Source: Desulfosudis oleivorans
Lineage (GTDB): Bacteria; Desulfobacterota; Desulfobacteria; Desulfobacterales; SURF-7
Direction: 5' to 3'
NCBI GenBank assembly: GCA_020723305.1
Contig: DYJC01000006.1
Coordinates: 124,001 to 188,000, forward strand
Length of the DNA stretch: 64,000 nucleotides
The notes under the pieces were generated by a model. The model ran no database searches and had not been told where the DNA came from. It was given only the letters and a program-made list of their open reading frames with translations. Positions 1 through 64,000 of the stretch are shown in pieces; the stretch's first letter is position 1, and the number at the start of each line of letters is the position of its first letter. The position numbers and the translations under genes are program-made.

Positions 1-517
1 TCTCAAGACAATACCGGTCCCAGGTTTCCGGCAGCTCAATATAAGGGCATTCAGTTTGTTTTAAGGTTTTGATCAAATAATTTTTTGACGTAAACAAATT
101 TGTGAAAAACGCAAAGCGTGGATCTGAAATTTCGTTTAGCGAGAGGCTGTCCCAGCGAATTTTTTTCTTAAAAAATAAAGCAAAAGCAGACAATGCCGTT
201 TCACTTTCATCCGGTATACAAACAAACCCGGAATGATCTGCCCAAGCACTGCCGGAAGAAACAAAATCAGTTGATGAAAAAAATCTATTTGCTTTATGAG
301 TGCGGAAACCAAGCGGTAAAAAGGCAACAGGTGGAGTGGAACTCTCTTTTCGGGCTGTTAGCACTATCCATTGAAATGGCGTAACTTCACACCAACTTCT
401 AACCCAGGACCAGGACAAAAAAAAAGATGCGTTTTCGTCTTTTTCGTAGATTGAATCCCAGTCTTTTTTTACATCATCTATCTGTTTGAGATTTGATAAA
501 ACATCAATTATCATCAT
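1..517 (-). CDS. GNAT/CelD-like acetyltransferase, N-terminal part (runs off the left edge)
   Basis: An uninterrupted frame of 172 codons starts at ATG 517 and leaves the window at base 1, so the C-terminal half is not seen. The protein begins MMIIDVLSNL. It contains a Trp-rich segment FFLSWSWVRSWCEV near residue 35, followed by an alternation typical of the CelD/BcsL-like GNAT acetyltransferases (PF13480) found in polysaccharide clusters. A second in-frame ATG lies at 514. It follows the ABC ATPase gene by 32 bp in the same direction and is probably the next gene of that operon. A role in acylating the exported glycan or its precursor is inferred. Family assignment is moderate because only the N-terminus can be read. 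Confidence 0.6.
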   Translation of the reverse strand, partial: MMIIDVLSNLKQIDDVKKDWDSIYEKDENASFFLSWSWVRSWCEVTPFQWIVLTARKESSTPPVAFLPLGFRTHKANRFFSSTDFVSSGSAWADHSGFVCIPDESETALSAFALFFKKKIRWDSLSLNEISDPRFAFFTNLFTSKNYLIKTLKQTECPYIELPETWDRYCLE

Positions 518-549
518 TTTGTCCGTAACATATTAACAGGTTAGATCAG

Positions 550-1875
550 CTATGTTCTTGACTGGTATTGTGTTGTCCAGTTTAAAAAAGGTCTGACAAC
601 GCCTCCGAATTTATATGGCCAGTCTCCCCGGGCTGCATCACCCTCAAAGCTGTCAACCACATTAAAAGACACAATGTTTGGCTCGAAAAACTGCTTGATA
701 TAAGGATCTACTGTTGTCAGGCTTACATGCACAAAGTGAGTGCCTTCAGAAAGGTAATTCCCCGGTATTGCGACAGTACTGACATATCTGCCGACTGGTC
801 TTGGTTTTCGCCGCCATTCAGGGTCAAGGTCATCTGTAGCGAAAAGTTCTAGTCCGCTGTCATTAAAAAATTGAAGCCCCGGCAAAAGGATACTCCCGGA
901 TTCCAGCACTTCAAATTCAAGCTCAAGTAATATATCCTTTCGTATATCCATATCCGTCTTGACTATACCATCGGCGTTTTTTACCCTGACTGCCCAGAGA
1001 CGTGCAATTTTATCTCCAGGAGCTTTGGCTGGATCAGACCATACTTTCTCAGCGCTTGATCCTCCTTCAGGGCATAAATATCTGCTGATCACCTTATGTG
1101 ACTCATCATCAATTTGCACACGCCCTTCATCCAGAAGGATCACCCTTTCACACAATCTTGAAACAGCCAGCATATTATGGGAAACAAAAAAAACAGTTCT
1201 TCCTTCCTGTCCCACATCCTCCATTTTATTGAGGCATTTCTGTTGAAATTTCGCATCACCAACAGCAAGAACTTCATCGATAAGCAATATCTCTGGATCG
1301 AGATGAGCAGCAACAGAAAAGGCAAGCCTCACCCGCATCCCGCTTGAGTATCTCTTTACAGGAGTATCAATAAATTTTTCAACCTCGGAAAAATCAACAA
1401 TCTGATCAAACTTCCGATCGATTTCAGTCTTTCTCATTCCCAAAATGGTTCCGTTCAGATAGATATTTTCCCTTCCGGTAAGATCCGGATGAAAACCTGT
1501 GCCCACTTCCAGAAGGCTGGAAACCCTTCCTCGTATTTCTGCTCTTCCACCTGTCGGATCAGTAACCTTTGAAAGTATTTTAAGAAGTGTGGATTTACCT
1601 GCCCCGTTTCTCCCTATTATACCAATCACCTCTCCACATTTAACTTCAAACGAAACGCCTCTTAACGGCCAGATAATGCTTGATGAGCTGTTGTTTGAAT
1701 CATTATCCTTTTCATCAAAAACATAAAGCGATCTGTATTTACGATAATTCTGTATCGGACTTTTGATAAAATCAATCGCCGTTCTCAGAAGACTATCATG
1801 CATGTCGTCTTTAAGTCCGATGCGGTATCTTTTGCTTATATTATCCACCAAAATAGCTGTATTTGAATCACTCAT
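550..1875 (-). CDS. wzt: ABC transporter ATP-binding protein, Wzt-like polysaccharide exporter
   Basis: This is the cytoplasmic ATPase that powers export of an undecaprenyl-linked polysaccharide (441 aa). Walker [10 protein letters not shown] is at residues 88-96, the signature YSSGM at 176-180, Walker B ILLIDE at 196-201 and the switch His at 233. Residues from about 275 to 441 form an extra beta-rich domain, as in Wzt proteins whose C-terminus recognises the modified end of the glycan. An insertion of about 35 residues (near 35-68) lies between the first strand and Walker A, common in the O-antigen ABC class. The permease gene lies 51 bp upstream and completes the transporter. The C-terminal domain suggests chain-terminus recognition, but the ligand cannot be predicted. 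Confidence 0.93.
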
Positions 1876-1926
1876 TCGTTTTTCCCATCTTATTTATTCT
1901 TTATCAATATTCAGCGGCGTTTCTTA

Positions 1927-2799
1927 CTAGATAACGTCAACAAAAACTCGTTCCATACGTTTAAAATAAAGCGAACCGGTCAGAAGCAGCAATATAGAGG
2001 TTATGATTCCCGGCCAAATATACTGCCATGGCATTGCGGTTCCGAGTAAACAAGCCCTGAATCCTTCAATAACACCCACAATTGGATTCAATGAGTAGAT
2101 CATCCGGTATTTTTCAGGAATAGATGATGCGGAATATACAATCGGTGCGGAGTAAATAAGCATTCTCACGACAAAAGGCATTGCATGTTTCACATCCCGA
2201 AACCGGATGGCAAGGGCTGACATCCATAATCCAACACTAAGTGGTATTGAAGCCATCATGCAAAAAAATATCGGTAACCATAAAAGCTGCCATGATGGAG
2301 AAACCTGATAATATATCATCACCGCAACAAGAATGACCATGGAAATAAAAAAATCAACGAGTCTCGCCAGCACCGGTGTTATCGGAAACAATAAACGAGG
2401 AAAATAAATCTTATCCAGCATGGCCTGACCCTGGAGAAGACTTTGGCTGGATTGGGTCATGGCCTGGGACATATAGGTCCATGGCAGAATGGAGATTGTG
2501 GAAAAAAGAATATAGGGTGTGCCATCGGTTTGTATTTTTGCAACTTTCCCAAATACAATTGTAAATATAACGATCTGTACAAGCGGTTGCAGTATCGCCC
2601 ATGACAGCCCCAGAACCGTCTGGGCATATAGAACCTTGATCTCTCTCCAGACCAGGAAATAAAACAGATCCCTGTAATCCTTGAGTTCCTTGAAATCAAT
2701 AAGTCTCCAGCCGGAAGCCGGCTCAATAACTGTTACCGAAACATCATCAGGTGTTGTTTTTTCATTTCGACTATTTGCTGTATTTCTATCTGTCTTCAT
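1927..2799 (-). CDS. wzm: ABC-2 type polysaccharide export permease, Wzm-like
   Basis: Inner-membrane permease of the O-antigen/capsule ABC-2 family (290 aa, the usual length is about 260-290). After a polar N-terminus of about 40 residues comes the family motif region DLFYFLVWREIKVLYAQT, followed by about six hydrophobic segments. It pairs with the downstream Wzt-like ATPase to move a completed glycan across the inner membrane. The start at 2799 overlaps the last codons of a nucleotidyltransferase relic (2787-2941), so the upstream junction looks rearranged. A Wzx/Wzy-type route is also encoded further right, so the window carries two export modes. Confidence 0.92.
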   Translation of the reverse strand: MKTDRNTANSRNEKTTPDDVSVTVIEPASGWRLIDFKELKDYRDLFYFLVWREIKVLYAQTVLGLSWAILQPLVQIVIFTIVFGKVAKIQTDGTPYILFSTISILPWTYMSQAMTQSSQSLLQGQAMLDKIYFPRLLFPITPVLARLVDFFISMVILVAVMIYYQVSPSWQLLWLPIFFCMMASIPLSVGLWMSALAIRFRDVKHAMPFVVRMLIYSAPIVYSASSIPEKYRMIYSLNPIVGVIEGFRACLLGTAMPWQYIWPGIITSILLLLTGSLYFKRMERVFVDVI

Positions 2800-2941
2800 A
2801 TTTGTTATTTTCAGCCTCTATGCTCGATTCAAGCAGATGTTGAGATTGTTTACAGGCAGCTATCACCAGATTTTCAGGTGTTCCGATGTCCAGGCAACTG
2901 CCATAGGGGAACAAAATGTGCTCTGTTAGTTTTATGTTCAT
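2787..2941 (-). pseudogene. C-terminal relic of a sugar-phosphate nucleotidyltransferase
   Basis: A 51-codon frame from ATG 2941 to TAG 2787 contains PYGSCLDIGTPENLVIA. The core DIGTPE is the C-terminal signature of sugar-1-phosphate nucleotidyltransferases, in which a Gly/Trp-containing strand is followed by DIGTP and a helix. The catalytic N-terminal domain is absent: in this frame a TAA stop lies two codons before the ATG, and the preceding DNA holds only the SGNH gene. The fragment overlaps the first codons of the Wzm-like gene by 13 bp. It is best read as the tail of a deleted gene, such as a mannose- or heptose-1-phosphate guanylyltransferase. The exact substrate is not determinable. 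Confidence 0.5.
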
Positions 2942-2973
2942 TTTTTTTTAACTTGGTTTTTATCATCTTCTGC

Positions 2974-3738
2974 TCAGAATAACTCTTTACACACGATATC
3001 TGCCACTCTTTCTCTTCCAGTGTAATTTAGATGAATTTTATCTGTCTGTAAATGCAGACTCGTGTCAAGTAGTCTTTGAAGGTCAATCAGTATACAATTA
3101 TATTTTTTTGCCAGTTGTCTGTACTGATACGATATCTGCTCCATCATCCGATATCCTGGATCAAAATCACCGGATTTTTCGGGATTCATTGGAGGAGGCG
3201 TAATTAAAATCATTGATGCCGCTGTATTATTTTGAATGGCAGTAGTAATTATTTTTTCCATACCTTCCGCAACTTTTTCCGCTGAAGGCGGACCATATTG
3301 TTTCTTGACATCATTTGTACCCAGCATTAAAATTGCGAATTCAAACCGCAATTTTTTATAAACGATCTTCTGAAACACCTCAATTCCATTGAGTTCACCA
3401 TCATCAAACTGTGTGGTTCTTCCATAACAGCTTTGGTTTTGAATTTGTAAACCAAAAGGAGCTTTCTGATACAGCAAATCCGGCCAGCTTGGTTTTTTAT
3501 TACTTGAACAAAGAGAGTTTGAATCTCCGAATATCAGAATTTTTTTAAATTGTTTTCCTTTCGATTTTTTTCGTAATCCCTCAAACGCTTTTTTTGCAAA
3601 ACGAAACATCAGAGCCAATTTCAAAACTATGAAAAAGCGTCTCACCGGCGAAAGCCGGTGTCCAGAAAAGTACTGAAAATACTGGATTCCGGCTTTCGCC
3701 GGAATGACTGTAGTGTACTTTTGAAATTGGCTCATCAT
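2974..3738 (-). CDS. SGNH/GDSL-type esterase or deacetylase with an in-frame MITE at its start
   Basis: The conserved part has the SGNH hydrolase blocks: GDSNS (nucleophile Ser), a Gly in the second block, GTNDV (Asn) and DKIHLNYTG (Asp and His of the catalytic set). Such enzymes remove or transfer acetyl groups on polysaccharides. The chosen start, ATG 3738, lies 4 bp after the stop of the upstream dehydrogenase gene and is followed by a 122-bp MITE plus a 4-bp duplication. Together these add 126 bp, or 42 codons, with no stop, before an ATG at 3609 that recreates the ancestral second codon. The protein therefore either carries a MITE-encoded extension (including VIPAKAGIQ) or starts at 3609 (211 aa) without a visible ribosome-binding site. 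Confidence 0.75.
   Translation of the reverse strand: MMSQFQKYTTVIPAKAGIQYFQYFSGHRLSPVRRFFIVLKLALMFRFAKKAFEGLRKKSKGKQFKKILIFGDSNSLCSSNKKPSWPDLLYQKAPFGLQIQNQSCYGRTTQFDDGELNGIEVFQKIVYKKLRFEFAILMLGTNDVKKQYGPPSAEKVAEGMEKIITTAIQNNTAASMILITPPPMNPEKSGDFDPGYRMMEQISYQYRQLAKKYNCILIDLQRLLDTSLHLQTDKIHLNYTGRERVADIVCKELF
3612..3733. repeat. MITE copy 1 (122 bp), 4-bp duplication ATCA
   Basis: Ends are perfect inverted copies of GAGCCAATTTCAAAA. The flanks are ATCA at 3608-3611 and ATCA at 3734-3737, a 4-bp target duplication. The interior contains two hairpins built from CCGGC-GAAA-GCCGG. The element begins 5 bp beyond the stop of the dehydrogenase gene and splits the start region of the SGNH gene. Confidence 0.92.
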
Positions 3739-3742
3739 AAAT

Positions 3743-5026
3743 CTATAGGGAATAGTATTCGGTTTGCTCTCTCCACAACCGGTCACAGATACGCCCCTTG
3801 GGAATTTCAACATCATCAAACGAAACAGCAGTGTCCTTTGGTATATCTTTTTTTATTCGACAACCCTCAGCAAGACCCATAGGCAACAAATTTTCATTTC
3901 GTGCGACACCTGTATTTTCAATCATTCCGTAACTATGAAAACCACCAATCCCGTCAATTATATCACCTGTTTTTAAGTTATGCTTTGCAATCGCAATAAC
4001 ATCACAAACAGGCCCGGCTATCGGAGCGACAGCAGCATCCCGGAAAAGAACTGCACGGGCTGCGGTAAGATGACATTCCAGATGAGGCAGATGATATGGT
4101 ATGTAAAATACGTAAAGAGGGCCATCCCCCATTTTAAAATATTGCATGTAAGGTTTTCGATAAAGATCATCATTATAGCCCAGGACAAAAACGCCGGGTC
4201 CAGGCTGAGCACCAAGTATATAATCCACCAGGCCGCCGTTCAGCAGTTTGTCCATTGGATACAGGTTAACCGTATCATTGGCATGATTGCATTTTGGGCC
4301 GTACATCCCGCGTTTCCCTACTTTGAAGCCGGTCGCATTGGCCACAATCGCATTTTCCATGGAGATTTTTGTCCCGTCCGCAAATGATGTTGCCATTTTT
4401 GGAGAAATGTTGTTTGCCTCGGCAAATTTTTTCTGGGTTTCCGGAGTTCGATAATAATCCTGCAACCCTTTGATGTTCCCGGCAAGAACAGGATTGTAAC
4501 CAATGGATTTTACAAACCGGTAAAGATTCATCATAACCCCGGGCTGGTCTCCATCGGCATTGGTGATGACTACTCCGGCACGGTCTGCGTATACTTTTAA
4601 GATCGGTCCGACTGTAGCATCCAGCTCTGCATTCATTAAAACAACATGCTTCCTGTTTTCAATAGCCTTCAACGTTACTTCAGCGCCCAACTCCAACTCA
4701 CCGGTAGCTTCAATGACAACATCAATGCCCTCAGCTTCGCAGAGTAACAACGGATCGTCCATGACAGCGTATCGGCCATTTTGAATGGAATTTTCAAGCT
4801 GGGACACAGACGTAACAGTATTTACGGATTCTATTCCCACTTCCTGATAAGCCTGCTTTGCTTTGGATATGGTGCGATTTGAAAGGGCCACCAGTTTCAA
4901 GCCTCTGGAATATTTTTCAATTGTACGGGTAATGCCCCGTCCCATGTACCCTGCTCCCACCATACCCACCTTAACAGGATTTCCCTCGGCATATCTTTTT
5001 TCAAGGGCGGTGTCCACAATGATCAT
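3743..5026 (-). CDS. NAD(P)-dependent dehydrogenase with SAF domain, homoserine-dehydrogenase-like
   Basis: An N-terminal Rossmann fold (KVGMVGAGYMGRGI near residues 19-32) is followed by an oxidoreductase catalytic region. The C-terminal part resembles an SAF domain (IPKDTAVSFDDVEIPKGRICDRLW). Proteins of this type occur in sugar-biosynthesis clusters, where they are thought to oxidise or reduce a nucleotide-linked or free sugar derivative; the substrate is unknown. The start ATG 5026 is preceded by AAGGAG with 7-bp spacing; an upstream in-frame TTG at 5032 lies too close to this site. MITEs lie on both sides. It sits between rfbC and the SGNH gene in the same operon, which suggests a role in making or modifying the same sugar. 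Confidence 0.78.
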   Translation of the reverse strand: MIIVDTALEKRYAEGNPVKVGMVGAGYMGRGITRTIEKYSRGLKLVALSNRTISKAKQAYQEVGIESVNTVTSVSQLENSIQNGRYAVMDDPLLLCEAEGIDVVIEATGELELGAEVTLKAIENRKHVVLMNAELDATVGPILKVYADRAGVVITNADGDQPGVMMNLYRFVKSIGYNPVLAGNIKGLQDYYRTPETQKKFAEANNISPKMATSFADGTKISMENAIVANATGFKVGKRGMYGPKCNHANDTVNLYPMDKLLNGGLVDYILGAQPGPGVFVLGYNDDLYRKPYMQYFKMGDGPLYVFYIPYHLPHLECHLTAARAVLFRDAAVAPIAGPVCDVIAIAKHNLKTGDIIDGIGGFHSYGMIENTGVARNENLLPMGLAEGCRIKKDIPKDTAVSFDDVEIPKGRICDRLWREQTEYYSL

Positions 5027-5054
5027 ATGCAATCTCCTTAATCAGCTTGCTATT

Positions 5055-5177
5055 GAGCCAATTTCAAAAGTCTGTTCTCATTCCGGCGAAGGCCGGAATC
5101 CAGAGAAGTGAAGTGCTATCCAGTATTTTCAATTCTTTTCTGGACACCGGCCTTCGCCGGTGTGACGGTTTTTCATC
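5055..5177. repeat. MITE copy 2, right end missing
   Basis: The left end GAGCCAATTTCAAAA starts at 5055. The body is nearly identical to the 142-bp copy at 26676-26817 but stops after GGTTTTTCATC, without the right terminal repeat. The break is 2 bp from the rfbC stop codon at 5180-5182. No target duplication can be recognised, so this looks like a deletion of the right end. Confidence 0.88.
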
Positions 5178-5179
5178 CG

Positions 5180-5710
5180 TCAGATATAGTCAGGACAGTT
5201 ACGATCTTTTTCAGAAATTGTCAATTTTTCTGTGATCGGCCACGCAATGGAAAAGGCAGGATCATTCCATCTGACAGCTCTTTCGGATTCCGGGGCATAA
5301 AATTCCGAAACCATATAAAAGGTTTCGGTATCGTTGGTTAGTGACTGATAGCCATGGGCAAAACCTTCCGGAACATACAACATTTTCTTGTTCTCTGCGC
5401 TCAATTTGATCCCGAACCACCTTTTATATGTGGAGGAATCCGGACGCAAATCAATAATTACATCAAAGATTGCACCGCTTATGCATCGCATCAGTTTTGT
5501 TTCTTCATTTGGAGCAATCTGATAATGCATTCCCCGGATAGTTCCCTTTGTCTTTGTATAGGCTATATTGGCCTGAACAATATTGGAATTCAAACCATGC
5601 GCATTGAATTCATTCCGGCAATATGTGCGGGCAAAAAATCCCCTCTCATCCCTGCGTTCCTCAAGCTCTATCGTGTATGCCCCTTTTAAAAAAGTTTCGG
5701 TAAAAATCAT
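5180..5710 (-). CDS. rfbC: dTDP-4-dehydrorhamnose 3,5-epimerase family protein
   Basis: Cytoplasmic cupin epimerase (176 aa, typical length about 180). It shows the RmlC signatures RDERGFFARTYC near residue 20, GTIRGMHYQ with the catalytic His near 61, and YVPEGFAHGYQSL near 117. In the rhamnose pathway the enzyme epimerises C3 and C5 of a 4-keto sugar. Neither RmlA, RmlB nor RmlD is encoded in the window. The partner here is a cytidylyltransferase, so the substrate may be a CDP- or UDP-4-keto sugar instead. The start overlaps the ugd stop by 4 bp (ATGA), indicating translational coupling. The C-terminus ends 2 bp from a truncated MITE. Confidence 0.9.
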   Translation of the reverse strand: MIFTETFLKGAYTIELEERRDERGFFARTYCRNEFNAHGLNSNIVQANIAYTKTKGTIRGMHYQIAPNEETKLMRCISGAIFDVIIDLRPDSSTYKRWFGIKLSAENKKMLYVPEGFAHGYQSLTNDTETFYMVSEFYAPESERAVRWNDPAFSIAWPITEKLTISEKDRNCPDYI

Positions 5711-7056
5711 CTTATATTCACCTGCAGGCCAATGCCTTCATAATTAGCGATCTGTTTTTTATCCAGCATTCGTCTTCCATCAATAACAAGGGGTGAAACT
5801 GAAAGATTGGCAATTATATCCGGAAGGGATTTAAATTCTTCCCATGCAGTCAGCAAGATAATCACATCTGCTTTCTCAATCGTTTGCATCAGTGTTTTAC
5901 AATATTGAATCTTATGTTTGCCAAACAACTTTTCTGCTTCATGAGATGCCACGGGATCATACGCATTAATATTGGCCCCATGATTCCTGAGATGCTGAAT
6001 AACTGGAATGGCGGGAGACTCCCTCATATCGTCCGTTCCGGGTTTGAATGCCAATCCCAGAATTGCAATATTTAAATCTTGCAAGTTTTTACAATGTTTC
6101 TCCATCATTGAAATGACTTGAAGGGGCTGTTTTTCATTTACTGAAATGACCGCCTCCAGTAAATCCATTGAACGTCCAACGGTTTTTCCATGAGAAATTA
6201 ATGCTTTCACATCCTTTGGAAAACAACTGCCGCCAAAACCGCAACCCGCCTCGATATAAGTTGTAAATGTCGGAACCAATCTTTTCCCATCGACAAGAGG
6301 AGTTAAACGCTTATCAAGGTGTACCCCTTTCATCACTTCTGTGACATCAATATCACCCAATGAAGTACAAAGATTTGCAATTTCATTAGAAAACGATATC
6401 ATGGTTGCAAACAGGGAATTGGATGTGTACTTGATCATCTCGGCTGTTTTATTGGTTGTCCTTATTTTCGGAGCATCTCTAAAGCCGGCATATATTTCCT
6501 CCAAGAGTTCATGCCCTTTTTTATCCACGGAACCCATTACAATCCTGTCCGGAACCATAAAATCCTGGATTGCCTCCCCTTCCCGTAAAAACTCTGGATT
6601 CATTCCAACCCCGAAATCCACACCTGCCTTTTTTCCGGAATGGGATTCCAGAATGGGCAGCACAACCGTATCCGTAGTCCCCGGAACAACTGTACTTTTC
6701 ACAACCACCATATGATACGTATTTTTTTCTCCGATCACTTTCCCGATCTGCTCACTGACTTTTTTAATATAGGTCAGATCGATCTCTTTTCCATCAAACG
6801 GTGTGCCGACAGCAATAAAGGAAACATCCGTTTCCGCAACCGCCCGATTAAAATCCGTTGTAGCAGTTAACCGCTGCTTACTATTTTTTTTTAACAAATC
6901 ATCAAGGCCTCTTTCATAAATCGGAGGAATACCCTGATTGATTTTATCAACCTTTTCCTGATCCAGATCAATGCAGACAACATCATGTCCTGTTTCGGCA
7001 AAACAGACTCCGGAAACAAGACCGACATAGCCACTCCCGATAACAGATATTTTCAT
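5707..7056 (-). CDS. ugd: UDP-glucose 6-dehydrogenase
   Basis: Oxidises UDP-glucose to UDP-glucuronate with two NAD+ in the cytoplasm (449 aa, as expected). The N-terminal NAD site is GSGYVGLVSGVCFAE (7-21). The catalytic Cys lies in GGSCFPKDVKAL near residue 260, and a C-terminal UDP-binding domain follows (AILGLAFKPGTDDMRESPA near 335). It shares one base with the stop of the epimerase gene and overlaps rfbC by 4 bp, so the three are co-translated. UDP-glucuronate could be used directly or decarboxylated by the neighbouring UXS-like enzyme. Confidence 0.96.
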   Translation of the reverse strand: MKISVIGSGYVGLVSGVCFAETGHDVVCIDLDQEKVDKINQGIPPIYERGLDDLLKKNSKQRLTATTDFNRAVAETDVSFIAVGTPFDGKEIDLTYIKKVSEQIGKVIGEKNTYHMVVVKSTVVPGTTDTVVLPILESHSGKKAGVDFGVGMNPEFLREGEAIQDFMVPDRIVMGSVDKKGHELLEEIYAGFRDAPKIRTTNKTAEMIKYTSNSLFATMISFSNEIANLCTSLGDIDVTEVMKGVHLDKRLTPLVDGKRLVPTFTTYIEAGCGFGGSCFPKDVKALISHGKTVGRSMDLLEAVISVNEKQPLQVISMMEKHCKNLQDLNIAILGLAFKPGTDDMRESPAIPVIQHLRNHGANINAYDPVASHEAEKLFGKHKIQYCKTLMQTIEKADVIILLTAWEEFKSLPDIIANLSVSPLVIDGRRMLDKKQIANYEGIGLQVNIR

Positions 7057-8177
7057 TACTTCTCCTCCTCATCCTGATTTCCCTGATACCAGATGAGGGA
7101 GCGTTTCAGACCATCCTGCAGCGAAATGGAAGGGTTATAGCCCAATTGCTTTTTTGCCTTTTCAATTCTGGGGCAACGTCGGTTTGGATTATCAACCAGA
7201 TAATCCTTGTCTTTGCTGGTTTGTATAATAACTTTCCCCTGATAATTAAAAAGATCTCCGGATAAATCTACAATCGTTTCTGCAAGTTCTTTCATGGAGA
7301 TTTCCGGTTTCTCGAGCCCGATATTATAGGCTTCCCCAGGTTTACCAAGTATCAAAATCTTAAAATATCCAGCAACCGCGTCTGCTACATAGCAGAAGGT
7401 CCTTTGGGGCGACCCATCAGAAAGCATAACAATATCGTTCCCAGCCAGAACATCACGAACAAAATCCGGGATAACCCTTCGATCGCTGATTTTTAATCCA
7501 GGGCCATAATTGTTAAAAGGTCTGGCAACCTTGATCGGCAAATCATACCTCCCGGCAAAATTCACGCACAATGTCTCTCCATATCTCTTGGATTCATCAT
7601 AACAGGCTCTAGGTCCGGTACAAGAAACATAGCCTTTATAATCTTCCGAGGTGGGGATATTCTCTGGTGTCGGATCGCCATAAATCTCACTGCTGGAAAA
7701 AAACAAAAAACCTTTCACCGGTTTCTGCTTCTGCTGTTGCAACAGGCAATAATCCAGAAGGGAACGAAGACCATTTACATTGGCATCCATGGTTTCAATA
7801 GGATACTTCCTGTAAAAAGTCGGAGAAGCAATGGATGCTGCATGAATGATGTATTGAAAATCTCCCATATCCTGCGGCAATGGTTTGGTGATATCCTGCT
7901 TTTTCAAAGTTAGACAGGGATTGTCTTTTAGATCATCCAGCCATCCGGGAATCCCTCGAATATAGTTATCATATACTGTCAGATGTATCCGGCTTGCATC
8001 TTCTGCTTTTTCATTCCAATACAGAATAAACTGGACCAGATAATATCCAAGAAACCCGGCTCCACCGGTTATCAGAACATTCTTACCGGACAATTGCAAA
8101 AAATCCACCTCAAGAATCCGGTACATATATTCCAGATCTGCATCAATAACATCTTTAGCTGTTTTCATCATTTCCAT
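7056..8177 (-). CDS. NAD-dependent epimerase/dehydratase, UDP-glucuronate decarboxylase-like
   Basis: Extended short-chain dehydrogenase. The dinucleotide motif GGAGFLGYYL lies about 35 residues in, and the catalytic Tyr-Lys pair is in CYDESKRYGE. The segment HAASIASPTFYRKYPIETMDANV resembles UDP-xylose synthases, which would fit with ugd next door. An action on a CDP-sugar made by rfbF is also possible. An upstream start at 8219 would overlap rfbF by 37 bp. The start 8177 (MEMMKTAKD) lies 5 bp beyond the rfbF stop and is preferred, with ATG 8171 as an alternative. No strong ribosome-binding site distinguishes them. Confidence 0.85.
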   Translation of the reverse strand: MEMMKTAKDVIDADLEYMYRILEVDFLQLSGKNVLITGGAGFLGYYLVQFILYWNEKAEDASRIHLTVYDNYIRGIPGWLDDLKDNPCLTLKKQDITKPLPQDMGDFQYIIHAASIASPTFYRKYPIETMDANVNGLRSLLDYCLLQQQKQKPVKGFLFFSSSEIYGDPTPENIPTSEDYKGYVSCTGPRACYDESKRYGETLCVNFAGRYDLPIKVARPFNNYGPGLKISDRRVIPDFVRDVLAGNDIVMLSDGSPQRTFCYVADAVAGYFKILILGKPGEAYNIGLEKPEISMKELAETIVDLSGDLFNYQGKVIIQTSKDKDYLVDNPNRRCPRIEKAKKQLGYNPSISLQDGLKRSLIWYQGNQDEEEK

Positions 8178-8182
8178 TCCAA

Positions 8183-8956
8183 TTAAAAAATTTTCCAAGG
8201 GGCCTTGCCACTTTGCCATAACTCATCCAGATACATCTTGTCCCGTAAGGTGTCCATGGGGTGCCAGAAGTCATTATGCCGAAAGGCAGCAAGCTTTCCT
8301 TCATTGGCCAGTTTTTCCATAGGTTCCTTTTCCCACACAGTCGAATCATCAGCGATATAATCGATCACAGCCGGTTCAAGTATAAAAAACCCGCCATTGA
8401 TCCATGCGCTGTCCCCTTTTGGCTTTTCCTTGAAGCTTTCAATAATGGCTTTCTTCTCTTCCAGCTTGAAAGCGCCAAATCGCCCGGGTGGCTGTACAGC
8501 CGTTAATGTTGCAAGAACATTCTGGCTTTTATGAAATTCAATCAGCTTCGTAATATTGATATTGCTCACACCATCACCATATGTAAAACAAAAAGTTTCA
8601 TTACCGATATATTCTTTCACCCGTTTCAGACGCCCGCCGGTCATTGTTTTTTCACCTGTATCTATCAGTGTAACCGTCCAGGGTTCCGTTCCGTTTTTAT
8701 GAACCTTCATATCATTCTTCTTCAAATCAAAGGTAACATCAGACAAATGGTAGGAATAATGGTAAAAATAATCTTTTATGTAATACCCTTTATATCCAAG
8801 ACAAATGATGAAATCATTGATTCCATAAGTCGAGTATATTTTCATAATATGCCACAAAATCGGCTTATCACCAATTTCTACCATAGGTTTAGGTTTTACA
8901 CCGGTTTCTTCTGAAAGACGTGTTCCAAAACCTCCTGCCAGAATTACTGCTTTCAT
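8183..8956 (-). CDS. rfbF: Glucose-1-phosphate cytidylyltransferase
   Basis: Forms CDP-glucose from CTP and glucose 1-phosphate. The N-terminus [17 protein letters not shown] with the downstream [18 protein letters not shown] is the nucleotidyltransferase signature of this family. From ATG 8956 the length is 257 aa, the family norm. AGGAG sits 7 bp upstream of this ATG, so the longer frame from 9061 is rejected. It is the first gene of the leftward operon. CDP-glucose 4,6-dehydratase (rfbG) is not in the window, so the route after CDP-glucose is unclear. A sigma-54-like promoter lies about 245 bp upstream. Confidence 0.95.
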
Positions 8957-9198
8957 ATCCACTCTCCTAAATTTAAACCAGTAAAATATAAATTCGATTT
9001 GCTTTTCATTGCCTTTGTATCTTTTTCTCAGTGTCCCTGTCTCATCATCTGGCGCTGACAAACCGATCCTGACATACAGCTCCGCCCCTTCATTTACATA
9101 AGCTTATGAATCATGGAAAGCCATGTATCTGATTGATCGATTTTTAATTGTTTTATTCAGTTGGTTCAACGAATTGAACCCATGATCTGTGTGGTCTA

Positions 9199-9216
9199 CA
9201 GCAAAAAATATGCCCA
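9199..9216 (-). promoter_or_regulatory. Sigma-54-like promoter for the rfbF operon
   Basis: On the minus strand the sequence reads GGGCATATTTTTTGCT, a GG-N10-GC match with GGCA and TTGCT half-sites. Predicted transcription would start near 9189 and give a leader of about 230 nt before rfbF. Confidence 0.5.
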
Positions 9217-9361
9217 TCAAACATATATCCTTATAACCACAATTATTCAAATAGTTAAATCCATCATAAGTAAAAAGCTAACAGCTATTATGGAAAAAAG
9301 GTAATAACATAGAGCAATAAAATCTATTTATTTCCGATAAATATGATATTTAACCTCTTAT

Positions 9362-9479
9362 ATGATAGACTTTCAGAAAATATTTTTTGACAATGAGGCG
9401 TGCGAGCAGCACCTGCATTAAACAAAGATGGGAAAGCGGCTTTAAATGTCCTAGTGCGAACTCGACAAGGCAAAGATAA
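9362..9479 (+). pseudogene. Relic of an IS1595-like transposase N-terminus
   Basis: From ATG 9362 the frame reads MIDFQKIFFDNEACEQHLH and stops at 9419. Shifted by one frame from 9417 it continues IKQRWESGFKCPSANS and stops at 9477. Together they match the start of IS1595/IS1016-type transposases: an acidic 'EEAC..yL' helix, then 'RW..GF.CP.C' of the zinc ribbon. The second Cys of CPxC is lost and nothing of the catalytic domain remains. Assignment rests on motif spacing only. Confidence 0.5.
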
Positions 9480-9489
9480 TTTAACTACC

Positions 9490-9603
9490 GTGTGTAAATC
9501 ACGAGTGTTTAAAATAATAAATATATTGTAATTGAATATTCAGTTATCTTGTATGGTTACAAATTAGACAGCATGATTTCAGCAACACTGATGATTTACA
9601 CAC
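9490..9603. mobile_element. 114-bp MITE with 20-bp inverted ends and 9-bp target duplication
   Basis: The left end GTGTGTAAATCACGAGTGTT (9490-9509) and the right end (9584-9603) are inverted copies with 18 of 20 matches. The element is flanked by TTAACTACC at 9481-9489 and 9604-9612. A 9-bp duplication is compatible with several IS families, including IS256-like ones; the parent element is not in the window. It lies 10 bp downstream of the transposase relic but seems a separate insertion. Confidence 0.88.
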
Positions 9604-9942
9604 TTAACTACCTTTTAACTTGACATAAAGCCAGCATATAATGGATAATATAGAACGAGTCACCAACAGGAATATTGATTTTTTTTTGGAATCATCAGTT
9701 AGAAAATTAGAAAATTTCAGCTATAAGTGCAATTCGGAATTACACCCGTACACTTTTTTATATGCTTTTTAATTATCAAAAACAAACTCAATGCGGATGA
9801 ACCTGAAAGTTTCAAACCACACTGTTGCCAGCTTAAAAAAAGTAATCAACTCGTATTAATTATAAAGAATAGGAAGTTAATATAAATATTCAACCTTGAC
9901 TTTTCTCTATTCCTTTTATTAAAAGGCTTGCTCGTTTTTCAG

Positions 9943-9961
9943 CTTGGCATATCTATTGCTG
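9943..9961 (+). promoter_or_regulatory. Sigma-54-like promoter for the beta-helix protein gene
   Basis: TTGGCATATCTATTGCT matches the -24/-12 consensus with GG at 9946-9947, exactly 10 bp, and GC at 9958-9959. The start codon at 10007 follows after AAGGGGG (9996-10002), implying a short leader of about 35 nt. Confidence 0.7.
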
Positions 9962-10006
9962 TGAGATATTGCTTCATATACATTATTTTTTTATCAAGGG
10001 GGCTTT

Positions 10007-11491
10007 ATGAAATTTAAGAATATAAACATTCTCACTGCATGCATTTTGATGATGAGTGCTGGAAATGTTTTTGGTGCAACATTCTATGTTGCACCAAATG
10101 GGATTAACAGTAACAATGGCACAACAATTACCGAACCATGGAGAACGCTCAGTTATGCAGAATCAAAACTGTCCGCAGGTGATACGGTTATTGTAAGAGG
10201 TGGAACATATAATGAGTATTTTACTATTGATGTTGCAAATACAACTTTTAAAAAATACCCCGGCGAATCTGTTATTATTGATGGAGCTTGGCAACTTCCA
10301 GCAAGTGCTCATGTTTTAACGTCAAATTCCCTAGCTTACCGTGGCATGATTGACATTTCAGCAACGGGTGTTACGATTGACGGCTTTGAAATCATGCAGT
10401 CGAACGGTAGGGGTATTTCAATAAACGGTAATAACGCAACGATTAAAAATTGTAAGATTCATGATGTGGATAGGCAATGTATAGCTGTTTTAGCAGACAA
10501 TTTTATAATTGAAGATTCTGAAATATATCGTGGGGCTGGCATCGTACAATATTGCTCAACTCCATATAGTGCGTCCGTTTGCAGGTCGGACGGCTATGGA
10601 GATCCTTCAACCATCATTGTTCGTCATGCCAGTGGTGGAATAATTCGGCGATGTAAAATATACGATTCTTACAACGAAGGCCTGAATATTGATAATTTTT
10701 CTAATCAGGTAACAGTTGAATATTGTGAGATTTATGGAAATGGAAAGATACAATTATATATTATTTCATGTGATAATGTAACTGCAAGATATAATTTGAT
10801 TTATGGAGTAGACATTAATTCCAATGGAAAACCAGGATATGGATCAGGTATTTATCTCAATAATGAAGCACAATGGTCGAAAGCAGACTCTGCCAATTTT
10901 TATCTCTACGGTAATTTTATAGCCAATACATCAACCAATATGCTGATTGCAGGATCAACAGGACGTACCGTCACCAATGTCTTGGCTTATAATAACACTC
11001 TGGTTTCAGGCAGAACATACAATTTCATGTGCAATTCAGGAACAGGATCAGGTCATGTATTAAAAAACAATATTGTTTGGGGGGGACTTACCTCTGCCCC
11101 TGCTTCACTTGTCACAGCGGATAGCAACCTTTGGTCTACAGCTCCTGTCAGCAATTTAAGAGGAGGTAATGACCCAGCTTATGCTATTCCATTGTTAGCA
11201 AAGGAAAGTGGTTGGAACAACATCACAACGCTTTCTCTTGGTGATTTTGCTTTGAAACCGGAATCTCCAGCGATTGATTCGGGTGATAGCTCGATTGGGC
11301 AGACCTATGATGACATCCTGGATGTAGAGCAGTCATCCTCGTTTCCGGCATCTTCAACTTTGCTCGACCAAGATGCACATGGTTTAGGATGGGAAATCGG
11401 GGCTGATATTTACTCATCATTTTCAAGCAATGGCCAAGCATCAACACCCCCAGCTCCTCCTTCGAACCTTACAATAAATGCTTTAGATTAA
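10007..11491 (+). CDS. Secreted right-handed parallel beta-helix protein (DUF1565-like)
   Basis: A signal peptide (MKFKNINILTACILMMSAGNVFGA) precedes TFYVAPNGINSNNGTT, the usual start of DUF1565/pectate-lyase-type beta-helices. Repeated short rungs (such as GVTIDGFEIMQSNGRGISINGNNATIKNC) continue to about residue 350. The C-terminus is PPAPPSNLTINALD, a Pro-rich linker and the beginning of what looks like a fibronectin or anchor domain. The protein then stops, and no PEP-CTERM, lipobox or transmembrane anchor is present. Such proteins bind or cleave polysaccharides; no catalytic residues can be assigned. It has its own sigma-54-like promoter and a strong terminator. Confidence 0.85.
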   Translation: MKFKNINILTACILMMSAGNVFGATFYVAPNGINSNNGTTITEPWRTLSYAESKLSAGDTVIVRGGTYNEYFTIDVANTTFKKYPGESVIIDGAWQLPASAHVLTSNSLAYRGMIDISATGVTIDGFEIMQSNGRGISINGNNATIKNCKIHDVDRQCIAVLADNFIIEDSEIYRGAGIVQYCSTPYSASVCRSDGYGDPSTIIVRHASGGIIRRCKIYDSYNEGLNIDNFSNQVTVEYCEIYGNGKIQLYIISCDNVTARYNLIYGVDINSNGKPGYGSGIYLNNEAQWSKADSANFYLYGNFIANTSTNMLIAGSTGRTVTNVLAYNNTLVSGRTYNFMCNSGTGSGHVLKNNIVWGGLTSAPASLVTADSNLWSTAPVSNLRGGNDPAYAIPLLAKESGWNNITTLSLGDFALKPESPAIDSGDSSIGQTYDDILDVEQSSSFPASSTLLDQDAHGLGWEIGADIYSSFSSNGQASTPPAPPSNLTINALD

Positions 11492-11516
11492 ACTTTCTAA
11501 AAGGATTCTAATCAAA

Positions 11517-11558
11517 AGAGGGTAATGATGAACACAAAATCATTACCCTCTAAGTTTT
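11517..11558 (+). terminator. Rho-independent terminator of the beta-helix gene
   Basis: A perfect 13-bp stem (AGAGGGTAATGAT with ATCATTACCCTCT) has a 9-nt loop and is followed by AAGTTTT. It begins 25 bp after the stop codon. It may also end leftward transcription from the sulfotransferase side, but the T-run favours the plus strand. Confidence 0.88.
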
Positions 11559-11735
11559 AATAATAATCATTATACTTCGATGCAATCTTTTTCCAGCTAT
11601 GATTTTTCTCCATTGTTATTCTGGCGTTCTCACCCATACCCCACGGCTTTATTACAATTCTTTATTACAGTATTTATTTGTTCAACGATATCAGTAGAGC
11701 AATGTGTGCACATAAAAAGGATAGATTTTACAAAC
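11557..11735 (-). pseudogene. Frameshifted C-terminal relic of a GT4 glycosyltransferase
   Basis: Reading leftwards, one frame gives STDIVEQINTVIKNCNKAVG and then stops. The next frame continues MGENARITMEKNHSWKKIASKY and ends at TAA 11557. This is the standard GT4 tail: a helix with 'I...I..N', 'MGENAR', then 'SW.KIA..Y'. A frameshift near 11636 separates the halves and the rest of the enzyme is missing. It lies downstream of the sulfotransferase and butts against the plus-strand terminator, so the end of the operon looks deleted. Confidence 0.6.
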
Positions 11736-11776
11736 TGTTACAGACTCATTTACCGGGATATTACTGTACATTGTTA

Positions 11777-12718
11777 TCAGTATCCCAACTGCTGGTTAAT
11801 ATCACCGGCATGTTTTTCAAAGTATTCAAGATCAGACTTTTTCAATTTGGTTTTCCAGGAATTATCAGCCCTTATTTCAGAGGATTTCAAAAAACGCATA
11901 TCATTGCCATTTGTGATGTGGTGGGTATGGTTTGCGAAATCCAACATACCTTCTTCGAATTGCAGATTTAGAAAAGAACATATGCGTTTGATTTCCGATG
12001 ATGGATCTTTGACTATATCTTCATATTTCACTTTTATCAGATGTTTTTCATCCATAACCGCATCAAACAGCCGGATTGCGCGCGAGTAGTATTTTTTCCA
12101 TCCTTTTACTGCTTTGTTGCGAGAATAATTTCTTTTAATATTTGAATATGCAACGCCTCTTCCATCTCTGGTCAATAAAATTATTCGCACGTTTTCGGGT
12201 TTTCTTTTATAAATCCCTGTAGCACCAATATATGACTTGGACGAATCGACAATCATCTGACAACCGAGTTGAGATCTTACAGTATCATATATCATGAAAG
12301 TATGGTCGATGCTTTCATACACTTTCGCTAATAGAGGATTCAGCAGTTTCATTTTATATTTTAATGAAAGATATTGAGCCCCTCTCAAATATTTTCGATG
12401 AATTTTATAATGGGTAGTAGTATGAATTTTATCTTTGATAACTTGCGGGCTTGGGAATCCCATATTGAGTGCATAAGGTGATGATAAAATATCAACAGCT
12501 AATTTCTTGCCGGCTGTTTGAATAACATTTTTCCAGACAGGACATCCTCTGACAGTTTCTCCACAAGTACAGGCGGTATTCAGGGAAATATTTTTGGAAA
12601 GATGTTCAATCTCACCCAGTGACTCTATCTGTGAATGTGAACCGAGCACCAGGTCTAAAAGTGTTGATCCTGAATGTCCTGCTGAGCATATGTATACATA
12701 TTTTATTGAATTATTCAT
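11777..12718 (-). CDS. Sulfotransferase family protein
   Basis: Likely transfers sulfate from PAPS to a glycan. The 5'-phosphosulfate loop is YICSAGHSGSTLLD close to the N-terminus. The 3'-phosphate motif is RIILLTRDGRGVAYS in the middle. Cys-rich CTCGETVRGCP near residue 45-60 is unusual for this fold and could be structural. The start ATG 12718 puts the PAPS loop about 10 residues in; an upstream start at 12766 would overlap the polymerase gene by 29 bp. It is the last intact gene of the leftward glycosyltransferase cluster. Confidence 0.85.
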   Translation of the reverse strand: MNNSIKYVYICSAGHSGSTLLDLVLGSHSQIESLGEIEHLSKNISLNTACTCGETVRGCPVWKNVIQTAGKKLAVDILSSPYALNMGFPSPQVIKDKIHTTTHYKIHRKYLRGAQYLSLKYKMKLLNPLLAKVYESIDHTFMIYDTVRSQLGCQMIVDSSKSYIGATGIYKRKPENVRIILLTRDGRGVAYSNIKRNYSRNKAVKGWKKYYSRAIRLFDAVMDEKHLIKVKYEDIVKDPSSEIKRICSFLNLQFEEGMLDFANHTHHITNGNDMRFLKSSEIRADNSWKTKLKKSDLEYFEKHAGDINQQLGY

Positions 12719-12737
12719 AACAATATAAAATGCGACT

Positions 12738-13997
12738 TTAAATCTTTTGAAATCGTTTACTGACAAGAAAACCGGAAAAATACCAGAACAAATAGTTTAG
12801 GACATTAAACAACAACATATTTTTATAAACAAGCGAAGCAAAAATAATGACAATAACCGCAGACCATCCTATTGAAAAATATCCTGTAATATTATTCTGT
12901 TCTCTGAGATCAAGTGCATCTCTAAACAATAAATATAAAAAGAGAATGTAAACAATGGTGCCTGAGAAACCCATTTCCCATAGAAGGTTTGTGATCGAAA
13001 GCATTTGAGCTTTGTACTTATCATCCTGAGGTTGACTGATTCCATTCGATTTTATATACAAGCTTTGGACACTTCCAACACCATATCCAAAAGCAAATTG
13101 CAAAGGAGATTTTGATATGTTCTCAAAAGCGATAATGATCGAATCCCCTCTTCGAATCTTCTTGGAATCTGATGTGTCTCTGTAAAAATAGGAAATCATT
13201 GTTTCCTTATCGGAGAAAAATTCCAGAAGTGTAATTTTTTTTTCCGTATCAGCCAGGCGATCATAAACTGATAGGAATGCAGTAAAAAAAAGAATACACA
13301 CCAAGGATAGAAAAATAAAAATTTTTATTTTAGGCCTATTGCTTTTTTCCAATAAAAAATATGGTATGAAAAAGGCGAATGGGAGTAGTATATATGTTCC
13401 TTTTGTCTCATTCAGGGTTGTTGGGAAAAAGAAAAAAATAATCACCAGGAAAAACCATTTTGAATGGATTTGTTTTTTTAAAAAGAATCCGATAACTACT
13501 GCCATTGAACATATCAAGGTTATCGATAAAATAGAGGATATTTCCAATGTCCCACTGATCGGATCTCCGGAAGGAATACCCTTGAATTGAACGAATCTCT
13601 GATAGACAACAATTGGAAACTGTATCATTAAAAAAGGAAGTAAAATCAACAACTGATTTTTTAACTGATGATCAGAAAAATCATATACAGCCGGTAGTAG
13701 AAAAAAAGGCAGTGTTTTAAAATAAAACCGCAGTCCAATAACAAGTTCTTTTGGAGAGATCTCATTTAAAAGATACCCGATCAGGACAATAAATAATTGG
13801 ATAAAAATCAGGAGAGCGTACTTTCTATGAAGCTTGATTGATTTTATGAATGACAGCCTCATAAAAACGATCACATAAGCGATGATTGAAAGCAGCTCCG
13901 GAATCCATGTGACTGCCCTGGGGACTATGCCTATGCCTGAATGAAAATAATCCAGAAAAAAAACAGAGAAAAAAAGTAAATATAATAGATAGTTCAT
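12738..13997 (-). CDS. O-antigen polymerase/ligase-like membrane protein (Wzy-like)
   Basis: Polytopic inner-membrane protein (419 aa) with about ten or more hydrophobic helices. A large periplasmic loop lies in the second half (about residues 235-320, including GDSIIIAFENISKSPLQFAFGYGVGS), the pattern of Wzy/WaaL proteins. The FGYGVGS region and following helices resemble the Wzy_C (O-antigen ligase) family. It is probably the polymerase of the repeat unit assembled by the adjacent glycosyltransferases. A second ligase-type protein occurs at 46838-48151. Confidence 0.8.
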   Translation of the reverse strand: MNYLLYLLFFSVFFLDYFHSGIGIVPRAVTWIPELLSIIAYVIVFMRLSFIKSIKLHRKYALLIFIQLFIVLIGYLLNEISPKELVIGLRFYFKTLPFFLLPAVYDFSDHQLKNQLLILLPFLMIQFPIVVYQRFVQFKGIPSGDPISGTLEISSILSITLICSMAVVIGFFLKKQIHSKWFFLVIIFFFFPTTLNETKGTYILLPFAFFIPYFLLEKSNRPKIKIFIFLSLVCILFFTAFLSVYDRLADTEKKITLLEFFSDKETMISYFYRDTSDSKKIRRGDSIIIAFENISKSPLQFAFGYGVGSVQSLYIKSNGISQPQDDKYKAQMLSITNLLWEMGFSGTIVYILFLYLLFRDALDLREQNNITGYFSIGWSAVIVIIFASLVYKNMLLFNVLNYLFWYFSGFLVSKRFQKI

Positions 13998-14032
13998 AAT
14001 TTGTGGATCAATAATTACATGTGCTAAAAGTG

Positions 14033-15145
14033 TCAGGAATCCAAAATTGTTATTAATGAATCTATATTTTTGTCTGAATGAACATTGAATGCATATTGCT
14101 GGGCATTTTCTCCCATTTCTTCTCTTAATGTTGAATTCTTAATTAACAAGTCAACCTGTCTTAACATCTCTTCATAGCTGCCTGCTGAATAGAATCCGAT
14201 TTTTCTGTCATCAAAAACCCCATCAGGGTTGCAGGCAAGACTGATAACCGGCACTTTTCTCATCCATGCCTGAATAAATGTATTTGGAAAGCCTTCATAT
14301 AAACTTGTATTCACAAAAATGTGAGCCCCGGACAGAAGCCTGTTAACTTCTTCTATTTTTTGACCTCCCAGGTATTCCAGACATGTAACTTTACCGATTC
14401 GATCTTCAAGAGACTTTTGCCACGCTGATTCGGATGATGAAGGTTCACCAACCATGATACACTGAATGTTTTCATGGATTTTTAACAAATCCTCAGACAA
14501 CCGGATAAACTGTTCAGGCTGTTTCCAGGCTTTAAAGTTTGCAACCCATAAGATTTTTATTGGATTATATTTGATAATTGTCTCTTTTGGCAAGGGATGA
14601 AAATTCCGGATAACAGCAAAAGCATCTTTATTAAAATATTGTTTTAAATAAACACCCTGCTGTTTTGTTTGCGCAACGATTTGCGCGCAGTTATTAATTC
14701 CATATTCCAGATACTTCTGATTAACATACCGGAAAAAATATAATAGTGAAATCCGATTCCGAAATGGCTGAACATCCAAATCATGAGCAATATGCCATAC
14801 CATTTTACAACTATTTTTTTTTGCATAAAATGCTGCGATGCCGGTATAAGCGCATCCAACCCTTTGATATATGATATCCGGCTTGATTTGTTTGAGCAAC
14901 CGCAGCAGGCTGAATGTATCAATAAAAAAACCAAACTTGACAACTCCCGGCAAGGATGAAATTTGAATCAGTTTGTGACCGGTAGGCTGGAAAGAACTGT
15001 CACAATTCCTTGTTAAAAAATAAATATCAAAGTGATCCAATGTAGAAAGCTTTTCAATAAGGCATTTCACCTGATACTGTGATCCTCCCATACGTTTTGA
15101 CCAATGGGTTGGAACAATAATACAAATTGTTTTTTTATTCTTCAT
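14033..15145 (-). CDS. GT4-family glycosyltransferase
   Basis: GT-B fold retaining glycosyltransferase (370 aa). The N-terminus CIIVPTHWSKRMGGSQYQVKCL has the acceptor-side Gly-rich loop. The C-terminal nucleotide-sugar domain includes ILWVANFKAWKQPEQFI and the E-x7-E region YEGFPNTFIQAW near residue 285. The tail MGENAQQYAF is typical of GT4. It lies between the polymerase gene and another GT4 gene in the same operon. Donor and acceptor cannot be predicted. Confidence 0.88.
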   Translation of the reverse strand: MKNKKTICIIVPTHWSKRMGGSQYQVKCLIEKLSTLDHFDIYFLTRNCDSSFQPTGHKLIQISSLPGVVKFGFFIDTFSLLRLLKQIKPDIIYQRVGCAYTGIAAFYAKKNSCKMVWHIAHDLDVQPFRNRISLLYFFRYVNQKYLEYGINNCAQIVAQTKQQGVYLKQYFNKDAFAVIRNFHPLPKETIIKYNPIKILWVANFKAWKQPEQFIRLSEDLLKIHENIQCIMVGEPSSSESAWQKSLEDRIGKVTCLEYLGGQKIEEVNRLLSGAHIFVNTSLYEGFPNTFIQAWMRKVPVISLACNPDGVFDDRKIGFYSAGSYEEMLRQVDLLIKNSTLREEMGENAQQYAFNVHSDKNIDSLITILDS

Positions 15146-15184
15146 TACCAGGAATCTTACATGTCTAAATGATATTTTATTATT

Positions 15185-16402
15185 CTAAATCCGCAATAGC
15201 TTGGTTTCCACCATATCCGCTATACGATCATAACATCTGTGTTGTTCAACATACTTCCTTCCTCTTATTCCCATATCCTGTGCTTCTTCCGGATGATTGA
15301 AAAGATAAAGGATTGCGTCTGCAAATGCTTTTTCATCATAAGAGACGCATATCCCTGCCTTGCTCTCCGATAAAACAGCGCTTTGCTCCGGGTGGTCATT
15401 TGCCACTACTGCTTTTCCCATTGCCATATATTCGATCATTTTTGTTGGTGATGTTGAATTTAAAATTGGTGTTGGAAAATATGGTGATACACAAACATCA
15501 GAGTTCTTGACATATCTCCAGGCGTCTTCTTGCGGAAGTTTTCCCGTAAAAGAAATGGAATCTTCTAAACCAAGGGTTTTGGCTTCATTTTTTAAAAACA
15601 GATCATCAGATACATCCTCTCCTCCTCCTACAAAGATCAACCTTGCGTTTCGGAACTGTTTTAACAACAGAGAAAATGCACGAATTACAAACTCTAACCT
15701 CCTTGTTCTATCCAGTGTACCCAGATAAAGAATGATCTTCTCATTATTTTGGGCAACTTCTTTTCTGTTATAGCCAAAAAAAGGAACTCTATTAATTGAA
15801 ACCCCCATCGGAACAGAAGTCATCTTTTCTGCTGCAATTCCTTCGGCTGCTATATCTTTTTTCATCTGTTCGCTTTGAACAAATGTATGATGATAAATCT
15901 TTAAAATGATATTGTATAATAAAAATTTCGTGATATAGCTCCGAATCAGATACAAAAAAGGGTATCTTGCTGTTCCTTCCTTTGCGGCCAGATAATAGGC
16001 CTCGGGAAATGGATAGGAAAGCCAGTATATAAGTCTGACTTTATAGAGCCTTGAAGCGATTATTGCCAATAATGCTGCAAAAAATACGTCCTTTATTATT
16101 ATAAAATCATAATTGTTTTTCTTGACCAGATTGAGCAGCCTTGTATCATTAAGGAATCTAAATATATTCTTTTTTAATCTTGAAACAAAAGACTCTCCGT
16201 TATCTGTTTCTCCAAGATAGACATTACTTTTTCCCCATTTTACTACACTTGATCTCTCAATTGTTTCCTCAGATTGAAGCAGCCAGTCAATTTTATGTCC
16301 ACGGGAAATCATCTTTTCATGAAAAAGCACTGAAACATCGACTCTTGAGGGCGGATATTTATCCTGAGCCACAAATAATAATTTTAGTTTATTTTTAATC
16401 AT
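15185..16402 (-). CDS. GT4-family glycosyltransferase
   Basis: GT-B glycosyltransferase (405 aa). The C-terminal half shows ILYLGTLDRTRRLEFVIRAF near residue 225 and the donor-binding region NSTSPTKMIEYMAMGKAVVA, followed by a helix ending in GRKYVEQHRCYDRIA. The N-terminal domain begins LKLLFVAQDKYPPSRVDV and has a hydrophobic segment around residues 105-130, which may associate with the membrane. Position in the operon indicates addition of one sugar to the repeat unit. Confidence 0.88.
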   Translation of the reverse strand: MIKNKLKLLFVAQDKYPPSRVDVSVLFHEKMISRGHKIDWLLQSEETIERSSVVKWGKSNVYLGETDNGESFVSRLKKNIFRFLNDTRLLNLVKKNNYDFIIIKDVFFAALLAIIASRLYKVRLIYWLSYPFPEAYYLAAKEGTARYPFLYLIRSYITKFLLYNIILKIYHHTFVQSEQMKKDIAAEGIAAEKMTSVPMGVSINRVPFFGYNRKEVAQNNEKIILYLGTLDRTRRLEFVIRAFSLLLKQFRNARLIFVGGGEDVSDDLFLKNEAKTLGLEDSISFTGKLPQEDAWRYVKNSDVCVSPYFPTPILNSTSPTKMIEYMAMGKAVVANDHPEQSAVLSESKAGICVSYDEKAFADAILYLFNHPEEAQDMGIRGRKYVEQHRCYDRIADMVETKLLRI

Positions 16403-16439
16403 TGATGGAATAATTTTTTAGAGCAGGAGTAGAGATACT

Positions 16440-17363
16440 CTATGAATGATCCGTTATTCTTTGAGTTTGCTGGTAAACAGGCATGCATATTTTTTCAATA
16501 GCGTCCCGCTCTCTTGCCGATAATGTTTTATGTTTAAAAAGCTTTGTATCAGATATCTGGTCTGCATATTCATTTTGATAAGGCAGATTGATGAATTGAT
16601 AAACCTCAGGAAGAATAGCAGACCGATTCTTTACAAGATTTTCATAATCGATAATCATCAGCCGATTTGTCTTTATCCCTTCCTTTAATGCGAAAACCTG
16701 ACTTGTTTTGGCATTATATGAAAAGCATGCCTTTTCTAATCTGCTTATTCTTCTTCTATTCCCTGAAGCAGATTGGTTCATATTATTTATTGCTTGAACG
16801 CCACAGAACTGAAACAACTCATTCAATGCAAAATCTTCCCAGTTATACAGCATCGAGTATACAACCGAATATGGATTTCTCAGAACCCAAATCAGCTTGT
16901 GTCCCATATCCCCATGGAGTAAGTCATAATATTCATTCACGCACTCGTTGACATAAGTAGTTTGAAAGCAGTGCCTCCCATCCGACTGATATGGTCTGAT
17001 CCCGGACAGTATCAATGCAGCATCCAGCTCATCATCCAACTCTGTCCAGAAATTCACCATTCCTTCACTTTGGGTAATAATTCTGGAGAGCATTGTGGTT
17101 CCGGATCGTTGACAGCCAGCTATCAGTATTGACTGCGGATAACTGTTCAGTTTCAAAAGAAGCGGCTTGTTCTTTTTACGGACTTTTTCAGAAAAACTTC
17201 TCCAGTTATTGATTTGATAATACAGATCATCATCACCTGCCCCTTTCTTATTACGAGTCTTAAAGTGAATTTCTATCTTGTCTTTAAACCCGATCAGATT
17301 GCTTTTTACTTTTTTGTATAAATAATTAATATGCTTATTTGATTTTAACAAATTTACTCCCAT
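16440..17363 (-). CDS. Sulfotransferase family protein
   Basis: PAPS-dependent sulfotransferase fold. The 5'-phosphosulfate loop is SILIAGCQRSGTTMLSRII near residue 80, and the 3'-phosphate motif is HKLIWVLRNPYSVVYSM. A basic N-terminal extension of about 70 residues (LYKKVKSNLIGFKDKIEIHF) precedes the domain. The longer frame would need a TTG at 17378. ATG 17363, 4 bp past the stop of a small upstream frame, is preferred. This is the second of three sulfotransferases in the operon, arguing for a multiply sulfated glycan. Confidence 0.87.
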   Translation of the reverse strand: MGVNLLKSNKHINYLYKKVKSNLIGFKDKIEIHFKTRNKKGAGDDDLYYQINNWRSFSEKVRKKNKPLLLKLNSYPQSILIAGCQRSGTTMLSRIITQSEGMVNFWTELDDELDAALILSGIRPYQSDGRHCFQTTYVNECVNEYYDLLHGDMGHKLIWVLRNPYSVVYSMLYNWEDFALNELFQFCGVQAINNMNQSASGNRRRISRLEKACFSYNAKTSQVFALKEGIKTNRLMIIDYENLVKNRSAILPEVYQFINLPYQNEYADQISDTKLFKHKTLSARERDAIEKICMPVYQQTQRITDHS

Positions 17364-17367
17364 GATT

Positions 17368-17511
17368 TTAAAATTCAAAAAAGGGTTTATTGCGACCTGA
17401 AAGGTTTCTCTTTTTATTCCTTAGAGATGTATGAATAAATTGAAATACTTTATGATAACAAAAAGAAATATCTCTGTAGACCGGCCATAGCCATCTGCTG
17501 TCATTCAGCAT
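17368..17511 (-). CDS. Small ORF between two sulfotransferase genes (47 aa)
   Basis: An ATG at 17511, 8 bp after the stop of the upstream sulfotransferase, opens a 47-codon frame (MLNDSRWLWPVYRDISFC...) ending at TAA 17368, 4 bp before the next sulfotransferase start. It is Trp/Arg/Lys-rich and fills the gap exactly, with spacing on both sides like the other genes of the operon. No family is recognised. It could be a real small protein or the frameshifted N-terminus of the following sulfotransferase. Confidence 0.35.
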   Translation of the reverse strand: MLNDSRWLWPVYRDISFCYHKVFQFIHTSLRNKKRNLSGRNKPFFEF

Positions 17512-17519
17512 ATCTTTTT

Positions 17520-18290
17520 TTAATACCCGAATTGTTGGCCCAGTACTACAACTTTATCAGACAATTGAAAACCAAATGATTTGTCATTTTTCCACTTTCC
17601 CAAAGAACCTTTGTGAAAAAAATCTTTTTTATAAGTTGTGATTTCAGCAAACTGATACAGATAGCTAAAATCAGTGTTATTTTGAACCATGTCCTCATAT
17701 CGGATAATGATCATTCGACCGGGAAAAGACTCCCTTAACTGAATCAGATTACGATATGCAGTATACCATTCATTCTGATTTTTTTCAGGAAGTCCGCGCC
17801 ACCGCTCCCACATTGAATAAACGGTGTCCATAGGATTCCGGACCAACCCGATGATAAAAAATTCAATATCCGGATTCTCCGTGATAAATTTTGAAATGAG
17901 CTGCAAAGCAGAATATTGATGAAGATGGTGTGGTGATTTTTCAAGAAAAATAGGTCCAAATTCTATACACAACAATCGCCATCCATTAAAAATATGTTCT
18001 TCATTGTTTGAAGGTGGTTCGTAGGTTGAATTCAGATTGTCCTGTAATAACTGTATCAGGTCTTTATGGGCCTTTTTTGCCGGTATTGGGACTTCACTGT
18101 CATACATATTAACTTGTGGAAGTCCCAGAACAGATGCAGCCTTTACCCAAAAAAGTGTTTCATTTTCACCATGCCTTGTTTTTTTCACACGGTTGACATT
18201 CATCTGTGATGTAAGAAAATTTTGCAATGCACTGGATCCTGAAGATTTTGTGGATAAAATAATGATGCATTTTGGATTCCGGTCAGTCAT
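17520..18290 (-). CDS. Sulfotransferase family protein
   Basis: A 256-aa protein with an N-terminal PAPS loop CIIILSTKSSGSSALQNFL, in which the usual GT is SS. It has a clear 3'-phosphate motif IEFFIIGLVRNPMDTVYSMW. A conserved WRLLCIEFGPIFLEKSPHH segment supplies the substrate-side region. It is the third sulfotransferase of the cluster. The GSS version of the loop occurs in the family, so activity is still likely. Confidence 0.83.
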   Translation of the reverse strand: MTDRNPKCIIILSTKSSGSSALQNFLTSQMNVNRVKKTRHGENETLFWVKAASVLGLPQVNMYDSEVPIPAKKAHKDLIQLLQDNLNSTYEPPSNNEEHIFNGWRLLCIEFGPIFLEKSPHHLHQYSALQLISKFITENPDIEFFIIGLVRNPMDTVYSMWERWRGLPEKNQNEWYTAYRNLIQLRESFPGRMIIIRYEDMVQNNTDFSYLYQFAEITTYKKDFFHKGSLGKWKNDKSFGFQLSDKVVVLGQQFGY

Positions 18291-18382
18291 GATTTGTTAT
18301 TGCTTTTTCTTTTTTTCTTGTCATTAAAAACATCCGTCATGGGCACTTCTGCACAAGCCGGAGACTTATCCTGCGGAAGCTA

Positions 18383-19486
18383 TCACCCAGCCATCACTTT
18401 TTTATAAACTTCAATTGTCTGATCCGCAATTATGTTCCAATTATAATCTGTTTTAATCTGTCTTTGTATTTTCTGCTTTTCAACCTCAGTCAATTGTTTC
18501 TCAACCAAGATCTTCATTTTTTGTTGAAGATCATCAACATCTCCGCATTTAAAGTATCGATCCTGATCCAGTCCAACTTCAAGATTTGCCGGTATATCAG
18601 ATACCAGGACGGAAAGGCCATAGCTCATTGCTTCAAGGAGTGCAATCGGAAGGCCCTCGTGAAATGAGGGAAGCACAAAAAGGCGTGCATGTGAATACAC
18701 CTGATTCAGTTCTTCGCCGCCAATATAACCGGTAAGGATTATCCTGTTGTCTTTTGCGGCAAGCTCACGAATGCTCTTGCTGTATTGAGTCTCATGGTCT
18801 GAATCACCAGCGATTACCAATTTGAAATCCGTATCCATTGATTGGAAAGCCTGGATCAAAAAATCAAGACCTTTTTCCGGAACAAACCTGGAAACCGCGA
18901 TAATATACTCCTTCTTGACTGCCCCAATTTTGTTTAAAAAATCAATTTTTTCACTCTTCTGTGGCAGCACTACGCCATTATATATAAGATGAACACTTCG
19001 ATCACATCTCTTTTGTACTATTCCTTCAATAATTTTAGAGATTACAATCACTTCATTTGCGAAGTAACTGCCAAGGTATTCCCCAAGGCGAAGCATTGTT
19101 TTTGCAGCTATACCCCATTTTTGCCGGTCATAGTCAGGCCCATGATTGGTCACAACTACCTTTAACCCCAATAAACGGGCAAAGGGAACCATCAAACCAG
19201 GACCTATTGCATGAATGTGGATAATATCCGGATTAAAAAGCCTTGCCTTGATAACAGATAAAAATGTGTGAACAATCGCTTCTATGCTTTTTCTGTGTGG
19301 AGCATATGTATGAACCAGATGTACTCTTTGCCATTCAGATTGATAACTGGTTACATAAGGCTTTCGGGTTGATAATAGTATCTGATGACCTTTTGCAGCG
19401 ATAATTGGATAAAGTTCCTGGCAATGCTTTTCAACACCTCCTGGGATATCCGGTATGCCTCTGGTTCCTGTTACAAAGACTTTCAT
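18383..19486 (-). CDS. GT4-family glycosyltransferase
   Basis: Starts MKVFVTGTRGIPDIPGGVEKHCQEL, the characteristic acceptor loop of GT4 enzymes related to rhamnosyl- and mannosyltransferases. The donor domain has IIAVSRFVPEKGLDFLIQAF and the E-x7-E region HEGLPIALLEAMSYGLSVLV near residue 280. The longer frame from 19549 overlaps the radical SAM gene by 14 bp and adds 21 residues before this conserved start, so ATG 19486 is chosen despite a weak ribosome-binding site. About 367 aa, the normal length. Confidence 0.9.
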   Translation of the reverse strand: MKVFVTGTRGIPDIPGGVEKHCQELYPIIAAKGHQILLSTRKPYVTSYQSEWQRVHLVHTYAPHRKSIEAIVHTFLSVIKARLFNPDIIHIHAIGPGLMVPFARLLGLKVVVTNHGPDYDRQKWGIAAKTMLRLGEYLGSYFANEVIVISKIIEGIVQKRCDRSVHLIYNGVVLPQKSEKIDFLNKIGAVKKEYIIAVSRFVPEKGLDFLIQAFQSMDTDFKLVIAGDSDHETQYSKSIRELAAKDNRIILTGYIGGEELNQVYSHARLFVLPSFHEGLPIALLEAMSYGLSVLVSDIPANLEVGLDQDRYFKCGDVDDLQQKMKILVEKQLTEVEKQKIQRQIKTDYNWNIIADQTIEVYKKVMAG

Positions 19487-19535
19487 TATGGCTTTAAATT
19501 CTTTACAGAAGTTTATACTGTAGTCTGATTTTCCA

Positions 19536-20528
19536 TTACACCTGATCAAGTGACAAGTGATGATCTTTGTTTTTAAGTACTTTCAGTTTGTTTTTAAGTA
19601 CCCACTTTACAGGAATCCAGATTCGTTTTTTCATTGCTGGGGATGCAGAACCGATCATCCAGCATTCTTTGGTGCAGCTTTTTACCTGCTGTCTTACACT
19701 TTCGGCTTGTTCACTATCCCAGATCTGATCAAAGGTCTGATCCTTTAGATTACCCATTGACATAGGTTTATCAGATCCATTGCACGGCATGATATTTCCG
19801 AAAGGGTCCATAAAAAATACATCGGTTCCCACTTCGCAAGGCAAGGGACGGTTTCCTCCTCTTACCTTATTTGCCAACCCCATATTAAAATAAGCTCTAA
19901 ACCAATTTTTAGGTTTATTTGTCTTCAGTAATTCAAGGGCTATCTTCTCAAACTCTCCCGCTACCACGCCCCTGTCATTAAATGCATTATCATCTTTATG
20001 AAAATAGAATGAATTATGGGTTGTTGCTGTAGCGAACTCCAGACCCATTGCATCTGCCAGATGAAAAAGTTCAATCATATCTTTGGCATTTCTATCTGAT
20101 ACGGTAATTCCAAATCCAATATCTTTTATTCCCATGGCCTGAAGTTTTAAAAGCGTTCTTAAACCATGATCAAACCCATTTTTTATCCCCCTGAGCTCAT
20201 CATTGGCAGCAGGAAGCCCCTCGAGGGAAATCCTTACTCCAATCCGGTTATTATATTTTTCAGCCAACGAGATTATTTTATCGGTAAAATACCCATTTGT
20301 GCTGATAACCAGACGTTCTGTCTTTTCAAGTGCAATCTGAACGATTTCGTCTATATCATCCCTTAAAAATGGCTCCCCCCCGGTTATGTTAATAAACTTC
20401 AATCCACCAGGAATTTTATGTATTAAACTTGGTTGAAATTCTTCATTCTTACTGCTCGGATATTTCCAGGTGCTGCACATATAACATTTGGCATTGCATC
20501 GGTATGTAACAATTAAACAGGCTTCCAT
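19536..20528 (-). CDS. Radical SAM protein with SPASM-like C-terminal cysteines
   Basis: The [4Fe-4S]-SAM motif CNAKCYMC (Cys 11, 15, 18) lies almost at the N-terminus, followed by NITGGEPFLRDD. Later Cys residues in LPCEVG, IMPCNGS and the pair CTKECWMIGSASPAM would bind an auxiliary cluster. A basic amphipathic tail follows (RIWIPVKWVLKNKLKVLKNK). The same architecture and tail recur in the larger fusion protein at 36386-38173, so the two are paralogues. Its place among glycosyltransferases suggests a radical modification of a sugar or lipid carrier; the reaction is unknown. A MITE separates it from the next upstream gene. Confidence 0.85.
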   Translation of the reverse strand: MEACLIVTYRCNAKCYMCSTWKYPSSKNEEFQPSLIHKIPGGLKFINITGGEPFLRDDIDEIVQIALEKTERLVISTNGYFTDKIISLAEKYNNRIGVRISLEGLPAANDELRGIKNGFDHGLRTLLKLQAMGIKDIGFGITVSDRNAKDMIELFHLADAMGLEFATATTHNSFYFHKDDNAFNDRGVVAGEFEKIALELLKTNKPKNWFRAYFNMGLANKVRGGNRPLPCEVGTDVFFMDPFGNIMPCNGSDKPMSMGNLKDQTFDQIWDSEQAESVRQQVKSCTKECWMIGSASPAMKKRIWIPVKWVLKNKLKVLKNKDHHLSLDQV

Positions 20529-20591
20529 ATTTTTTCACATTTTTTAAGTAGTTAATCCTTGATGAAGCTGTAAGTTAAATTCATCATATTA

Positions 20592-20713
20592 GAGCCAATT
20601 TCAAAAGTCTCTTGTTGTAGTTCCGGCGAAAACTAAAATCCAGTATTTTCGGCTCTTTTCTGAGCACTGACTTTCGCCGGTGTGACGCTTTATAATCGTT
20701 TTGAAATTGGCTC
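20592..20713. repeat. MITE copy 3 (122 bp), 4-bp duplication ATTA
   Basis: Both ends are GAGCCAATTTCAAAA in inverted orientation. ATTA flanks it at 20588-20591 and 20714-20717. It lies 7 bp beyond the stop of the GT4 gene at 20725, in the opposite internal orientation to copy 1. Confidence 0.92.
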
Positions 20714-20724
20714 ATTAATCTGTA

Positions 20725-21930
20725 TCAATTTTTTCTTAACAATTCATTATAAATATCCATCAATTGGCTGCAATGTTTCTCTAAAGAAAATTTCTGCTCA
20801 ACTCTGCGTCTCGCTGCCTTCCCCATTCTTGCTCTCAGTTCTTTATCCTGAAACAGGATGGACATCTTTTCAGATAGTTGTTCCGCATTCCCCATCTCGA
20901 ATAAAAGACCGGTTTCTCCATCCAATACCTGCTCAGGTATCCCACCTATCCGCGAACCTATGACAGGTTTTCCCATGGCCATTGCTTCTAGAACCACCAT
21001 AGAACAATTTTCATTCCATTCTGAGGGTACAACAACAAAGGCTGATCGATTAATAATATCTTTCAGTTCTTCCCCTTGCTTGTATCCCAAAAAGTTTACA
21101 TTGAGATATGTATCAGCAATCTCTTTTAATAACGGTCCTGTGCCGACAACATGAAGAGGCATTCCGGAACACATCATCTCATTCGCTTTGACCAGTGTGC
21201 CAATTCCCTTTTCCCCGGATAACCGACCAAAATAAAGACAGTATCCATCATCCTGAAAGGTTGGTTCATATTCACTCGTATCAATACCATTTTGTAACAC
21301 ACGAATTTTTTCGATTGGAATTCTTCTGCTTACCATTTCCGCCATAAATCGACTCGGTGCTATAAAAGTGTCTATTAAATCATAACTTCCCTTCCATTTA
21401 TGCCAGAAAGCCTCAATCATCAGTAATGCTTCCTGGAGTCTCGATTCTTGACAATGTTTAGCCACCGGTCGCCAAAAATATTTCCCATTGCATGAAGTAC
21501 ATACCAAGCCTTTATTCAACATCAGATATGAAGGACAGATTAACTTTCCATCATGCAATGTCATTACTGTTTTGCACCCATTTTTTTTTAATACCGGAAT
21601 AATTGATGGTGTTAACTGATGATATATATTGTGGAGATGAGCAATTTCCGGTTTTTCTTGATTGATTAGAGCTTGAAGTTTATAAACAGCCTCATGAGAA
21701 TGTATAAATTTAAACCCCTGATGTAATTTCTTCCAAGTGCTCTTTAAATTGTTATAATCAATATTTGATATAAAATAAGCGCCCCAAGGTGAGGAAAGAT
21801 TCCTTGAATCATCCATAGAGAAATCGATAACATCAAAATTATGTTTCAATAAGGATTCTCGTTCCTGGAAAAATACTCTCTCAGAACCGCCATTTATGAA
21901 AAAAAATTTATTCGCCACAAGGATTTTCAT
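20725..21930 (-). CDS. GT4-family glycosyltransferase
   Basis: GT-B glycosyltransferase (401 aa) starting MKILVANKFFFINGGSERVFF, a classical GT4 acceptor loop. The donor domain has YCLYFGRLSGEKGIGTLVKA and the E-x7-E stretch NENCSMVVLEAMAMGKPVIG near residue 305. A short Cys cluster (LICPSYLMLNKGLVCTSCNGKYFW, near 132-155) inserted in the N-terminal domain occurs in a subgroup of such enzymes and may bind a metal. A 262-bp gap upstream separates it from the small DRR-motif gene; no promoter could be assigned there. Confidence 0.9.
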   Translation of the reverse strand: MKILVANKFFFINGGSERVFFQERESLLKHNFDVIDFSMDDSRNLSSPWGAYFISNIDYNNLKSTWKKLHQGFKFIHSHEAVYKLQALINQEKPEIAHLHNIYHQLTPSIIPVLKKNGCKTVMTLHDGKLICPSYLMLNKGLVCTSCNGKYFWRPVAKHCQESRLQEALLMIEAFWHKWKGSYDLIDTFIAPSRFMAEMVSRRIPIEKIRVLQNGIDTSEYEPTFQDDGYCLYFGRLSGEKGIGTLVKANEMMCSGMPLHVVGTGPLLKEIADTYLNVNFLGYKQGEELKDIINRSAFVVVPSEWNENCSMVVLEAMAMGKPVIGSRIGGIPEQVLDGETGLLFEMGNAEQLSEKMSILFQDKELRARMGKAARRRVEQKFSLEKHCSQLMDIYNELLRKN

Positions 21931-22192
21931 ACTTTAAACATCATGAAATTTGAAAAATTTGAAGATCGGATGATTTTTTTTGAAAAACAATATGTTACTG
22001 GTTCTCAATTAAACAGATAAAACTCAGTAGTCCTCGGTTAGGTTTTTGTAGATATCCAAATTACGTTTTAAAAGGGGGTTAGAAATTGAAGACGTGTATT
22101 TTTTGAATTCCGGTTTTTTTCAGAATTATAAAAAATAGAATTTTTCACTTCCGGAACACAAATTTAAGTCAGCTTAACTTCTTCACATAGAG

Positions 22193-22423
22193 CTAATGAT
22201 ATCGGGATTCAAGACGACGGTCCAATCCAGACCGTCGATCCGTTAAACTTCTCTTTTCAGTAAAAGGAGATTCTCCTACTGTTTTCTGATTCTCCTCCGA
22301 TTCATCCGGCCAGATTTTTCGTCTTTCCGGCATATGATAAGTATATGTATAATTTCTACGGTCAGAAAACATTCGTCTGCCACCGTTATCAATGTAATTA
22401 AAAGGCCGGGCAGTGTTATTCAT
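22193..22423 (-). CDS. Small DRR-motif protein (76 aa), function unknown
   Basis: A short, highly charged protein with repeated Arg pairs: NGGRRMFSDRRNYTY near the N-terminus, MPERRKIW in the middle and LTDRRSGLDRRLESRYH at the end. This RR-x(2-4)-DRR pattern is seen in small proteins and PilZ-protein N-termini of deltaproteobacteria. It has no signal peptide or membrane segment. It lies 46 bp downstream of the initiating sugar transferase gene. A regulatory or nucleotide-binding role is a guess. Confidence 0.65.
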   Translation of the reverse strand: MNNTARPFNYIDNGGRRMFSDRRNYTYTYHMPERRKIWPDESEENQKTVGESPFTEKRSLTDRRSGLDRRLESRYH

Positions 22424-22469
22424 TAACTTTTCCTTGCTGATCTAAAAATTAAGCGTACTTGCAAGCCCT

Positions 22470-23240
22470 TTAAAAATTACCCTGCGGATCTCTAAATTGT
22501 GAAATTAAAGCAGAAGGCGTTAACAACAAAATCTTCAAATCCAACCAGAAAGACTGGGTTTGAATGTACCGGATATCCAGACGGATCATTTCATTAAAAG
22601 GAAGTCTGTTCTTCCCGCTCACCTGCCACAGACCTGTCAGCCCCGGCACTGTATCAAACCGATCAGCATGCCAGTACTTATATTGATCCACCTCATAGGG
22701 AATAGGTGGCCTTGGTCCTACCAGGCTCATATTACCAACCAGGATATTATAAAGCTGTGGTAATTCATCAATAGCTAACACCCTGATGATTTTACCAAAT
22801 GGGATAATTCGAGGATCATTAGGTAATTTGCTGATTGGCTTATATAGATTTTTTGCATCATCACCGTTAATGATTTCTATCATATGTTTCGCATGGATTG
22901 ATTTATCAGCATTGGGATGCATGGTTCGTAATTTAATCATTGAAAAAATTTTTCCACCATATCCCACTCTTTCCTGCTTGAAAAAAATTGGGCCCGGTGA
23001 AACCAGTTTTATAAAAATTCCGGCAATAATAAGTAATGGAAATAATATTATAATACCGAACAGAGAAAAGCTGATATCCATTGCCCGCTTCCATATTGGC
23101 ATTTTTCGTACAAATAAAGGATCGATGTCGACCAGAGGTTCGGTTACATTCCAATGATACTTATTTCCTTCCGGTTTCACAAACTGTCTCCGTTTCTCAA
23201 TATCTGTATAGGTATATAATCCTGTCAGATTAGATAACAT
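22470..23240 (-). CDS. Undecaprenyl-phosphate sugar-1-phosphate transferase
   Basis: Initiating transferase of polysaccharide synthesis: moves sugar-1-phosphate from a nucleotide sugar to undecaprenyl phosphate. After about 45 soluble residues there is one hydrophobic segment, preceded by WKRAMDISFSLFG, and then the catalytic region SPGPIFFKQERVGYGGKIF, KLRTMHPNA, DELPQLYNILVGNMSLVGPRPP and PGLTGLWQVSGKN. At 256 aa it is the short PglC-like type without the WbaP membrane domain. It overlaps the GGDEF-like gene by 11 bp. Confidence 0.93.
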   Translation of the reverse strand: MLSNLTGLYTYTDIEKRRQFVKPEGNKYHWNVTEPLVDIDPLFVRKMPIWKRAMDISFSLFGIIILFPLLIIAGIFIKLVSPGPIFFKQERVGYGGKIFSMIKLRTMHPNADKSIHAKHMIEIINGDDAKNLYKPISKLPNDPRIIPFGKIIRVLAIDELPQLYNILVGNMSLVGPRPPIPYEVDQYKYWHADRFDTVPGLTGLWQVSGKNRLPFNEMIRLDIRYIQTQSFWLDLKILLLTPSALISQFRDPQGNF

Positions 23241-23670
23241 TTTTTTTCATGCTCCTTAAAACAGGTTTAATCAACTCTTCTTTATTTACTTTCTTCTCAG
23301 GAGGATATGTAATCAAAGAATACTTAGATTCTTCTTGGTTCTCTTTGATAGAGTCAATGATTTTTTTTGCAAATTCATTGGCCCCCTTAGCTGCTGTATA
23401 GGGTAAAATAATACCTATTTTATCTTTGTCATACCAACCGATGGTATCAATATCCCGAATTCGGCTGTAAATTTTCTGGATCATCTGATCGGTTTGTTCC
23501 ACGTTGAATTGCAATGATTTCAGATTAAATGTAACCAGTGAAAATTCATGAGAATTCCGGTGGGTTCGGCTCCGCTCGATTTTTAATTTCTCTCGAAATT
23601 CACTTTCAGAACAGCAGATACTATTGACGGATTTTTCTTTTTTTCCGAACATGTGCTTTAATAATTTCAT
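23230..23670 (-). CDS. Degenerate GGDEF-like protein
   Basis: A 146-aa soluble protein with the fold pattern of a GGDEF/nucleotide-cyclase domain: SEFREKLKIERSRTHRNSHEFSLVTFNL, IYSRIRDIDTIGWYDKDKIGIILPYT and GANEFAKKIIDSIKE. The GGDEF active-site motif is missing (WYDKDKIG occupies its place), so diguanylate cyclase activity is not expected. Such proteins occur beside initiating sugar transferases and probably sense or regulate. Start overlap with the transferase gene shows co-translation. A sigma-54-like site lies about 130 bp upstream. Confidence 0.72.
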   Translation of the reverse strand: MKLLKHMFGKKEKSVNSICCSESEFREKLKIERSRTHRNSHEFSLVTFNLKSLQFNVEQTDQMIQKIYSRIRDIDTIGWYDKDKIGIILPYTAAKGANEFAKKIIDSIKENQEESKYSLITYPPEKKVNKEELIKPVLRSMKKNVI

Positions 23671-24009
23671 ATTTATAGTCCTAATTTCTTTCAGTTTAAT
23701 TCTTTGTTTAATACAAACGGTTTGAAAATCAAATTATTCAGAACCGCTTGGTTATTCTTTTTTGGTCATCAAAATAACCCTTAGATTTTTGTGTCTATAT
23801 GCAGAAACCATGCCCATATCATATATATATTTTTGTTTGTATATTCAATTTCTTACAATCTCTTTTTTTTCTACCACCATCATAATTGTGTAATAAAAGT
23901 AACAATATAAAGTAATTTTTTTCATATATTTGTAATTATCCTCTAACCTTTTGGTAATTACAACCAGCACGGAAACTCTATTTCATTATACTTTTTACGA
24001 GTAAACTCA
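23671..24009 (-). promoter_or_regulatory. Intergenic region with a weak sigma-54-like promoter
   Basis: No gene is seen in this AT-rich gap. The minus strand reads GGGCATGGTTTCTGCA at 23800-23815 (GG-N10-GC, -12 box CTGCA instead of TTGCA). This would give a leader of about 120 nt for the GGDEF-like/sugar-transferase operon. It is the weakest of the six sigma-54-like sites. Confidence 0.35.
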
Positions 24010-26640
24010 TCATCTATAATAATAACTCTGGTTTGATTTCACCTGGTTTAATACAGCACCGATTATTTTCTGATCAGAGATACAACTGATCGCTTCATTC
24101 AAAGATTTTACAGACAGATGACCCGCCTTGATAACCAGAATTACTCCATCCATAAGATTGGATAAGGTTGCAACGCCGGAGGTTGTATCCATTGGCATGG
24201 TATCAACCAGAATAATATCAAAATGCCGTTTTAAAATTTCAAGAAGCTTTTCAGTAAGTCTCACATTAATCTGTGGTTTTCTCATCGATAAACCGGAACC
24301 TGCGGGCAGGAGAAACAGATTTTCATCATGCCCGGATCGGATACATGACATAATTTCATTTTCAAGGAACCGGCTTCCTTCCAGTTCCCCAAGCGCATTG
24401 ATCATTGGCGAAGAATCATCACCAAATTCAATGATATCACTCTTATGAAGATTTGCCTTGCCGGATTTGAATGAATAGGTACCTTTTTTCCAACTGAACA
24501 GCTTCTGAAGAGATTCTTCCCTCTGAAGTTTTAATGGCCCCTTAAGTTTTTCCCTGCTGATATAACCGGAATTGATTAAAATATATCCAAGGGGCTGATT
24601 GGTTCGCTTCTGCCTTTCAAGCGCATCATTTAATTGTTCCTCTGTAATAAGGTTACCTTTCAGTAACATATTCCCCATTCGGCTGGATTTGGAAAATTTC
24701 CGGTCCTGAATATGAACACACCGCCCATTCAGGAAATAAACAATCATGGTCTGAGAATCATTTGTAATGCTCAACATTCCGTTTTTCTTACGCAAACCAA
24801 GAAGAAAAAACAGATCATCTATGCTGCATTCCGATAAAGAACCGGACTCTATTGTAAAGGAGGTGATCCTGTCAATAGCATTTAACAGCCCATTGGTGTT
24901 TTCAATACCAAACATCTTATGGAGGCTCGGACGATAAAGATCAAAATCAAACATCAGCACCCGTAATCCTGAATCAACCAAGGTCTTGGCCAGTTGTGTA
25001 AGAACGGTTGTTTTTCCTTCGTCCATTGTAGCACTCTGAACCACAAGCACCTGCCCTGAATACCCGTCTTTTGCCCGCTCAATCGTGGCCTGTGGCAGAT
25101 GACCGGATATCCCAAAAAGGGGATCCGGCGAATCATCCATTACTCCGATCTGCTTCTGCGCTTCATTCCATGGGATGGCTAAAGTTTTATCTTTTTTCAA
25201 GGCCTTGTTATACGGCAGTGTTCCGATTACCGGTACTTTCAGACGTCTTAGCACATCCTCTGGATTTTTGACCGTGTTATCCATATATTCCAAGAAAAAG
25301 GCTAAGGTGATACCCAGGAACAGACTGATCACAACGGCCATGACCATATTTTTGAAAATATCCGGTTTGAACGGCATTAGAGGGATTTCAGCACGGTCAA
25401 CAACATGGATATTACCAATTTCTCTACCCATTATCAGGCTGAGCTCTTTGGATTGGGTAAGCAGTTTGTCATATATTTTCTGGCTGCTGCTGAGCTTCTG
25501 CTCCAGCATTGCATAATCAATCCCCTGGCCATCTGATACCATCGCCTGCTTTTTCTGGGTATCCACGGAATCTTGAATGGATTTTTCATAGGCCAGAGCT
25601 CGATCCAGGTTCGCTTTAACATTTTTCTTGAGGCGCTCTATTTCAACAGTAATCTCTTTATTCAGTTTTTTAATCGCTGAATCGATCTGAATCATCTGGG
25701 GATGCAGGGCACCCAAACGTTGGTCGAGTTGATATCTTTTGGATTTTAGATTAACCAGCTCCGTGCGTAATTTTTGAATCATATAATCGTTTGAGATTTC
25801 CGGCAAAGGCAACAGGTTATTGTCATTCACCGAAAATGAATGCAACTGATCATAAATTGTCTGGAACTTTATCCGCTCTGATCTGGCATTTATCAGAGCA
25901 GAATTGATCCCAACTAATTCTTGAAGCTGAAGATCCTCCTTCCCACCTTTTGATATAATATCATATGTCTTTTTATACTCATGAATCGCGTACCGGTTTG
26001 CTTCAACCTCTGCCTTCTGTACAGCCAGTTCCTTCTCAAGCCAGTTGAATGCTGTTTCAGCAGCCAACTGTTCCATTTGAATACTTGTTTTGATTGCAAC
26101 ATCGATGTGTGTATTGAGTATCTGAGTAATTTTTTCCGGGGATTCGCCTTCAAAACTTACATTCAATAAAGTGGTTCCTGATACTGGTTCTACCTTCAGT
26201 TTGGACAGGTACCAATCGACCTTTTTTGAATCAACCGGGATATCGGTTTTTTTCACCTTTGAAGTCTTTTCATCTGGTTGGAGATTTGCGACTCCTTGTA
26301 CATTATTGTCCAAAAGATGAGAATCTTTTAGCACCTCAGCGGCCAGACTTCGACTGCTTATCAGATTTATCTGGGTCTGAACAAAATCTACGGAAGAAAT
26401 CTTTTTGGTTTCCGTACCAACAAGCTCAAAAGACTGCTTTTCAATATTAATCACCGCAGATGTCTTATAAACAGGGGTTATGCTATAGGAGTAATAAGCA
26501 ACCCCGCATACAATAGAAAGAAAAATCAGAATGATTACCCATTTTCTCTTACCGAGTATCTGGATGTAATCAGAGAGATGTTCTTCTTTCTGGTATGTAT
26601 TCTGCTGGGCCAATGGTTCTGCAATCATGGTTTCGTTCAT
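24010..26640 (-). CDS. Wzc-like co-polymerase/tyrosine kinase with inserted DUF4388-type module
   Basis: Inner-membrane chain-length protein (876 aa). The Wzz domain covers about residues 20-450, with membrane segments near 33-52 and 430-450 and a long periplasmic coiled coil between. The cytoplasmic BY-kinase domain has Walker A ATMDEGKT (537-544), Walker A' FDFDLYRP (564-571), Walker B DIILVD (808-813) and a C-terminal Tyr cluster SYYYR. Between A' and B an extra block of about 170 residues (596-770) looks like DUF4388 (IDDLFFLLGLRKKNGMLSI, YFLNGRCVHIQ, LQKLFSWKKGTYSF). This block encloses a GspE/MshE N-terminal-like helical stretch (MGNMLLKGNLITEEQL). The insertion falls in a loop, so the kinase core can still close. 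Confidence 0.9.
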   Translation of the reverse strand: MNETMIAEPLAQQNTYQKEEHLSDYIQILGKRKWVIILIFLSIVCGVAYYSYSITPVYKTSAVINIEKQSFELVGTETKKISSVDFVQTQINLISSRSLAAEVLKDSHLLDNNVQGVANLQPDEKTSKVKKTDIPVDSKKVDWYLSKLKVEPVSGTTLLNVSFEGESPEKITQILNTHIDVAIKTSIQMEQLAAETAFNWLEKELAVQKAEVEANRYAIHEYKKTYDIISKGGKEDLQLQELVGINSALINARSERIKFQTIYDQLHSFSVNDNNLLPLPEISNDYMIQKLRTELVNLKSKRYQLDQRLGALHPQMIQIDSAIKKLNKEITVEIERLKKNVKANLDRALAYEKSIQDSVDTQKKQAMVSDGQGIDYAMLEQKLSSSQKIYDKLLTQSKELSLIMGREIGNIHVVDRAEIPLMPFKPDIFKNMVMAVVISLFLGITLAFFLEYMDNTVKNPEDVLRRLKVPVIGTLPYNKALKKDKTLAIPWNEAQKQIGVMDDSPDPLFGISGHLPQATIERAKDGYSGQVLVVQSATMDEGKTTVLTQLAKTLVDSGLRVLMFDFDLYRPSLHKMFGIENTNGLLNAIDRITSFTIESGSLSECSIDDLFFLLGLRKKNGMLSITNDSQTMIVYFLNGRCVHIQDRKFSKSSRMGNMLLKGNLITEEQLNDALERQKRTNQPLGYILINSGYISREKLKGPLKLQREESLQKLFSWKKGTYSFKSGKANLHKSDIIEFGDDSSPMINALGELEGSRFLENEIMSCIRSGHDENLFLLPAGSGLSMRKPQINVRLTEKLLEILKRHFDIILVDTMPMDTTSGVATLSNLMDGVILVIKAGHLSVKSLNEAISCISDQKIIGAVLNQVKSNQSYYYR

Positions 26641-26675
26641 TCGATTTCCTCAATTACTTTTTTTGTTTTACTTCT

Positions 26676-26817
26676 GAGCTAATTTCAAAAGTCTGTTGTT
26701 GTCATTCCGGCGAAGGCCGGAATCCAGAGAAGTGAAGTGCTATCCAGTATTTTCAATTCTTTTCTGGACACCGGCCTTCGCCGGTGTGACGGTTTTTCAT
26801 CGTTTTGAAATTAGCTC
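26676..26817. repeat. MITE copy 4 (142 bp), 4-bp duplication TTCT
   Basis: The ends are GAGCTAATTTCAAAA and its inverted copy, one base different from the other copies at both ends. TTCT flanks at 26672-26675 and 26818-26821. The interior has two 9-11 bp hairpins. It lies 8 bp beyond the stop of the Wza-like gene. Confidence 0.92.
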
Positions 26818-26829
26818 TTCTTTTATGAA

Positions 26830-27666
26830 TTAAAAATAGCTTTTCGGCACTGTAATGATATCATCCGGCAAAACAAAATCCCCCATTTCCGGTGTTATCT
26901 GTTTTTCTTCATTATCCTGGCGTCGGACAATCCATGCACGATCTTCAGAACCTCTTGGTGTTGCACCGCCGGCAATGGAGATCGCTTCACGAATTGTCAG
27001 ATCCTTCTCCCAGTTATATATACCCGGTTTTTTTACCTCACCGGTTACAAAAAATCTTGCCATTTTATTGATATAAATCGAATCTCCAGGAAGAATATAA
27101 AATTTATCATCCGTGCTGCTGATTGTTACCTGATTCAGATCAATGGTAATCATCTCGTTTTCCTTGGCCTGTTCCAGGGTTAAGGGTTTGTTTTTCAACA
27201 AAGGAGATTTTGGCCGAATGACTGTGGCCGACATGCCGGATTCATCCTCAAAACCACCTGCATCTGTTGTGAGCTTCAGGATATGGGTCCTCCCCTTGAT
27301 CACATAACTTCCTGGTTTTTTCACCGCACCGAACAGAAATACTTCCTGATTTTTAAATTCGGAAATCGTTATGGTGACCTGGGGAGAGATCAGATATCCG
27401 GAACCGAGTTTTCCTGTAATGCTTTTTTCAAGCTCAAATACAGACAGTCCTGCTGCATGAATTTTGCCGATCAACGGAAAAGTAAAATCCCCTTCCTGAG
27501 ACACCTCAACATTTCGGTTCAGATCAGCATGATCCCAGATCTGAATGGAAATGACATCTCCAGGCCCGATCATATATTCTCCTGTTGATTGTTCGGCATA
27601 AACATAAAAATTCAGTAAAAGCAAAATAGTAATAATTAGAAATTGAAGAAAACATCTTTTTTTCAT
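26830..27666 (-). CDS. Polysaccharide export protein, Wza-like (Poly_export plus SLBB)
   Basis: Periplasmic/outer-membrane export protein. From ATG 27666 there is a signal peptide (MKKRCFLQFLIITILLLLNFYVYAEQ). A Poly_export domain follows (YMIGPGDVISIQIWDHADLNRNVEVSQEGDFTFPLIGKI), then SLBB-type repeats (FLFGAVKKPGSYVI and FVTGEVKKPGIYNW). No lipobox Cys is present, unlike E. coli Wza. The long frame begins at 27681 with five extra residues. It lies between the outer-membrane barrel and the Wzc-like gene, forming the export core of the Wzx/Wzy pathway. Confidence 0.92.
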   Translation of the reverse strand: MKKRCFLQFLIITILLLLNFYVYAEQSTGEYMIGPGDVISIQIWDHADLNRNVEVSQEGDFTFPLIGKIHAAGLSVFELEKSITGKLGSGYLISPQVTITISEFKNQEVFLFGAVKKPGSYVIKGRTHILKLTTDAGGFEDESGMSATVIRPKSPLLKNKPLTLEQAKENEMITIDLNQVTISSTDDKFYILPGDSIYINKMARFFVTGEVKKPGIYNWEKDLTIREAISIAGGATPRGSEDRAWIVRRQDNEEKQITPEMGDFVLPDDIITVPKSYF

Positions 27667-27720
27667 ATCTGTCGCTCTCATCTCTATGTTAATTAAATAG
27701 CTCTTTTCACTGCAACCGGA

Positions 27721-28950
27721 TTATAAGGACAACCTTACCCCAAAGAACCCTGAATTTTCTTTGTATTCCTCTGTTTTATCATCTGAGACTGTTTGTTTAT
27801 ATTGGTAGTTCAGTGAAAAATCCACCCACTGATTTAAAGCATACTCCAATCCAATTCGGGTTTTATATATATCATCTTCTTCCCGATTCGCTGTTTCATC
27901 AAACTTCTTATTCTGATATCTCAGCCGCAAAGACAATTTCAGCGGCTCACTGTAATTGTATTGAATAGCACCTTGCCAGGTTGTAAAGGTATAGTTGTGC
28001 CCGGATTCATTTTCAGCCCGAGTAGAATCTTCAAGACTTCGGTTAACTTTCAGTTGCAGAGTTGTCACATCGGTAAGCCTATAGGTCAACGCTGTGTCCG
28101 TGACTAGCCTGTCAACATCTTCTTCACCTTCATACTCGGTTTTCTGATAACCGATCCTTAAATTTCCGGAAAGTCTTGTCTCCGGTGTCCATCGTGCCCC
28201 CACATATATTGCATTCGAACGTGAATCCCCTGCTGGGCCTACCAGGTCATTTCTCTTGTTTATGATATGTCGATAATCCAGAAGTAAAGGGAACCTGGAG
28301 AAATATCGGTTTACATAATCCAATTTAAATAGAGTACGATCATAATCATCCTGGTCAGAATCATTTGATAAATCGGATCGGTCATCAAACTCTCTTGATT
28401 TATACTCATATCGAAATCCGATATCTGTGAATTCCCCTGGTTTCAGTTTTGTATCTGCGTAGGCTGTCTTTAACAAATATGGTTGATCTGTATCATCTTC
28501 ATCCTCTGGCTGAATGGCTGTATTCGATATCTTATCATCCGACTGAATGGCTGTATCCAATATTATTGTCCCTAATTCAAAAGTGGAATCGGATGGCGTA
28601 GTTAATAGCCAATCCATCTTACCTTCATTATCTCTTCCATCCAGATCGTCATATTTAGCGTAAAAAGAAAAATCTCCTTTATAATGTAAACCAAGCCGAC
28701 TATTTTCCGTAGTCGCGAGATAACTGGACAGTCCGGGGGATATTGTCACAATATTATCTTTTTTCGTATTTTCATGTTCCTGAAAAACATTATCACTGTA
28801 TTGATTTTCTATTGATATCTGGGGGCTTATTAAAAATCTCCCCCAGCCAATCTCATCAGCGGAAACCCCGGAAGAACAAAACAATCCGAACAACAAAATC
28901 GGTTTTACAGAAAATGTAAGAACCCCTTTTTTAAGTAATTGTGATAACAT
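27721..28950 (-). CDS. Outer-membrane beta-barrel protein of the export locus
   Basis: A signal peptide (about 31 residues, ending SSGVSADE) precedes a 375-residue region of alternating aromatic and polar strands, such as SRLGLHYKGDFSFYAKYDDLDG and FTDIGFRYEYKSREFDDRS. It ends with a strand NSGFFGVRLSL that terminates in a hydrophobic residue, as outer-membrane barrels do. This resembles the EpsL/BBP2-like barrels found beside exosortase-linked export genes. Likely role: outer-membrane conduit for the polymer. AGGA precedes ATG 28950. A sigma-54-like site lies about 115 bp upstream, making this the first gene of the export operon. Confidence 0.8.
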   Translation of the reverse strand: MLSQLLKKGVLTFSVKPILLFGLFCSSGVSADEIGWGRFLISPQISIENQYSDNVFQEHENTKKDNIVTISPGLSSYLATTENSRLGLHYKGDFSFYAKYDDLDGRDNEGKMDWLLTTPSDSTFELGTIILDTAIQSDDKISNTAIQPEDEDDTDQPYLLKTAYADTKLKPGEFTDIGFRYEYKSREFDDRSDLSNDSDQDDYDRTLFKLDYVNRYFSRFPLLLDYRHIINKRNDLVGPAGDSRSNAIYVGARWTPETRLSGNLRIGYQKTEYEGEEDVDRLVTDTALTYRLTDVTTLQLKVNRSLEDSTRAENESGHNYTFTTWQGAIQYNYSEPLKLSLRLRYQNKKFDETANREEDDIYKTRIGLEYALNQWVDFSLNYQYKQTVSDDKTEEYKENSGFFGVRLSL

Positions 28951-29061
28951 AATTCCTGTTCTTCTCGATCTTACCCGTTTGTATGTTTATATAGCTCCGC
29001 TTTCTGGATTACACAGCCTCATGGTGTGTAATAAATCTTTCAAAAAAGTTAGCGAGTGTTA

Positions 29062-29080
29062 CAGCAATAATCATTCCAAA
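29062..29080 (-). promoter_or_regulatory. Sigma-54-like promoter for the export operon
   Basis: The minus strand reads TTGGAATGATTATTGCT, with GG at 29077-29076, exactly 10 bp, and GC at 29065-29064. The -24 box is TGGAA instead of TGGCA. The rest of the 28951-29300 gap shows no gene. Confidence 0.5.
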
Positions 29081-29300
29081 TGCCCTTTTAAGAATGATTG
29101 GCTACCAACTATCTTTTTCTAAAAAACTAACATTTTGTGATTTCAAAATGTTAATGAAAAAAGAAAGCAAAATAGAAATTGTCGCCAAATTCGCATATTT
29201 TTATAATCATGTCAATAAATGGTTATATTTAAAATATTTAAGAATATTAATCCATAAAAAGTGCGCATAACGCTTCATAGGTGGGTAAAACAATACTTAT

Positions 29301-29442
29301 GGGCCGATTTTAAAACTATTAAAAAAGCGTCACACCGGTGAAAGCCGGTGTGCAGAAAAAAACTAATAATACTGGATATCGCTACGCGTCAGTGTGTGTC
29401 CGGCTTTTGCTGGAAAGACAACAACAGCCTTTTAAACAGGCT
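29301..29442. repeat. MITE copy 5 (142 bp, degenerate), 4-bp duplication TTAT
   Basis: Ends GGGCCGATTTTAAAA and CTTTTAAACAGGCT are diverged from the other copies, but TTAT is still duplicated at 29297-29300 and 29443-29446. The right duplication contains the TAA stop codon of the Ig-repeat lipoprotein gene. Confidence 0.75.
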
Positions 29443-32400
29443 TTATAGAGTATCGTTCACAGTAATCGTAACTGTCTCACTGTCATCTTCAGATGGAACA
29501 CCATCATCCATTACTGTGAATGTTACAACATAGTCACCTGCCTCATCTGGTAGCGGTGTCCAGATGAATTCTCCGGTGTCCGGGTCAAACGAAGCTCCAG
29601 CCGGTGAATTGCTGATAGTAAATTCGTAGTCATCTCCATCCGGATCACTGGCTGTTACAGTAAAACTTAATGTGTCACCTTCATCTATTGTCTGGTTGCC
29701 TATTGGATTCAGTACCGGAGGTCGGTTTACATCTCCAACCGTTATACTGAACTGCTCACTGTCGTTCTGCGCAGGCGATCCATTATCCGTTACTGTAATC
29801 TGAACATTCGTATATGTTCCGGATTGACCATAACCCGGCGTCCATGTGAATACTCCACTGTTTGCGTTAATCGAAGCGCCACTCGGCGCATTGCTGAGAG
29901 AAAAAGTGTAATCATCTCCATCCGGATCACTGGCCGTTGCCGTAAAACTTAACGTGCCACCCTCATTTACCGTCCGGTTGCCTATCACATTCAGCACCGG
30001 AGGGCGGTTCACATCTCCGACTGTGATACTGAACTGCTCACTGTCGCTCTGTGCTGGTGATCCATTATCCGTTACCGTAATCTGAACATTCGTATATATA
30101 CCGGATTGACCGTAGGCCGTCGTCCAGGTGAATGCGCCGGTGTTCGGGTTAATCGAAGCTCCAGTCGGTGCATTGCTGAGAGAAAAAGTGTAATCATCCC
30201 CATCCGGATCACTGGCCGTTGCCGTAAAGTTCAATGTGCTTCCCTCGTTTACTGTCCGGTTGCCGATCGCATTCAGGACCGGAGGGCGGTTCACATCTCC
30301 GACTGTGATACTGAACTGCTCACTGTCGCTCTGTGCTGGTGATCCATCATCCGTTACTGTAATCTGAACATTCGTATATGTTCCGGATTGACCATAACCC
30401 GGCGTCCATGTGAATACTCCACTGTTTGCGTTAATCGAAGCGCCACTCGGCGCATTGCTAAGAGAAAAAGTGTAATCATCTCCATCCGGATCAATGGCCG
30501 TTGCCGTAAAAGTTAATGTGCCACCTTCATTTACCGTCCGGTTGCCTATCGCATTCAGCACCGGAGGGCGGTTCACTTCTCCGACTGTGATACTGAACTG
30601 CTCGCTGTCGCTCAGTACAGGTGATCCATTATCCGTTACTGTAATCCGAACGTTCGTATATGTGCCGGATTGATTGTACGCCGGTGTCCAGGTGAATACT
30701 CCACTGTTTGCGTCAATCGAGGCCCCGGTCGGCGCATTGCTGAGGGAAAAGGTATAACCATCTCCATCCGGATCACTAGCTGATGCTGTAAAACTTAAAG
30801 TACTTCCCTCACTTACTGTACGGTTGCCGATTGAATTCAGCACTGGAGACCGGTTTACATTTGAAACACGAATCGTTACGGTTTCTGTATCTGTTCCAAC
30901 TGGCGAACCATTATCCGTTACAGCAAAAGTTACATTGTAATCGCCTGCCGCATCATATCCAGGTGTCCATCTGAATACATGAGTGCTTGTATTAAAGGTG
31001 GCTCCATCCGGCAGTCCGCTGGCCGAATAGGTCAGCGTGTCACCAAGATCCGGGTCACTGGCAGATATTGTAAATTGTAATAGAGAGCCTTCATTAACTG
31101 GTTTATCACCAATTGAATTCAGTGTGGGCTGTCCGTTCACATCCGTTACGGAAATTGTAACTATCTCTGAATCCGTAAGGCTGGGTGAACTATTGTCTCT
31201 TACAGTGAATGTAATATCATAACTTCCCGCTTCATCATATTCCGGTCTCCAACTGAAAGTATTTCCAACAAAACTCCAGCCTGAGGGCAGTGGATTTGCA
31301 CCACTGGAGGTCGCAGAATAGGTCAGCGTATCACCGCTGTCCGGATCTGTGCCCGATATTGAGAATGTTAACAAGTTTCCCTCGTTCACCACTTGATGGC
31401 CAATGGGTGTCAACACAGGTGCTCTGTTGGCATTCGCAATGGTAATAACAATAGTCTCACTATCATCCAGATTTGGCATCCCATTATCAACTACTGTAAA
31501 TTTGAGGTCGTATTGACCAGCATCGTTATAGGTCGGTATCCAGGTAAAGACTTTGGTATCCGCATTAAAATTCCAACCCGTGGGGAGAGGTTGATTGGAC
31601 CCTGTATCATCATTTGATTCTGCTGAAAAAGTCAGTGTGTTTCCATCAGAATCTGTTGCCGTTACCGTAAATCTTAGCTGAATACCCTCTGTTCCGGCCT
31701 TGTTGCCAACAAGGCTGAGTACCGGTGGTCTGTTCACATCGCCAACCGATATCCAGATTTCTTCAGAATCTCCAAGAACAGGAGTGCCATCATCTGTTGC
31801 GGTAAAAATGATCTGGTAATTACCGGTATCCTCAAATTCAGGCCTCCAGGTAAATGTTCGTGTCGAAGCATTAAAAATCCATCCGGCAGGCAAAGCATAA
31901 GCGCCATTTGACTCAGCAGTATATGTAATACTGTCTCCATCCGGGTCATTTGCCGTAATGGTGAATGTTAATCTTTTATCTTCTTCTACGCTTCGATTAC
32001 CAATTGAAGCCAATACCGGTGGACGATTTACATCCCCAACTGTTATTGTAATCACTTCATAATCACTTAACGGGTCATCACCGCTTTCATCTGTTACTTT
32101 AAAGATGACATTCTGATATGCTCCTGCCTGATTATAACCAGGTGTCCACCTGAATTCATGAGTATTTACGTTAAAGGAAGCTCCAGCAGGCAGACTGCTT
32201 GCCTCATAAATCAGGTTATCGTCATTATTGGAGTCAGGATCAATGGCACTTATCGTAAATCTCAATTCACTGTTTTCATTGATGCTCTTGTTACCGATAG
32301 AATTCAATTGTGGTGGATGGTTGACACCATCGTCACCAACAGTAATGGTGATTGTTTCCTCATCACGCTGGTCAATATTATCTGATACATAAAACAGAAT

Positions 32401-33351
32401 ATCCGGATATGACTTCCCTCCCTGGTAAAAATCAGGTGTCCATACAAATTGGCGGGTTGTTGGATTGAAGGTTGCTCCGGCGGGAAGATTTCCAGCCGAG
32501 AATGTCAAGTCTTTGCCTTCCGGATCCGTTGCTTGGATAAAAAAAGTTAATGTCTCATCCTCGGTTACCTTTTTATCCCCAATGGGATCAAGCACCGGAG
32601 GCAAGTTCACTTCCTTTTCAATTCTGAATGAAAAAGGAGTTGATTTGCCTGTGTTCCCGAAATTGTCGACTGCATCCACTCTCCAATAGTAAAGGACATC
32701 GGTTGACAGCCCTTCGGAGGGATATTCTGTGGCCGTTGTGGTTTTAATAACAGGGTTACTGAGATCGCTATTCATCGAGATAACAATCTGGTATTCTGTT
32801 GCTCCTGGAACATTACTCCACTGGAGCTTAAAGGCTCCGCTTGTCAATGTTGCTCCATCATCCGGCTCAATCAGTTCCGGCGAAAAGGGTTCTGCCACAA
32901 TCGGCTCCGGCTTCACTGTCTGCCCTGCAGTAACGGTGACATTATTCTGTTCACCTCTGAAAACAACTTCATTGTTCAAATTTTTTCCCAGAATAACAAT
33001 CCTGCGCCCTTCGCCGGCTTCAATTCCTTCGATAACACCGGAATGTTCATTGCAATCCCAGCCTTGTGATCCGCTGTCGCCCAGGAACCGGTTTTCAGAA
33101 TCATAAACTGCGGCATAAATATATGCGACGTCACTGTTTTCACAATTCAATGTGCCGTCCGGGTTCTGGATATCCGAATCCGCACTTTGCGTTTTCCAGG
33201 TAATACTCAAAGCGATTCGGCCGGATTCTTTTGATTTTTCCACTTGCTGTTCCGGCTCATCACCACAACCGGAAAAAATGAATATCATAATAGATGCAAG
33301 GATAATAATGATACCCTGCACAGATATTTTTTTTAATGTCTTTCTTCCCAT
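29443..33351 (-). CDS. Giant lipoprotein with 11 Ig-like (cadherin/He_PIG-type) repeats
   Basis: From ATG 33351 (GGAG 5 bp upstream) the protein starts MGRKTLKKISVQGII and has a lipobox MIFIFSGC, so it should be lipidated (1302 aa). A fibronectin-like domain (FKLQWSNVPGATEYQIVIS) is followed by 11 repeats of about 90-95 residues. Each begins NRPPVLNAIGNRTVNEGGTL and has a Ca-binding-type DPDGD and a W-T-P strand. Repeats 7-11 are the most alike and have a 282-bp DNA period. The protein ends ETVTITVNDTL with no anchor. It is probably a surface adhesin or matrix scaffold, co-transcribed with the small Gly-rich protein upstream. Confidence 0.88.
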   Translation of the reverse strand: MGRKTLKKISVQGIIIILASIMIFIFSGCGDEPEQQVEKSKESGRIALSITWKTQSADSDIQNPDGTLNCENSDVAYIYAAVYDSENRFLGDSGSQGWDCNEHSGVIEGIEAGEGRRIVILGKNLNNEVVFRGEQNNVTVTAGQTVKPEPIVAEPFSPELIEPDDGATLTSGAFKLQWSNVPGATEYQIVISMNSDLSNPVIKTTTATEYPSEGLSTDVLYYWRVDAVDNFGNTGKSTPFSFRIEKEVNLPPVLDPIGDKKVTEDETLTFFIQATDPEGKDLTFSAGNLPAGATFNPTTRQFVWTPDFYQGGKSYPDILFYVSDNIDQRDEETITITVGDDGVNHPPQLNSIGNKSINENSELRFTISAIDPDSNNDDNLIYEASSLPAGASFNVNTHEFRWTPGYNQAGAYQNVIFKVTDESGDDPLSDYEVITITVGDVNRPPVLASIGNRSVEEDKRLTFTITANDPDGDSITYTAESNGAYALPAGWIFNASTRTFTWRPEFEDTGNYQIIFTATDDGTPVLGDSEEIWISVGDVNRPPVLSLVGNKAGTEGIQLRFTVTATDSDGNTLTFSAESNDDTGSNQPLPTGWNFNADTKVFTWIPTYNDAGQYDLKFTVVDNGMPNLDDSETIVITIANANRAPVLTPIGHQVVNEGNLLTFSISGTDPDSGDTLTYSATSSGANPLPSGWSFVGNTFSWRPEYDEAGSYDITFTVRDNSSPSLTDSEIVTISVTDVNGQPTLNSIGDKPVNEGSLLQFTISASDPDLGDTLTYSASGLPDGATFNTSTHVFRWTPGYDAAGDYNVTFAVTDNGSPVGTDTETVTIRVSNVNRSPVLNSIGNRTVSEGSTLSFTASASDPDGDGYTFSLSNAPTGASIDANSGVFTWTPAYNQSGTYTNVRITVTDNGSPVLSDSEQFSITVGEVNRPPVLNAIGNRTVNEGGTLTFTATAIDPDGDDYTFSLSNAPSGASINANSGVFTWTPGYGQSGTYTNVQITVTDDGSPAQSDSEQFSITVGDVNRPPVLNAIGNRTVNEGSTLNFTATASDPDGDDYTFSLSNAPTGASINPNTGAFTWTTAYGQSGIYTNVQITVTDNGSPAQSDSEQFSITVGDVNRPPVLNVIGNRTVNEGGTLSFTATASDPDGDDYTFSLSNAPSGASINANSGVFTWTPGYGQSGTYTNVQITVTDNGSPAQNDSEQFSITVGDVNRPPVLNPIGNQTIDEGDTLSFTVTASDPDGDDYEFTISNSPAGASFDPDTGEFIWTPLPDEAGDYVVTFTVMDDGVPSEDDSETVTITVNDTL
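29719..30850. repeat. 282-bp tandem repeats inside the lipoprotein gene
   Basis: The phrase GGAGGGCGGTTCACATCTCC and the bases around it recur at about 29719, 30001, 30283 and 30565, i.e. every 282 bp (94 codons). Adjacent units are close to identical at the DNA level, including synonymous sites, which points to recent duplication or gene conversion. Confidence 0.85.
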
Positions 33352-33407
33352 TCCGACTCCAAACAACATGTATTCCGATCTTTTAACTTATAGCTGAATT
33401 AACAAGA

Positions 33408-33752
33408 TTACCAGGTAACTTCCACATTCCCTTTGTTGGTCTCACCTGCAGGCTGTTGAGCGACGGTTCCATCATCACCACCGCCTCCCCCACCGCTTGC
33501 AGCAGCACCTGCAGCAGCCAATGCACCAACCGCCAATGCCCCTAGTATTATCCACTCCCATTTCCCCATTTTTTTCTCAACTGTTTCAACAGGGATCGTT
33601 TCTTCCGGAGTAGCCATCATTTCAGGTTTATTCTGCGTAATCTTACTATTATTTTCTGCAACAACCGGTTGAGCATTTAGAAAAGATGCCTGATAAAAAA
33701 GAAGTGTAAAAATCATGACAATGACAGCGATTATTTTCTTACAACAAACCAT
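33408..33752 (-). CDS. Small secreted or membrane protein with Gly-rich tail
   Basis: A 114-aa protein. A signal peptide (MVCCKKIIAVIVMIFTLLFYQASFLNAQP) is followed by a charged linker and then a hydrophobic Ala/Gly segment IILGALAVGALAAAGAAASGGGGGG with a polar tail. GGAGAG sits 5 bp before ATG 33752, and a hairpin stands right in front of that site. It lies 56 bp upstream of the Ig-repeat lipoprotein gene and probably shares its transcript. Function not recognised; similar Ala/Gly helices occur in membrane-associated partners of surface proteins. Confidence 0.7.
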   Translation of the reverse strand: MVCCKKIIAVIVMIFTLLFYQASFLNAQPVVAENNSKITQNKPEMMATPEETIPVETVEKKMGKWEWIILGALAVGALAAAGAAASGGGGGGDDGTVAQQPAGETNKGNVEVTW

Positions 33753-33763
33753 TTTTTCTCTCC

Positions 33764-33787
33764 TTCAGGTTTTTCTCCAAACCTGAG
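33764..33787 (-). promoter_or_regulatory. Leader hairpin abutting the ribosome-binding site
   Basis: On the minus strand CTCAGGTTT-GGAGAA-AAACCTGAA forms a stem of 8 Watson-Crick pairs plus a G-T pair, ending at the base before GGAGAG. The loop itself contains a GGAGA that could mimic the ribosome-binding site. It may control translation or stabilise the mRNA. The rest of the 33788-34097 gap contains only the sigma-54-like site. Confidence 0.4.
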
Positions 33788-33926
33788 TTTTTATCTGTAT
33801 ACCCAATTATTCAATTGCCTTAGAGAAACAGAATAAGAACTGACGGCACAATGATTAAGACAAATAACCTATTGTGGGTATTTTCTCCACTTTTTTTACA
33901 CAGCCGACAAGGTTACCCGGATGGTC

Positions 33927-33943
33927 TGCAAATAAAGTGCCTT
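33927..33943 (-). promoter_or_regulatory. Sigma-54-like promoter for the lipoprotein transcript
   Basis: The minus strand reads AAGGCACTTTATTTGCA, with GG at 33941-33940, exactly 10 bp, and GC at 33929-33928. Both half-sites are near consensus (GGCAC, TTGCA). Transcription would start near 33916, leaving a leader of about 165 nt that includes the hairpin at 33764-33787. Confidence 0.62.
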
Positions 33944-34097
33944 AATTGAAGAAGTTATATTCAATGATATATCAAATAGTTAAATAAAATAATTTTAGAG
34001 TCTCACCATTTGCTTTGTTACTTTAGGAAAATTGTTTCTTATTTTTCGGTAGTCAATTCATCATTATTTCTTTGGTAAAAAAAATCTTTTATTCATT

Positions 34098-35396
34098 TTA
34101 CATTTTTGGAATGCTGATCGTTTTATCCTGAATTGTTTTTAATGCAGGCAGGATTATTGGTGTCTGCTCCCCACCCATTTGTTTTGCCCCATTAAAAACA
34201 TTCTGAAAAATATAACTATAGACCTCTTTGACAGATATTGTTTTATCTGAGTTTGTATCTGCCTCACCTCGAATCCCTCTTAACAGGTAATAGGTAAATA
34301 ATCCATGCTGCATGGCGTGATAGGCTTTATTGATCTGAGAATCCGTTGCAGCGTGGATTGAAATTACTTTTTTAGAGTCGATGGAGATGCTTTTCGATAC
34401 TGAGGTTTTTGTCTCCGTTTTCGGTAACAGCCATTCTGCTTTTCTTGAAGCAGAGCCGCTGAAACAAGTATCCAGAAATACATATGTCATACTGTTTTTC
34501 AGACTATCCAGTTCCTTATAAAACTTTTTTAACGGATAACCAGTCGCCTCCACAGCTTTTGGGTCTCCCTCTTTTAACAACAGATAAGGCTCGCCATTTT
34601 TCAAGCCAGTCAGTCCATGCCCTACAAAATAAACATATAAAATTGAATCTTTTTGAATATTCGGTGGAAAATATTGCGTGATATAGCTTTCCAGTTGAGC
34701 GTTTGTAGCCTGATCATCCAGAATTGTTACGATATTTCCTTCTGGTACACCCAGTATCCTGCTCAAATAATCTTTTACAATCAAGGCATCTTTTTTCGCA
34801 TAAACCACCTCAGGCAGATGGAGATACTTTTCGATCCCGATAATAAGACCCCATCTGTTATATTGATATTCAGGTTTTATATTTTCAGGCAATTGAATGA
34901 CATACTTTGGTTCCATTAAATGAAAATATTGTGTATCGATCCTTTCATCATCCAAAAAAACGTGGGCTTCCCACTTCCCTAAGAAACCAGAAGCTTTTTC
35001 TCCTGCAATGGAAAGCCGATGCCAGATCGTTACATCCCGGATAAAACTTTTATCAGATGCCTTGGCAACTGCATTTCCTGTTGAATAGTATAGCTTTCCA
35101 TCCGGTGAATACCATTCCCATCGAACATCATGTTTTCCAGACAGATTCTCCAATTGTAAAAGTGCAACGACTTCTTTATCTGCGGTACTGTAAATTGTCG
35201 AAGCATCAATCGATTTAGCAGTGACACCTGTGTCATCAATTTTTTTGGAAAGGGTCAATTTGACAAATTTGATATCCGGTTGTTTCCGGATCTCTTTGGT
35301 CTGCGTGCAGGAGACGGCAATACTCAAATATAATGGAATCATAACTGTTACAATTAACTGCATCCCCTTAAAGCGGGAACTGCACACATCATTCAT
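34098..35396 (-). CDS. Caspase-like (C14/metacaspase) lipoprotein
   Basis: 432 aa. A signal with lipobox LSIAVSC (Cys 30) indicates a lipoprotein. Residues 40-165 form a beta-rich domain (GKHDVRWEWYSPDGKLYYSTG). A caspase-fold peptidase domain starts at RWGLIIGIEKYLHLPEVVYAKKDA (about 181-204). The catalytic His is in YFVGHGL (His 260) and Cys in LDTCFSG (Cys 311). An EF-hand-like DTNSDKTISVKEV lies near 385-397. GGGAG precedes the ATG at 35396. Bacterial proteins of this family cleave after Arg/Lys in toxins, signalling proteins or surface substrates. An envelope location beside Ig-repeat adhesins suggests processing of a surface protein, but no partner is proven. Confidence 0.85.
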   Translation of the reverse strand: MNDVCSSRFKGMQLIVTVMIPLYLSIAVSCTQTKEIRKQPDIKFVKLTLSKKIDDTGVTAKSIDASTIYSTADKEVVALLQLENLSGKHDVRWEWYSPDGKLYYSTGNAVAKASDKSFIRDVTIWHRLSIAGEKASGFLGKWEAHVFLDDERIDTQYFHLMEPKYVIQLPENIKPEYQYNRWGLIIGIEKYLHLPEVVYAKKDALIVKDYLSRILGVPEGNIVTILDDQATNAQLESYITQYFPPNIQKDSILYVYFVGHGLTGLKNGEPYLLLKEGDPKAVEATGYPLKKFYKELDSLKNSMTYVFLDTCFSGSASRKAEWLLPKTETKTSVSKSISIDSKKVISIHAATDSQINKAYHAMQHGLFTYYLLRGIRGEADTNSDKTISVKEVYSYIFQNVFNGAKQMGGEQTPIILPALKTIQDKTISIPKM

Positions 35397-35711
35397 TTTT
35401 TTCTATCTCCCGGAAAACCTTTTAAAGGACATCAATCTAACTAAAGAGCCAATTTTAAAACGATTACAAACGGTCACATCGGTAAAACAAATCGACCGGT
35501 TTTTAAAAAAACCAAACTTGATTCAAACATACGGCTTTTATTGGATCTGATGACTGCATTTTTATTAAAATCAAATCATTATGTCAATAAATTTCCAAGG
35601 ATGGCCATTTCTGATAACCTCCTGAATAAATACTTGTAAAGATCAAGCCAGTACGTTACATACAGATTGAATTGAAGTGCAATAATATACTATTAAAAAT
35701 AGGAGAAATTC
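35397..35711. other. Divergent gap with a partial MITE
   Basis: The left end of the MITE family (GAGCCAATTTTAAAA, followed by about 30 bp of body) is at 35446-35490. No right end or duplication is seen. Nothing else is recognised apart from an AGGAG site (35701-35705) for the next gene. Confidence 0.6.
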
Positions 35712-36326
35712 GTGAATTTCAAGAAACGGCAACTCAATCCAATCATGATATGCCTGTTTATTATTACTGTTTTTGTCACAATTAGCCCAATGGTGAGTTT
35801 CGCTGCCGGTGAAGAATCAGCAACCATCATTCAAAAAAGAGTCGTTTACCTGATTGGAAACGGTGATTTGTTAAACGTCATCACCTGGACCGGTGCGGAA
35901 TTCACAAAGGAAGAAGTGACGGTAAGAATTGACGGTAAAATTACACTCCCTTTGCTGAATGACATTCAGGCTGCCGGAAAAACACCTGTTGAATTGAAAA
36001 AAGAGATTGAAAAAGGATTGGCTGTTTTTGTTGAATCACCGACTGTTACTGTCATTGTCAAAAAACAGGAAAGTAAAAGATTTTATGTTATCGGGGAAGT
36101 GTTGCATTCCGGCAGCTATTCCCTGACAAAGCAACTGACCGTCTTGCAAGCAATTGCAACTGCCGGAGGATTTGCAGAAAAAGCATCCAAAGATGAAATT
36201 ATTTTGATTCGAGAGCATTCCGGAGGCAATTTAACTTTCCGGATTAATTATAATGAAATCATGAAAGGAGAAAACCTCAACACGAATATCGCCATTCAAC
36301 CCGATGATACAATTATCATTCCGTAG
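35712..36326 (+). CDS. Second polysaccharide export protein, short Wza-like (SLBB)
   Basis: GTG start at 35712 with AGGAG 6 bp upstream; 204 aa. A signal peptide (about 32 residues, ending VSFAAGEE) precedes a Poly_export domain, YLIGNGDLLNVITWTGAEFTKEEVTVRIDGKITLPLLNDIQ. One SLBB repeat follows (FYVIGEVLHSGSYSLTKQLTVLQAIATAGGF). It ends ...QPDDTIIIP. It is a paralogue of the protein at 26830-27666 but lacks the second SLBB repeat. It is transcribed alone, opposite to its neighbours. It may serve a second polymer or act as an adaptor for the ABC-type exporter. Confidence 0.85.
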   Translation: MNFKKRQLNPIMICLFIITVFVTISPMVSFAAGEESATIIQKRVVYLIGNGDLLNVITWTGAEFTKEEVTVRIDGKITLPLLNDIQAAGKTPVELKKEIEKGLAVFVESPTVTVIVKKQESKRFYVIGEVLHSGSYSLTKQLTVLQAIATAGGFAEKASKDEIILIREHSGGNLTFRINYNEIMKGENLNTNIAIQPDDTIIIP

Positions 36327-36351
36327 AAGGCATATAAAGTGAGAATCGATT

Positions 36352-36372
36352 AACCGTGAATCCGGTTTTTTT
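36352..36372 (+). terminator. Weak terminator after the short Wza-like gene
   Basis: A 5-bp stem AACCG/CGGTT with a 6-nt loop is followed by seven T. It lies 25 bp after the stop and before the convergent radical SAM fusion gene. Confidence 0.45.
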
Positions 36373-36385
36373 AGAAGCTCATCAA

Positions 36386-38173
36386 TCAATAGGCATAATA
36401 GGGTTCTATATAAATACGTTCTTCCGGGATACCTTTATCTATCAATATCCCACATGTTTGCCGCAGCATATATGGATTACCGCAGATATAGCAATATGCA
36501 GTCTTTGATATTTCATTTTGTTTCAGGTAGTCAGTCACCCTGCCATGAAATCCTCCGCCTTTCTCTTGTGAAATACATGAGATATATCTTTCTGTCTGTA
36601 ATTCACGAGAAACAGGCAAATCCTTTTTGGTTCGAATTCCATGAAGAATTGTAAAATTCAGATTCGGATAGCTTTTCACAAATGATAAAAATGGCCCAAG
36701 CCCTACTCCCATTGCGATGAAGAGGTATTCTCTTTCAGGATCATCGGGTTTCTCAATCCAGAACTCTCCGTACGGACCAACCACATCAACTTTATCACCA
36801 GGTTTTAAAATTTTAAAGTATTGCGAGTACTCTCCTTTTTTAACTGCACGGATTAAAAAACGAAGCTCATCATCATCAATTCCGGAACAGATAGTGTAAT
36901 CACGATTTTTATAATACCGCAGATGAGGCCCCAAGCTGACACTCTGCCCTGGAATGAACTGAAATCCGCTTCTTTCAAGGCTCATGAAAAACATGCTATC
37001 TGTTATATGCTCAATTTCAAGAACATGAGTCATTAGCCTTGTATTATCCTTTAAAGGAAATACCTCTGTATCCTTTATGTCTGAATCCTTTATGATTGAT
37101 GAGTTTGACAACCTGAGATCTCCCTGTATCCTGCTCTGACCCACATCATATTGGTCAGGCAGACAAGAGCGGTCTATCTTAATACCTAATATACTTTTCA
37201 TCTTGTTTTTCAGAACCCATTTTAATGGATGACGAATGTACTTTTTCATTACAGGACTTGCAGTTCCGATCATCCAGCAATTTTTTGGACAATCTCTGAC
37301 CAATTCCCTTACCCGATTAGCCTTTTCGCTGAACCATAATTCTTCAAAGGTATTTACGTTCCGTATATTGCCCATGGATTCTTTCCAGTATTTTTCTTCA
37401 AGACCGTTACAAGGTAACACTTCACCATCCGGCTCGATAAAAAAATTTTCCGTGCCTGCTTCACAGGGAAGAAACCTTTTATTCCCTTTAATATAATTGA
37501 TCAGCCCCAGATTGAAGAACGCTCGAAACCAATTCTTTGGGTTTTTTGTTTTCAGCAATGCGTCGATCAGGTCATAAAAATCACCGATAACCTGATCCTG
37601 TTCTTTAACCTCATTGTCATCTTTATGAAAATAAAACGAATTATGAAAAGTGGCTGTAGCAAATTCCATATCAAGGTTGTTGGCCAGAGAATATAACTGA
37701 AAAATATCAAACGAGTTTTTATGAGAAACCGTTGTAGCAAACCCGATATCTTTTACGCCCATGTCTTTCAGACCTTGCAGGGTCCTGAGCCCCCTGTCAA
37801 ACCCCCCATCCCGTCCTCTAAGATGATCATTGATGGTGGATAAGCCCTCGATGCTGACCCTTATTCCGATTTCTGGAAACCGTTCTGCCAAGGAGAGTAT
37901 CTCATCAACATGATACCCTGCAGTAGAAATGACTACCCTCGATGCCTTTCTGAAAGATACTTCAACAATTTCATCCAGATCATGCCTTACAAATGGTTCA
38001 CCACCAGTTATCCCAATAAATTTCATTATAGGTAAGATCTCTAACTCTTTTGCAGTAATCTCTTTTTCAATCTCAGATGGATTTTTCCAGATATTACACA
38101 TCTTACATCTCATGTTACATCTGTATGTCACGATAATTGATAATTCATTTGGTAAACTGTTTTGCTTATCCAT
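36386..38173 (-). CDS. Radical SAM protein fused to a ferredoxin-NADP reductase-type flavoprotein
   Basis: 595 aa. The N-terminal radical SAM domain has CNMRCKMC (Cys 19, 23, 26), GITGGEPFVRHD (54-65) and SPASM-like Cys 237, 255, 295 and 299 in the order LPCEAG, LPCNG, CPKNCWMIGTAS. After a linker (about 330-375) comes an FNR-type domain. Its FAD motif is RDYTICSG (424-431), the NAD(P) motif FIAMGVGLGPFLSF (485-498), and CYICGNPYMLRQ (561-572) lies near the end. The SAM part is a close paralogue of 19536-20528, including the tail HPLKWVLKNKMKSIL. The reductase could deliver electrons to the cluster in cis. The substrate is unknown. Confidence 0.88.
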   Translation of the reverse strand: MDKQNSLPNELSIIVTYRCNMRCKMCNIWKNPSEIEKEITAKELEILPIMKFIGITGGEPFVRHDLDEIVEVSFRKASRVVISTAGYHVDEILSLAERFPEIGIRVSIEGLSTINDHLRGRDGGFDRGLRTLQGLKDMGVKDIGFATTVSHKNSFDIFQLYSLANNLDMEFATATFHNSFYFHKDDNEVKEQDQVIGDFYDLIDALLKTKNPKNWFRAFFNLGLINYIKGNKRFLPCEAGTENFFIEPDGEVLPCNGLEEKYWKESMGNIRNVNTFEELWFSEKANRVRELVRDCPKNCWMIGTASPVMKKYIRHPLKWVLKNKMKSILGIKIDRSCLPDQYDVGQSRIQGDLRLSNSSIIKDSDIKDTEVFPLKDNTRLMTHVLEIEHITDSMFFMSLERSGFQFIPGQSVSLGPHLRYYKNRDYTICSGIDDDELRFLIRAVKKGEYSQYFKILKPGDKVDVVGPYGEFWIEKPDDPEREYLFIAMGVGLGPFLSFVKSYPNLNFTILHGIRTKKDLPVSRELQTERYISCISQEKGGGFHGRVTDYLKQNEISKTAYCYICGNPYMLRQTCGILIDKGIPEERIYIEPYYAY

Positions 38174-38694
38174 TATGTCCTTTGTTAAATGCTTTTGAAG
38201 GGTGATTTATAAATTATTTGTTGATTTATTGATATGATTATAATAGCGAACATTGAGAATGATTTTTTATGCTGTCAAAAAAAAAGATAATATCATCTGA
38301 AAAGACATCCGGGTTTCAGTTTTTAGTCTCGATTATTGATGATTTGATTTACCCGCCTATACGTGTGTAAAAAAAAATAACTATCGAGTGAAATAATTGT
38401 AGCCGAAACCACAATTTGTGTTATACTTTTTTTATATAACTATATATTGTGTTCATATACGTCTTTTGATGTATAATGCGAATCTGTAAATCACGCTTGT
38501 ATTTTTTTAATTTAAACAGCAAAAAATTAGGCATGGATATTGATAAGTATATTTCTATTAAATGTATTTTTTTTAAAGTCCTCAAATGTTCATGCCTTTT
38601 TCAAGGCGTTAATTCAATTACCGTGAATAATGGAATCGTGGTCTTTCGGAACACCGGTTTATTAACATAAAATTTAGTATTTATAACTAAAAAA
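38174..38694. other. Divergent non-coding gap of 520 bp
   Basis: AT-rich, no gene seen. A near match to sigma-54 (TAGGCATGGATATTGAT, GG-N10-GA at 38530-38543) points rightwards but lacks the GC of the -12 box. TATAAC near 38436 could be a sigma-70 -10 box. Neither can be called with confidence. Confidence 0.4.
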
Positions 38695-40671
38695 ATGAAA
38701 CAACAAGAACAAAACCACTTGCCTTTGATGTTCAGGATTATCCTGTTTCTTCAAATTTCCCTTTTGCCTCTCGATGCTTTTTGCGCTCAAGTTACACTGG
38801 GCTGGAATCAAATTACAGGGTCCAATATTGCCGGGTACAGAATTTTTTGCCGGGAAGATAATGGAACCTATAATTTTAGCAGACCATTATGGACTGGTTC
38901 GGGAACACGGCTTGTTGTCAAAGACCTTGTTGATAACAAAGGGTATTATTTTATTGTCAGGACGTATACAACAGCCGGAATTGAAAGTCTGAATTCTAAT
39001 GAAATACATTATAAGTATAGTATCCCGGCAGCAGCTACACCAACGATTATGCCTAATGGCGGATCATTCAGCAACACAGTACAAGTAAGCCTCAATAGTT
39101 CGACATCAGGCGCTAAAATCTATTACACCACCAACGGGTCGACGCCGAGTACGAGTTCAACCCAATACACGGTTCCGTTTACCCTTAGCACCAGTGAAAC
39201 CGTCAAGGCGATCGCAACGGCTTCAGGCTACAACAACAGTGCCTTGGCCAGTGCGACGTTCACCAAATCCAGTACTCTGACAGCAGCTACACCAACGATT
39301 ACGCCTAATGGCGGATCATTCAGCAACACAGTGCAAGTAAGCCTCAATAGTTCGATATCAGGTGCCAAAATCTATTACACCACCAACGGGTCGACCCCGA
39401 GTACAAGTTCAAGCCTTTATGCGGGACCGTTTACGCTTACGTCTACTACAACAGCAAAAGCCTTGGCTGTAGCAGCGGGATACAATAACAGCTCAGTGGC
39501 CGCTGCAACCTTTACCAAGGCAACAACCGGACAACAGCCTTATGGTGGCAAGCCCTACCCGGTGCCGGGAACGATTGAAGCTGAAAATTACAACCTGGGC
39601 GGCGAGTCTGTCTCATATCATGACAGGACGACGGGCAACATGGGCGGCCAATACCGAAAAGATGATGTGGATATCTGGTATTCGAGCTCGGATGGATATT
39701 ATACCGGCTCCAACGCCAACGGCGAATGGTTGGCCTATACAATTAATGTTGAAAAAACAGGTCAATACAGTTTAGATGTTGTTGTAGCGACACCCAACAG
39801 CAATCGATCAATGCATGCGGAGTTGGATGGAGTCGATATCACCGGCAAAATTGAGATACCCAATACAGGTTCATGGAATAATTGGCAGACAGTTATGAGC
39901 ACAGTTACGCTGAGTCAAGGCCAGCATGTACTCAAAGTTGTGTTCGATCAAGGCGGTTTCGATTTTAACCGCATGGATATTTATTCCATATTTACCGATC
40001 TCGATCACCTGCCTCAAGAAGATGAAGTGAAATGGACCGATACAACAGTGAAGAATGAAAATGATCCTGCCCCTGCTGATAACGACTGGGTCCCAGATGA
40101 ATCTCAGAGTGAAGTTGAGCAGGAAAAGCTCATTATTGAAGAATATTCTTCATATCAGGACAATGTAAAGTCTATATTGTTAGAAGACGGACAGAGACTG
40201 ACAGTGGAATCTCCTGAAGGAACAATAATATCCAAATTAACAATCAAGGAAAAACCATCATCTTCAAGCATTCCTTTGGATGACCTCGATTTTACATACG
40301 GACTTGTTGATTTAACGATTGAGAATGTCGATACCAACGGAAACGCCATCGTTACGCTTTATTATCCGGAAGATTCATCACCGGAAGCATATTATAAATA
40401 TGGACCGACACCTGATCATCCGGAGGATCATTGGTATGAGTTTATGTATGATGGAGAAACCGGAGCCGTGATAGATCAAAATATTATTACACTTCATTTT
40501 GTGGATGGTAAACGCGGAGATGATAACGTATCCGTCGTTGATGATAAAATTTCCGATACCGTCGGAGGGGCTGTTTTTAGAAGTTCCCAGGCAATCCAAC
40601 CTGAAGCAACAACAATTAGAGAGAGTAACAATGCGGGTGGATGTTTTCTCCAGTGTTTAAACTTAGAATAA
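38695..40671 (+). CDS. Secreted protein with two chitobiase-C domains, CBM6 and choice-of-anchor U domain
   Basis: 658 aa with a signal peptide (MKQQEQNHLPLMFRIILFLQISLLPLDAFCA). Fibronectin type III covers about 31-108 (VTLGWNQITGSNIAGYRIF). Two chitobiase/HEX C-terminal repeats (about 113-275) each begin ATPTI-PNGGSFSNTVQVSL. CBM6 follows at about 285-435 (PGTIEAENYN, GEWLAYTI, FDFNRMDIY). The last domain, about 520-625 (YYKYGPTPDHPEDHWYEF, VITLHFVDGKRGDD), resembles the choice-of-anchor U domain. It ends NNAGGCFLQCLNLE, keeping a GGCF motif of C-terminal sorting signals but without the helix and basic tail. It probably binds the exopolysaccharide. The start has only a weak ribosome-binding site. 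Confidence 0.85.
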   Translation: MKQQEQNHLPLMFRIILFLQISLLPLDAFCAQVTLGWNQITGSNIAGYRIFCREDNGTYNFSRPLWTGSGTRLVVKDLVDNKGYYFIVRTYTTAGIESLNSNEIHYKYSIPAAATPTIMPNGGSFSNTVQVSLNSSTSGAKIYYTTNGSTPSTSSTQYTVPFTLSTSETVKAIATASGYNNSALASATFTKSSTLTAATPTITPNGGSFSNTVQVSLNSSISGAKIYYTTNGSTPSTSSSLYAGPFTLTSTTTAKALAVAAGYNNSSVAAATFTKATTGQQPYGGKPYPVPGTIEAENYNLGGESVSYHDRTTGNMGGQYRKDDVDIWYSSSDGYYTGSNANGEWLAYTINVEKTGQYSLDVVVATPNSNRSMHAELDGVDITGKIEIPNTGSWNNWQTVMSTVTLSQGQHVLKVVFDQGGFDFNRMDIYSIFTDLDHLPQEDEVKWTDTTVKNENDPAPADNDWVPDESQSEVEQEKLIIEEYSSYQDNVKSILLEDGQRLTVESPEGTIISKLTIKEKPSSSSIPLDDLDFTYGLVDLTIENVDTNGNAIVTLYYPEDSSPEAYYKYGPTPDHPEDHWYEFMYDGETGAVIDQNIITLHFVDGKRGDDNVSVVDDKISDTVGGAVFRSSQAIQPEATTIRESNNAGGCFLQCLNLE

Positions 40672-40710
40672 TCACTGGATAGCGAATCCATTGCAATTGT
40701 AAAAAAATAC

Positions 40711-40752
40711 AAAGTCTATTCCCGCCAAAATCATGCGGGATAGACTTTTTTA
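40711..40752 (+). terminator. Rho-independent terminator after the CBM6 protein gene
   Basis: AAAGTCTATTCCCGC pairs with GCGGGATAGACTTT (one bulged base), with a loop CAAAATCAT and a T-run. It lies 40 bp past the stop and separates convergent genes. Confidence 0.88.
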
Positions 40753-40765
40753 TTTATACAATTCT

Positions 40766-40800
40766 GAGCCGATTTCAAACCGATTAAAAAGCGTCGCACC
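40766..40800. repeat. Partial MITE end
   Basis: GAGCCGATTTCAAAC and about 20 bp of body (GATTAAAAAGCGTCGCACC) match the left end of MITE copies 1 and 6. The right end is missing. Confidence 0.6.
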
Positions 40801-40850
40801 CTTTTAATCTGGTTCTATTAACTATGAAACACATCAACCATCGATAGATA

Positions 40851-42317
40851 TTATTCTATTATTCTAAGGATTGGCGCTGACGGTCTGGAGCTTGATGTAT
40901 TGTTTTTTCCAGAAAGGTATTGAAAATATTCTTCAATATTTGTATATCCATCGCCATCCTTATCCAAATTTGAGTCATTTGAAGCAATATTCAATCCATT
41001 AGATGTTTCCCAGGAATCTGCCATCCCATCATTATCAGTATCTGAGGGTGGTGATGGAGATGTTAAGTTTACTAGTGCTTTTATTTCTGATAACGTATCA
41101 ACATCAGCACCATTTATAAAAGAACCAGTATTATTTTCATAATGTGTTATAGCCGCAGTATCAACACTGTCTCTAAAAGGAGCTGTAGCACCTGCATTAT
41201 GAACTACATAAGATGCATATGTTGCATCCATTGCTGTAGCTGAGACAGGAATCCCATTACCAGTAAAACCAACTGTAGGCCACGGAGTATCCTTTCTCCA
41301 GTTTGTAGATAATAATGAGTCGTACCAATATGCTTGTGCTGACCATTGTGGATCTTCTTGGCTATCTCTGGTACCGTCTAAACATCCTGTCATATATATT
41401 CTAGGTTCCGGATTTAAAGTATAATCCAAAATAAAAGCACTTCTTGTATAACGAGTACTAACAGAACCAGTTGTTTTTTGGTAATTACCGATTATATTTG
41501 CAGTTGATTTGTACCCAGATTGATTACCTACTTCATGAGAATATGTAGTTTGAAAATAATAGTTTACGTTATTAGTAGAATCAATAAAAGATTGATAATT
41601 ATTCTCAGGATTTCTAAACATATTAAAACCAAAGAATGAATGGTGAATAGATATTCGCATATTTTGAGAATACTTTGCCCATGCCATAAACCCTGCTGAG
41701 TGGGGAGATTCCGGATGTACTGAATTATATAATCCTCCACCAAAAATACACCAAGAAAACGTTACATCTGATGTTGCACATACGGCAGAGACAGTTTCAT
41801 CTATCCCCCAAGAAAACGAACAATGATCAAAAATTATATTATATTGTGCAGGGTTAGTAATTTGTGTTGTATATGCACCAATCTCAACCGCATCGCCTAT
41901 TTGTTCAGCATTCTGTGCAGTCACATGTGTTTGCCCTAATCGAAAACGCATATGAGTTACAATAACATCGTGAGTATTAATACTTGTCTGACTGCCTGAA
42001 ATACATATACCCCCTGGAGATGTTTGCCCTGCTATTGTTATATATGGGTCATCTATAATAACCGGGGTTAATAAATCAATTACTCCAGATACAGTAAATA
42101 CTACATAACGTGCTCCAGAAGCTTGACAAGCAGCTCTAAAAGAGCCACTGCCAGAGTCATTCAAGTTAGTTACCTTATAGATTGTGCCACCTCTACCACC
42201 TACAGAAGCAGCACCCATACCTTCTGCGCCAGGAAAGGCAGGGATAGCTGAAGCGTATGATGGGCAAAGTAAAGATAAAACTAAAATAATTATATAGATG
42301 TTTTTATTATTGTCCAT
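40851..42317 (-). CDS. Secreted pectate-lyase-like beta-helix protein
   Basis: 488 aa with a signal peptide (MDNNKNIYIIILVLSLLCPSYASA). It is followed by IPAFPGAEGMGAASVGGRGGTIYKVTNLND, the hallmark N-terminus of PL1-type pectate lyases. Rungs of a right-handed beta-helix follow (TIAGQTSPGGICISG, HDVIVTHMRFRLGQ, IIFDHCSFSWGIDE). A calcium-binding DTDNDGMADSWE...DKDGDGYTNIEEYF repeat lies near the C-terminus, about residues 428-465. It probably cleaves or remodels a uronate-containing polysaccharide, fitting the UDP-glucuronate genes. It has the strongest sigma-54-like promoter of the window and AAAGGAA before ATG 42317. Confidence 0.88.
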   Translation of the reverse strand: MDNNKNIYIIILVLSLLCPSYASAIPAFPGAEGMGAASVGGRGGTIYKVTNLNDSGSGSFRAACQASGARYVVFTVSGVIDLLTPVIIDDPYITIAGQTSPGGICISGSQTSINTHDVIVTHMRFRLGQTHVTAQNAEQIGDAVEIGAYTTQITNPAQYNIIFDHCSFSWGIDETVSAVCATSDVTFSWCIFGGGLYNSVHPESPHSAGFMAWAKYSQNMRISIHHSFFGFNMFRNPENNYQSFIDSTNNVNYYFQTTYSHEVGNQSGYKSTANIIGNYQKTTGSVSTRYTRSAFILDYTLNPEPRIYMTGCLDGTRDSQEDPQWSAQAYWYDSLLSTNWRKDTPWPTVGFTGNGIPVSATAMDATYASYVVHNAGATAPFRDSVDTAAITHYENNTGSFINGADVDTLSEIKALVNLTSPSPPSDTDNDGMADSWETSNGLNIASNDSNLDKDGDGYTNIEEYFQYLSGKNNTSSSRPSAPILRIIE

Positions 42318-42369
42318 TTTACACGTTCCTTTCAGTTGAATATTGAAAAGTTAACATAATGGTCTATTC

Positions 42370-42387
42370 GAGCAATAGTTGTGCCAT
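42370..42387 (-). promoter_or_regulatory. Sigma-54 promoter for the pectate-lyase-like gene
   Basis: The minus strand reads ATGGCACAACTATTGCT, a near-perfect TGGCAC-N5-TTGCT with GG at 42385-42384 and GC at 42373-42372. The start codon at 42317 follows after about 55 bp. Confidence 0.78.
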
Positions 42388-42568
42388 ATTGGCGATTCAT
42401 ATTACTTTTTTACTCTACTTAACTATTTTGTATACTTATATGTTCTAATATGTTTCGATTATATTTTTCATCGATAAATACTTAGATAAAATTTGTATGA
42501 TATTTGAAAATTGTTTTTACTGTCTTATATGAAATCAGCTGGTTGAAAAAAAGGAGTTGAGCAGTCGA

Positions 42569-42605
42569 TTGTGTCTACATTTGTACAAAACGTTGTGTCT
42601 ACATT
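42569..42605. repeat. Two direct 24-bp repeats (TTGTGTCTACATT)
   Basis: TTGTGTCTACATT occurs at 42569-42581 and 42593-42605, a 24-bp period, with similar flanks (GTACAAAACG and GTAGAAAATA). They lie about 185 bp upstream of the sigma-54 site, a usual distance for an activator-binding site. They could alternatively be the end of a lost insertion sequence. The rest of 42318-42696 holds no gene. Confidence 0.5.
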
Positions 42606-42696
42606 CGTAGAAAATAGTATATTTCATATCAAATTTGATGCGAAGTGAGGTGGACTGAATTATTAAAATAGAACTAAAACAACTATCGAAAACAAA

Positions 42697-43845
42697 TCAA
42701 TCCTTAAGGCAGATAGTAAAAAAAACTTCAGCTTTGTTATTCCACGTTTCTTTCTCAAGGAAAGACAGGATCTTATTTTTTTGGTTAACAGACGTACCCT
42801 TTATGTTTTCTTTTATCTTTTCCTCCCACTCCTGAGGTGTTTTAGCGATCGATAGATACGTATCTAATTTAACTGACTCCTTAATCGGTGTACTGACAAC
42901 AGGAATGCCTGTTGATAGGTATTCCTTTAACTTTAAAGGTTGAATCGCATCTGTTAGCTTATTGATTTTGTAGGGCAGGATGCATATATCCCACCCGGAA
43001 GCCATTGCCGGTAATTCTCTGTATGGAATGCTACCAGTGAAGTATATGTTTTTCTTTTCCTTCAATCTGGTTGTATCTACCTCAACATTACCTGTAATGA
43101 CAAATGAAAAATCCGGCATCCTTTCTGCGATAGCAGCAAGAAGTTCCTGATCGCTCCTTTTATCAAAAAGGCCAAAGTATCCGATACGAGGCTTAGGAAT
43201 ATTCGTCAACAGCGGGTGTTCTTGATCCATCTTCTTTTTAAATAATTCGTATTCAACCCCATGGGTCAGCAAATGGATTTCTTTACCTGTGGTAGAAAGC
43301 CTCCGATATAACTCATCGGACGTGGCTACAAGGACATCCGCCTTTCCGACAAGATCTTCCTCCATAGACGTTAATAGTTTTTTTTCAAATCCTGGCCACT
43401 CCGAAAAATCGTCGACACAATAATAAACCACCCGACGTTCATTAAATAGACCGATGTAATCGCACGCATTTATCGCGGTTATAACGCAAATTGGAGCCTC
43501 CATATTAAGAATGGCCAATTTTTTTTCCACATGCCTTTTCACACTTATCTTGTTAAGCGCTCTTATAAAAGGAAGGTTTAAAAAAGGCAACATTGGGGGT
43601 TGGCATACTTTGATATTCCCTGTATAGGTATTTTCTTTCTTTTTGCCCCCTCCCCCAGAAAGCATCCTGCTTGATTTGATCAAAGCCTTTTCAAAGTCCC
43701 TGAGTGTCAATCGAGGAGAACGCATGCCTATGGTATTTACCCATAAAACCTTGTTCTTATAAGGCATAAACCGAAAGAGATGCTGACAACTTGAAGGGTG
43801 CTCACCAAAGTCATCAGAAAATACAAGAAAAGATGGATCGGGCAT
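42697..43845 (-). CDS. Glycosyltransferase, GT-B fold (GT4-like)
   Basis: 382 aa. The N-terminal domain starts with FLVFSDDFGEHPSSCQHLF, resembling glycosyltransferases that begin by locating a partner lipid-linked sugar. The C-terminal donor domain has RIGYFGLFDKRSDQELLAAI and the region QPLKLKEYLSTGIPVVSTPI near residue 312. The protein is the last gene of the leftward exosortase-A operon. The typical second Glu of E-x7-E is not obvious, so the subclass is uncertain. Confidence 0.82.
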   Translation of the reverse strand: MPDPSFLVFSDDFGEHPSSCQHLFRFMPYKNKVLWVNTIGMRSPRLTLRDFEKALIKSSRMLSGGGGKKKENTYTGNIKVCQPPMLPFLNLPFIRALNKISVKRHVEKKLAILNMEAPICVITAINACDYIGLFNERRVVYYCVDDFSEWPGFEKKLLTSMEEDLVGKADVLVATSDELYRRLSTTGKEIHLLTHGVEYELFKKKMDQEHPLLTNIPKPRIGYFGLFDKRSDQELLAAIAERMPDFSFVITGNVEVDTTRLKEKKNIYFTGSIPYRELPAMASGWDICILPYKINKLTDAIQPLKLKEYLSTGIPVVSTPIKESVKLDTYLSIAKTPQEWEEKIKENIKGTSVNQKNKILSFLEKETWNNKAEVFFTICLKD

Positions 43846-43861
43846 ATTGATCAGACTTTTT

Positions 43862-44563
43862 TTATTTTGTTAGTACAATAAGAGAGTATCCGCCAAAAAT
43901 CCTGGCCGTTGCATCCGGATTGAATCCAAAAAGTATATTGATTAGAAATCTTTTTAACTTAATTTTAGCTGACTTGCTTTTTAGATAAGTAATTATTGGT
44001 GTAAAGAAGTAATCAACAACCTCATAGCCTGTATCCTTTAACACTGCCAAAGCAATTTCTTTGGTAAAATAATGTATGTGACCAACTGTTTCTCGTTCTG
44101 TGAGAATATGGGCGCACCCATCAAAAAGCGTTTTTGCAGAAAGATCCAGTGGAATACGAAATAGCTTATAATGGCCCTTTTTATGCAGCTTTCTCAAAAA
44201 ACCATAATAATCTTCTATATGTTCAATTACATCCATAACCAATAATAGATCAAAAAAGGCGTTGTCTTCTTGAAAGATATCTTTTAAATGATACTGTAGT
44301 TTTTCTTTTTGTTTCTGTTCGCATAACTCAAATGCTTGTGGAGATATTTCATACCCTACAAAGGAGATGTCGTTACGCATTTTTGAATGTAGTTGATTGA
44401 GTATTTCCCCTGCTCCGCAACCAACTTCACAGATTGAATTGGGTTGAAGTTCGTTGCGCTTTAGCATTTCAAGTATTTGATCGACTTTAAAGTGCGAATC
44501 TTCGGTATGCCATGTTGGATTATTTTTTAAATATTCACCTTTAGTGTACATTTCATCGCTCAT
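43862..44563 (-). CDS. Class I SAM-dependent methyltransferase
   Basis: 233 aa. Motif I ICEVGCGAGEILNQL near residue 43 binds SAM. The later motif LLLVMDVIEHIEDY is typical of sugar methyltransferases, such as those acting on 3-amino or deoxy sugars. The C-terminal part lies close to the membrane-like segment IPLDLSAKTLFDG. It is flanked by glycosyltransferase and kinase genes with gaps under 20 bp. It probably methylates a sugar of the glycan; the position is unknown. Confidence 0.85.
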   Translation of the reverse strand: MSDEMYTKGEYLKNNPTWHTEDSHFKVDQILEMLKRNELQPNSICEVGCGAGEILNQLHSKMRNDISFVGYEISPQAFELCEQKQKEKLQYHLKDIFQEDNAFFDLLLVMDVIEHIEDYYGFLRKLHKKGHYKLFRIPLDLSAKTLFDGCAHILTERETVGHIHYFTKEIALAVLKDTGYEVVDYFFTPIITYLKSKSAKIKLKRFLINILFGFNPDATARIFGGYSLIVLTK

Positions 44564-44574
44564 AAATTATCGTC

Positions 44575-45420
44575 TCACTTATCTGTAATTTCTCTAATTT
44601 GGATCTCCAGTTTTTTTATTGCCTCATCTACTTCAAAGTTGTCGATCTCTAATAAAATAATATTCTTTCTATTTTTTAACCAATTCACAATCGTGTTGAT
44701 GTACACTTCAGCAGTTTTAAAAAACTTCATGATATCTTCTTGACCAGAATCTTTTAATATCTGAATAACTCCTCGTTCTCTTGATAGCATTCGATCATAG
44801 CATGTGTTGATATCGGCCTTGACATGAATAACTATATCTGAAAGAGGGATATTCTCCAAATAGCGATATAATCCGGATTTGTCTATATCGCAATCTATCA
44901 AATGCGATACAAAGATAAAGGATTTCTGAACAAACAGCTCATCAAAAAGTATTATTTTATCTTCAGGGATTGAACCATATATACATTCAAAAATAGCCCC
45001 TGTATTCAAAAAAGCAGATATTCTTATTTCTCTATCCTCAACCGTCATCTGATCAAACATCGGAGATGACAAATAAGTTTCAAAAGCTTTCCCCCATTTT
45101 GCAAGAAACCTGTTTTGCGCGTCATATTGCATATAGGAACGATTTATCAGCTTTTGTGAAAAAATTAATCCCATGCTGTGAGGTAGACAATTCAATAGAA
45201 ATCGGTAAACCCTGTCTATCTTGTTTTTAGAGATCTGTAGAAAGGCCTCATCTGGTGACATGAATCTTTTTCTATCCGAGAGGTTTAATGCCTTAACAAG
45301 ATATTTTTGGATATGGCTTTTACCTGCACCTGGTAGACCGATAAGTTCAACGCGCATTCCCTTTTGGGGGTAAATGTTGGGGAGCGACTGCTCATTTTTG
45401 GCCATGTTTTCTGATTCCAT
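44575..45420 (-). CDS. P-loop kinase-like protein of unknown substrate
   Basis: 281 aa. Walker A GLPGAGKSH at about residues 28-36 and a kinase-like lid region with Arg residues (DRMLSRERGVIQIL) indicate a nucleoside- or sugar-kinase-type fold. The second half holds KIILFDELFVQKSF and IVIHVKADINTCYDRM, as in thymidylate/adenylylsulfate-kinase relatives. The substrate cannot be assigned; a sugar, polyprenol or adenylylsulfate is conceivable. APS kinase would be attractive beside the sulfotransferases, but its signature is not clear. It starts MESENMAKNEQ; an alternative start is at 45405. Confidence 0.6.
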   Translation of the reverse strand: MESENMAKNEQSLPNIYPQKGMRVELIGLPGAGKSHIQKYLVKALNLSDRKRFMSPDEAFLQISKNKIDRVYRFLLNCLPHSMGLIFSQKLINRSYMQYDAQNRFLAKWGKAFETYLSSPMFDQMTVEDREIRISAFLNTGAIFECIYGSIPEDKIILFDELFVQKSFIFVSHLIDCDIDKSGLYRYLENIPLSDIVIHVKADINTCYDRMLSRERGVIQILKDSGQEDIMKFFKTAEVYINTIVNWLKNRKNIILLEIDNFEVDEAIKKLEIQIREITDK

Positions 45421-45455
45421 GATCTGTTCGCTCTAAAGTTGCAAAAGAGTAAGGC

Positions 45456-46793
45456 TTATCTTATGGTATCGCTCCATCCTGAACGATACATTCCTAATAA
45501 AATGACTTTTAATCCCTGGTTAATGACCATTTGTATACCAAATGCTGTGATGATGCCATAAATGCCAAAAAGCTTACCAAAGTAAAAGGCAGTAAAAAGA
45601 TACAGAATATTTGTAAATACAACGATATAAAAACCTGTTCTGGCAAAGCCGGCAGCAAGAAAGAGTGCGTTGACAGGCAATGTAAATAAACTAACACCCA
45701 TCAGTCCCACAAGAATATATAGGGCATCAATCAGCGGTAAAAAGCTAACGCCATAAAACCTTACTACGATAAATTCAGAGCATATTATCAGCCCAACCGT
45801 CATTCCCACACTTAGGCAGAACAACAGAAAAATCGTTTTTTTAGCCAAACTGATCGCCGCACCTTTTTCGCCGCTGCCTATCATCCTTGCATATTCAGGA
45901 TATATGGCCTGGTTGACTGGATCGCCAACCCTGCCGATAAAACTTGCAATCTCCTTATATACTTTATACATGCCCACTGTCTCAAGCGACATGACCATAC
46001 TAATGATGACCATATCGGAGTATTGCACCGGTATTCTCATGATGGTGCGTAGATTTGTCCACCAGACAAATATCAACTGCTGGGGATAATATGTCATCTT
46101 TATCTTTAACCATCCTCCATATCCACGTGTTTTTAGTAAAAACAAGCTGTAAATGATAAGAAGAACGCTGTTAAGCGATTCTGCTATCAGATAGACGCCC
46201 ACATAATAACTAACTGAATAATTAAAATAAGCTACTGTCAGCACTAAAACCAGCTTCAATGCAGCAGTGGCTATCTGGATTTTAGCGACCGCAGAAAATT
46301 TATCAAACAACCGCGGAACACCAATTGTAAAGGAGGTCAAAGTAACAGGGATGGTAAAGCTGTACAAAAAGACCAGTTGAACAATTGCAGGATCCCACTT
46401 AAAAAAGATCACCGATGGTTTCACCATGATAAGAGAGACTACAAAAGCAACAAAAGCACTAATAAGATCCAGTAAAAAATTGACCTTAACGACATTGGAA
46501 AAATCACTTTTCGATTTCTCAAGATGCCCAAACTTAACTATGGATTCCCAAGTTTGAACATTTAAAATACCGTTCACAATTGCCGTATAACTCTGAGTTA
46601 AAACGAAAAGGCCAAGCACTTTAGGTCCAAGCTGATTCGCCATAACAGTAAAAGAGACAAAGTTCATCAATGAGGCACCGGTACTACCCGTAAGTATAAT
46701 ACCCGTTGTCTGTATAAGTTTTTTTAGCGCATTATCCTGTACAAACGTTTTTTTTGCTGACGCTAAATTTGTTTTAAATGATACTTGCCCCAT
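45456..46793 (-). CDS. Oligosaccharide flippase (Wzx-like)
   Basis: 445 aa with about 12-14 hydrophobic segments and few long loops, of the MATE/polysaccharide-synthase superfamily (PF01943/PF13440). The opening stretch LIQTTGIILTGSTGASLMNFVSFTVMANQLGPKVLGLF is the usual Wzx N-terminal signature. It moves the lipid-linked repeat unit to the periplasmic side for the polymerase. AAGGAAA lies upstream of ATG 46793. It is adjacent to the O-ligase gene in the same operon. Confidence 0.9.
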   Translation of the reverse strand: MGQVSFKTNLASAKKTFVQDNALKKLIQTTGIILTGSTGASLMNFVSFTVMANQLGPKVLGLFVLTQSYTAIVNGILNVQTWESIVKFGHLEKSKSDFSNVVKVNFLLDLISAFVAFVVSLIMVKPSVIFFKWDPAIVQLVFLYSFTIPVTLTSFTIGVPRLFDKFSAVAKIQIATAALKLVLVLTVAYFNYSVSYYVGVYLIAESLNSVLLIIYSLFLLKTRGYGGWLKIKMTYYPQQLIFVWWTNLRTIMRIPVQYSDMVIISMVMSLETVGMYKVYKEIASFIGRVGDPVNQAIYPEYARMIGSGEKGAAISLAKKTIFLLFCLSVGMTVGLIICSEFIVVRFYGVSFLPLIDALYILVGLMGVSLFTLPVNALFLAAGFARTGFYIVVFTNILYLFTAFYFGKLFGIYGIITAFGIQMVINQGLKVILLGMYRSGWSDTIR

Positions 46794-46837
46794 ATTATTT
46801 CCTTGAGAAATAGCTAACCTTATTGTTTACTACTATT

Positions 46838-48151
46838 TTACGTCCCTTCTTTCCCCTCGGACTCTAAAATTATGGAAAATGCAACAATTGTAAGGGCGAC
46901 TTGCCACCAAAAAAATTCATAGTATATCCGAGACATTGTCAATCCTCCGGTCAAGGTACAGACAAAAGAGACAGTAATTCCAAATATGGTAAACCCAATG
47001 AACGAATCTGATTTGACATATAATTTCAATTTATTGACACCACTTCTTAATAGTAAAAGTGTATGGAGACAAAGCATAATCCAGATGATTAAACCTGGAT
47101 ATCCTTGTTCTACTAGAATTTGAAGATACGTGTTATGAGCAGCACGAACACCATATGGGGAATCCGGTTTGAATGTAAGAACCTCATCGGGCATATAAAA
47201 TCGCGCAAGATTTTTGAAACTGTTCGGACCGGCTCCCATTGGGTAATCATTTGCCATCTGAATACCATATTGCCAAATTTCAGTTCTGCCGCTACTTAGT
47301 TCTTCAAGTGAGTGTTCCCTTTCAAGGGCCTTTTCAGTAGTCCATAACGTTGATAGCCTCTCAATATACTCTGGGTCCATCAGATATAAAAATAAAGGTA
47401 AGGTGCAAATCGCGGCTATGATGATTTTTTTCCGAATCGACTTGTTTGCTACGACAATAGTGGCATAGATCAGTCCTGCGACTAAAGAAATAGCCGCACC
47501 CCTGCTGTTGCAAAGAATAAAGGCATTAAGTATGAAAGGTAGTAACAATATACAGATTATTTTTTCATGTTTCTTCCCTTTAAATATGAGTGGCAGCATC
47601 AGGGGAAGAATACCGGTGAGCAGTAAAGCAAATTCATTTGCCTCAAAGGAATCATTTGAACCAATGCCCTCAAGTCTGGCATTGATGCGTTCACCTTCCA
47701 AATAAGCAAGTATCGACAAAACACCTGACAAAGTAATAATTGATAAAAAGAAAATACGAAGTTTTTCCTCGGTTGTAAGTATCTTTATAATAAACCATAC
47801 CGTGATGCAATATGTAACAAGTTTATAAGAATAGGATGGTTCACTCACACTATTCGGCGCCATAACTACTGTTAATACTGATAAAAAAGTAAACAGAAAA
47901 AGCCAGTGAGCGTTTCGGAATTTTCGTACAATAATCTTATCTCTATGAATAAGATAGGAGAGAATTAGTATTACTGAGGAGAGGAGGCTCCATCTGGAAA
48001 ATGGTATATAGTCTGCCCACCAGTGAATATTCGGTGCAGGAGGAATAAAATATACTACAGCATATGCGATCAGAGCATATAGCGGTCCTTTGCGAAGCGC
48101 CAGAGCGTAAAGAGAAAAGACCGTGATAATAAATAACGATGCACGTATCAT
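46838..48151 (-). CDS. O-antigen ligase/polymerase family protein, exosortase-A associated type
   Basis: 437 aa polytopic protein with about 10-12 helices. The conserved periplasmic loop contains SSGRTEIWQYGIQMANDYPMGAGPNSFKNLARFY and VRAAHNTYLQILVEQGYPG (about 285-345), the Wzy_C/PEP_O_lig pattern, with the catalytic-type Arg and His. Such proteins are regular members of XrtA loci, where they are thought to glycosylate or ligate polymer to surface acceptors. A different Wzy-like protein lies at 12738-13997, so polymerase and ligase functions may be split between the two. Confidence 0.85.
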   Translation of the reverse strand: MIRASLFIITVFSLYALALRKGPLYALIAYAVVYFIPPAPNIHWWADYIPFSRWSLLSSVILILSYLIHRDKIIVRKFRNAHWLFLFTFLSVLTVVMAPNSVSEPSYSYKLVTYCITVWFIIKILTTEEKLRIFFLSIITLSGVLSILAYLEGERINARLEGIGSNDSFEANEFALLLTGILPLMLPLIFKGKKHEKIICILLLPFILNAFILCNSRGAAISLVAGLIYATIVVANKSIRKKIIIAAICTLPLFLYLMDPEYIERLSTLWTTEKALEREHSLEELSSGRTEIWQYGIQMANDYPMGAGPNSFKNLARFYMPDEVLTFKPDSPYGVRAAHNTYLQILVEQGYPGLIIWIMLCLHTLLLLRSGVNKLKLYVKSDSFIGFTIFGITVSFVCTLTGGLTMSRIYYEFFWWQVALTIVAFSIILESEGKEGT

Positions 48152-48152
48152 A

Positions 48153-49583
48153 TTAGGGAATAAGCTCCCAAATATTTTTTTTCAGGTCCAGAAGGACGTC
48201 TGAGTAAGGTCTGCTTGCATCAACAAGAAAATTATGCGTATCTGCTTTAACGTTATTTACGGCGTCTGCTTTCATCTTATGATAATCAAAGGGAAGATCT
48301 TTTTTCCTTTTTCGCAATTCATTAATATCAGCCTGCAAAATAAAAATTCTATCCGGATACATTATCTTATCATAATAATTTAATTCTATTTTTGAAAAGA
48401 ACCTGTTGACTATTGATGTGTTTTTGAAAAGCTGAGGGCCATCCATTGGTTCCGGCATTTTGTTAAACTCTTTTAGCGGAAAACGATCAGTCAACACAAT
48501 CTTTCCGGACAAATTATCTTTCTTGGAGAGTAAAGAAATTTTATGTCTCCTCTTTGCTAAATATATCATGTATAGCCCATCGATAAGAAGAGATACAACA
48601 CCCAACTTTAATTTATTAAACTGCCTGATAATAAAAGGAATAAAATTTTTTAAAACTGTTTTGGGAATACCATGGTAATATGTAACTACGGAAAGCCTCC
48701 ATGAAAGCCATTTCTCCAAATCTTCGATCAGAGTAGATTTGCCGGAACCATCGGCTCCGACAACTGAAAATGTTTTTCCAGTTCCTGTAACGGTAAATAA
48801 GTTTTCTTTAATAAATTTCCGAATAAAAGGAAGCGTGCTAAAATAACGATAGAAATACTTCACATAAACAATCATGCTATTTTGTCTTTTGAACCCTTGT
48901 AATGATAAAAAAATCTGACGCATATTTTTAACAATAGTGCTGAACTTCAGCTTCCTTTTTGTAAAGTCGGTGATAAAGTCGGTAAAAATTCTTTCAGGTA
49001 ACGGCAAGTTAAATTGTTTTAATATATCTACCATTTTTATAAAATCGCTATGGGAGATCAGATTATCAAACTCTTCTTCAATCTGTCTTGGAAAAGGTGT
49101 AGCGGGTCTATTGATAAGATCATTAATCAACTGCTTAACCAAATCAACAACCCCTACCTTCATGTGTGCCCTGATGATGAGTATCAACAATTCGGCTTCC
49201 GGGCAGGGAAGGAAGAGAATGTTAGGCTTGGTGAGATGATGAAAGAAAATTTCTTCAATCGGTAAATGATGGTTTTTAATGAATTTCTGCCCCAGAACCA
49301 ACTTATAATGCACATGAAGATGAATAAGGCACCCCGTCTTCTCATCAAAACCAAGATAGTCTTCCAAACCAGGAAACTTTTTCATACGGGGAGTTATAAT
49401 TCTTTTTATTGGAAATGCTTCAATGGCTTTGGCGAACTTTTCTTTATCATCACGATGGACAAGAATGTCCAGATCTGTTTTACCATTAAGCGCCTCATTC
49501 AGATGGCCGTTACTCTTCCAATGGCAGTATCTAATCTTTTGAAGATTGAGATACTCGAAAAACCTGTAACATAGATCAAGCAT
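48153..49583 (-). CDS. Fusion: nucleotidyltransferase-like domain plus thymidylate-kinase-like domain
   Basis: 476 aa. The N-terminus IRYCHWKSNGHLNEALNGKTDLDILVHRDDKEK has the DxD metal site of nucleotidyltransferases (TDLDILV near residue 36-42). A middle helical region (about 150-260) is followed by a P-loop NTPase SVVGADGSGKSTLIEDLEKWLS (about 272-293), with later DRFPL and ILQADINELRKRK resembling thymidylate kinases. Similar fusions occur in capsule and LPS loci and may modify a sugar-phosphate. The partner substrate is unknown. Confidence 0.75.
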   Translation of the reverse strand: MLDLCYRFFEYLNLQKIRYCHWKSNGHLNEALNGKTDLDILVHRDDKEKFAKAIEAFPIKRIITPRMKKFPGLEDYLGFDEKTGCLIHLHVHYKLVLGQKFIKNHHLPIEEIFFHHLTKPNILFLPCPEAELLILIIRAHMKVGVVDLVKQLINDLINRPATPFPRQIEEEFDNLISHSDFIKMVDILKQFNLPLPERIFTDFITDFTKRKLKFSTIVKNMRQIFLSLQGFKRQNSMIVYVKYFYRYFSTLPFIRKFIKENLFTVTGTGKTFSVVGADGSGKSTLIEDLEKWLSWRLSVVTYYHGIPKTVLKNFIPFIIRQFNKLKLGVVSLLIDGLYMIYLAKRRHKISLLSKKDNLSGKIVLTDRFPLKEFNKMPEPMDGPQLFKNTSIVNRFFSKIELNYYDKIMYPDRIFILQADINELRKRKKDLPFDYHKMKADAVNNVKADTHNFLVDASRPYSDVLLDLKKNIWELIP

Positions 49584-49608
49584 TATAAGTATCCATTATA
49601 ATAATATA

Positions 49609-50391
49609 TTATCTGTTGATAGATGACTTTAAAGGCAATATTTTTTTTAATATCTCGATTGTTCTGTTTCTAACAGGAACTACTGTCTTACAATATAATC
49701 GCTTCCACCAGTTAAAGGGATAGAAATGACGGACAATACCTTTAAAATGTAAAATCTTAATGTTATCCTCCAAGCGATCTTCAAAGTGATAGTAATTATA
49801 CTGTTGACAAGGAAAATATTTAAACCGAACTCCATTAATTTCAAGTATACTCCCTGCTTTAGGATACTCATCCGGACAGGCTAATTTGTTTAAAGCAAGC
49901 TGGTCATCTCCAACTTCCTCAGTTAATTTATGCCATATATCAATAAACTGATTTGTTGCCTTTGTACGCTTAAATATCATAACGCCGGCATTTAGATATT
50001 TTATCCATTCAAAATTCTTTACATGCCATTCATTATTGATTTCCGAAAAAGTTCTTAACGTGACTCCAATATCATAATCACCTTCAGCCACTTCATCTAT
50101 GGCATTAAAAAGTTGCGCATCACCGTCAAGATAAACAAAAATATCATCTTCATTCGTCTCCATGCAGTGTTTAACGATTACGGGTTTAAATAAAGCATTT
50201 GTAGTAACATTATTAAGGATGAAGAGCTCCCCTATACCAAGGTTTCCCATATCATAAACCACAGGCGTATACCCTAGCTCGTTGGCTTTATTTACAGTAT
50301 CCTGTATTACAGACCTAAAGCTGAATTTTTTAAAGACTCTGCCATCACTTCCTATTGCTACATCTGAATTTGCGCAAGTGAAAATTATCAT
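49609..50391 (-). CDS. GT-A fold glycosyltransferase-like protein
   Basis: 260 aa with no clear close family. The stretch IFVYLDGDAQLFNAID (about 82-97) supplies a DxD-type metal site of GT-A enzymes. YLNAGVMIFKRTKATNQFIDIW and EVGDDQLALNKL resemble the nucleotide-diphospho-sugar transferase family (PF03407). The C-terminal region is basic and aromatic (HFYPFNWWKRLYCKTVVPVRNR), perhaps membrane-associated. It lies between the NTase/kinase fusion and a MITE, in the glycosyltransferase part of the exosortase operon. Confidence 0.75.
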   Translation of the reverse strand: MIIFTCANSDVAIGSDGRVFKKFSFRSVIQDTVNKANELGYTPVVYDMGNLGIGELFILNNVTTNALFKPVIVKHCMETNEDDIFVYLDGDAQLFNAIDEVAEGDYDIGVTLRTFSEINNEWHVKNFEWIKYLNAGVMIFKRTKATNQFIDIWHKLTEEVGDDQLALNKLACPDEYPKAGSILEINGVRFKYFPCQQYNYYHFEDRLEDNIKILHFKGIVRHFYPFNWWKRLYCKTVVPVRNRTIEILKKILPLKSSINR

Positions 50392-50427
50392 ATTACCCTT
50401 CTACTATACCAAAGAATAATGACATTT

Positions 50428-50549
50428 GAGCCAATTTCAAAACTATTATAAAGCGTCACAGCGGCGAAAGTCAGTGCTCAGAAAAGAGCCGAAAATACTG
50501 GATTTTCGTTTTCGCCGGAACTACAATAAGAGACTTTTGAAATTGGCTC
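50428..50549. repeat. MITE copy 6 (122 bp), 4-bp duplication ATTT
   Basis: Perfect inverted ends GAGCCAATTTCAAAA. ATTT flanks it at 50424-50427 and 50550-50553. The right duplication overlaps the TAA stop of the deacetylase gene. Copy 6 is the inverted counterpart of copy 3. Confidence 0.92.
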
Positions 50550-50551
50550 AT

Positions 50552-51598
50552 TTATATAATAAATTTGAATTTGGTTTTTAATAAACTAATAAAGCCAGAT
50601 GCGTTAAGCCTGAAAAAATTAATATCCGAGCTAATATCACTACCCACAGGAATTCTTCCAAGCCGGTATTGATTGTATTTAGGAGTATTTAATCCTTCAT
50701 GCGTACTGAAAGCACAAACATATCCTTTACTTTTTAGGTATTTTTCATGTTCTTGAAAAAAGTCAACATCGGGCACACCATTTGGATAGCAAAATGTATC
50801 AATAGTATTGCCAATTATTTGTTCAATTTTGGTCTTAGGGACAACAATCTCTTTTTCCCATTCATCAGGTGGCAATTCGCTAATTATTCGGTGAGTAGCG
50901 GTATGAACACCAAACTCAACAAGACCTGACAATTTCATTTCCAAAACTTGTTCCCAGCTTAAAAATTTAAATGGTTCACTCAAAATCGGTTTTCCTTCAA
51001 TGCATACTACCTGCTTCAATCTTGTTATTATTTCCGTTCTCTCCATAATGGATTTTTTTTTTAATCTGTTTGAACATATAGGATATAGTTCTCCAATATC
51101 ACATGAATCAGGAATAGGCCCTAATAACTCGGCAAGTAAATCTATCTCAACTGCATCCTCTAAGCATTTCTTTACTAAAAGATATAGTTCGTCGAACCAA
51201 AGGAGTTTATCCATTCCAACATAATTTACTGTCAAATAAATAACTGCGGGCAAGTCAAATTCCTTTAAAACAGGAAATGCGATTTCGTAATTATTCCTTA
51301 ATCCATCGTCAAAGGTTATCAAGGCTGCCCTCTCAGGCCATGGTTTTCTCTCTTTGAAACAGGCCGTAAGCTCAGATAAGGAAATGACATTATAATTACT
51401 CTTTAAAAATTTGAGATGCTCCCTAAACAAATCGACATGTAAATGAGTAAAAAGTGGAAGAGATCCTCTACAGAATTTATCATAAACGCCATGATAGGTT
51501 ACAACCAAGAGGCTGTTCTTATTTATCCATCGCAAAAGACCATCTATATTAAGTTTGCAAAGGGTCTGAGCAATCTTTGTTTTATAATCTTCTTTCAA
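50552..51598 (-). CDS. NodB-type polysaccharide deacetylase
   Basis: 348 aa. Motif 1 is LITFDDGLRNNYE (95-99 core, catalytic and metal-binding Asp). The His pair is in FGVHTATHRIISELPP (H-x3-H, motif 2), and Tyr-rich segments follow (CYPNGVPDVDFF). It N-deacetylates acetylated amino sugars. Start TTG 51598 follows GGGGA at about 8 bp; no better ATG is seen. A MITE adjoins the stop codon. This is the second deacetylase of the window; the other is of the DUF3473 type. Confidence 0.87.
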   Translation of the reverse strand: MKEDYKTKIAQTLCKLNIDGLLRWINKNSLLVVTYHGVYDKFCRGSLPLFTHLHVDLFREHLKFLKSNYNVISLSELTACFKERKPWPERAALITFDDGLRNNYEIAFPVLKEFDLPAVIYLTVNYVGMDKLLWFDELYLLVKKCLEDAVEIDLLAELLGPIPDSCDIGELYPICSNRLKKKSIMERTEIITRLKQVVCIEGKPILSEPFKFLSWEQVLEMKLSGLVEFGVHTATHRIISELPPDEWEKEIVVPKTKIEQIIGNTIDTFCYPNGVPDVDFFQEHEKYLKSKGYVCAFSTHEGLNTPKYNQYRLGRIPVGSDISSDINFFRLNASGFISLLKTKFKFII

Positions 51599-51616
51599 TC
51601 GTTTTTTCCCCAGGTG

Positions 51617-52519
51617 TTATATTTCAAAATTTTTTAATAGTGTTTTTCTTGGAATAATAGCAAGATAATTTGATGGGTTATAACGTCCTTCTTCAAAAGC
51701 TGTTTTTCGAATTTTTGACATAGCAAAGGCATTTGTTCTATCCTGCTCATTACTACCGGCGAAAAAAATCACTCCACCAACATCCAAAATCAACTTTCTC
51801 AAATACGACAACTCTGGAGAAACATCCTTCAATGCTGGATCATAAAACCATGCCCCACCAAACATCCCTTTAATTGAAGGTCGAGATTTCAACAATTCTG
51901 CCCCCAACCGCATAACCGTTTGCCACCCTTCTAGGTTAAAGCTACGCATGCGATGGGGATTATAATGCAGTTCATATAGTGGATAATTTCCACCACAAGA
52001 AAAAAGCAACCGCATGAATGAAAGCATCTTCAGAGGAGATTGCAGCCAAATAACGCTACGTGAAAATCCAGCGACAACGACACTTTGATTCCCGATAGGA
52101 AACCTGATAAAGGATAACACTTCAACATAACTATTATAAATCGCATTCTCAACCGTTAGTATTTTGTCATTTCCCTGTGCTGCGATTTTAATCGCTTTTA
52201 AGAAATCTTCTTTAATATATTCAACGACCCCATCCGGCAAATTTTGATGATCAATTTTTTCTGCATTCTCGCAGAACAATGAAAAAATAATCAACTGACA
52301 AAGAGATACCCTTGCATCCGTTCCATATTTTTCTTCAAATCCAGATTGAAATCGTTTAAGCTCATTCCCACGCACCCCCTGTGGAAGTGTCAATAGCTCA
52401 ACAAAAGATTTCAATAAGTTGTCGATATTCTCATCAACTTCAAATTCTTTTCCAAAGGATGTGAATTTTGCCCTCCATTCGTGCAATAAACTCTCAACTT
52501 CTTGTTTCATATCCATCAT
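51617..52519 (-). CDS. Conserved hypothetical protein, likely soluble enzyme
   Basis: 301 aa, not recognised. It begins MMDMKQEVESLLHEWRAKF. Three recognisable stretches are IRFPIGNQSVVVAGFSRSVIWL (about 157-178), GGNYPLYELHYNPHRMRSF and the C-terminal YNPSNYLAIIPRKTLL. There is no signal peptide and no long hydrophobic stretch. A GNAT-like fold could be imagined from the Tyr/Gly strands but no acetyl-CoA motif is visible. It lies between the DUF362 and deacetylase genes. Start ATG 52519; an earlier in-frame TTG adds one residue. Confidence 0.7.
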   Translation of the reverse strand: MMDMKQEVESLLHEWRAKFTSFGKEFEVDENIDNLLKSFVELLTLPQGVRGNELKRFQSGFEEKYGTDARVSLCQLIIFSLFCENAEKIDHQNLPDGVVEYIKEDFLKAIKIAAQGNDKILTVENAIYNSYVEVLSFIRFPIGNQSVVVAGFSRSVIWLQSPLKMLSFMRLLFSCGGNYPLYELHYNPHRMRSFNLEGWQTVMRLGAELLKSRPSIKGMFGGAWFYDPALKDVSPELSYLRKLILDVGGVIFFAGSNEQDRTNAFAMSKIRKTAFEEGRYNPSNYLAIIPRKTLLKNFEI

Positions 52520-52574
52520 CAATTACCTATACTCAGACTACCATGCAAAACATCAATTTTTACAGCACTGAAAT

Positions 52575-53930
52575 TCAGCCAATGATCACCTTGATTTTTT
52601 CAACATCGAGATTACCGATACCTTGTTGATGACATTCTTCTAAAAATGTTCGAAATGGCGGATTATCGGGTGAGTTGAATTTTCGGTAATGAGTTTCTTT
52701 TTCAGGTGTCGCTTCAAGCAATATTTTCTTGCTTCCTACATAATCAAGCGCCACAGGATCTGTAGAACAAACAACACAATTTGCGTGATGGCGCTTGTCA
52801 GGCCCATTTCGACCTCTCCCTCCCCATCCAACATATTCAGCAGCAAGAATATTGAGATCCGGCATTTTTACATGTTTCATCCAGTACCCCAATGCGCCCC
52901 CCGTATACTGGGTATCCCAGTTTCCTTTATCCATTAACTTCTGGCCTAATTCAGATCCAAAACCAAACTTTTCGCAATAATACTTGAGATCCAACCCCGC
53001 TCTATAGATAGATGACATTCTCCCAATGAAATGGATATTATACATTCCTGATGGTTCAGGCCCATGAAATCCACACGTCATATCGGGTACGCCCATTAAA
53101 TTTTTAATGGAAGCCGTAACACCAAAAGCCTTGCTATGGTGATTCAGACATGAAAAATTAATCAGTTTTACATTCTTAACATACATGCCATTGACAAGAC
53201 TTCCTTTACATAAATCAATTTTCTTTCCACTATATGCTGATGTAAATACCGGATATGTCATCATGCATTTTCGACCACAAGGCGTTTCATACACCTTATC
53301 ATCCATCCAGACATACCCATCCCCGTCGGTTACCGACTTAACAAGATTCCCGTTACAACCATCTCCCTCCTGGGGTTTTGGATTGGGACCCGCATCCACC
53401 CAATGATATTTTGAAATATTTTTGTACCCTTTCTGATGAAAATAATCTATCAGTTCGTTCAGGTTATAATCCCCATTTCGATCTTTGGTATTCCAGCCAC
53501 GGGAATTTGTCTCCTTATAGTGATGGTTTTCAGCGATAATCACCTCGCCCTGAAACCCTTGTATACCAAATACAAGCTCAATAAATCCCTTCATATTATT
53601 CGTATTGGTTGTCCCATGATGCCACCATTGGGCATTTGGCTTGAGAATAACGATATCATCAATCCCAATAAATTTTTCACATCCTCCCATAACTTTGATG
53701 GCGCGTTTTATATTGTCCTCAGGGGTCATTCCCTTGACCAGATACACATGAGATATCCCATGCACATCTGTACCAAGGGGCATGGAAACATCGGTTTTAC
53801 TGGCTTTTGTTCGAGACGTTTTCTTAGATCCATCTGTCCCAGCCACGCCGATTCTCACAAAAGACAAGAATAAGAAAAACATGGCTGAAATTTTAATGAA
53901 AATCCGTCGTGAAATTTTTTTGATAGCCAT
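52575..53930 (-). CDS. DUF362 domain protein with Tat signal
   Basis: 451 aa. The N-terminus MAIKKISRRIFIKISAMFFLFLSFVRIGVAG carries SRRIFIK, a twin-arginine motif, so the protein is probably exported folded. The rest matches DUF362 with its Asp/His/Cys-containing blocks (GIDDIVILKPNAQWWHHG, INFSCLNHHSKAFGVTASIKNLMGVPD, CSTDPVALDYVGSKKILL). Cys residues (CMMTYPVF, GNLVKSVTDGDGYVWMDD nearby) may bind a cofactor, but no classic 4Fe-4S ferredoxin motif is seen. Function unknown. DUF362 proteins at the envelope are often redox-linked. Confidence 0.85.
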   Translation of the reverse strand: MAIKKISRRIFIKISAMFFLFLSFVRIGVAGTDGSKKTSRTKASKTDVSMPLGTDVHGISHVYLVKGMTPEDNIKRAIKVMGGCEKFIGIDDIVILKPNAQWWHHGTTNTNNMKGFIELVFGIQGFQGEVIIAENHHYKETNSRGWNTKDRNGDYNLNELIDYFHQKGYKNISKYHWVDAGPNPKPQEGDGCNGNLVKSVTDGDGYVWMDDKVYETPCGRKCMMTYPVFTSAYSGKKIDLCKGSLVNGMYVKNVKLINFSCLNHHSKAFGVTASIKNLMGVPDMTCGFHGPEPSGMYNIHFIGRMSSIYRAGLDLKYYCEKFGFGSELGQKLMDKGNWDTQYTGGALGYWMKHVKMPDLNILAAEYVGWGGRGRNGPDKRHHANCVVCSTDPVALDYVGSKKILLEATPEKETHYRKFNSPDNPPFRTFLEECHQQGIGNLDVEKIKVIIG

Positions 53931-53968
53931 AGGCAGGTTCCTTTACTCACATTGGCAACGTAAAAGGA

Positions 53969-55093
53969 TCAAAAAGCAAGTGAGTTGTATAATGCCAGGT
54001 ATTCTCTTGCCATCTTTGATGCAGAGTAATGTGAATCGATCAGGTTACGACCAACCTTGCCAAATGACTCCCGCAGTGAAGTAGAGGTGTCAATTTTCTT
54101 AATTGCAGAAGCCAATTGTTTGGCATTGTCGGTTTCAAAAAGCAGTCCTGTTATATCATTTTTTACTAGATAACGACATCCTGGAATATTCGATGCTACA
54201 ACCGGAATACGCGCAGCCATAGCCTCCATAAGGCACCGGGGGATTCCTTCGGATCTGGATGGAAGTACAAACACATCAAACCCCTTTAGAAAAGCCAATC
54301 GATCTGACCGAAATCCAAAAAAGGTTATGCGATCTTCAATACGTAAACGCTGTGTCATGGAATGTAGCTCAGCCAATTGATCCCCCTCCCCTATTACGGC
54401 TATACGCCAATGCGCCTGTCCGTAATGTGCCAAAGCATATAAAAGCGTATCCAATCCTTTTCCAGATGTAAGACGCCCTATATACCCAATGACAAATGCA
54501 CCTTCTTTTTTCCAGGTATCGATCTCTTTTGCTACATCGTGAACCAAATCTATTTCTGCTATGTCAACACCATTTCTTATCAGGTGAAGTTTCTTCTTAA
54601 TCCCAGGGATGTGCAATGCATGACGATATAATTCGTTTGATAGGGGAACAACTGCATCAAAGAACGGGAACAGTAACCGGTCAAAGGCTTCATAGCATAA
54701 AAGCTTGAAATCCGGCTTCTGGGTCCACCCATGGAGAGTAGTTACGATTTTGCAGGGTGTTCCCCTTGTTGCAAGAAGACCTATCATATCTGTTTTGTAA
54801 CCATGCGTGTGAAGGATATGAATCTCTTTGCTTACAATAAAGTGTTTTAACTGTTTGACGGCTAAAAAATCCCATCGACCGTCCGCATGAACAACAGCGG
54901 TTTGAAAACCTAATTTCTCTGACTGCTTACATAGAAGCGCGTCTGTTTCGGATTGATCGTTAATTACACCAACCCATGTTTGAATACGATCCCTATCTAA
55001 ATGATTGATTAAAGCAAGAATCCAGCGTTCTGCTCCATATAATCCAATTGTACTTCCAAGCTGCAAGATATTAATTTTTCTGTGTGACTGCAC
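53969..55093 (-). CDS. GT4-family glycosyltransferase
   Basis: 374 aa, GT-B. GTG start at 55093. The N-terminal domain has INILQLGSTIGLYGAERWILAL (acceptor loop). The donor domain has VIGYIGRLTSGKGLDTLLYA and the E-x7-E region SEGIPRCLMEAMAARIPVVAS near residue 280. The sequence resembles the PEP-CTERM/XrtA-associated glycosyltransferases that appear beside FemAB. The gene follows the GT2 gene by 12 bp. Confidence 0.88.
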   Translation of the reverse strand: MQSHRKINILQLGSTIGLYGAERWILALINHLDRDRIQTWVGVINDQSETDALLCKQSEKLGFQTAVVHADGRWDFLAVKQLKHFIVSKEIHILHTHGYKTDMIGLLATRGTPCKIVTTLHGWTQKPDFKLLCYEAFDRLLFPFFDAVVPLSNELYRHALHIPGIKKKLHLIRNGVDIAEIDLVHDVAKEIDTWKKEGAFVIGYIGRLTSGKGLDTLLYALAHYGQAHWRIAVIGEGDQLAELHSMTQRLRIEDRITFFGFRSDRLAFLKGFDVFVLPSRSEGIPRCLMEAMAARIPVVASNIPGCRYLVKNDITGLLFETDNAKQLASAIKKIDTSTSLRESFGKVGRNLIDSHYSASKMAREYLALYNSLAF

Positions 55094-55105
55094 GATCCCA
55101 ATCTT

Positions 55106-55900
55106 TCATTTTTCGATAAAAACCGGCTTTTTGAAAAAATAACCATGCTTCTTAAAAAAATATAGAAGTCCTTTAATATGCTCAATAGTCGCCTTATTCA
55201 TTCTGAAACCACGAGAAATTTCCTGTGCATAATGGACAGACGATACATTCGGGACATAAACAATACGATATCCGCTTTTCCAAATTCTTAAACAATAATC
55301 AACATCTTCCGGTGAATAAAAAATCTTTTCATCCAGCAAACCTACCTTCTCAAAAACTTTTCTTTTAAGAAGCCAGAAGGCAGATATTGCATAATCTACA
55401 GATTGCTTATAATCCGAATTATTATTATGTATTTTATTTTCAATTTGTTTAAGAAAAAAATAGCGATAAATTTTTGTCAAAACAGTTGGGAAATTATCAG
55501 TCGATTGCTGAAATTTTCCGTTAGCATATACTAGCTTGGGGGCAACCAGGCCGATTTGATCATCATTGACAAGAGTTTCGATAAGTGTCTCCAATACACT
55601 TGGTAAAACATTCACATCAGAATCGATAACAGCAATGAAGGTACCTTTTGACATTTTTAATGCAATATTTCGTGAATAAGTTGTTCCGGAATTATATCCG
55701 ATTTGAATCACTTTGACTATTTCAGGATATTTCATTTCGAATTTCTGAATAACACTCAATGTCCCATCCGATGAACCGTTGTCAACAATAAGAATCTCAT
55801 AAGGGCCTAAAGAAGCGGAAGCATTGTTAAAGATCGAAGTTAGACACTGTTCAATATGTTTTTTTGAATTCCAGGTTAGAATAACAAATGAAATATTCAT
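55106..55900 (-). CDS. GT2-family glycosyltransferase
   Basis: 264 aa GT-A enzyme. MNISFVILTWNSKKHIEQCLTSIFNN opens the nucleotide-binding fold, FIAVIDSDVNVLPS (about 93-99) is the DxD-like metal site and FYSPEDVDYCLRIWKSGY the ED-type catalytic region. It lacks a C-terminal membrane segment, so it should be cytoplasmic or peripheral. It overlaps the FemAB stop by 4 bp (ATGA), showing tight coupling in the exosortase operon. Confidence 0.9.
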   Translation of the reverse strand: MNISFVILTWNSKKHIEQCLTSIFNNASASLGPYEILIVDNGSSDGTLSVIQKFEMKYPEIVKVIQIGYNSGTTYSRNIALKMSKGTFIAVIDSDVNVLPSVLETLIETLVNDDQIGLVAPKLVYANGKFQQSTDNFPTVLTKIYRYFFLKQIENKIHNNNSDYKQSVDYAISAFWLLKRKVFEKVGLLDEKIFYSPEDVDYCLRIWKSGYRIVYVPNVSSVHYAQEISRGFRMNKATIEHIKGLLYFFKKHGYFFKKPVFIEK

Positions 55901-56946
55901 AGGCTGATATACTTTCTGATCATAGGACCAAAAAAATTAGCAAAATTCAATGGCAGCTTACACCAAAGAGTGGCAACCATATCCCTCTTTAAAGAATTCT
56001 CCCTAGATTTAACTCCGCTTCGACTGTTTATGTTGAATTCGTACCAGCTAAGAGGAACTGGCTGGGCTCCCCATTGGGCTTTAAATCGATAAGTTCCTTC
56101 TCCTTGTGTTGATCTGCCGAAGTCAAATTGTTTATAACCATTATCTGATGCATATTTCAAAAAATTCCAATATAGCATCATATTGGGTGCCAAGTGATTA
56201 TTTTTTTGAAGAGCGGATGCCCAAGGGACAATGACTTTATCACTCACTGTCAAAATGATTCCGCATGCGATTAACTGCCTATTATGTTCTACTAATCCCA
56301 TTCTGACATTGCCCCTATAGAACTTCAAAATCATTTTGAACCATTTCTTGGAATGGGCAGGGGAGCCAAGATCTCGCATATTTTCAGTAAAAACATTATA
56401 AAAAGTGTCAAGATCACGTAGATGTCCCCAACGAAAAACAAGTTTATTCTTCTCTGTTTTTTTAATTTGACTGCGCAGCTTGGATTTAAAACTTTTTAAA
56501 AGAATATCTGAAGATGTCGGCAAGTCGAGAAACATTCGGACTTTATTGTTATTTACTTTATTCAATTTTGTAGTAGAAAGTGGTGCGATATCACCTCGCA
56601 ACTCTACCAAATTTGCTCTCAAATCTTTAGCGACCATAACAGCTTTATCGAGCATCAACTCAACAATCTCTGGAGTATTTCCCAAACAATTTCCAACATC
56701 ACAAAAAGGTAATGCAACCATCTTATTAAATACGAAAGGAAGATTCATATGAATTAAAGGGAGAACACCTACAACTACAGACCCATACTCAGCGATTAAA
56801 GAATAATATTTATATTTGTAAGCTTTTTCAATAGCCTGATTCCAAGCAAAAAGATGATAAGGGGAAGAACCGGGATGCTTGTTTACATAGTCATCCCATC
56901 TTTTACTATCATTATCTAAAGCTCTTTTGATCAATATTTTTCCCAT
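55897..56946 (-). CDS. FemAB-like acyltransferase, XrtA/PEP-CTERM-associated type
   Basis: 349 aa with a double GNAT fold. The N-terminus MGKILIKRALDNDSKRWDDYVNKHPGSSPYHLFAWNQAI is characteristic of the FemAB proteins that travel with exosortase A. The second domain contains LIACGIILTVSDKVIVPWASALQK and FDFGRSTQGEGTYRFKAQWGAQPVPL. Related Fem enzymes add amino acids to peptidoglycan, but the role in XrtA loci is unknown. The gene lies directly downstream of xrtA. Confidence 0.9.
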   Translation of the reverse strand: MGKILIKRALDNDSKRWDDYVNKHPGSSPYHLFAWNQAIEKAYKYKYYSLIAEYGSVVVGVLPLIHMNLPFVFNKMVALPFCDVGNCLGNTPEIVELMLDKAVMVAKDLRANLVELRGDIAPLSTTKLNKVNNNKVRMFLDLPTSSDILLKSFKSKLRSQIKKTEKNKLVFRWGHLRDLDTFYNVFTENMRDLGSPAHSKKWFKMILKFYRGNVRMGLVEHNRQLIACGIILTVSDKVIVPWASALQKNNHLAPNMMLYWNFLKYASDNGYKQFDFGRSTQGEGTYRFKAQWGAQPVPLSWYEFNINSRSGVKSRENSLKRDMVATLWCKLPLNFANFFGPMIRKYISL

Positions 56947-57041
56947 CAGGAAAACCTTAATTGTTTGTCAATATCATCTTTTCCAATTTTGATACTTCTT
57001 CTTTCTTACTCTTTTCCGTATCCATTAACTTCAAGCAGTTT

Positions 57042-57890
57042 TTATTTTGTCTCTGACCGTACTATATTACTCATTAATACGTTAACTGCAAAAAGGAATA
57101 AAAAAGATAAAATAAAAATCAGAATACCGGATGCCTCATGCAGAAAACCCTGTGCGAAATCCGGGCCATAGTATCTTGCAAGTATAGCTGTTGCGGTTAA
57201 TCGAATAATATTTAAAAAAATCGCTATCGGTATTGCTGATAAAAAAATTAGAAACTTTTTTGTTCCTGAATGTTCCGTCAGCAAAGCCAGTGCGGAACTG
57301 AGGGCCAACAGCGACGTCAGAGATCTTAACCCTGAACAGGCATCTACTACTTCCAAAGTCGTATTGGTAAGATGGATAATATTACCTTCTCCAAAGACCG
57401 GGATATCAAAAGATTGGATAACACTTACAGACATATTTGTTGCAAATAACTTCAATGGGAATGCTATCTTATTCCAAATAATTGATGGAAATGGTATCAT
57501 AAATACCAAATATACGACCGGCAAAAAAAGGATTTGTGAATATCTCCATCCAGCCAAAAAGACAATCAGGCTTAAAATTACCAGGATCATTGAGAACCGC
57601 ATGGTAAACTGCTCAACGCCAATATTTGCAACGAAATAGAAAATCAGACTGAATAGTAATAAGACAAGACCCGTATCGGATGGGGAAATGACTGTTTGTT
57701 TTAGCTGTTCTTTTTTTCTCCATATCAAATATCCTGAAATTATGGGTATTAAAAAGCCATGTGAGAAATTATCATTTGATAACCAGTCCAATACCATTTT
57801 ATAAATTACATTATTATATAAAATCAAAAAACCTGCAATTGCAGGTATGAGTCGAAAAAATTGCCGATTCTCATTTATAGAACCAATCAT
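57042..57890 (-). CDS. xrtA: Exosortase A (XrtA/EpsH)
   Basis: 282-aa inner-membrane transpeptidase-like protease of the exosortase family, with about eight hydrophobic segments. The proposed catalytic residues are visible: Cys 185 in VVDACSGLRSL, Arg 230 in LNIIRLT and His 251 in GFLHEASG. Exosortases cleave C-terminal PEP-CTERM signals and attach the protein to a surface component. Its start shares one base with the epsI stop. No gene in this window has a recognisable PEP-CTERM tail, so its substrates must lie elsewhere or use an atypical signal. Confidence 0.93.
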   Translation of the reverse strand: MIGSINENRQFFRLIPAIAGFLILYNNVIYKMVLDWLSNDNFSHGFLIPIISGYLIWRKKEQLKQTVISPSDTGLVLLLFSLIFYFVANIGVEQFTMRFSMILVILSLIVFLAGWRYSQILFLPVVYLVFMIPFPSIIWNKIAFPLKLFATNMSVSVIQSFDIPVFGEGNIIHLTNTTLEVVDACSGLRSLTSLLALSSALALLTEHSGTKKFLIFLSAIPIAIFLNIIRLTATAILARYYGPDFAQGFLHEASGILIFILSFLFLFAVNVLMSNIVRSETK

Positions 57891-58549
57891 TATTTTGTTT
57901 CCCCTGGAATATACTGATTCAGTACAGGTATCAGCTCCGTAGCAAACGATTTTAAAAAGCCGGCAGCATATTTCTCCCCCCTTCTGTCAACAGGAGCGAT
58001 CAGACGTATAAAAGCGCCATCTGTCCTTTTATGAAAAATGGCGTCCCAAACAAGATAAATCTTCTGCCAGTATTCAGACCGGATATATCTGCCTCGCTCC
58101 TGAAACCAGTATAGTACGATTTGCTGATCCAGTCCTTTCTTTATAACCAGCTGAATGAGGTTTACAGTACTTCCAGGTATTTTGACTTCTTCTGTCATAG
58201 TGGATGTTATTTCCCACCCGGAACCAGGCATGCAATTTTTTGGCGAATGTATGACACTTCCTTCTTTCTGGCTCTGATAATACCCGATGTATACTTGAAC
58301 CTGTTTTTTATCCGGGCTGCTGTATGAAATAAGAATCGAATCATCAACGCCTAATTCATCATAAATGGATTGATCAAAATAAGATATCGTTCCATGCCAC
58401 TGTCCAATCTGCAGTGGAAATGTTAAAAATTTTTTTCTGGGTGGTACATTTTCACTATAACTCACATGCTTTAATAAGATGAAAGTCATAATCAGTAAAA
58501 AAGTGGCAAGAAAAATTCTTTTAGCAGATGGTAACAACATCGGTTTCAT
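57890..58549 (-). CDS. epsI: EpsI-like protein, exosortase-associated
   Basis: 219 aa. An N-terminal membrane anchor (KRIFLATFLLIMTFILLK) is followed by a periplasmic EpsI/DUF3485-type domain, with FPLQIGQWHG, ISYSSPDKKQVQVYIGYYQSQKEGSVIHSPKNCMPGSGW and IQLVIKKG. The Cys in PKNCMPG is a family feature. In many loci this domain is fused to exosortase; here it is a separate gene. ATG 58549 overlaps the deacetylase stop by 4 bp (ATGA), favouring it over the upstream start at 58582. It probably assists exosortase or polysaccharide assembly. Confidence 0.9.
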   Translation of the reverse strand: MKPMLLPSAKRIFLATFLLIMTFILLKHVSYSENVPPRKKFLTFPLQIGQWHGTISYFDQSIYDELGVDDSILISYSSPDKKQVQVYIGYYQSQKEGSVIHSPKNCMPGSGWEITSTMTEEVKIPGSTVNLIQLVIKKGLDQQIVLYWFQERGRYIRSEYWQKIYLVWDAIFHKRTDGAFIRLIAPVDRRGEKYAAGFLKSFATELIPVLNQYIPGETK

Positions 58550-59415
58550 AATGATGCCTTGTTCTTTACCATTTCCCGGCATGTAATAAATTCCTGATTT
58601 CTAAAATCAGAAATCATTTTTTTCAAACGGATCTCGGTTTTATCCAGGTTCATATAGTGTCGGAACTTAAAAAAAATTGAGGCTTCATCAACCTTTGGCT
58701 GTTTTGGGTCCACTTCCCATGGATGCATATAAAATACGTATGCTTCTTCATTTTGTAATATCGATTGTATGCCTTTTTTAAATATTGACAAAGGATAAAG
58801 TCTGAAATACCCACCGCCGCCCCATGGCAAATCTGTTTTTAAATATCGAAATGTTAAATTGCTGATCGGTATTTCAAAAAAGGATTTTGAAATCTGATAT
58901 ATGATACCTTTTTTATGATTACGGGAAAAATCTACTGATCCATATCTCTTGTTCATGGAAAATGAATTAAAACTCGAATCATAAAGATATCCGCAATCTT
59001 CAATGACTTTTAAGGTTTCAGCACTGATCGAGAAGTTAGGTGCTCGATAGCCATGGATCGCTGAACCTGTAATATCTTCCAAAAGCTTTTTGCTATCTGT
59101 TAAATCCTTTTTCAACTTTTCATTTGACTCTAGCGAACAAAGGATATGATTATAACCATGTGATGCTACCTCATGCCCTCGTTTACCAATTTCTCTCACG
59201 AGGTCAGGAAATCGCTGGGCGATCCATCCAAGGACAAAGAAGGTGGCATGCACTTGTTGTTCTTTTACAGAGTCAAAAAGATCTAGAATGTAATGCGTAT
59301 TTTGTTCAACCCGAACCTCTCTTGTGTCCCAGCTTGAAAATGATATCCATTTCTTGAAATTTTCAACCTGAAACCAATCTTCAACATCAATTGTGAGCAG
59401 TATTGACTTTTTCAT
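58546..59415 (-). CDS. DUF3473/XrtA-type polysaccharide deacetylase
   Basis: 289 aa from ATG 59415; the longer frame uses TTG 59427. NodB-fold motifs: ILLTIDVEDWF (metal Asp), HATFFVLGWI, GHEVASHGYNH (metal His pair) and GYRAPNFS. The C-terminal DUF3473 region has LPWGGGGYFRLYP and FYMHPWEVDP. This version is a marker of XrtA/PEP-CTERM loci and probably deacetylates amino sugars in the exopolysaccharide. It lies 43 bp downstream of the acyl ligase gene and overlaps epsI. Confidence 0.9.
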   Translation of the reverse strand: MKKSILLTIDVEDWFQVENFKKWISFSSWDTREVRVEQNTHYILDLFDSVKEQQVHATFFVLGWIAQRFPDLVREIGKRGHEVASHGYNHILCSLESNEKLKKDLTDSKKLLEDITGSAIHGYRAPNFSISAETLKVIEDCGYLYDSSFNSFSMNKRYGSVDFSRNHKKGIIYQISKSFFEIPISNLTFRYLKTDLPWGGGGYFRLYPLSIFKKGIQSILQNEEAYVFYMHPWEVDPKQPKVDEASIFFKFRHYMNLDKTEIRLKKMISDFRNQEFITCREMVKNKASL

Positions 59416-59458
59416 AAATCTCAACAAAACCGGATATCAAATAAAATGATCGCTATTC

Positions 59459-61018
59459 TCAGAGTAGCTCAAGAAGATTATCCCTATTGATTTTCCCGTT
59501 TGCGTTTTTGGGAAGAGACTTTATAAGTCGAATCATTGCCGGCCATTTGTATTTCGGCAGTTTTTCACTGCAAATTTCCAGAAGATTATTTTCATGTACT
59601 GTATCATTCTTAGGTGTAACAAAGGCAACCAGTTTATGCCCCAGAAGCCTGTCCTCTATTCCGATAATTGCAGCTTCAATCACAAGTCCGGTATCCATGA
59701 GGATATCTTCAACTTCCTGCGGATTAATCCTGTGCCCGCCTACCTTCAGGAGATGATCTCTTCTTCCCCTCAGAAAATAATATCCTTCTTCATCCTGATA
59801 GCATTGGTCTCCGGTATGATACCCAAAATTATCCAAAACCTTTTCTGTAGTCTGAGGATCTTTCCAGTATCCTTTCATAATATTGCTTCCTTCGGCAACA
59901 AGCTCACCGGTTTCTCCCCGGAGTACCTCTGCCCCATGGTCGTCAAGTATCCGAAGCGTAACACCCAGGATCGCTTTTCCAATGGAACCCATTTTTTCTT
60001 CATACTTTTCAGGTTCAAGATAGGTCAAACGGGCAGAAGCTTCCGTGGCTCCATACATGATATAAATCTGAGTTGTCTCCGGCAATGCCTGACGCAGCTC
60101 TTTTTTTAACTGCCCGGACATGTGCCCTCCTGCCTGAGAGCAATACCGCAATGCACCAAGTTTGTCCTTGCCGGCAGATAGTGGTGACCGATGAAGCAGA
60201 TAAGCGTAGGTTGATGGAACTCCTGAAAAACCAGTAACATTTTCTTCTATCATTTGTTTAATGACAGAGGCTGGAAAAGCAAATTTATTGTTGATTACAA
60301 CCGTGCCACCGACAGCGAAATGAGTGTTCAGCAGCGATTTCCCCATGACATAAAAAAACGGCAACACAACCATCTGAATGTCATCTCTGCCCAGAGATAA
60401 ATACTGACAGATCGAGTTGGTGTTGGATACAATGTTCTCATGGGACAGCATTACTCCCTTGGCTTTGCCCGTTGATCCTGAGGTATAAATTATGCCGGCC
60501 AGATCGTTCGCCTGGATTGAAATATCAGGGGCTGTATCAGCATTATGATTATTTACAGCAAGATCGTTCCAGGAATAAACATTGAAACCAGAAGAACTCC
60601 AGTCAAGCTTTGGGTTGTTGATGACAATTGCTTTTATCGCGATATCCGCAAGATCTGTTGCATGGAGAACCCTTTCACACCTTGCCGTTGTGATGATGAT
60701 GGCAGGCTCCAACTCTTTGAGCAATATCCGCAAACCATCCGGCTTCAGTTCATAGCTGAGGGGTGCAACAATGAGTCCAGCTTTTAAAACAGCATAGTAG
60801 CTAATCACGTATTCCAGACAGTTTTCCATGACCAGGACAACACGTTCTCCTTTTGAAACACTTTGCTCAATCATCCATCCTGCCAAACGATTTGCCGATA
60901 TATCTATGTCAGCGTAGGAAGCGCGAACATCTTCATGAATCAGTGCTGTTTTGTCTGGAAAATCGATACAACTCTGTTCAAGGAAGTGATGAATCAGTTT
61001 TTTCGTCTGTTCACTCAT
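59459..61018 (-). CDS. Acyl-CoA ligase (AMP-forming), exosortase-A associated
   Basis: 519 aa adenylate-forming enzyme. AMP-binding motifs are GIIYTSGSTGKAKGVMLSH near 170-188, QIYIMYGATEASARLTYLEPE near 315 and YHTGDQCYQDEEGYYFLRGRRDHLLKVGGHRINPQEVE near 395-435. The C-terminal Lys is in KNANGKINRDNLLELL. It activates a carboxylic acid, probably fatty, for transfer to the adjacent acyl carrier protein, since its start overlaps the ACP gene by 4 bp. The product might acylate the glycan. Confidence 0.9.
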   Translation of the reverse strand: MSEQTKKLIHHFLEQSCIDFPDKTALIHEDVRASYADIDISANRLAGWMIEQSVSKGERVVLVMENCLEYVISYYAVLKAGLIVAPLSYELKPDGLRILLKELEPAIIITTARCERVLHATDLADIAIKAIVINNPKLDWSSSGFNVYSWNDLAVNNHNADTAPDISIQANDLAGIIYTSGSTGKAKGVMLSHENIVSNTNSICQYLSLGRDDIQMVVLPFFYVMGKSLLNTHFAVGGTVVINNKFAFPASVIKQMIEENVTGFSGVPSTYAYLLHRSPLSAGKDKLGALRYCSQAGGHMSGQLKKELRQALPETTQIYIMYGATEASARLTYLEPEKYEEKMGSIGKAILGVTLRILDDHGAEVLRGETGELVAEGSNIMKGYWKDPQTTEKVLDNFGYHTGDQCYQDEEGYYFLRGRRDHLLKVGGHRINPQEVEDILMDTGLVIEAAIIGIEDRLLGHKLVAFVTPKNDTVHENNLLEICSEKLPKYKWPAMIRLIKSLPKNANGKINRDNLLELL

Positions 61019-61269
61019 GCTGCCTGTTGTTGTTTTTTGGACAGATAGACAACAAGATTTTGGATGGAATCCAAATTTTCAGGGATCAATTCCTCATCAT
61101 CAACCTTGATGGAAAATGTTTCTTCCAGAAAATCCACCAATTCAAGAACACCTGTCGAGTCTATGATTCCCTGCTCCAGAAAAGAGGTATCATCGGAAAG
61201 CCCTTCATCATTTCCAAACATGAAATTTTCTACAATAAACGCTCTGACTTTTTCTTTTGTATCGCTCAT
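61015..61269 (-). CDS. Acyl carrier protein
   Basis: 84-aa acidic four-helix protein. The phosphopantetheine attachment Ser is in QGIIDSTGVLELVDFLEETF, the DS motif, near residue 38. Helix III has the usual IKVDDEELIPENLDSI. A Gln/Ala-rich tail KKQQQAA is unusual. It is translationally coupled to the acyl ligase that follows. It probably carries the acyl group activated by the ligase rather than primary fatty-acid synthesis intermediates. Confidence 0.9.
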   Translation of the reverse strand: MSDTKEKVRAFIVENFMFGNDEGLSDDTSFLEQGIIDSTGVLELVDFLEETFSIKVDDEELIPENLDSIQNLVVYLSKKQQQAA

Positions 61270-61290
61270 AATAATCCCTTGTCCGCCCTG

Positions 61291-62277
61291 TTATTGAATT
61301 TCAGATACCGGCTCAATCAATACTCCCGGCAAGTGAAGATATCTTGTTGTCAGTCTTTTGGTGTCAATATCATCATATACCCGTTGAACCTGGTCTGCTT
61401 GTAGACCCAATATCTTTCCGACTTTTTCTGGTGCAATATGATTATTCTTACCATAAAGGCATAAATCCATTTTATCGTAGGAAAGGGAAAAGTAAAACTC
61501 ATCCTGTCCTTGTGCCAGCGAGTATGTATCTGTTGTCGGTGGCCGCTTACGGATCTCCGCCGGAACTCCCAGGTATTCCGCAAGTTGATATACCTGAGAT
61601 TTGTAAAGATGTGCGATGGGTTTGACATCCGCAGCACCATCTCCAAGTTTCACAAAAAAACCCTGATCATATTCCAGACGATTCGGAGTTCCTGCAACAG
61701 CATAATTGAGACGATCCGCATGATAATATTCCAGCATCTTCCGAATTCTTTGTTTGAAATTGGTAGCTGCCACAATTTCCAAATACGCTGTTAACGGCAG
61801 CCTTTTTTTGATCAGGGTTTTATCCGGACTTTCCGCAACAACGGAGAACAGGCTGAATCCCTTGGTTTCTAAAACACTGGGGATGACAATTTTTGATTTC
61901 CAGCCATTTCCGTATTCCGGGATAACCTTTTGCACAGCCTCATCATACCTTCTGTAGCAACCGACCGCTTCCAGAATTTTAGAGATATCTTCATGAATTT
62001 TTTCAATACCAAAATGATCTGCCACAATGCCGCTCAGTTGAAGGGTTTCTTCTGCGGAATGGCGCTCCGGCATCTGCAAAGCCAGAACACGATCCGTTCC
62101 CAGGCTTTTTACTGAAAGCGCAGCAGTCACACTGCTGTCAATTCCACCGGAAAGTCCGATGACAAGGCCTCTCCTTTTTAACTGCTTGGCCATGATTTGT
62201 TTCAGACGATTTGAAATTTTTTCTACTTCTTTTTCTGAATCGAGCTTCAAAATGTCTGAAAAAAAATTTGCACCCAT
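61291..62277 (-). CDS. nadE: NAD synthase-like PP-loop ligase
   Basis: About 328 aa from ATG 62277; a TTG start at 62304 would be the longer form. The ATP-pyrophosphatase signature VIGLSGGIDSSVTAAL is near residue 43, and NRLEYDQGFFVKLGDGAADVKPIAHLYKSQVYQLAEYLG and KRPPTTDTYSLAQGQDE are typical of NAD+ synthetases. There is no glutaminase domain. Its place beside an asparagine-synthase-like gene and an ACP suggests an amide-forming role in the exosortase pathway rather than housekeeping NAD synthesis, but NadE activity remains possible. Confidence 0.82.
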   Translation of the reverse strand: MGANFFSDILKLDSEKEVEKISNRLKQIMAKQLKRRGLVIGLSGGIDSSVTAALSVKSLGTDRVLALQMPERHSAEETLQLSGIVADHFGIEKIHEDISKILEAVGCYRRYDEAVQKVIPEYGNGWKSKIVIPSVLETKGFSLFSVVAESPDKTLIKKRLPLTAYLEIVAATNFKQRIRKMLEYYHADRLNYAVAGTPNRLEYDQGFFVKLGDGAADVKPIAHLYKSQVYQLAEYLGVPAEIRKRPPTTDTYSLAQGQDEFYFSLSYDKMDLCLYGKNNHIAPEKVGKILGLQADQVQRVYDDIDTKRLTTRYLHLPGVLIEPVSEIQ

Positions 62278-62362
62278 TCGATGAATTCCCTTTTCTGTTA
62301 TCAATTGATCTTACGAAACGCTGGATGTTGGATCAAGTCCGACATGATGGTGTTTATGATTG

Positions 62363-64000
62363 TCAATCGTTATATATGATCATATCCTCAGCATGGCAAT
62401 CTATCTGTTGAGGAAAATTTTTAATAAACAGATGATCCAGCAACTGGGTTGAAATAATCCCGACCAGCGCCATATTCTCCCGTTCACTCAGAAGCTTTCC
62501 ATTTTGATTCCTGCTTTTTTTGATCAAACCGGTAACTTTTTTATCATCAAAATACCCATTCTGCTGAACAGCATACTCAGAGAGCATTGTTGAAACATAG
62601 GCAGGCGATTTTTTCCCAAAAAAACATGGACTGATCGGAGCACGATATGGCTGTTTCGGCCTTTTGATCAGCTTTTCCGGCACCAGTCCTGCAGCTGCTT
62701 TTTTAAGAATATATTTTTCTTCAAGACCGTTCATGCGGAATTTTACAGGAACACGGCATGCGAACTCTATCACACGATAATCCAGAAACGGATATCGTCC
62801 TTCTATTGAATTCGCCATCGCCATCCGGTCTCCCTGAGATGATAAAAGGTAGTTGGACATGAAGATTGTATTTTCAATATACTGTGCCCTTGAAAGAGTT
62901 TTCCAGCTCATGAAATCATTTGGAAGCATTGATGTAAATCGACTCACAAACTGTTCAAGGTCACCTGTATCGGCAATGAAATCCGGATTAAAAAAAGTCT
63001 TAACCTGTGATGTGTTGTGCCATCTCAGGATATGGGAGTATACAGGCGAATCAACATCCTGAAGCCCTCTTTTAAAAAAGCCTGTAAGAAATTTGGCAGC
63101 CTTCTCATTTTCTTTTGTAAAGATATAAGGGTAAAGTTTTTCAAGAAGTCTGTACCTGAATGTTGAATCCGGATAACGAGACCAGAATCTTCGAACCTTA
63201 TCCTCCTTAAAGATATTATAACCAGCAAAAATCTCATCCGCGCCCTCACCAGTCAGGACAACCTTGAAACCGTTTTTGCGGACAAGGCCCGATAGCAGAT
63301 ATAGAGGAGCCGGAGCCGTCCGGATGACCGGCGTTTCGGTATGCCAGACCACCTTAGGGAAAATGTCTCCGATGTCCTCATTGTGACAATTGATAACATG
63401 ATGTTTAGTTTGCAGGGCATTGACCGCAATTTCCTGAAAAGATGATTCATTGAATTTTTCATCTGCAAAACTCACGGAGAACGTTGACAGAAGATTGTCA
63501 AAATTATTCCGGACCAGAGAGCTGATATACGTACTGTCAATACCACCGCTGAGGTAGGCTCCTACCGGAACGTCTGCCCGAAGTCGAATTCTGGCTGCAT
63601 CTTTAACAAGTTCTTCCAATTCCTCTGTCCATTCCCCGACGGATCGACTTTCCTCCTCTGGGAAGGAGTAAGAGAGCTGCCAGTAGGATCGTTCAGTTAA
63701 TCCATCTTTTGAAAATAATGCATAATGTCCGGGACGAACCTGAAAAATATCCAAAAACGGTGTAGAAGTACCAAGTGGCGTCCAGCAAGTAAAAATATCG
63801 GCAATTGTCTGGGGATCAAGTTTTCGGGAGATGGTGTTGTCTGCAAAAACTGCCTTGATTTCAGAACCGAATACTATCCGTCCATGCTCATGATGATAGA
63901 AAAGCGGACGAATTCCGACACGATCCCGTGCCAGCAGCAGACATTCCTTTGTTTTGTCCCACAAGGCAATGGCAAACTGGCCATTGAGCTTTGAAAACAT
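62363..64000 (-). CDS. asnB: Asparagine synthase-like amidotransferase, N-terminus outside the window
   Basis: Open to the right edge, so at least 545 residues are seen and the N-terminal glutaminase Cys is missing. The visible part has the end of the class II glutamine amidotransferase domain (LNGQFAIALWDKTKECLLLARDRVGIRPLFYHH). The synthetase domain follows, with PP-loop VPVGAYLSGGIDSTYISSLV and LTGEGADEIFAGYNIF. AsnB-type proteins are regular members of XrtA/PEP-CTERM loci. With NadE-like, ACP and ligase genes it forms a module likely to build an amide-containing modification. The 58-bp gap to the NadE-like gene has no visible signal. Confidence 0.9.
   Translation of the reverse strand: MFSKLNGQFAIALWDKTKECLLLARDRVGIRPLFYHHEHGRIVFGSEIKAVFADNTISRKLDPQTIADIFTCWTPLGTSTPFLDIFQVRPGHYALFSKDGLTERSYWQLSYSFPEEESRSVGEWTEELEELVKDAARIRLRADVPVGAYLSGGIDSTYISSLVRNNFDNLLSTFSVSFADEKFNESSFQEIAVNALQTKHHVINCHNEDIGDIFPKVVWHTETPVIRTAPAPLYLLSGLVRKNGFKVVLTGEGADEIFAGYNIFKEDKVRRFWSRYPDSTFRYRLLEKLYPYIFTKENEKAAKFLTGFFKRGLQDVDSPVYSHILRWHNTSQVKTFFNPDFIADTGDLEQFVSRFTSMLPNDFMSWKTLSRAQYIENTIFMSNYLLSSQGDRMAMANSIEGRYPFLDYRVIEFACRVPVKFRMNGLEEKYILKKAAAGLVPEKLIKRPKQPYRAPISPCFFGKKSPAYVSTMLSEYAVQQNGYFDDKKVTGLIKKSRNQNGKLLSERENMALVGIISTQLLDHLFIKNFPQQIDCHAEDMIIYND

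Follow-up and report, generated by a model that had tools for sequence, protein, structure and literature searches.

A gene joining a predicted Twitch-domain radical SAM enzyme to an FPR-type flavin reductase, and a Bacteroidales reductase family that probably supplies radical SAM enzymes with electrons

Whether a radical SAM enzyme can carry its own electron supply is the question raised by one gene of the Desulfosudis oleivorans window (the whole stretch of 64,000 nucleotides that was analysed). An earlier note on this DNA had described the product as a radical SAM/SPASM protein joined in the same chain to a flavin reductase. The gene and its parts are as follows.

36386..38173, minus strand: fused radical SAM/Twitch – FAD/NAD(P)H reductase gene, 595 aa (open frame, Pfam, recurrence, structure model)
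37469..38146, minus strand: radical SAM core, residues 10-235 (Pfam and residues invariant in 91 homologues)
37271..37468, minus strand: Twitch domain, residues 236-301 (cysteine motif; Pfam SPASM match 237-299)
37103..37270, minus strand: C-terminal helices of the radical SAM part, residues 302-357 (common to stand-alone homologues; model)
37043..37102, minus strand: linker, residues 358-377 (disordered in the model; stand-alone homologues stop at or before it)
36389..37042, minus strand: FPR-type reductase domain, residues 378-595 (FAD_binding_6, NAD_binding_1, family invariants, nearest folds)

The frame was single and unbroken, with 595 codons from an ATG start. Four Pfam domains were detected in the product, all above their gathering cut-offs: Radical_SAM (PF04055, residues 13-147, 51.2 bits against a cut-off of 29.5), SPASM (237-299), FAD_binding_6 (401-471) and NAD_binding_1 (485-574). 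The radical SAM core includes CX3CX2C (C19, C23 and C26) and GGEP (57-60), and the former, invariant in 91 homologues, together with the profile score assigns this half to the radical SAM superfamily. The reductase half includes R424-D-Y426-T in the FAD subdomain and GVGLGPF (489-495) in the NAD(P) subdomain; the invariants of its family are R424, Y426, G489, G491, P494 and C533, and the C-terminus is aromatic. These RxYS/T and GxGxxPF motifs, the Pfam matches and the fold found by Foldseek place the domain among the FPR/FNR-type NAD(P)H flavoreductases. The two domains of the earlier description were both recovered, with their limits moved according to Pfam and the ends of stand-alone homologues: the radical SAM half extends not to residue 330 but to approximately 355, where stand-alone homologues stop, and the reductase half starts not at 375 but at approximately 378, where stand-alone reductases start.

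The radical SAM/flavin reductase fusion recurs in two other families of the order to which the window genome belongs. Homologues at E ≤ 1e-60 were present in 35 of the 390 sampled genomes of the order, and the complete fusion in three. Two further complete fusions were found, in locus L019 of genome G040 (61% identity, residues 4-594) and locus L134 of G308 (63% identity, residues 5-595), and a fourth candidate, L020, in which a contig end cuts the gene. Because the full-length fusion recurs in L019 and L134, the junction is real, and a sequencing or assembly artefact is ruled out; the halves are not always encoded separately, although in most homologues they are. The fused reductase domains formed a single clade in the reductase tree (100/99), and the fused radical SAM domains a single clade together with the truncated L020 in the radical SAM tree (SH-aLRT 99). 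Since the fused domains are monophyletic in both trees, one fusion event would be the simplest account of the known fused genes.

An AlphaFold2 model of the full-length protein was built from an alignment of 38 sequences, consisting of radical SAM rows and the three fusions (reductase-only rows were misaligned and left out). Both halves were folded, with a mean pLDDT of 82.9; values were mostly above 90 in the radical SAM half, mostly 55-90 in the reductase half and below 50 at residues 358-376, which in the model are a flexible linker between the halves. The nearest folds to the C-terminal half in Foldseek were bacterial FPRs (6rr3, 5thx, 1a8p and the E. coli flavodoxin reductase 1fdr), and the N-terminal half matched SkfB (6efn). 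Also the model of a stand-alone paralogue encoded in the window (pLDDT 91.6) had SkfB 6efn as its best match by E-value and BlsE 7vob as its best by TM-score (0.64), among the matches listed. The Twitch enzyme SkfB was the best solved relative by profile and, among the matches listed, by fold E-value.

The SPASM part of the earlier description did not stand. The SPASM motif, CX9-15GX4C-gap-CX2CX5CX3C-gap-C, has seven cysteines and two auxiliary clusters (PMC6231123), whereas a Twitch domain by definition has one auxiliary cluster (PMC9012708). Across 91 homologues the only invariant cysteines were C19, C23, C26, C237, C255, C295 and C299, three for the SAM cluster and four for an auxiliary site arranged as C237-X12-G250-X4-C255 ... 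C295-X3-C299. These four match the first part of the SPASM motif, and the rest of its cysteines are missing in the 91 homologues; the Pfam SPASM match is explained by its covering the first part, common to SPASM and Twitch. Because there are four auxiliary cysteines and not seven, corresponding to one auxiliary cluster, the full SPASM assignment was dropped, and the protein is, to judge from its sequence, a Twitch-domain radical SAM enzyme with a putative single auxiliary cluster. The region HNSxYFHKxDN (177-187) is strongly conserved or invariant in the same homologues and is likely the substrate site. No conserved cysteine was found in the 91 homologues beyond the seven cluster ligands; since the ligands account for all conserved cysteines, a radical epimerase with a cysteine hydrogen donor is not favoured.

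Most homologues of the radical SAM half are stand-alone proteins of approximately 350-380 aa, found in Bacteroidota, Fibrobacterota, Gammaproteobacteria, Campylobacterota and Desulfobacterales. A family 4 glycosyltransferase directly adjoined the radical SAM gene in 61 of the 71 loci, and a glycosyltransferase of the MKIxVTGTRGIP..GGVE type was at most three genes away in 59. The other flanking genes included sugar-1-phosphate transferases, Wza and Wzc types and hexapeptide acetyltransferases. The gene directly downstream, in several Desulfobacterales loci, encodes an exosortase-EpsI protein, as assigned from its sequence. The earlier suggestion of sugar or lipid modification is supported for sugar by the adjoining glycosyltransferases and the polysaccharide loci; the homologue neighbourhoods gave no hint of lipid modification. 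RiPP maturation was also rejected: the profile similarity was weak and far below the equivalog cut-offs, and the neighbours examined were polysaccharide genes. In many Desulfobacterales (L048, L050, L078, L136 and L138-L140), the stand-alone radical SAM gene is flanked by a family 4 glycosyltransferase and an exosortase-EpsI gene (assigned from sequence).

The window includes the following genes of the same context, among them the paralogue that the earlier note had placed among glycosyltransferases at a distance of 17 kb.

19536..20528, minus strand: stand-alone Twitch radical SAM paralogue, 330 aa, 54% identity
18383..19549, minus strand: family 4 glycosyltransferase, overlapping the paralogue; its counterpart in L019 and L134 immediately precedes the fused gene (477 and 485 bits)
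20725..21930, minus strand: second family 4 glycosyltransferase; its counterpart in L019 is the remaining glycosyltransferase that precedes the fused gene (457 bits)
35712..36326, plus strand: polysaccharide export protein (Wza type, SLBB), convergent neighbour of the fused gene
57042..58582, minus strand: exosortase (EpsH) and EpsI-like genes, same exopolysaccharide region

The paralogue, approximately 16 kb from the fused gene, does have glycosyltransferases on both sides, and in the radical SAM tree it falls in another clade, with good support. At L019 and L134, glycosyltransferases precede the fused gene; in the window the counterparts of these flank the paralogue instead, and the fused gene is not adjacent to its glycosyltransferase but sits between convergent and divergent neighbours. 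Going by its predicted genes, the window is an exosortase/exopolysaccharide region.

Neighbourhood analysis, proposed earlier as a check, revealed besides the glycosyltransferase partner in polysaccharide loci a separate reductase gene adjoining the stand-alone radical SAM gene in four Bacteroidota loci (L036, L037, L059 and L063). The two genes are 2 bp apart in L036, and the reductase copy of L063 is apparently damaged. When the fused protein was used as a query against 393 genomes of Bacteroidales, the order of G390/L059, many further stand-alone reductases were found, approximately 220 aa long and sharing 31-41% identity with the window domain. In 55 of the 81 Bacteroidales cases, MiaB, MtaB, LipA or RlmN was encoded at most two genes from the reductase (loci in L147-L165 and L167-L226). 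The separate tallies near the 81 genes were 32 for MiaB, 21 for MtaB, 11 for LipA and 12 for RlmN, and they overlap, MiaB and MtaB often being consecutive. Representatives exceeded the NCBIfam equivalog cut-offs (MiaB 384/355, MtaB 430/357, LipA 348/310, RlmN 360/290). These typed enzymes made up 75 of the 302 genes at most two positions from the reductase and 7 of the 296 genes farther away in the same stretches (Fisher p = 2.7e-17, which is indicative only, as the loci are related). The immediate downstream neighbour was a typed radical SAM enzyme in 45 of the 81 cases, all of them co-directional.

Among the 20 next-best FNR-like genes of Desulfobacterota, taken as a control set, one (L249) had a CX3CX2C radical SAM-like gene at most two positions away within the readable surroundings, and the rest adjoined cobalamin adenosyltransferase-like, PyrD-like or Rnf-like genes (read from sequence). 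Because this control shows one case, proximity to radical SAM genes is ruled out as a general trait of the FNR fold. At E ≤ 1e-35, no member of the reductase family was detected beyond the query genome in 297 genomes drawn across Bacteroidota; since this sample matched the query genome only, the distribution of the family is restricted by lineage, apparently to a part of Bacteroidota. The window domain scored 287.7 bits against a family profile that was built including the window sequence, and it grouped with the MiaB- and LipA-linked members, its own coupling being the fusion. The Desulfobacterales fusion probably borrowed its reductase from the Bacteroidales family.

The reductase tree separated an RlmN-linked clade (100/100) from a clade including the MiaB-, MtaB- and LipA-linked, polysaccharide-linked and fused members. 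Within the latter, at least three changes of the LipA label are required on branches with good support, and L036 and L059 form a pair apart from the long-branched L037. This branching bears on the possibility that the association with MiaB, LipA and RlmN is inherited gene order and the fused domain carries out an unrelated redox step on a glycan. Gene order is indeed passed down within Bacteroidales, and 26 of the 81 members have no typed radical SAM neighbour, with Radical_SAM still the commonest Pfam domain among the neighbours of these (5 of 75 proteins scanned, with the BATS domain, which is associated with radical SAM, in 3). The explanation is nevertheless very improbable in view of the four partner families on separated reductase branches: the RlmN clade, several LipA branches, the fused clade and a polysaccharide-linked pair. 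Because the partners are on separated branches, the coupling of reductase and radical SAM enzyme arose repeatedly with different partners, and this recurrence is the strongest argument that the shared role is electron supply for SAM cleavage and not one substrate. Three reductase members (L149, L153 and L155) have a cysteine-rich N-terminal extension (MGKCxCxSN...CGCKSKKK) and are located beside genes of aromatic amino-acid pathways, not radical SAM genes.

In our judgement it is likely that members of the reductase family serve radical SAM enzymes as dedicated NAD(P)H-driven electron donors, and that one of them is fused here to an enzyme that would modify exopolysaccharide. The earlier proposal of an electron supply of its own has strong contextual support, and we infer it from the recurring fusion, the four loci with adjoining reductases and the coupling to MiaB, MtaB, LipA and RlmN. 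Against it stands the observation that most homologues, including the window paralogue, have no reductase nearby, for which reason the reductase is not needed for the radical chemistry. Also counting against it are the separation of the fused gene from its glycosyltransferase in the window and the 26 of 81 reductase genes that have none of the four typed enzymes nearby. A reductase that re-reduces the clusters or scavenges oxygen for survival in air, instead of feeding each turnover, would fit the coupling to very different radical SAM enzymes too, and radical SAM clusters are sensitive to oxygen (PMC9576991). Yet a catalytic partner is the more natural reading of a covalent fusion and of operons shared with individual enzymes, and many of the partners are housekeeping enzymes of anaerobes, so that we consider such a protective role quite unlikely.

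Electrons could also run the other way, from a substrate radical through the Twitch cluster and FAD to NAD(P)+, the fusion then draining or recycling electrons as in a dehydrogenase. The four-cysteine auxiliary cluster does resemble the fully ligated cluster of BtrN, a proposed electron acceptor (PMC9012708). What MiaB, MtaB, LipA and RlmN share is, however, a need for reductive SAM cleavage and not for an acceptor, and most homologues function without a reductase; reverse flow is unlikely.

Under the electron-donor reading, the FAD of the C-terminal FPR-type domain would accept a hydride from NAD(P)H, and the reduced flavin would give single electrons across the flexible linker to the N-terminal Fe-S clusters, apparently with no separate flavodoxin or ferredoxin between them. 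The reduced [4Fe-4S]+ cluster at C19/C23/C26 would then cleave SAM, and the resulting 5'-deoxyadenosyl radical would take a hydrogen from an exopolysaccharide sugar, presumably nucleotide- or lipid-linked, that the partner glycosyltransferase of family 4 makes or extends. The Twitch cluster may help to handle the substrate radical. By analogy with BtrN-type Twitch enzymes, we tentatively suggest oxidation or epimerisation at a sugar C-OH as the reaction, a possibility that we hold with low confidence. The reductase would descend from the Bacteroidales family of approximately 220 aa, whose stand-alone members would serve MiaB, MtaB, LipA, RlmN and a polysaccharide enzyme. We lean somewhat towards the wider view that these NAD(P)H:FAD reductases directly power individual radical SAM enzymes, with clades specialised by partner and the window protein as a natural fusion.

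The modest reducing power of NAD(P)H with FAD is a weak point of this route, and FPRs normally reduce a one-electron carrier. One radical SAM enzyme that does have a flavoprotein electron-transfer domain in its own chain is TYW1, a flavodoxin fusion that acts on tRNA and whose extra domain is FMN flavodoxin-like. In the window protein, in contrast, the flavin domain occupies the opposite end, and as an FAD/NAD(P)H reductase it can take the hydride itself. The pair of E. coli FPR (1fdr) and flavodoxin FldA, with NADPH, is the standard system for reducing radical SAM enzymes in vitro, and, as a precedent for activation by a simple flavin, the SPASM enzyme PapB is active with FMN and NADPH; the authors term the reduction steps in vivo enigmatic (PMC10470005). 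The window reductase domain has the fold and cofactor motifs of E. coli FPR, but it is covalently joined to one radical SAM enzyme, as its family members are genomically paired with one, and there is no flavodoxin or ferredoxin domain. The best NCBIfam matches of the FAD/NAD half were the three-domain oxygenase reductases BenC and MmoC, and PaaE; their [2Fe-2S] ferredoxin domain is missing from the window protein by Pfam, and the BenC score of 77.8 bits is far from the equivalog cut-off of 430, so the domain is not of the BenC/MmoC type. The radical SAM half shares the CX3CX2C core and the CX9-15GX4C...C...C auxiliary site with the Twitch enzymes BtrN, MoaA, SkfB and SpeY and with BlsE. It differs from them in identity, which is below 25%, and in its glycosyltransferase partner in exopolysaccharide loci.

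Flavodoxin-fused radical SAM enzymes and FPR/flavodoxin as an in vitro donor are known already, and the FPR-type fusion is apparently new. A search of the open-access literature, which is weak evidence on this point, turned up neither a fusion of an FPR-type domain with a radical SAM enzyme nor the pairing of a reductase family with MiaB, LipA and RlmN. If the wider view is correct, these proteins would be a physiological reductant system for radical SAM enzymes that is absent from the open-access literature searched. The reduction of these enzymes in cells is still described as enigmatic, and use of the flavodoxin pair of E. coli is largely a matter of convention (PMC10470005). The natural fusion and the coupled reductase family make the question testable in one protein and in tractable Bacteroidales. 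A self-contained radical SAM enzyme needing NAD(P)H and SAM alone would also be a useful catalyst.

The window includes several further genes of interest, all on the minus strand. A Wzc-type chain-length/tyrosine kinase (24010-26640) has an MshE-type cyclic di-GMP motif (NF053729, above cut-off) at residues 654-700, which suggests that c-di-GMP may directly control exopolysaccharide export through this protein. Near the fused gene there is a gene for a caspase-like protein (Peptidase_C14) with a lipoprotein-like N-terminus (34098-35396). A protein of 1308 aa encoded near the exopolysaccharide genes (29443-33369) consists mostly of cadherin-like repeats ('NRPPVLN.IGN..V.EG') and is likely a secreted matrix protein. 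Two sulfotransferase-family genes (16440-17378 and 17520-18290) beside the glycosyltransferase/paralogue cluster suggest that the exopolysaccharide is sulfated. Genes for a glucose-1-phosphate cytidylyltransferase (8183-9061), a 4,6-dehydratase-like protein (7056-8219) and an RmlC-type epimerase (5180-5710) together form a putative deoxysugar pathway in the same region.
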